Shown: piece after piece, positions 1 to 15,523 of the stretch
How positions within the stretch are numbered: position 1 is the stretch's first letter
How the letters are laid out: each line of letters starts with the position of its first letter
Assembly (NCBI GenBank): GCA_913776795.1
Contig: CAJYRH010000321.1
Coordinates: 1-15,523, forward strand
Source of the DNA: an uncultured Pseudorhodoferax sp.
GTDB taxonomy: Bacteria > Pseudomonadota > Gammaproteobacteria > Burkholderiales > Burkholderiaceae
Length of the DNA: 15,523 nucleotides
Reading direction: 5' to 3'
Made by a program: the position numbers and the translations under genes
The notes under the pieces: generated by a model
What the model saw: only the letters and a program-made list of their open reading frames with translations
What the model was told of the DNA's origin: nothing
Databases searched by the model: none

Positions 1-575
1 GTCAGCAGGTGGATCCACGGCGTGGCCAGCATGAGGTACCAGGTCTGGCGCAGCCCACTGCCGACGTGGCTGGCCACCGTGTGCGTGAAGCTGGCGGGCC
101 AGAACATGAAGAACAGCGCCGAGGCCCCGTGCACCAGCACACCGAGCCGGATGAAGAAGGCCAACGGCTTGGCGGCGTCGGGGAACCAGCCGGAGCACCA
201 CCAGAGCATCGCCACCACGGCGGCGTGCCGCATCGGCCCCCACGGGTCGGACGGCGGCATCTCCGGCGCGATCATCGGCACCGCCAGTCCCAGCCCGGTG
301 CCCTGGCTGGGGTCGCCCACGGAGAAGCGGCCCGGCAGCTGCAGCGCCTGCATCCACCACAGGATGGTGTCGCCCCAGGCGGCCTGCAGCCAGGGCCGCA
401 TCCACAGCAGCAGCGCGCTGAAGAGCGCCGCCAGCACCACGCCCTGCAGCACCCGCTGCAACGGCAGCGTCTGGCGCCAGATGGCGCGGTGCTGGGCGAT
501 GGTGCCGCCCAGGTGGCCGCGCACACTCAGGCGCCGAAGGGCGGCGCGGGAACCGGCATGCAGGGACTTGGCCAT
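1..575 (-). CDS. Multi-pass membrane protein of the polysaccharide operon, partial (3' end outside window)
   Basis: The frame opens with ATG at 575 and runs off the left edge, giving 191 visible residues (MAKSLHAGSR...). I do not recognise the family. The first 40 residues are basic and polar. Hydrophobic stretches follow at about residues 41-58, 117-131 and 138-160, and another begins near 178, which suggests an inner-membrane protein with at least three or four spans. Residues 75-115 form a loop rich in Pro and Gly. Twelve bases separate its start from the stop of the YaiO-like gene, so it is very probably the sixth gene of the operon. It could assist polymer export or be an acyl- or other group-transfer membrane protein; nothing visible decides this. 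Codon usage matches the neighbours. Real coding is well supported; function is unknown. Confidence 0.75.
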   Translation of the reverse strand, partial: MAKSLHAGSRAALRRLSVRGHLGGTIAQHRAIWRQTLPLQRVLQGVVLAALFSALLLWMRPWLQAAWGDTILWWMQALQLPGRFSVGDPSQGTGLGLAVPMIAPEMPPSDPWGPMRHAAVVAMLWWCSGWFPDAAKPLAFFIRLGVLVHGASALFFMFWPASFTHTVASHVGSGLRQTWYLMLATPWIHLL

Positions 576-587
576 GGTGCGGGTGCC

Positions 588-1451
588 TCAGAAGCTGACG
601 AACAGGCCCACGCCCAAGGTGTGGCGCTTGTAGGTCGGATTGGAATAGCGCTCGGCCTGTGCGGTCAGTCCCCAGGTCGGCCCCAGCCACACGCGCCCCG
701 TCGCGGCCACGCTGTGGCTGCGGAAATCCACCAGCTGGGCGCCTGCGCCGATGGCCTGGTAGGCCTCGGTGCCGCTGGCCACGCGCAGGGCGAAGTAGCC
801 CACGCCGTCGCGCCCCACCGTCATGCTGGCGAAGGGCATGTGCGAGAAGACGTTCCCTGGCTGGCTGAGGTTGAGCACCACCCCCGCTTCGAGGACGACC
901 GGCGCCGGCAGGTACCAGGCTGCCGCCAGGCGCATGCCCGCCTCGCTGCGGTTGTGGTGCAGCGCTGCGCCGTAGACGGCGGCGGACGTGACCAGCTGGC
1001 CCTGCGACAGCCATTTGCGCGAGATCTGTGTATCGGAGCGCAGGATGGACCAGTTGGGCCCGCCCTCCCCCAGTGCCAGCGACTGCACCGCATACCAGCG
1101 GTCCGAGATCTGCAAGGTGTAGCTGCCGGCCGCCACGCCGCCGGTCTCGCCAAACTTGCGCTCGCGCAGCAGTTCGAGGTTCAGCACGTCGCCGTTGCGC
1201 AATACGATGGCACCGCGCACGTTCACCGCCTCGCCGTCCGGCAGGCCGGCACTGAGGTTGCTGCGCCAGGTCTGCAGGTCCCAGGTGCTGCGCGCCGACA
1301 CAGGTCCCGGCGCCGGTGCGGGAGCCGGCGCAGGTGCAGAAGGCTCCACGGGCAGAGGGCCGGCCGTCTGTGCCTGCGCCTGCGCGGCGCACAGCAGCCA
1401 GGCGAGCGTCGACGCACCGGTCAGGCGGCCGACACTGCGAAGCCGCCTCAT
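588..1451 (-). CDS. YaiO-like outer-membrane beta-barrel protein
   Basis: The product is 287 aa. Residues 1-28 form a Sec signal peptide (MRRLRSVGRL, hydrophobic core, then AQAQA with likely cleavage before Gln28 or Thr29). A Pro/Ala linker (APAPAPAPGP, about 39-50) follows. From about residue 60 there are alternating amphipathic strands, and the protein ends in Val-Ser-Phe, the C-terminal aromatic typical of Bam-inserted barrels. The strand pattern and context resemble the YaiO outer-membrane family; in Escherichia coli, yaiO lies beside a GT2 glycosyltransferase (yaiP) and a deacetylase-like gene (yaiS). I infer that it acts at the outer membrane in export or retention of the polymer. The ATG at 1451 is chosen because it overlaps the wecB stop by 4 nt (ATGA) and opens directly on a signal peptide; the frame extends further upstream, but only through wecB. 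Barrel assignment is firm, family name moderately so. Confidence 0.82.
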   Translation of the reverse strand: MRRLRSVGRLTGASTLAWLLCAAQAQAQTAGPLPVEPSAPAPAPAPAPGPVSARSTWDLQTWRSNLSAGLPDGEAVNVRGAIVLRNGDVLNLELLRERKFGETGGVAAGSYTLQISDRWYAVQSLALGEGGPNWSILRSDTQISRKWLSQGQLVTSAAVYGAALHHNRSEAGMRLAAAWYLPAPVVLEAGVVLNLSQPGNVFSHMPFASMTVGRDGVGYFALRVASGTEAYQAIGAGAQLVDFRSHSVAATGRVWLGPTWGLTAQAERYSNPTYKRHTLGVGLFVSF

Positions 1452-2620
1452 CGCGCGCCTGCCAGCACGTCGGCGATGCGCTGGGACGTGCGCCCGTCGC
1501 CGAACGGGTTGACGGCCTCGCGCATGCGTGCCAGTTCCCTGCCCTCGCCCAGCAGCCGCGTCACGCAGCCGACAATGCGCTGCATGTCCGTGCCCACGAT
1601 CATCCCGGCACCGGCCTCGATGAGTTCCGGGCGCTCGGTCGTGTCGCGCAGCACGAGCACCGGCCGCGACAGCGCCGCACCCTCCTCCTGGATGCCGCCG
1701 GAATCCGTCAGCGCCAGGGCGCTGTTCTGCAGGCACCACAGCAGCGCCGGGTAGTCCAGCGGCGGGCACAGGCACAGCCTGCCTTCCAGCTGCGTGGCCA
1801 GCACACCGAGCTCGGCGTGCACGGTGTCGGCCACCGCGGGGTTGCCATGCACGGGCCAGACCACGGCCAGGCGCGGATCGGCCTGCAGCAGCCGCGCCAC
1901 GGCGCGTGCGATGTCGCGGATGCCCGGGCCCCAGTTCTCGCGGCGGTGGGCCGTGACGGTGATCAGCCGCCCGTGCGCCAGCCAGGGCTGCAAGCGCTGC
2001 AGGGGCTCGGGCAGCACCAGCGTGCCGTCGTCCAGCAGGCTCTGCAACCGCGCCGCGCCGGTGAGGGCCGCGTCCACCGCGGTGTTGCCGACCACGTGCA
2101 CGGCGTCGGCTGCGATGCCCTCGCGCGCCAGGTTGGCGGCCGCGCCTGCGGTCGGGGCGAAGTGCCAGTGCGCCAGCCGCGCCGTCAGCTCACGGTTCTT
2201 TTCCTCGGGGAACGGCTCGCGCGGCTTGAAGGTGCGCAGGCCGGCTTCCACATGCCCGATCGGGATGTCCAAGTAGAAGGCCGCCTGGGCGGAGGCCAGC
2301 GTGCTCGTGGTGTCGCCATGCACGAGAACAGCCGAAGGCTGTGCCTTTTCGTAGACGGCGCTGAGGCTTTCCAGCAGCAGCGCATTCAAATGCGCCAGGC
2401 TGCCGTTGCGGCGCTCCAGCTGCAGTTCGAATTCGGGCCGGATGTCGAAGAAGTCGTACAGCGACTGGGCCATCTCGCGGTGCTGGCCGCTGTGCACCCA
2501 GGCGACCGCATGGCCGCGCCGGCGCAGTTCGGCATGGACCGGGGCCATCTTGATGATTTCTGGGCGGGTGCCGACCGAAATGAGAACGGGCCGCTCCGGC
2601 GGCGTGCGGGATGCTGTCAT
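1448..2620 (-). CDS. wecB: UDP-N-acetylglucosamine 2-epimerase (non-hydrolysing)
   Basis: This cytosolic enzyme interconverts UDP-GlcNAc and UDP-ManNAc. The product is 390 aa, a usual length for the family (about 370-390). Landmarks are SVGTRPEIIKMAP (15-27), HGDTTST (101-107), GHVEAGLRT (122-130), PFPEEKNR (136-143), TAHRREN (223-229), PVHGNP (256-261), TDSGGIQEE (305-313) and TERPE (328-332). Asp103, Glu125, Glu139 and His225 fall at the positions of the catalytic/substrate residues described for E. coli WecB (Asp95, Glu117, Glu131, His213). ATG 2620 overlaps the deacetylase stop by 4 nt; its own stop overlaps the YaiO-like start by 4 nt. No UDP-ManNAc dehydrogenase (wecC) lies in the window, so the product may be used as ManNAc or oxidised elsewhere. 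Its place inside the operon suggests that it supplies the donor sugar for the synthase at 5630-7123. Confidence 0.93.
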   Translation of the reverse strand: MTASRTPPERPVLISVGTRPEIIKMAPVHAELRRRGHAVAWVHSGQHREMAQSLYDFFDIRPEFELQLERRNGSLAHLNALLLESLSAVYEKAQPSAVLVHGDTTSTLASAQAAFYLDIPIGHVEAGLRTFKPREPFPEEKNRELTARLAHWHFAPTAGAAANLAREGIAADAVHVVGNTAVDAALTGAARLQSLLDDGTLVLPEPLQRLQPWLAHGRLITVTAHRRENWGPGIRDIARAVARLLQADPRLAVVWPVHGNPAVADTVHAELGVLATQLEGRLCLCPPLDYPALLWCLQNSALALTDSGGIQEEGAALSRPVLVLRDTTERPELIEAGAGMIVGTDMQRIVGCVTRLLGEGRELARMREAVNPFGDGRTSQRIADVLAGAR

Positions 2621-4539
2621 GGGGAGGGCGATGGGTTGGGAATCGAAGCGGTGGGCGTCGTCGCGCCGTGCACGGGCAGTTGCACGCGCAGCGTGGTGCC
2701 GGCACCGGCGACCACGCGCCAGAAATCGCCCTCGCGCGTGACCTCGGCCTGGCCCTGCAGGACGCGCGGCGCGTCGTAGCGGCGCGCCGGCAGCAGCCAG
2801 GCGAAGTGCGCAAGCGAGCGCGGGTGCTCCGCCTGCAGCCACTCGGCGCCGTCGGCGGCCCGTGTGCTCCAGTCGACGGCCAGCCGTTCGTTGGCGAAGT
2901 CGGCGTAGGCGGCCATGGTGATCCAGCGCAGTGCCCCGTCCGCCACCAGCTGCCTGGTGTGCTGCAGCCAGTCGCGGAAGGCGTCGGGGAACAGCGCAAC
3001 GCCTGGCGGGTGGAAGTACACCAGCCGGGCCGTGCGGTATTGGGCGCAGTAGTCGGCCACGTCCTTGAGCCAGGCGCCGATGTCGCGCTGCGAGATGCCC
3101 GCGAGGGAGGTCTCCTCGAAACTGGCGTGCGCGCCATAGCTCAGCACCGGAAAGGCCCACATGCCGGGGGGGCTGCGCTTGCCATCCTGGTAGCTGCGGG
3201 TCGGCGCCATGCCGATGTCGCCCGTGAAGTAGTAGGCCTGGATGCCCTGCTCGCGCAGCCATGGCGTGGTCCAGGCCGGGTGGTTTCCCAGGGGTGCAGA
3301 GTACTCGCGCACCGGCTTGCCGCTGGCGGACCGCACGGCCTGCAGGTTGCGTTCGATGAACGGGATGGAGACGTCCCGCTTCTGCTTGTCGACCAGGCGA
3401 CCGAAGGCGTTGTGGATCCACCCGCCATGGCTGCCAACCTCGTCGCCACGCGCCACGAAGCGGCGCACCCATGCCTGCATGCTGGCATTGCGGGCCAGGT
3501 CCATGCCCTGCCCGTCGCCGACGGTGTCGACGTCGGGCCCGGCCGTCAGGTGGATGGAGTACGGGCCCTGCTCGAACACCCCCAGCGCATCCAGCGTTTC
3601 GATGGCGGGCACCGCCGCCGCCGCGTCGACGTGCCAGTTCATGATCAGCGCGCCCTTGGCATCGGGCACCGGCGACAGCTGTGGCAGCCCGACCAGGTCC
3701 TGCGCGAAATAGCGCAGGAAGGCGTGCAGGAACAGGCCGTCGGTGCGCAGCTTGAGATAGGTCAGCGGCAGGTTGACGAACAGCACCTGGCCTTTGCCCA
3801 CGGTGTGCACGCCCGCCAGCAGGCTGCCCTCCTCGGCATGCATCAGCCGGTTGCCATCGAAGAGGCCGCGCGTCGTGAACACCGGGTAGCTGAGCCGCCC
3901 GTAGTGGTAGCCGATGACGGCCAGCGGCTCGTCCTCGCCGGGTGGCGGCTGGTGGCTGCTGAGCGGCTCTTCCTCGCCGTCGCGGATCAGCTTGCCCGGC
4001 GGAAGACGCAGCAGGGGCACCGCGCCTCCCTCGACCCACGCCACGTGCTCGCCGGACATGCGGCCGCGCAGCTCCTCGTACAACGCGTACGACACGCCGG
4101 CCAGGCCGGACAGACGCGACCGGCCGGGCGGGTAGTTGCCGTCCAGGTCCTCGGTGCCGGCATCGTGCACCAGCAGCAGGGGCGTGCCGGACCGCACGCG
4201 CTGGTTCAGCGCCGCGACGAGCGCATCGTTCATGCGGCGGTGCACCTGGTCGGGCAGGATCAGCGCCACGTCGTCGGAAGCGCCGCCTGCCCGCAGCAGA
4301 TCGGATGCGCGCAGCAGCGACAACTTGAAGCCGAGCTCGGCCGCGGCGTCCTGCCAGGCGTGCACGTGCGGATCGCCGGACGAGACTTCATCGGAGACCA
4401 GCAACGCAAGACGGGTGGCAGCCTGGTGCGGTCTGGCCGAACCGTTCAGCAGGCCGAACAGCACGAACAGTCCGACGGCTGCCAGCAGCAGCGCGCCGCG
4501 CACCAGCCAGACGCGCGAGGCAATGGGTTTCGCGTTCAT
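2617..4539 (-). CDS. Membrane-anchored extracytoplasmic polysaccharide deacetylase-like protein
   Basis: The product is 640 aa. It has one N-terminal signal anchor (about residues 12-31), so the rest should be periplasmic. Residues 43-280 form an alpha/beta domain with a Rossmann-like or glutaminase-like look (RLALLVSDE, VALILPD, LLLVHDAG, QVLFVNLPL). Residues 295-550 look like a NodB/CE4-type deacetylase barrel: NWHVD with Asp305 as possible metal ligand, SHGGWIH with His371 and His376, EYSAPLGNH (412-420), and YFHPPG (508-513). A two-domain layout with an extracytoplasmic deacetylase recalls PelA and PgaB, which remove N-acetyl groups from Pel and PNAG, but I cannot claim orthology. The last 90 residues form a small beta-rich domain and a Thr/Pro-rich tail. 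ATG 4539 overlaps the upstream stop (ATGA). The His spacing is five rather than the usual four; see findings. The fold class is fairly sure, the substrate unknown. Confidence 0.8.
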   Translation of the reverse strand: MNAKPIASRVWLVRGALLLAAVGLFVLFGLLNGSARPHQAATRLALLVSDEVSSGDPHVHAWQDAAAELGFKLSLLRASDLLRAGGASDDVALILPDQVHRRMNDALVAALNQRVRSGTPLLLVHDAGTEDLDGNYPPGRSRLSGLAGVSYALYEELRGRMSGEHVAWVEGGAVPLLRLPPGKLIRDGEEEPLSSHQPPPGEDEPLAVIGYHYGRLSYPVFTTRGLFDGNRLMHAEEGSLLAGVHTVGKGQVLFVNLPLTYLKLRTDGLFLHAFLRYFAQDLVGLPQLSPVPDAKGALIMNWHVDAAAAVPAIETLDALGVFEQGPYSIHLTAGPDVDTVGDGQGMDLARNASMQAWVRRFVARGDEVGSHGGWIHNAFGRLVDKQKRDVSIPFIERNLQAVRSASGKPVREYSAPLGNHPAWTTPWLREQGIQAYYFTGDIGMAPTRSYQDGKRSPPGMWAFPVLSYGAHASFEETSLAGISQRDIGAWLKDVADYCAQYRTARLVYFHPPGVALFPDAFRDWLQHTRQLVADGALRWITMAAYADFANERLAVDWSTRAADGAEWLQAEHPRSLAHFAWLLPARRYDAPRVLQGQAEVTREGDFWRVVAGAGTTLRVQLPVHGATTPTASIPNPSPSP

Positions 4540-5633
4540 GGCACCAACGCCTGCTCGCCCAGCACCGCAACTGCTGCGGCTGGCGCGACCGGTGCGACCG
4601 GCGCCACGCAACGCCCCTGCGCCTCGGCCCAGACGGTGCCGTGGATCTCCACCCCGGCGCCAATGTCGATGCGCGGCGCAGCCACGGTGGTCTGCGCTGC
4701 CGGCGACCCCAGCACGCAGCCGGCATCCAGGGCGATGGCCACTTCGGACATCAGCACCCCCTGCACCGTGCAGCCGGCGCCGAGTTCGGCCTCGCGCTCG
4801 ACGAACACATGGCCGTTGACCGTGCACCCCGGCCCCGCCGTGAACCGGCCGCGGACCTTGAGACTGCCGCCGACCATGCAACGCGGCCCCAGCGTCAGAT
4901 CGCCATGGCAGACCAGGTCGCCCTGCCAGGCGGTGCCTGCCGCGACCGTGAGCGCGCCGCTGCGGATGGCGCGGCGGCCCAGTGCATCCCAGCGCACGCC
5001 GGTCAGGGCGGCGCCGTCGCCCGGCACCGCGGCCAGCACGGGCCGCGGACCTTGCGGCAGGAACTGCATGCGTGGAGCGTGCAGCAGCATGAAACTGCTT
5101 CCGGGCGCCAGCACCAGCAGCCGCTCGGCCGTGGTGCGGCCCGCCAGATGACAGCCCTCGCCCACGAACACCTCTTCGCCATGGGCCCAGCGCAACACCG
5201 AGGCATGGGCTCCGATCCGCAGTGGACCACCGGCCCATAGCGCCTTGTAGATGCCGTGCTCGGCGGCCCGCAGGGCGCCTGCAGCGGCCACCTCGGCGTA
5301 GAACGACATGCCGTCCGGCAGGTGCAGATCGCCCTGGGCGTTCCACAGGCGGTGGCTGGTCTGGTCCTCCCGCTCCGCCGCGGTCAGCGGCAGCGCCTGC
5401 GCGGCTGGCGGACACACCACGATGGCGGTGGTGCCCAGCGTGTCCGCACCGGCGGACACCGCCGCGGCCAGGCGCGCGGCGAAGCTGCGCGCCAGGTAGG
5501 GCGGGTCGAGCGCATCGGCCTCGTCGATGGGCAGCGGCTGGACGTCGCTCGGGCGCAGCCACTCCACCAACGCCGGCAGCATGGGCAGCAGCATGACCGA
5601 GAACGTTGCGAGGAGCAGCAGCGCCAGTTTCAC
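4536..5633 (-). CDS. Membrane-anchored beta-helix protein (bactofilin-like or hexapeptide-like)
   Basis: The product is 365 aa. The first 22 residues (MKLALLLLATFSVMLLPMLP...) are a hydrophobic anchor or uncleaved signal. A mostly helical, Ala-rich region follows to about residue 130. From about 135 to 340 there are repeating short strands with turns of the type GAGCTV and GPGCTV. Over residues 240-308 the period is exactly 18 residues, with Cys at 252, 270, 288 and 306, as expected for coils of a beta-helix. The C-terminus is a low-complexity APVAPVAPAAA segment. The closest general description is a polymer-forming (bactofilin-like) beta-helix, although bactofilins are usually about half this length and mostly soluble. 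GTG 5633 is chosen because it overlaps the synthase stop by 4 nt (GTGA) and opens at once on the anchor; ATG at codon 14 is an alternative. I infer a scaffold in the export complex. The role is unproven. Confidence 0.72.
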   Translation of the reverse strand: MKLALLLLATFSVMLLPMLPALVEWLRPSDVQPLPIDEADALDPPYLARSFAARLAAAVSAGADTLGTTAIVVCPPAAQALPLTAAEREDQTSHRLWNAQGDLHLPDGMSFYAEVAAAGALRAAEHGIYKALWAGGPLRIGAHASVLRWAHGEEVFVGEGCHLAGRTTAERLLVLAPGSSFMLLHAPRMQFLPQGPRPVLAAVPGDGAALTGVRWDALGRRAIRSGALTVAAGTAWQGDLVCHGDLTLGPRCMVGGSLKVRGRFTAGPGCTVNGHVFVEREAELGAGCTVQGVLMSEVAIALDAGCVLGSPAAQTTVAAPRIDIGAGVEIHGTVWAEAQGRCVAPVAPVAPAAAVAVLGEQALVP

Positions 5634-7123
5634 GGCCCGGCCTTGGCGGGAGGCATGGCAACGGCCGCGCTGCTGCGGCGGTAGCGCACGGTCTTGTCCC
5701 ACTGGAACTTGCCGCCTGGCAGCCGGTCCGTGAGCGCCTGCTCGTACACCGAGCGCATGATGGCCACGGCGCTGACGATGAAGCCCAGGAACGAGAACGC
5801 CAGCAGCCGGATGCGCTGGCGCGAACGGTCCAGATGGGTCGCCGTGGCGATCTCGAAGAAGGCGGCGAAATTGCCCAGCGCACTGTGCACCATGAACGCC
5901 ATGACCATCAGGGCGGGTGCAAGCCACTGCATGCTGACGGTGAAGTACATCAACACGCTGAGCACCCAACCCAGCAGCAGCACCGGCGACATCATGTAGA
6001 CGCCCAGGAGCAGTGCGCCGTCGACGCGCTCGGTCCAGCGCAGATCGGGCTGGCGCAACAGGGCGGCCGTGTGGCGCACCATGGCCTGGTTGTGGCCCTT
6101 GGACCAGCGCTTGATCTGGCGCATGCGCACCGACCAGTTCTGCGGCACCTCTTCGTAGCACTCGGCCCGGTTGTGGTAGACCGTGCGCCAGCCGCCCAGG
6201 AGCAGCCGGTAGGTCAGGTCGGTGTCCTCGGCCAGGACGTCGTCGTGCCAGCCGCCCACGGACGCGAGGGCGCTGATGCGGATCCCTCCCACGGTGCCGC
6301 CGTATTGCGGCACCAGCCCGAGGTTCATGCGCGCCTGCTGGTCGACCTGGTAGCCGCCGGACCGCTCCAGGTCCAGCAGCCGGGTCAGCAGGTTGGCGCC
6401 GACGTTCAGCGGCACGACCCGGCCCATCACGGCACCGACCTCCGGGTCGAAGAAGGGCGCCATCAGGCGGCGGATCAGGCCACGCGAAGGCATGTAGTCT
6501 GCGTCGAAGACGATGATGAAGTCGGTGTCCACGGTCTCCGTGGCGTCCTTGAGCGCCGCCGCCTTGCCAGGCTTGCCGCCGACCCGATGGAACGGCCGGA
6601 TGCGGCCCGGAAACCGCGCCACCACCTCGTCGACGATCTCGCGCGTCCGGTCGGTCGACCGGTCGTTGACAGGGACCACCAGCATGCGGTCGGCCGGGTA
6701 GTCGACGCGCATGAGGTTCTCCAGGCAGTCGCGGATGACGTCCTCTTCGTTGTGCGCGGCGACGAACACCGTCACGCGCGGCCACTCGGCCTGGACCAGG
6801 CTGGCGTAGGGGTTGCGCTGGCGGCCGAACAGGCGGTTGAGCGAGAACACGTAGTGGCGGGCTGTGTACACAGTCAGCAGCACCATGACGAGGCCCATCA
6901 GCGTGCCGAGCGACCAGGCCCATGTGTCACCGAGCGGGCTGGAAATCGTCAACGACATGCCGGCGGCGTGCACCCCGGAATGGCTGGCCAGCGCGGCCGT
7001 TCCGACCATGACGCCCAGCAAACGACCGGCATGCATGGCCCAGCCCGGGACCGCGGGCAGGCGCCAGCAGGCACGCGGCTGTACATCGCGCCTGGTGGGT
7101 GGCGCATGGGGGTGGTGGTTCAA
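5630..7123 (-). CDS. Membrane GT2 family polysaccharide synthase/glycosyltransferase
   Basis: The product is 497 aa from TTG 7123. It is a processive-type GT2 enzyme: nucleotide-sugar fold from about residue 116 (RVTVFVAAHNEEDVI), Asn153-Asp154, DAD at 207-209 (metal/UDP binding), catalytic AED at 298-300, and QIKRW at 336-340, the Q-x-x-R-W motif of cellulose, hyaluronan and PNAG synthases. Membrane segments lie near 68-87, then three or four after residue 368 (about 369-395, 401-425, 440-458). It would polymerise and secrete the chain through the inner membrane. First gene of the operon. Start: the frame allows GTG 7180, TTG 7123 and ATG 7036. TTG 7123 has GGAAAGG six bases upstream, and the codons between 7123 and 7036 are strongly GC3-biased, whereas those before 7123 are not. 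Context with a YaiO-like barrel recalls E. coli YaiP. The synthase class is sure; the sugar and exact start are not. Confidence 0.88.
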   Translation of the reverse strand: MNHHPHAPPTRRDVQPRACWRLPAVPGWAMHAGRLLGVMVGTAALASHSGVHAAGMSLTISSPLGDTWAWSLGTLMGLVMVLLTVYTARHYVFSLNRLFGRQRNPYASLVQAEWPRVTVFVAAHNEEDVIRDCLENLMRVDYPADRMLVVPVNDRSTDRTREIVDEVVARFPGRIRPFHRVGGKPGKAAALKDATETVDTDFIIVFDADYMPSRGLIRRLMAPFFDPEVGAVMGRVVPLNVGANLLTRLLDLERSGGYQVDQQARMNLGLVPQYGGTVGGIRISALASVGGWHDDVLAEDTDLTYRLLLGGWRTVYHNRAECYEEVPQNWSVRMRQIKRWSKGHNQAMVRHTAALLRQPDLRWTERVDGALLLGVYMMSPVLLLGWVLSVLMYFTVSMQWLAPALMVMAFMVHSALGNFAAFFEIATATHLDRSRQRIRLLAFSFLGFIVSAVAIMRSVYEQALTDRLPGGKFQWDKTVRYRRSSAAVAMPPAKAGP

Positions 7124-7129
7124 GTTGTA

Positions 7130-7136
7130 CCTTTCC
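7130..7136 (-). promoter_or_regulatory. Ribosome binding site deciding a TTG start for the synthase
   Basis: On the minus strand GGAAAGG lies six bases before TTG 7123. No comparable Shine-Dalgarno precedes ATG 7036 or GTG 7180. This supports the TTG start, together with the GC3 change at that point. Confidence 0.5.
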
Positions 7137-7175
7137 GCACGCAATGCGGAGCCTCGCGACTGGCGATTTGTAACG

Positions 7176-7187
7176 TACACAAGTGTA
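7176..7187. promoter_or_regulatory. Inverted repeat TACAC-AA-GTGTA near the synthase start
   Basis: Arms TACAC (7176-7180) and GTGTA (7183-7187) are separated by AA. The repeat lies 53-64 bp upstream of TTG 7123, where an operator or a leader hairpin could act. If the synthase began at GTG 7180 the repeat would span its start codon. Confidence 0.3.
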
Positions 7188-7280
7188 GGAGTGACGCGGA
7201 TGGACTAGCCCGCAAATCAAACAACACGCTGTAGCAGTTGTGCGAATTACGCAACTTAGAACACTTTTTGATGCAAATTT

Positions 7281-7298
7281 GTCGTCAAATAGTCGTCA
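7281..7298. repeat. Direct repeat GTCGTCA, 11-bp period
   Basis: GTCGTCA occurs at 7281-7287 and again at 7292-7298. The 11-bp spacing is one helical turn, so a regulator could contact both copies on one face. It lies about 160 bp upstream of the synthase start. Confidence 0.5.
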
Positions 7299-7314
7299 GA
7301 ACCTGCACAAATCG

Positions 7315-7350
7315 GTTGAATTGAGTTCAACACGTTCAAATTGCATTCAA
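7315..7350. promoter_or_regulatory. Inverted repeat GTTGAA/TTCAAC with further TTCAA copies
   Basis: GTTGAA (7315-7320) and TTCAAC (7326-7331) form a perfect inverted repeat with a 5-nt centre. Further TTCAA copies follow at 7335-7339 and 7346-7350. It is operator-like in form; no regulator can be named. Confidence 0.4.
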
Positions 7351-7357
7351 ATTTATA

Positions 7358-7367
7358 TTGTGCACAA
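7358..7367. promoter_or_regulatory. Palindrome TTGTGCACAA with two nearby half-sites
   Basis: A perfect 10-bp palindrome. The half-site TTGTGC recurs at 7238-7243 (plus strand) and at 7305-7310 (minus strand, read GCACAA on plus). This could be an operator family for the polysaccharide promoter, but may also be chance in AT-rich DNA. Confidence 0.35.
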
Positions 7368-7371
7368 AAAG

Positions 7372-7396
7372 AAACAGGCGCCTTGGGCGCCTGTTT
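7372..7396 (-). terminator. Intrinsic terminator, probably bidirectional
   Basis: A perfect 11-bp stem (AAACAGGCGCC / GGCGCCTGTTT) has a 3-nt TTG loop. On the minus strand the stem is followed by TTTCTTTTT, so it ends the acyl-CoA operon about 58 bp after the stop at 7455. On the plus strand it is followed by TGTTTG. The polysaccharide operon begins after it, which argues for a separate promoter. Confidence 0.88.
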
Positions 7397-7454
7397 TGTT
7401 TGTGTCGCGTGTCGTGCAAGCGGGTGCTTGCCCTGCTCCGGCCCGGCTCGGGCG

Positions 7455-8279
7455 CTAGAGGTCTGTGAACCGCGGCCCACGCCGCTCCATCGTCGCTGCA
7501 ACCGCCTCACGCTGGTTCGGGCTGCCGATCAGCCGCTGCTGCTCGACCGACTCGGCCAGCAGCAATTGGGCGTCGTCGCCATCGGCAGTCTGGTTCATGA
7601 GCCGCTTGGCGGCGCGCACGGCGTCGGGGTTGCGGCCGGCGATCTCGCGCGCCAGGGCCTGGGCGTCGGCCAGCGGGTCGGCCACCACGCGCGTTCCCAG
7701 GCCGATGCGGCAGGCTTCCTCGGCCTCAACGACGCGCGCGCTGAACACCAGTTCGCGCGCGATGTCGGCCCGCACCAGTTCGCGCATCAGCGCGATGCCG
7801 GCCATGTCGGGCACCAGGCCCCAGCGCATCTCCATGACCGACAGGCGCGCGTCGGCCGCAAGCAGGCGTACATCGGCACCCAGCGCCACCTGCAGGCCGC
7901 CGCCGAAGGCCACGCCCTGCACGGCCGCGATCACGGGCACGGCCAGCGCGCGCCAGCCCCAGGCCACCTGCTGCGGCCGGTTGGCCGGGCCATGCGTGCG
8001 CGCCCGCAGTTCGGTCAGCCCTTCGAGCTGCGCGCCCTCGCGCATCTTGCCGAAGCGCGACATGTCCAGCCCGGCGCAGAAGGCGCGGCCCTCCGCATGC
8101 AGCACCACGGCGCGCACACCGCGCGTGGCCTGCAACAGCTCGGTGGCGGCGACCAGGCCGTCGAACATGTCCATGTCCAGCGCGTTCATCTTGTCCGGCC
8201 GCGCGAGCCGGACCTGTGCGACGCCGTCGGCGTCCACGCGCACGGCCACGCGGCCATGCAGCAGGCGTTCTTCAAGCAA
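7455..8279 (-). CDS. Crotonase-family enoyl-CoA hydratase/isomerase (dienoyl-CoA isomerase-like acids)
   Basis: The product is 274 aa, normal for crotonases. It has the two oxyanion-hole segments AFCAGLD (66-72) and GVAFGGGLQ (122-130), and the CoA-binding helix region to the end. Glu150 (MEMRWG) and Asp158 (VPDMAG) are eight residues apart, the spacing of the catalytic Glu/Asp pair in delta3,5-delta2,4-dienoyl-CoA isomerase (ECH1 family). The third ECH1 acid (GGGVD) is Gln130 here. It may therefore isomerise a double bond or hydrate an enoyl-CoA. TTG 8279 is chosen because AGGAGG lies seven bases upstream and the reading begins MLEERLLHGR. It overlaps the SDR stop by 8 nt, so the last codons of the SDR serve as its ribosome site. 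Last gene of the operon, followed by the terminator. Family sure; exact reaction inferred. Confidence 0.9.
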   Translation of the reverse strand: MLEERLLHGRVAVRVDADGVAQVRLARPDKMNALDMDMFDGLVAATELLQATRGVRAVVLHAEGRAFCAGLDMSRFGKMREGAQLEGLTELRARTHGPANRPQQVAWGWRALAVPVIAAVQGVAFGGGLQVALGADVRLLAADARLSVMEMRWGLVPDMAGIALMRELVRADIARELVFSARVVEAEEACRIGLGTRVVADPLADAQALAREIAGRNPDAVRAAKRLMNQTADGDDAQLLLAESVEQQRLIGSPNQREAVAATMERRGPRFTDL

Positions 8280-9171
8280 GGCGTTGCCTCCTGTCCTTGG
8301 CGTCCTGGCCAGCGATGTTCTCGCGGGCGCGCTGCCAGTCCTCGCCGGTCCACGCGCGCATGCGCGAGAAGTTGCCGCCCGTGGCCTGGTACTGGCCACC
8401 GTCGATGGCGATCGTCTGGCCGTTGATGTAGTCGGCGCCCGGGCCCAGCAGCAGCACCGCGAGGTTGGCCAGCTCGGGCATGCGGCCGTTGCGGTCCATG
8501 GGGTTGCCTTCGGTCCTGTGCTCGCCGCCGCCCGGGTTCAGGCGCGCGCTCATGCCCTCGGTCGGGACCAGGCCCGGCGCGATGGCGTTGAAGCGGATGC
8601 CGCGGCCGGCCCATTCCACGGCCAGCGACTGCGTCATCGCGTGCAGGCCGGCCTTGGACATGGCGGACGGCACGGTGAAGGCCGATCCGTTCCAGACCCA
8701 GGTGGTCAGGATGGAGACCACCGCCGCGCTGCGCCCCTCGGCCAGCCAGCGCTTGCCGCAGTCCAGCGTCATCATGAAGCTGCCGCGGAACACGATGTTG
8801 GCGATGGCGTCGAAGCCGCGCGGCGACAGGTCCTCGGTGCGGCTCACGAAGTTGCCGGCCGCGTTGTTGACCAGGCCGTCGATGGCACCGCCGTCGGCCC
8901 AGATGCGGTCGAGCATGGCGGTGATCTGCTCCTCCTTGCGGATGTCGCAGCCCACGGCGACGGCGCGGCCGCCCTGCGGACCCGGCGCGGCGCTGAGTTC
9001 GCGTGCGGTGTCCTCCAGCACGCTCTCGCGGCGGCCGCAGATGTACACCGTGGCGCCAAGCAGCACCAGGGCCTCGCTGATCACGCGGCCCAGGCCGCTG
9101 CCGCCGCCGGTCACGAGGTAGCGCTTGCCTGCCAGCAGGCCAGGCTTGTACATCAGGTCGTCCAGGGTCAC
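8272..9171 (-). CDS. 2,4-dienoyl-CoA reductase-like SDR oxidoreductase
   Basis: The product is 299 aa. It is a short-chain dehydrogenase: nucleotide site TGGGSGLG (21-28), NADPH-type Arg pair in CGRR (45-48), and NNAAGN (102-107). It lacks YxxxK and instead has SAMSK, with Ser169 and Lys173, then EW and PGLVPTEG. This matches the DECR1 type of NADPH 2,4-dienoyl-CoA reductase, whose residues Asn148, Ser210 and Lys214 align with Asn107, Ser169 and Lys173. The DECR1 catalytic Tyr199 falls at Trp158 here (codon TGG), which is unexpected. The C-terminal 35 residues (GNFSRMRAW...) extend past the core. GTG 9171 is chosen because AAGGAG lies eight bases upstream; ATG at codon 7 is weaker. The start is 13 bp after the upstream crotonase stop. 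It would reduce dienoyl-CoA intermediates of unsaturated acids, if active. Confidence 0.88.
   Translation of the reverse strand: MTLDDLMYKPGLLAGKRYLVTGGGSGLGRVISEALVLLGATVYICGRRESVLEDTARELSAAPGPQGGRAVAVGCDIRKEEQITAMLDRIWADGGAIDGLVNNAAGNFVSRTEDLSPRGFDAIANIVFRGSFMMTLDCGKRWLAEGRSAAVVSILTTWVWNGSAFTVPSAMSKAGLHAMTQSLAVEWAGRGIRFNAIAPGLVPTEGMSARLNPGGGEHRTEGNPMDRNGRMPELANLAVLLLGPGADYINGQTIAIDGGQYQATGGNFSRMRAWTGEDWQRARENIAGQDAKDRRQRLA
8287..8292 (-). promoter_or_regulatory. AGGAGG ribosome binding site deciding a TTG start
   Basis: AGGAGG on the minus strand, inside the SDR C-terminal codons for Arg-Arg, stands seven bases before TTG 8279. No ATG or GTG with a comparable site is nearby, so the crotonase starts with TTG and is translationally coupled to the SDR. 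Confidence 0.75.
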
Positions 9172-9179
9172 GGTGTGGT

Positions 9180-9185
9180 CTCCTT
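9180..9185 (-). promoter_or_regulatory. AAGGAG ribosome binding site supporting GTG start of the SDR
   Basis: AAGGAG on the minus strand lies eight bases before GTG 9171. It touches the stop codon of the upstream crotonase, which favours translational coupling. Confidence 0.65.
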
Positions 9186-9985
9186 CAGCGCCCGGTGTAC
9201 CGGGGCGCGCGTTTCTCGAGGAAGGCGTTCATGCCTTCGCGGAAGTCGCCGGTCTGGGTGCAGAGCACCTGGTTGCGGTCCTCCAGCGCGATCACGGCCT
9301 CCATGCTGGGCGCGTCGATGGCCAGTCCCAGCGCGTCCTTGGTCAGCCGCAGCGCCACGGGCGTGGCGCGCAGCATGTCCTCGGCCAGCGCCTGCGCATC
9401 GGCCTGCAGTTCGGCCAGCGGCGCGACGCGGCTCACCAGGCCCAACCCATAGGCGCGCTGCGCCTCCATGAAGCGGCCCGTCAGCAGGTACTCGGCCGCG
9501 ACCGAGCTGCCGACCATGCGCGGCAGGAAGTAGCTCACGCCCACGTCGCAGGCCGACAGGCCGATGCGGATGAAGGCTGCGTTCATGCGCGCGTCCGGTG
9601 TGGCCAGGCGGATGTCCGAGGCCAGCGCGAGCGCGAAGCCACCGCCGCTGGCCGCACCCTGCACGACGCTGATGATGGGCTGCGGGCAACGCCGCATGGC
9701 CAGCATGATGTCGCGGATGCTCTTTTGCTTCTCGAGCATCTCTTCCACGCCGCGGGCGCCGCCGCCCTGCGCTGTCGTGTCCTTGATGTCCAGCCCGGCG
9801 CAGAAGGCGCGGCCCGCGCCCTGCAGCACGACCACACGCGCGCTGCTGCGCGCGTTGAGGCCCTCGAAGTAGTTGCGCAGGGCATCGGTCAGCGCCGGAT
9901 CGAGCGCGTTCAGCCGCTCGGGCCGGTTCATGGTGAGCCAGGCGACGCCGCCACGCTCCTCGGTCAGGAGAACCTCCGCGCTCAC
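9185..9985 (-). CDS. Enoyl-CoA hydratase/isomerase family protein
   Basis: The product is 266 aa, full length for a crotonase. Oxyanion-hole segments are AFCAGLD (60-66) and GAASGGGFALA (110-120); the tail FLEKRAPRYTGR resembles the usual crotonase C-terminus. The classical hydratase acids are not clear: the segment AFIRIGLSACDVG (137-149) keeps one acid, Asp147, but has no Glu at the usual position before GL. This suggests an isomerase or another crotonase reaction rather than a standard hydratase. GTG 9985 is chosen because it overlaps the acyl-CoA dehydrogenase stop by 4 nt (GTGA); no strong ribosome site precedes it, in line with coupled translation. It acts in the cytosol in the acyl-CoA pathway of this operon. 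Family certain, reaction uncertain. Confidence 0.9.
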   Translation of the reverse strand: MSAEVLLTEERGGVAWLTMNRPERLNALDPALTDALRNYFEGLNARSSARVVVLQGAGRAFCAGLDIKDTTAQGGGARGVEEMLEKQKSIRDIMLAMRRCPQPIISVVQGAASGGGFALALASDIRLATPDARMNAAFIRIGLSACDVGVSYFLPRMVGSSVAAEYLLTGRFMEAQRAYGLGLVSRVAPLAELQADAQALAEDMLRATPVALRLTKDALGLAIDAPSMEAVIALEDRNQVLCTQTGDFREGMNAFLEKRAPRYTGR

Positions 9986-11130
9986 AGCGCGCGCGAGATC
10001 ACTTCTTTCATGATCTCGTTGGTGCCGCCAAAGATCCGCTGGATGCGGGCGTCGGTGTACATGCGTGCCACCAGGTACTCGTTCATGTACCCGTAGCCGC
10101 CGAACAGCTGCAGGCATTCGTCGACCACGCGACCCTGCGCCTCCGAGCCCCAGAGCTTGGCCATGGAGGCGGTGGCGGTGTCGAGCTTGCCGGCCACCAG
10201 GTCTTCGACGCAGCGGTCGATGAAGGCGCGGCCGACCTTGATCTGGGTGGCGATCTCCGCCAGCTTGAACTTGGTGTTCTGGAACTCGGCCACGGGCTTG
10301 CCGAAGGCCTTGCGCTCGCGCACGTAGTCCAGCGTGGCGGTGTAGGCGCCTTCCATCGCGGCCAGCGCGGCGACGCCGATGATGAGACGCTCGTACGGCA
10401 GGTCGCCCATCAGCTGGAAGAAGCCCTGGCCTTCCTTGCCGCCGAGCAAGGCGCTGGCCGGGACGCGCACGTCGTCGAAGAACAGTTCGGAGGTGTCCTG
10501 CGCCTTCAGGCCGATCTTGTCCAGCACGCGGCCGACGCGAAAGCCCGCGCGGTCCTGCGTGTCGACGACCAGGATGGAGGTGCCCTTGGCGCCCTGCGTG
10601 GGGTCGGTCTTGGCCACCACCAGCACCACGCCGGCCAGAAAGCCGTTGGAGATGAAGGTCTTGGAGCCGTGCAACGCGTAGCCGCCCTCGACCTTGTCGG
10701 CGCGCGTGCGCACGCCCTGCAGGTCCGAACCGGCCCCGGGCTCGGTCATGGCGATGGCGCCGACGAGCTCGCCACGCGCGAGCTTCGGCAGGTAGTGGCG
10801 CTTCTGTTCGTCGGTACCGTGGTTCAGGAAATAGTGCGCCACGATGGAGTGCACGCCCACGCTCATGCCCGACAGCGCGCGGCGCGACATCTCCTCGTGG
10901 ATGATGGCCTCGTGGCGGAAGTCGCCACCACCACCGCCCCACTCCTCGGGAATGTCCACGCACAGCAGGCCGAGTTCGCCGGCCTTGCGCCACAGTGCGT
11001 GGCCCACGTGGCCCGCCTTGCGCGCAGCCTCGTCGTGCGGCTGCACCTCGGTCTCGATGAAGCGCACCACGTTGTCGCGGAACAGCTCCAGGTCTTCGTC
11101 CATCCAGGAGCGGCGGAAATCGATCGTCAT
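9982..11130 (-). CDS. Acyl-CoA dehydrogenase, long-chain/isovaleryl type
   Basis: The product is 382 aa. This is a soluble FAD enzyme that makes the alpha-beta double bond in acyl-CoA. Visible signatures are AMTEPGAGSDLQG (127-139), TFISNG (158-163), the C-terminal flavin segments QLFGGYGYMNEY (341-352) and RIFGGTNEIMK (365-375). The usual catalytic Glu of medium-chain enzymes (in an EGT motif) is Gly368 here, while Glu247 in DLPYERLIIG sits where LCAD and isovaleryl-CoA dehydrogenase carry their base. Enzymes of that class accept branched or long chains, which fits the racemase in the same operon. ATG 11130 is 14 bp after the ligase stop and has a weak purine-rich site before it. It passes electrons to ETF, which is not encoded here. 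Family and base assignment are good; the substrate is inferred. Confidence 0.95.
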   Translation of the reverse strand: MTIDFRRSWMDEDLELFRDNVVRFIETEVQPHDEAARKAGHVGHALWRKAGELGLLCVDIPEEWGGGGGDFRHEAIIHEEMSRRALSGMSVGVHSIVAHYFLNHGTDEQKRHYLPKLARGELVGAIAMTEPGAGSDLQGVRTRADKVEGGYALHGSKTFISNGFLAGVVLVVAKTDPTQGAKGTSILVVDTQDRAGFRVGRVLDKIGLKAQDTSELFFDDVRVPASALLGGKEGQGFFQLMGDLPYERLIIGVAALAAMEGAYTATLDYVRERKAFGKPVAEFQNTKFKLAEIATQIKVGRAFIDRCVEDLVAGKLDTATASMAKLWGSEAQGRVVDECLQLFGGYGYMNEYLVARMYTDARIQRIFGGTNEIMKEVISRAL

Positions 11131-11144
11131 GGCTCGTCTCTCTT

Positions 11145-12701
11145 TCAGTTCACCTTGCGCGTGCGGTCTTTCCAGTAGGGCTCGCGCAGCACGAATTTCT
11201 GCAGCTTGCCGGCCGGCGAGACCGGCAGCTCGGTACGGAACTCCACGCTGCGCGGGCATTTGTACCCCGCGATCAGCGTCTTGCAATGGGCGATCACGGC
11301 GGCCTCGTCGATGTGCGCGCCCGGGCGCTGCACGATGACGGCGTGCACGCGCTCGCCCCACCGGTCGTCGGGCACGCCGATCACCGCGGACATGGACACG
11401 CCATCGAGCTGGGCCAGCGCGTTCTCGACCTCGGCCGAATACACGTTCTCGCCACCGCTGACGATCATGTCCTTGATGCGGTCGACCACGTAGAGGTAGC
11501 CCTCCTCGTCCAGCATGCCGCCGTCGCCGGTGTGCATCCAGCCGCCACGCAGCGCAGCGTCTGTCTCAGCCGGCTTGTTCCAGTATCCCTGCATGACCAT
11601 CGGGCCGCGCGCGCAGATCTCGCCGACCTGGCCGGGCGGCAACTCGTTGTTCTCGGAGTCGCGGATGCTGATCTCGGCGATCGGCACCGACTTGCCGGCC
11701 GAGCGCAGGCGCTTGGCCTGGTGCGGGCCGGGCAGGTGGTCGTCCGGCTGGAGCACGGCGATGGTGGGCGCCAGTTCGGTCATGCCGTAGGCCTGGCAGA
11801 ACTGCACGCCGGGCAGCGCCGCCATCGCCTGGCCGAGCAGCGTGGCATCGATGGGCGCGGCGCCGTACAGCACCATGCGCAGGCTCTTGAGGTCGAATTC
11901 GGCGAAGCGCGGGTGTTCGATCAGCCGCTTGACCATGGTCGGCACGAGGAAGGTTTCGGTCACCTTCTCGCGCGCGATGGCGTCGAGCACCGCCACCTCC
12001 TCGTAGTAGGGCACGATCACCTGGGTGGCCAGGCGCAGCACCATCTGCAGCGACAGGCCGCAGCCCGCGACATGGAAGAACGGCGCCGTCACCAGCGCCT
12101 GCACCTGCCAGGTGCGCGGTACGGCGGCAGCCGACGCCAGCCCGTTCAGGTACAGATTGGCGTGGGACAGCATCACGCCCTTGGGCCGGCCTGTGGTGCC
12201 GCCCGTGTACATCACGGCGGCCAGGTCGTCGCGCTCGCGGCGCAGGTCTTCCACCGGCTCGGCGGCGGCCACCAGGTCCTCGAAGGAGAGCATGCCTTCG
12301 GGCGCGGGCTCCTCGCCGACGTAAACCAGGGTCTTGAGCGACCTGGACAGGTCGCGCAGTGCGGCGACCTGCCCGGCGAAGAACTTGTCGACGAGCAGGA
12401 TGCGGGTGTCGCAGTCGTCCAGCGAGTAGGCGATCTCCTGCGGACTCCAGCGCACGTTGACGGGATTGATCACGCCGCCGCCCCACCAGGTGCCGAACAG
12501 GTATTCGACGTAATGGTCGGAGTTCATGGCCAGCATGGCCACGCGGTCGCCCGGCGCCATGCCGAGCTGGCGCAGCACGGCAGCCACGCGCATCACACGG
12601 TGGTGCAGCCGCGCATAGCTGTTGCGGCGCGCGCCGAACACCACGGCCGTCGCCTGTGGCTTCTCCCGCAGCGCCCGGTGCAGGGCCTGGGTCAGTTGCA
12701 T
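11145..12701 (-). CDS. AMP-forming acyl-CoA ligase (fatty-acyl-CoA synthetase family)
   Basis: The product is 518 aa. It activates a carboxylic acid with ATP and CoA. Adenylate-forming signatures in order: phosphate loop YTGGTTGRPKGVMLSH (165-180), APFFHVAG (206-213), YGAAPI (279-284), YGMTE (305-309), HTGD (390-393), the hinge DRIKDMIVSGGENVYSAEVE (407-426) and the catalytic lysine at 499 in SPAGKLQK. The length and the PFFHVAG segment place it with medium/long-chain acyl-CoA ligases rather than acetyl-CoA synthetase. ATG 12701 has GAGGAG six bases upstream. The gene follows the racemase by 28 bp and precedes the dehydrogenase by 14 bp. As the only CoA-activating enzyme in the operon, it probably carries out the first step. 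The acid it uses cannot be read from the sequence. Confidence 0.95.
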   Translation of the reverse strand: MQLTQALHRALREKPQATAVVFGARRNSYARLHHRVMRVAAVLRQLGMAPGDRVAMLAMNSDHYVEYLFGTWWGGGVINPVNVRWSPQEIAYSLDDCDTRILLVDKFFAGQVAALRDLSRSLKTLVYVGEEPAPEGMLSFEDLVAAAEPVEDLRRERDDLAAVMYTGGTTGRPKGVMLSHANLYLNGLASAAAVPRTWQVQALVTAPFFHVAGCGLSLQMVLRLATQVIVPYYEEVAVLDAIAREKVTETFLVPTMVKRLIEHPRFAEFDLKSLRMVLYGAAPIDATLLGQAMAALPGVQFCQAYGMTELAPTIAVLQPDDHLPGPHQAKRLRSAGKSVPIAEISIRDSENNELPPGQVGEICARGPMVMQGYWNKPAETDAALRGGWMHTGDGGMLDEEGYLYVVDRIKDMIVSGGENVYSAEVENALAQLDGVSMSAVIGVPDDRWGERVHAVIVQRPGAHIDEAAVIAHCKTLIAGYKCPRSVEFRTELPVSPAGKLQKFVLREPYWKDRTRKVN

Positions 12702-12729
12702 GCTCGTCTCCTCTCGCCGTACCGCGCCT

Positions 12730-13812
12730 TCAGCGGCCCGCCCAGCGCGCCAACAGGGCCTGCGCGTCGTGCGGCGACACGGCCGGCGGCAGCTCGGGCG
12801 GGGTGCGGCTGAAGCGCGGCGCCGGCGCGGGCTGCACCAGGCCGCCAGCCTCGGCGAAGGTGCCGCGCGCACGGTTGTGCGCATGGGCCGGGGCCTCGTC
12901 CCAGTCGAGCACCGGCGCGAAGCAGGCGTCCGTGCCTTCCAGCAGCGTGCACCATGCATCACGCGTGCGCGTGCGGAACAGGTCGGCCATGCGCAGCTTG
13001 AGCAGGGGCCAGCGGGCCTGGTCCAGCTGGGCATCGAAGGCCGGGTCTTCTGCGATGCCGCAGCGCTCGCGCAGCAGCGCGTAGAACTTCGGCTCGATCG
13101 CTCCGATGGCCACGTACTTGCCATCGGCGCAGGCGTAGGTGTCGTAGAAATGCGCGGCACCGTCGAGCAGGTTCTCGCCGCGCTGGTTGTTCCATTGGCC
13201 TGCAGACTTCATGCCGTACATCATGGCCGACAGCAGCGCTGCGCCGTCGGTCATGGCCGCATCGATGACCTGGCCCCGGCCCGATCCCTTGCTCTCGTGC
13301 AGCGCCGCGAGGATGCCGAAGGCCAGCAGCATGGCACCGCCCCCGAAGTCGCCCACATAGTTGAGCGGTGGTACCGGCGTTTCGCCGGAACGGCCGATGG
13401 CGTGCAGCGCACCGCTGATGGCGATGTAGTTGATGTCGTGCCCCGCTGCACGTGCCAGCGGGCCGTGCTGGCCCCAGCCCGTCATGCGGCCGTAGACCAG
13501 GCGCGGGTTGCGCGCGAGGCAGACGTCCGGCCCCAGCCCCAGCCGCTCCATCACGCCGGGACGAAAGCCCTCGATCAGCACGTCGGCGCGCGCGATGGTC
13601 TGCAGGAGCTGCGCGGCCGTGCCTTCGGCCCGCAGATCCAGCGACAACACCGTGCGTCCGCGCGCCAGGATGTCGTGCGGATTGCGCTGGGTTCCTGGCC
13701 GCTCCACCCGCAACACTTCGGCGCCCATGTCGGCGAACAACATCGCGCAGAAGGGCCCCGGGCCGATGCCCGCCATCTCGACCACCCGAAGTCCCTGCAA
13801 GGGTCCTGCCAT
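12730..13812 (-). CDS. Alpha-methylacyl-CoA racemase (CaiB/BaiF family III CoA-transferase fold)
   Basis: The product is 360 aa. It epimerises the 2-methyl centre of acyl-CoA esters so that the S form can be dehydrogenated. The N-terminus [19 protein letters not shown] (7-25), [16 protein letters not shown] (81-96) and [13 protein letters not shown] (108-120) are typical of AMACR/MCR rather than formyl- or carnitine-CoA transferases. The racemase triad known from the Mycobacterium tuberculosis enzyme (His126, Asp156, Glu241) is seen as His125 in AGHDINY, Asp155 in VGDFGGG and Glu240 in [10 protein letters not shown] 13812 has AGGAGG eight bases upstream. It is the first gene of the operon and diverges from the TTT transporter. 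Its presence is the best clue that the pathway handles a methyl-branched acid. Confidence in racemase over transferase is high, as transferases need an Asp nucleophile in a different context. Confidence 0.93.
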
Positions 13813-13820
13813 CTCCTGCG

Positions 13821-13826
13821 CCTCCT
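13821..13826 (-). promoter_or_regulatory. AGGAGG ribosome binding site of the racemase
   Basis: A consensus AGGAGG on the minus strand, eight bases before ATG 13812, fixes that start although the frame stays open further upstream to about 13926. Confidence 0.75.
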
Positions 13827-13839
13827 GTGACCGGCATCT

Positions 13840-13862
13840 GCCAGCCTTGTCCGATGGCTGGC
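13840..13862. promoter_or_regulatory. Inverted repeat GCCAGCC-N9-GGCTGGC, candidate operator
   Basis: Perfect 7-bp arms (13840-13846 and 13856-13862) surround a 9-nt centre. The repeat lies 28-50 bp upstream of the racemase start. A direct repeat GGCATCT (13833-13839 and 13860-13866) overlaps both ends. The form suits a dimeric regulator or a leader hairpin. Confidence 0.45.
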
Positions 13863-13930
13863 ATCTTGGCGCCGCAGCGGGACGGCGGCATCGTCGGAAC
13901 GGACGAAGTTGCCGGGTTAGGGTCATCCTC

Positions 13931-13951
13931 AGTGGTCAGGCCACTCGACCA
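13931..13951. promoter_or_regulatory. Nested inverted repeats in the divergent promoter region, candidate operator
   Basis: AGTGG (13931-13935) and CCACT (13941-13945) are perfect arms with a 5-nt centre. Overlapping them, TGGTC (13933-13937) and GACCA (13947-13951) form another pair. The TGGTC/GACCA pattern resembles GntR-type sites in general form only. The position is 44-64 bp upstream of the transporter start, so it could control both directions. Confidence 0.42.
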
Positions 13952-13994
13952 ATGTTGCAATCGCGGCCACTTCGACCCCAAGAGGAGACACGGC

Positions 13995-14975
13995 ATGCAA
14001 AGACGCCATTACCTGACGCGCACGGCTGGCGCCGTCGCCGCGCTCGCCACGCTCGCATGGGGCCTGCCGGCCCTGGCTGCCTGGCCCGACCGTCCGATCA
14101 CGCTGATTGTGCCCTGGGGCGCAGGCGGCGGCACCGATGCCGTGGCCCGCATCATCGGCGCCGAACTGGAGAAGGAACTGAAGCAGCCCGTCAACGTGGT
14201 CAACCGCACGGGCGGCAGCGGCGTGGTGGGCCACCAGGCCATCGCCTCGGCCGCGCCGGACGGCTACACCATCGGCATCCTGACGGTGGAGATCGGCATG
14301 ATGCGCCACGCCGGGCTGACCCAGCTTTCCGGCGCGGACTACACGCCGCTGGGCCTCATGAATTTCGACGCCAACGCAGTCCTGGTGCGGGCCGATTCGC
14401 CGATCAAGACCGCTGCCGACCTGCTGGCCGCAGCCAAGGCCAGCCCGGGCAAGATGAAGGCAAGCGGCACGGGACAGGGCGGGATCTGGCACCTCGGCCT
14501 GGCGCAATGGCTGGTGGACAACAAGCTGCCCGGCAATGCCATTGCCTGGGTGCCGAGCCAGGGGGCGGCGCCCGGCCTGCAGGACCTGCTCGCCGGTGGC
14601 GTGGACGTGGTCTCATGCTCGCTGCCCGAGGCCCGCGCGCTGATCGAGGGCGGCAAGGTGCGCCCCCTGGTCCTGCTCGGCTCCAAGCCCGACGGCATCT
14701 TCCCGCAGGTGCCGCTGTACACGGACGCCAGCGGCAAGATGTGGAACGCGGGCGCCTGGCGCGGGATCGCGGGCCCCAAGGGCCTGCCCAAGGACGTGGG
14801 CGACCGGCTCTCGGCCGCGCTCAAGAAGATCTTCGACGGTGCCGGTTACCAGGATTTCCTGAAGTCGCGCGGCTTCGGCGCGCTCTACGCGGCCCCGTCG
14901 GACTTCGGCAAGTTCATGGCCGACAAGGACGCCGATTTCGCCACCGCGATGAAGGCCGTCGGCATCGCCAAGTAA
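13995..14975 (+). CDS. TTT transporter periplasmic binding protein (TctC/Bug family)
   Basis: The product is 326 aa, the normal length of Bug proteins. Residues 1-28 are a signal peptide ending in ALA before AWPDRPI. The start MQRRHYLTRT contains an Arg pair followed by His-Tyr-Leu and looks partly Tat-like, though Sec export is also possible. Bug landmarks are PDRPITLIVPWGAGGGTDAV (31-50), the TGGSGVVGHQAIA segment and PDGYTIGI, the loops that hold the carboxylate ligand in known Bug structures. ATG 13995 has GAGGAG eight bases upstream. It is the first gene of the transporter operon, divergent from the racemase with 182 bp between starts. It should capture an organic acid in the periplasm for the TctA/TctB permease. 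Ligands of Bug proteins vary widely, so the solute is inferred from context only. Confidence 0.95.
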   Translation: MQRRHYLTRTAGAVAALATLAWGLPALAAWPDRPITLIVPWGAGGGTDAVARIIGAELEKELKQPVNVVNRTGGSGVVGHQAIASAAPDGYTIGILTVEIGMMRHAGLTQLSGADYTPLGLMNFDANAVLVRADSPIKTAADLLAAAKASPGKMKASGTGQGGIWHLGLAQWLVDNKLPGNAIAWVPSQGAAPGLQDLLAGGVDVVSCSLPEARALIEGGKVRPLVLLGSKPDGIFPQVPLYTDASGKMWNAGAWRGIAGPKGLPKDVGDRLSAALKKIFDGAGYQDFLKSRGFGALYAAPSDFGKFMADKDADFATAMKAVGIAK

Positions 14976-14979
14976 GCGG

Positions 14980-15447
14980 ATGCGCATCCATGACAGCCTG
15001 ACGGGAGCGGTGCTGCTGCTCCTGTCCCTGGCCGTGCTCTGGCACATCCAGGGTTTCCCGCCGGCCGCCGGCCAGCAGTACGGCCCGGCGCTGTTCCCGG
15101 GGCTCATCGCGGGCGGACTGGCAATTGCCTCCGCGCTGTTGTGCTGGCAGGGTTTGCGCTCGGGGCAGCCGCTGCTGGTGCTCAACGACGGGGTGCGTTC
15201 GCCGCGCCATGCGGCCGCCTTCGTGGTGGCGCTGGGCGGCATGGTGTTCTACATCCTGTGCGCCGATGCGCTGGGCTTTCTGCTGTGCAGTGCCGCTGTG
15301 CTGCTGGCCCTGCAATGGGCGCTGGGCGTGCGCCCCGCGGTGGCATTCGGGGTGGCGGTGTTGGCCACGCTGGTGATCCACACCTGCTTCTACAAGCTGC
15401 TGCGCGTGCCCCTGCCCTGGGGTTGGCTGCAGCCGATCGCCTGGTGA
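14980..15447 (+). CDS. tctB: TTT transporter small membrane subunit TctB
   Basis: The product is 155 aa. Hydrophobic segments lie near residues 8-23, 37-56, 78-94, 97-115 and 119-140, matching the four- to five-span small TctB subunit. The motif GPALFPGLIAGGL (35-47) after the first span is typical of the family, as is a Pro/Trp-rich C-terminus. ATG 14980 is four bases after the tctC stop, so the two are co-translated; an in-frame alternative is not evident. It forms the inner-membrane permease with TctA, driven by an ion gradient in characterised systems. Sequence in this family is poorly conserved, so recognition rests on size, the GPALFP motif and its place between tctC and tctA. Confidence 0.9.
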   Translation: MRIHDSLTGAVLLLLSLAVLWHIQGFPPAAGQQYGPALFPGLIAGGLAIASALLCWQGLRSGQPLLVLNDGVRSPRHAAAFVVALGGMVFYILCADALGFLLCSAAVLLALQWALGVRPAVAFGVAVLATLVIHTCFYKLLRVPLPWGWLQPIAW

Positions 15448-15457
15448 GGGGCGCTTG

Positions 15458-15523
15458 ATGGACGCAATCCTCCAAGCCTTCCAGATCGTGGCCACGCCGC
15501 AGGTGCTGGTGGTGATGCTGCTG
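15458..15523 (+). CDS. tctA: TTT transporter large membrane subunit TctA, partial (5' end only)
   Basis: Only the first 22 codons are in the window (MDAILQAFQIVATPQVLVVM...). The start is ATG 15458, 10 bp after tctB, with GAGGG seven bases upstream. The opening, with a short amphipathic helix, then T-P and a hydrophobic run, is what TctA proteins show at their N-terminus, and the position after tctC-tctB is the usual order. The remainder (normally about 500 aa) lies outside. Confidence 0.8.
   Translation, partial: MDAILQAFQIVATPQVLVVMLL

What the first reader, a model, noticed from the sequence alone, without database searches (positions are those of the whole stretch)
1..7123. Uncharacterised synthase-dependent exopolysaccharide operon with a YaiO-like barrel, ManNAc supply and a periplasmic deacetylase
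A processive GT2 synthase, a membrane-anchored beta-helix protein, a membrane-anchored deacetylase, a UDP-GlcNAc 2-epimerase, a YaiO-like barrel and an unknown membrane protein are packed in one operon. The first five genes are joined by four 4-nt stop/start overlaps (5630-5633, 4536-4539, 2617-2620, 1448-1451). The set does not match Pel, PNAG, alginate or cellulose operons as I know them: there is no TPR porin, no c-di-GMP PilZ protein and no Wza/Wzc. The epimerase points to a ManNAc-containing, partly deacetylated polymer.
Basis: partly seen in the sequence, partly recalled or inferred. Interest (0 to 1): 0.72.

Follow-up and report, generated by a model that had tools for sequence, protein, structure and literature searches.

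The report
Uncharacterised YaiO-type exopolysaccharide operon
A Pseudorhodoferax-like bacterium carries a conserved but apparently unstudied set of genes that most likely makes a sugar polymer, removes acetyl groups from it and exports it through a small outer-membrane barrel, in a layout unlike the well-studied biofilm polymer systems.

Summary
Five complete minus-strand genes joined by four 4-nt overlaps encode a processive GT2 synthase, an anchored beta-helix protein, an anchored NodB-fold deacetylase, WecB and a YaiO barrel; a sixth (membrane protein) is cut by the window edge. In close relatives the operon continues with a lipoprotein of (alpha/alpha)6 glycosidase fold, a second deacetylase and sometimes a second lipoprotein. 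It is a real module: 20 of 24 loci examined hold GT2 directly followed by the beta-helix gene; the only YaiO of 13 of 13 cluster genomes lies in it; WecB is linked in 19 of 20. By the tests run it is not PNAG, Pel, cellulose or Nfr/NGR; alginate was not tested directly. It works most like Nfr/NGR (WecB-dependent synthase plus barrel) combined with Pel/PNAG-style deacetylation, but no TPR protein was found, and the deacetylases carry an invariant His where, by my alignment, the catalytic-base Asp is expected. E. coli yaiS-yaiP-yaiX-yaiO may be a distant analogue, on weak sequence evidence. Polymer chemistry, deacetylation and export are inferred. New variant of a known kind; moderate interest.

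The parts
5630..7036 (-). g1: inner-membrane processive GT2 glycosyltransferase (start uncertain; TTG at 7123 possible)
   Evidence: PF13641/PF00535 over cut-off; DRSTD, DAD, AEDTD and QIKRW motifs, kept in 21 of 21 cluster GT2 sequences aligned (window plus 20 loci)
4536..5633 (-). g2: membrane-anchored beta-helix (bactofilin-like) protein
   Evidence: Bactofilin below cut-off alone, at E<=0.01 in 37 of 40 relatives; hydrophobic segment 5-23; directly after GT2 in 20 of 20 loci that hold GT2
2617..4539 (-). g3: membrane-anchored NodB-fold polysaccharide deacetylase with an N-terminal GATase-like domain
1448..2620 (-). g4: WecB-type UDP-GlcNAc 2-epimerase
   Evidence: TIGR00236 371.8 bits, cut-off 210.15
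588..1451 (-). g5: YaiO-family outer-membrane beta-barrel
   Evidence: TIGR04390 109.7 bits, cut-off 32; PF19413 42.1 bits, cut-off 23.9
1..575 (-). g6: membrane protein of no named family, cut by the window edge (273 aa in L002)
   Evidence: no Pfam/NCBIfam match; conserved in 18 of 24 loci; alignment A5

Best explanation
A synthase-dependent exopolysaccharide system. WecB (g4) makes UDP-ManNAc from UDP-GlcNAc; the inner-membrane GT2 (g1) polymerises N-acetylhexosamine, probably including ManNAc, and passes the chain to the periplasm; the anchored beta-helix (g2) and the membrane protein (g6) guide it or assist the synthase; the deacetylases g3 and g8 (g8 known from relatives) remove N-acetyl groups; the (alpha/alpha)6 lipoprotein g7 (known from relatives) trims or clears chains; the YaiO barrel (g5) lets the partly cationic polymer out. 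Shown here by sequence or model: gene set, conservation, synthase motifs, epimerase family, barrel family, deacetylase fold. Inferred: ManNAc in the polymer, deacetylation, the pore role of YaiO, and the roles of g2, g6 and g7.
Against: One cluster (G705/L068) has no linked WecB, although that genome has two copies elsewhere. Several cluster loci lack a recognisable deacetylase (L059, L060, L061, L068, L070, L071), so deacetylation is not a core step; L061 is a 5.4 kb contig. Motif 1 of the deacetylases is non-standard. No evidence at all on the polymer itself.
Confidence: 0.65

Rival explanations
1. The polymer is a GlcNAc/GlcN (PNAG-like) chain; WecB feeds another glycan or balances UDP-sugars, and ManNAc is not in the polymer.
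For: g1's best named family is PgaC/IcaA (125.4 bits, cut-off 422.3) and E. coli PgaC is its best E. coli match (26.7% over 356 aa, 119 bits). 13 of 20 cluster genomes have another WecB copy over cut-off.
Against: WecB linked in 19 of 20 genomes and the only copy in 7.
Confidence: 0.25
2. The product is a cell-bound coat, sheath or wall-linked glycan rather than a released matrix polymer.
For: No TPR scaffold found; anchored or lipoprotein partners; a g3 relative is named from Sphaerotilus, a sheathed genus (recalled).
Against: Nothing in the sequence decides; this rival does not exclude the best explanation.
Confidence: 0.3
3. g3 and g8 are not active deacetylases but binding proteins or enzymes of another type, because the base Asp of motif 1 is replaced.
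For: WHxD instead of the TFDD of PgaB or IDVD of ArnD; PF01522 below cut-off for g3; the NodB-fold rows include titled pseudoenzymes (6hpa, 7bkf).
Against: H303, D305, H371, H376, H510 in 63 of 63 and R448, E475 in 62 of 63 suggest an active site under constraint.
Confidence: 0.2
4. YaiO is not the export pore but an outer-membrane accessory; the polymer leaves by another route.
For: No structure or export experiment for YaiO was found in the searches.
Against: Only recognised outer-membrane barrel in the cluster, present in 18 of 24 loci by tblastn and, by family model, also in G257 where tblastn had missed it.
Confidence: 0.25

Closest known systems
Nfr / NGR system of E. coli (NfrB, NfrA, YbcH with WecB)
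   Same: GT2 synthase with processive motifs, outer-membrane barrel, dependence on or linkage to WecB (passages)
   Different: No MshEN domain on g1 (NfrB has it), no NfrA_C protein in 19 of 19 cluster genomes, no TPR or DUF4434 match; deacetylases and beta-helix added
PNAG system (PgaABCD)
   Same: g1 is 26.7% identical to PgaC over 356 aa; deacetylase HxxxxH spacing as in PgaB
   Different: g1 far below the PgaC/IcaA cut-off; no TPR porin; g3 motif 1 and domain layout differ
Pel system, PelA (CE21)
   Same: g3 layout (mixed alpha/beta domain, NodB-fold domain, beta-rich tail) resembles PelA as described in PMC12022489 (passages; no direct structural comparison made)
   Different: No fused hydrolase domain in g3; motif 1 differs; no PelB-like TPR protein found
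E. coli yaiS-yaiP-yaiX-yaiO
   Same: GT2, hexapeptide-type helix protein, a deacetylase and a YaiO barrel side by side
   Different: Weak sequence links: YaiP 26-28% and a poorer match to g1 than PgaC; E. coli YaiO and YaiX pieces have no significant direct match to g5 or g2, YaiS none to g3; no WecB there; yaiX is interrupted in K-12

Membership tests
YaiO outer-membrane barrel family | match to TIGR04390 over cut-off | tested here: met
   g5 109.7 bits, cut-off 32
WecB non-hydrolysing UDP-GlcNAc 2-epimerase | match to TIGR00236 over cut-off | tested here: met
   g4 371.8 bits, cut-off 210.15
Nfr/NGR | synthase of the NfrB family (NF008411) | tested here: not met
   not among g1's matches at E<=1; NfrB itself 1332.7 bits
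Nfr/NGR | MshEN c-di-GMP domain on the synthase | tested here: not met
   absent from g1; present in NfrB
Nfr/NGR | NfrA outer-membrane protein (NfrA_C) | tested here: not met
   0 of 19 cluster genomes; the control E. coli rings
Nfr/NGR | WecB supplies UDP-ManNAc | tested here: inconclusive
   WecB linked in 19 of 20 genomes; use by the synthase not testable here
PNAG (Pga/Ica) | PgaC/IcaA synthase (TIGR03937) | tested here: not met
   125.4 bits, cut-off 422.3
PNAG (Pga/Ica) | TPR-containing porin in the operon | tested here: not met
   no TPR match in the six window proteins or g6-g9 of L002
Cellulose (Bcs) | CelA/BcsA synthase (TIGR03030) | tested here: not met
   65.5 bits, cut-off 699.1
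Pel, PelA-type deacetylase | hydrolase domain fused to the deacetylase | tested here: not met
   the modelled 640 aa of g3 hold an anchor, alpha/beta, NodB-fold and beta-rich parts only
Pel, PelA-type deacetylase | motif 1 HxDxD | tested here: inconclusive
   g3 NWHVDA, g8 NWHVDDGD; register not fixed by structural superposition
CE4/NodB deacetylases | NodB fold | tested here: met
CE4/NodB deacetylases | PF01522 over the gathering score | tested here: not met
   g3 19.2 bits, cut-off 23.1
CE4/NodB deacetylases | Asp-Asp motif 1 with base and metal Asp | tested here: not met
   WHxD in place of TFDD; H303 and D305 invariant in 63 of 63
Alginate | Alg8 synthase and AlgE porin | not tested
   no direct search made; no alginate model appears in g1's NCBIfam list
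Synthase-dependent EPS system (general kind) | polymer made by the synthase and exported | not testable with these tools
   needs mutants and polymer analysis

The most novel reading that the evidence does not exclude
A separate lineage of synthase-dependent polysaccharide export in Gram-negative bacteria, in which an inner-membrane beta-helix takes the place of the TPR scaffold, a YaiO barrel is the pore, and paired deacetylases with a His in the base position make a cationic mannosamine-containing polymer; the E. coli yai genes would be a reduced branch of it.
Probability: 0.3. Interest if true: 0.68.

Novelty: new variant of a known kind. Interest (0 to 1): 0.5.

Why it matters
It would give a function to the YaiO barrel family, for which the text searches made here (listings, and one passage) showed no reported glycan role, and would show that TPR scaffolds can be dispensed with in synthase-dependent export. 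It adds genomic support for ManNAc-based polymers beyond Nfr/NGR and names testable residues in an unusual deacetylase family. A partly deacetylated mannosamine polymer would be an unusual cationic biofilm material.

Tried and rejected
No whole genome is held for the window; nearest named relatives are Pseudorhodoferax-like Comamonadaceae. PelA and Agd3 are not among the rows shown for g3, which excludes nothing. Rfam: no match at gathering score in the window. The stretch upstream of g1 in window and L001-L003 was aligned; I saw no clear shared promoter motif. A Rubrivivax cluster (psc1) suggested by a text search includes wza/wzy-type genes and was set aside (passages). Text searches: (the last too broad to be useful); no listing showed this operon, but most hits were not opened and most subscription papers are not held. 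Loci counted as misses: L055 and L058 (lone g8-type gene), L063 and L064 (weak g2 hit). Five further marginal g2 hits (G305, G313, G421, G452, G485) were not fetched.

Full report
WHAT IS THERE. They encode a GT2 synthase with processive motifs, an anchored beta-helix protein, an anchored deacetylase-like protein, WecB and a YaiO barrel, both over their cut-offs, and the first 191 codons of a membrane protein of no named family. Only two segments of complete g6 pass a simple hydropathy threshold, so its topology is open. Overlaps of this kind are ordinary in operons; the stronger evidence for a functional unit is conservation.

THE OPERON IS LARGER THAN THE WINDOW. The closest loci found are Variovorax boronicumulans DE0202 (L001), Pseudorhodoferax aquiterrae (L002) and Pseudorhodoferax sp. 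Leaf267 (L003), with g3 at 83, 83 and 76% identity. There the operon continues with the rest of g6 (273 aa in L002), a lipoprotein g7 (417 aa), a second deacetylase g8 (737 aa, 37% identical to g3 in alignment A3) and, in L001 and L002, a g7 paralogue g9. g6 to g9 of L002 have no Pfam or NCBIfam match at E<=0.1.

CONSERVATION. I examined 24 loci (L001-L004, L049-L064, L068-L071) that had been chosen by hits to g2 or g3, so the sample favours those genes. GT2 is present in 20 of 24 and g2 follows it directly in all 20. Over all 24 the counts are g2 22, WecB 19, YaiO 18, g6 18, g8 13, g3 12, g7 11, g9 5. The order g1-g8 is complete in 8 of 24. Genes are partly inverted in L054 and L060. In terms of searches: of 13 genomes with a g3 match among 250 of the family, 11 hold the cluster and 2 do not; of 13 with a g2 match among 250 of the order, 6 hold it, 2 fetched ones do not, and 5 marginal ones were not fetched.

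Three further tests. A g6 profile hit 6 of 300 genomes of the order, all 6 in the cluster; four of these genomes (G002, G257, G266, G351) had given rows to the profile, and this sample overlaps that, so the fresh evidence is G089 and the new G1156 (which has WecB, GT2, g2, YaiO, a deacetylase and g7) and the lack of hits outside the cluster. A g2 profile hit 5 of 369 genomes of the class and 3 of 299 of the phylum at E<=1e-10; all of them hold the cluster genes, G705 without WecB nearby; some of these genomes had also given rows. The YaiO model, run on 13 of the 20 cluster genomes, found one YaiO each (in G164 as two pieces of one frame), always in the cluster, also in G257 where tblastn had missed it. 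The system is uncommon but coherent.

EPIMERASE. In 20 cluster genomes WecB is present in all, linked to the cluster in 19, and the linked copy is the only one over cut-off in 7. In G1156 the linked gene is on the opposite strand. The exception, G705, has two copies elsewhere. The Nfr study used a similar linkage argument and proposes UDP-ManNAc as substrate of NfrB (PMC8669469, passages; PMC8669472, passages). This supports, but does not show, ManNAc in the polymer.

WHAT IT IS NOT. g1 is far below the PgaC, CelA and NodC cut-offs and NfrB is not among its matches. It has no PilZ or MshEN domain, and no PilZ place lies within 250 kb on the cluster contig in 8 relatives (some contigs are short). 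NfrA_C is absent from 19 of 19 cluster genomes searched. Control by c-di-GMP through other proteins is not excluded; GGDEF/EAL genes were not searched.

E. COLI ANALOGUE. yaiS, yaiP, yaiX and yaiO lie together in MG1655. The link is by gene content more than sequence: YaiP is 26-28% identical to g1 over 212-271 aa, but PgaC matches g1 better (119 against 52.8 bits); E. coli YaiO hits the same family model but not g5 directly, and the YaiX pieces and YaiS have no significant match to g2 or g3. YaiX relatives are annotated as acetyltransferase or LbetaH protein. The text searches showed no function for this operon; a yaiO mutant is named among strains without phage phenotype (PMC8594841, one passage).

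VERDICT. A real, conserved, apparently unstudied EPS operon and a new variant of synthase-dependent systems. Its novelty lies in the combination of YaiO barrel, anchored beta-helix without a TPR protein, unusual deacetylases and linked WecB, not in any single enzyme.

Noticed in passing
L002 10001-11923: g3 of P. aquiterrae has an in-frame TAG in this assembly (reading from 10001 stops at 11071); some g3/g8 places in G184, G061 and G248 also show an in-frame stop. Assembly error or decay not resolved.
   Followed up: no
L003 20078-21816: An extra g3-type copy downstream of the operon, in two overlapping pieces.
   Followed up: no
L004 (Cupriavidus sp. P-10 plasmid pMTS1): The cluster, rearranged (g4 g3 g1 g2 g9 g5 g6), sits on a 1.6 Mb plasmid, the only plasmid record hit by g3.
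   Followed up: partly
L001 and L002, downstream of g9: A 679-aa LuxR/MalT-type regulator (named by eye) on the opposite strand, 99.6% identical between the two loci and not found in L003.
   Followed up: partly
window 7455-13926: Upstream on the same strand lie genes that look like acyl-CoA catabolism (enoyl-CoA hydratases, SDR, acyl-CoA dehydrogenase, ligase, CoA-transferase; named by eye). The hydratase is also upstream of g1 in L001-L003 at 90, 90 and 71%.
   Followed up: partly
window 13452-15447: On the plus strand, ORFs that look like a tripartite tricarboxylate transport receptor and a small TctB-like protein (by eye).
   Followed up: no
L055 and L058: g8-type deacetylase genes without the rest of the cluster in 20 kb, so the deacetylase family has other settings.
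   Followed up: no
L066 2845-4873: E. coli K-12 yaiX is split by IS2A; a related stretch is found in 4882 of 5426 E. coli genomes.
   Followed up: partly
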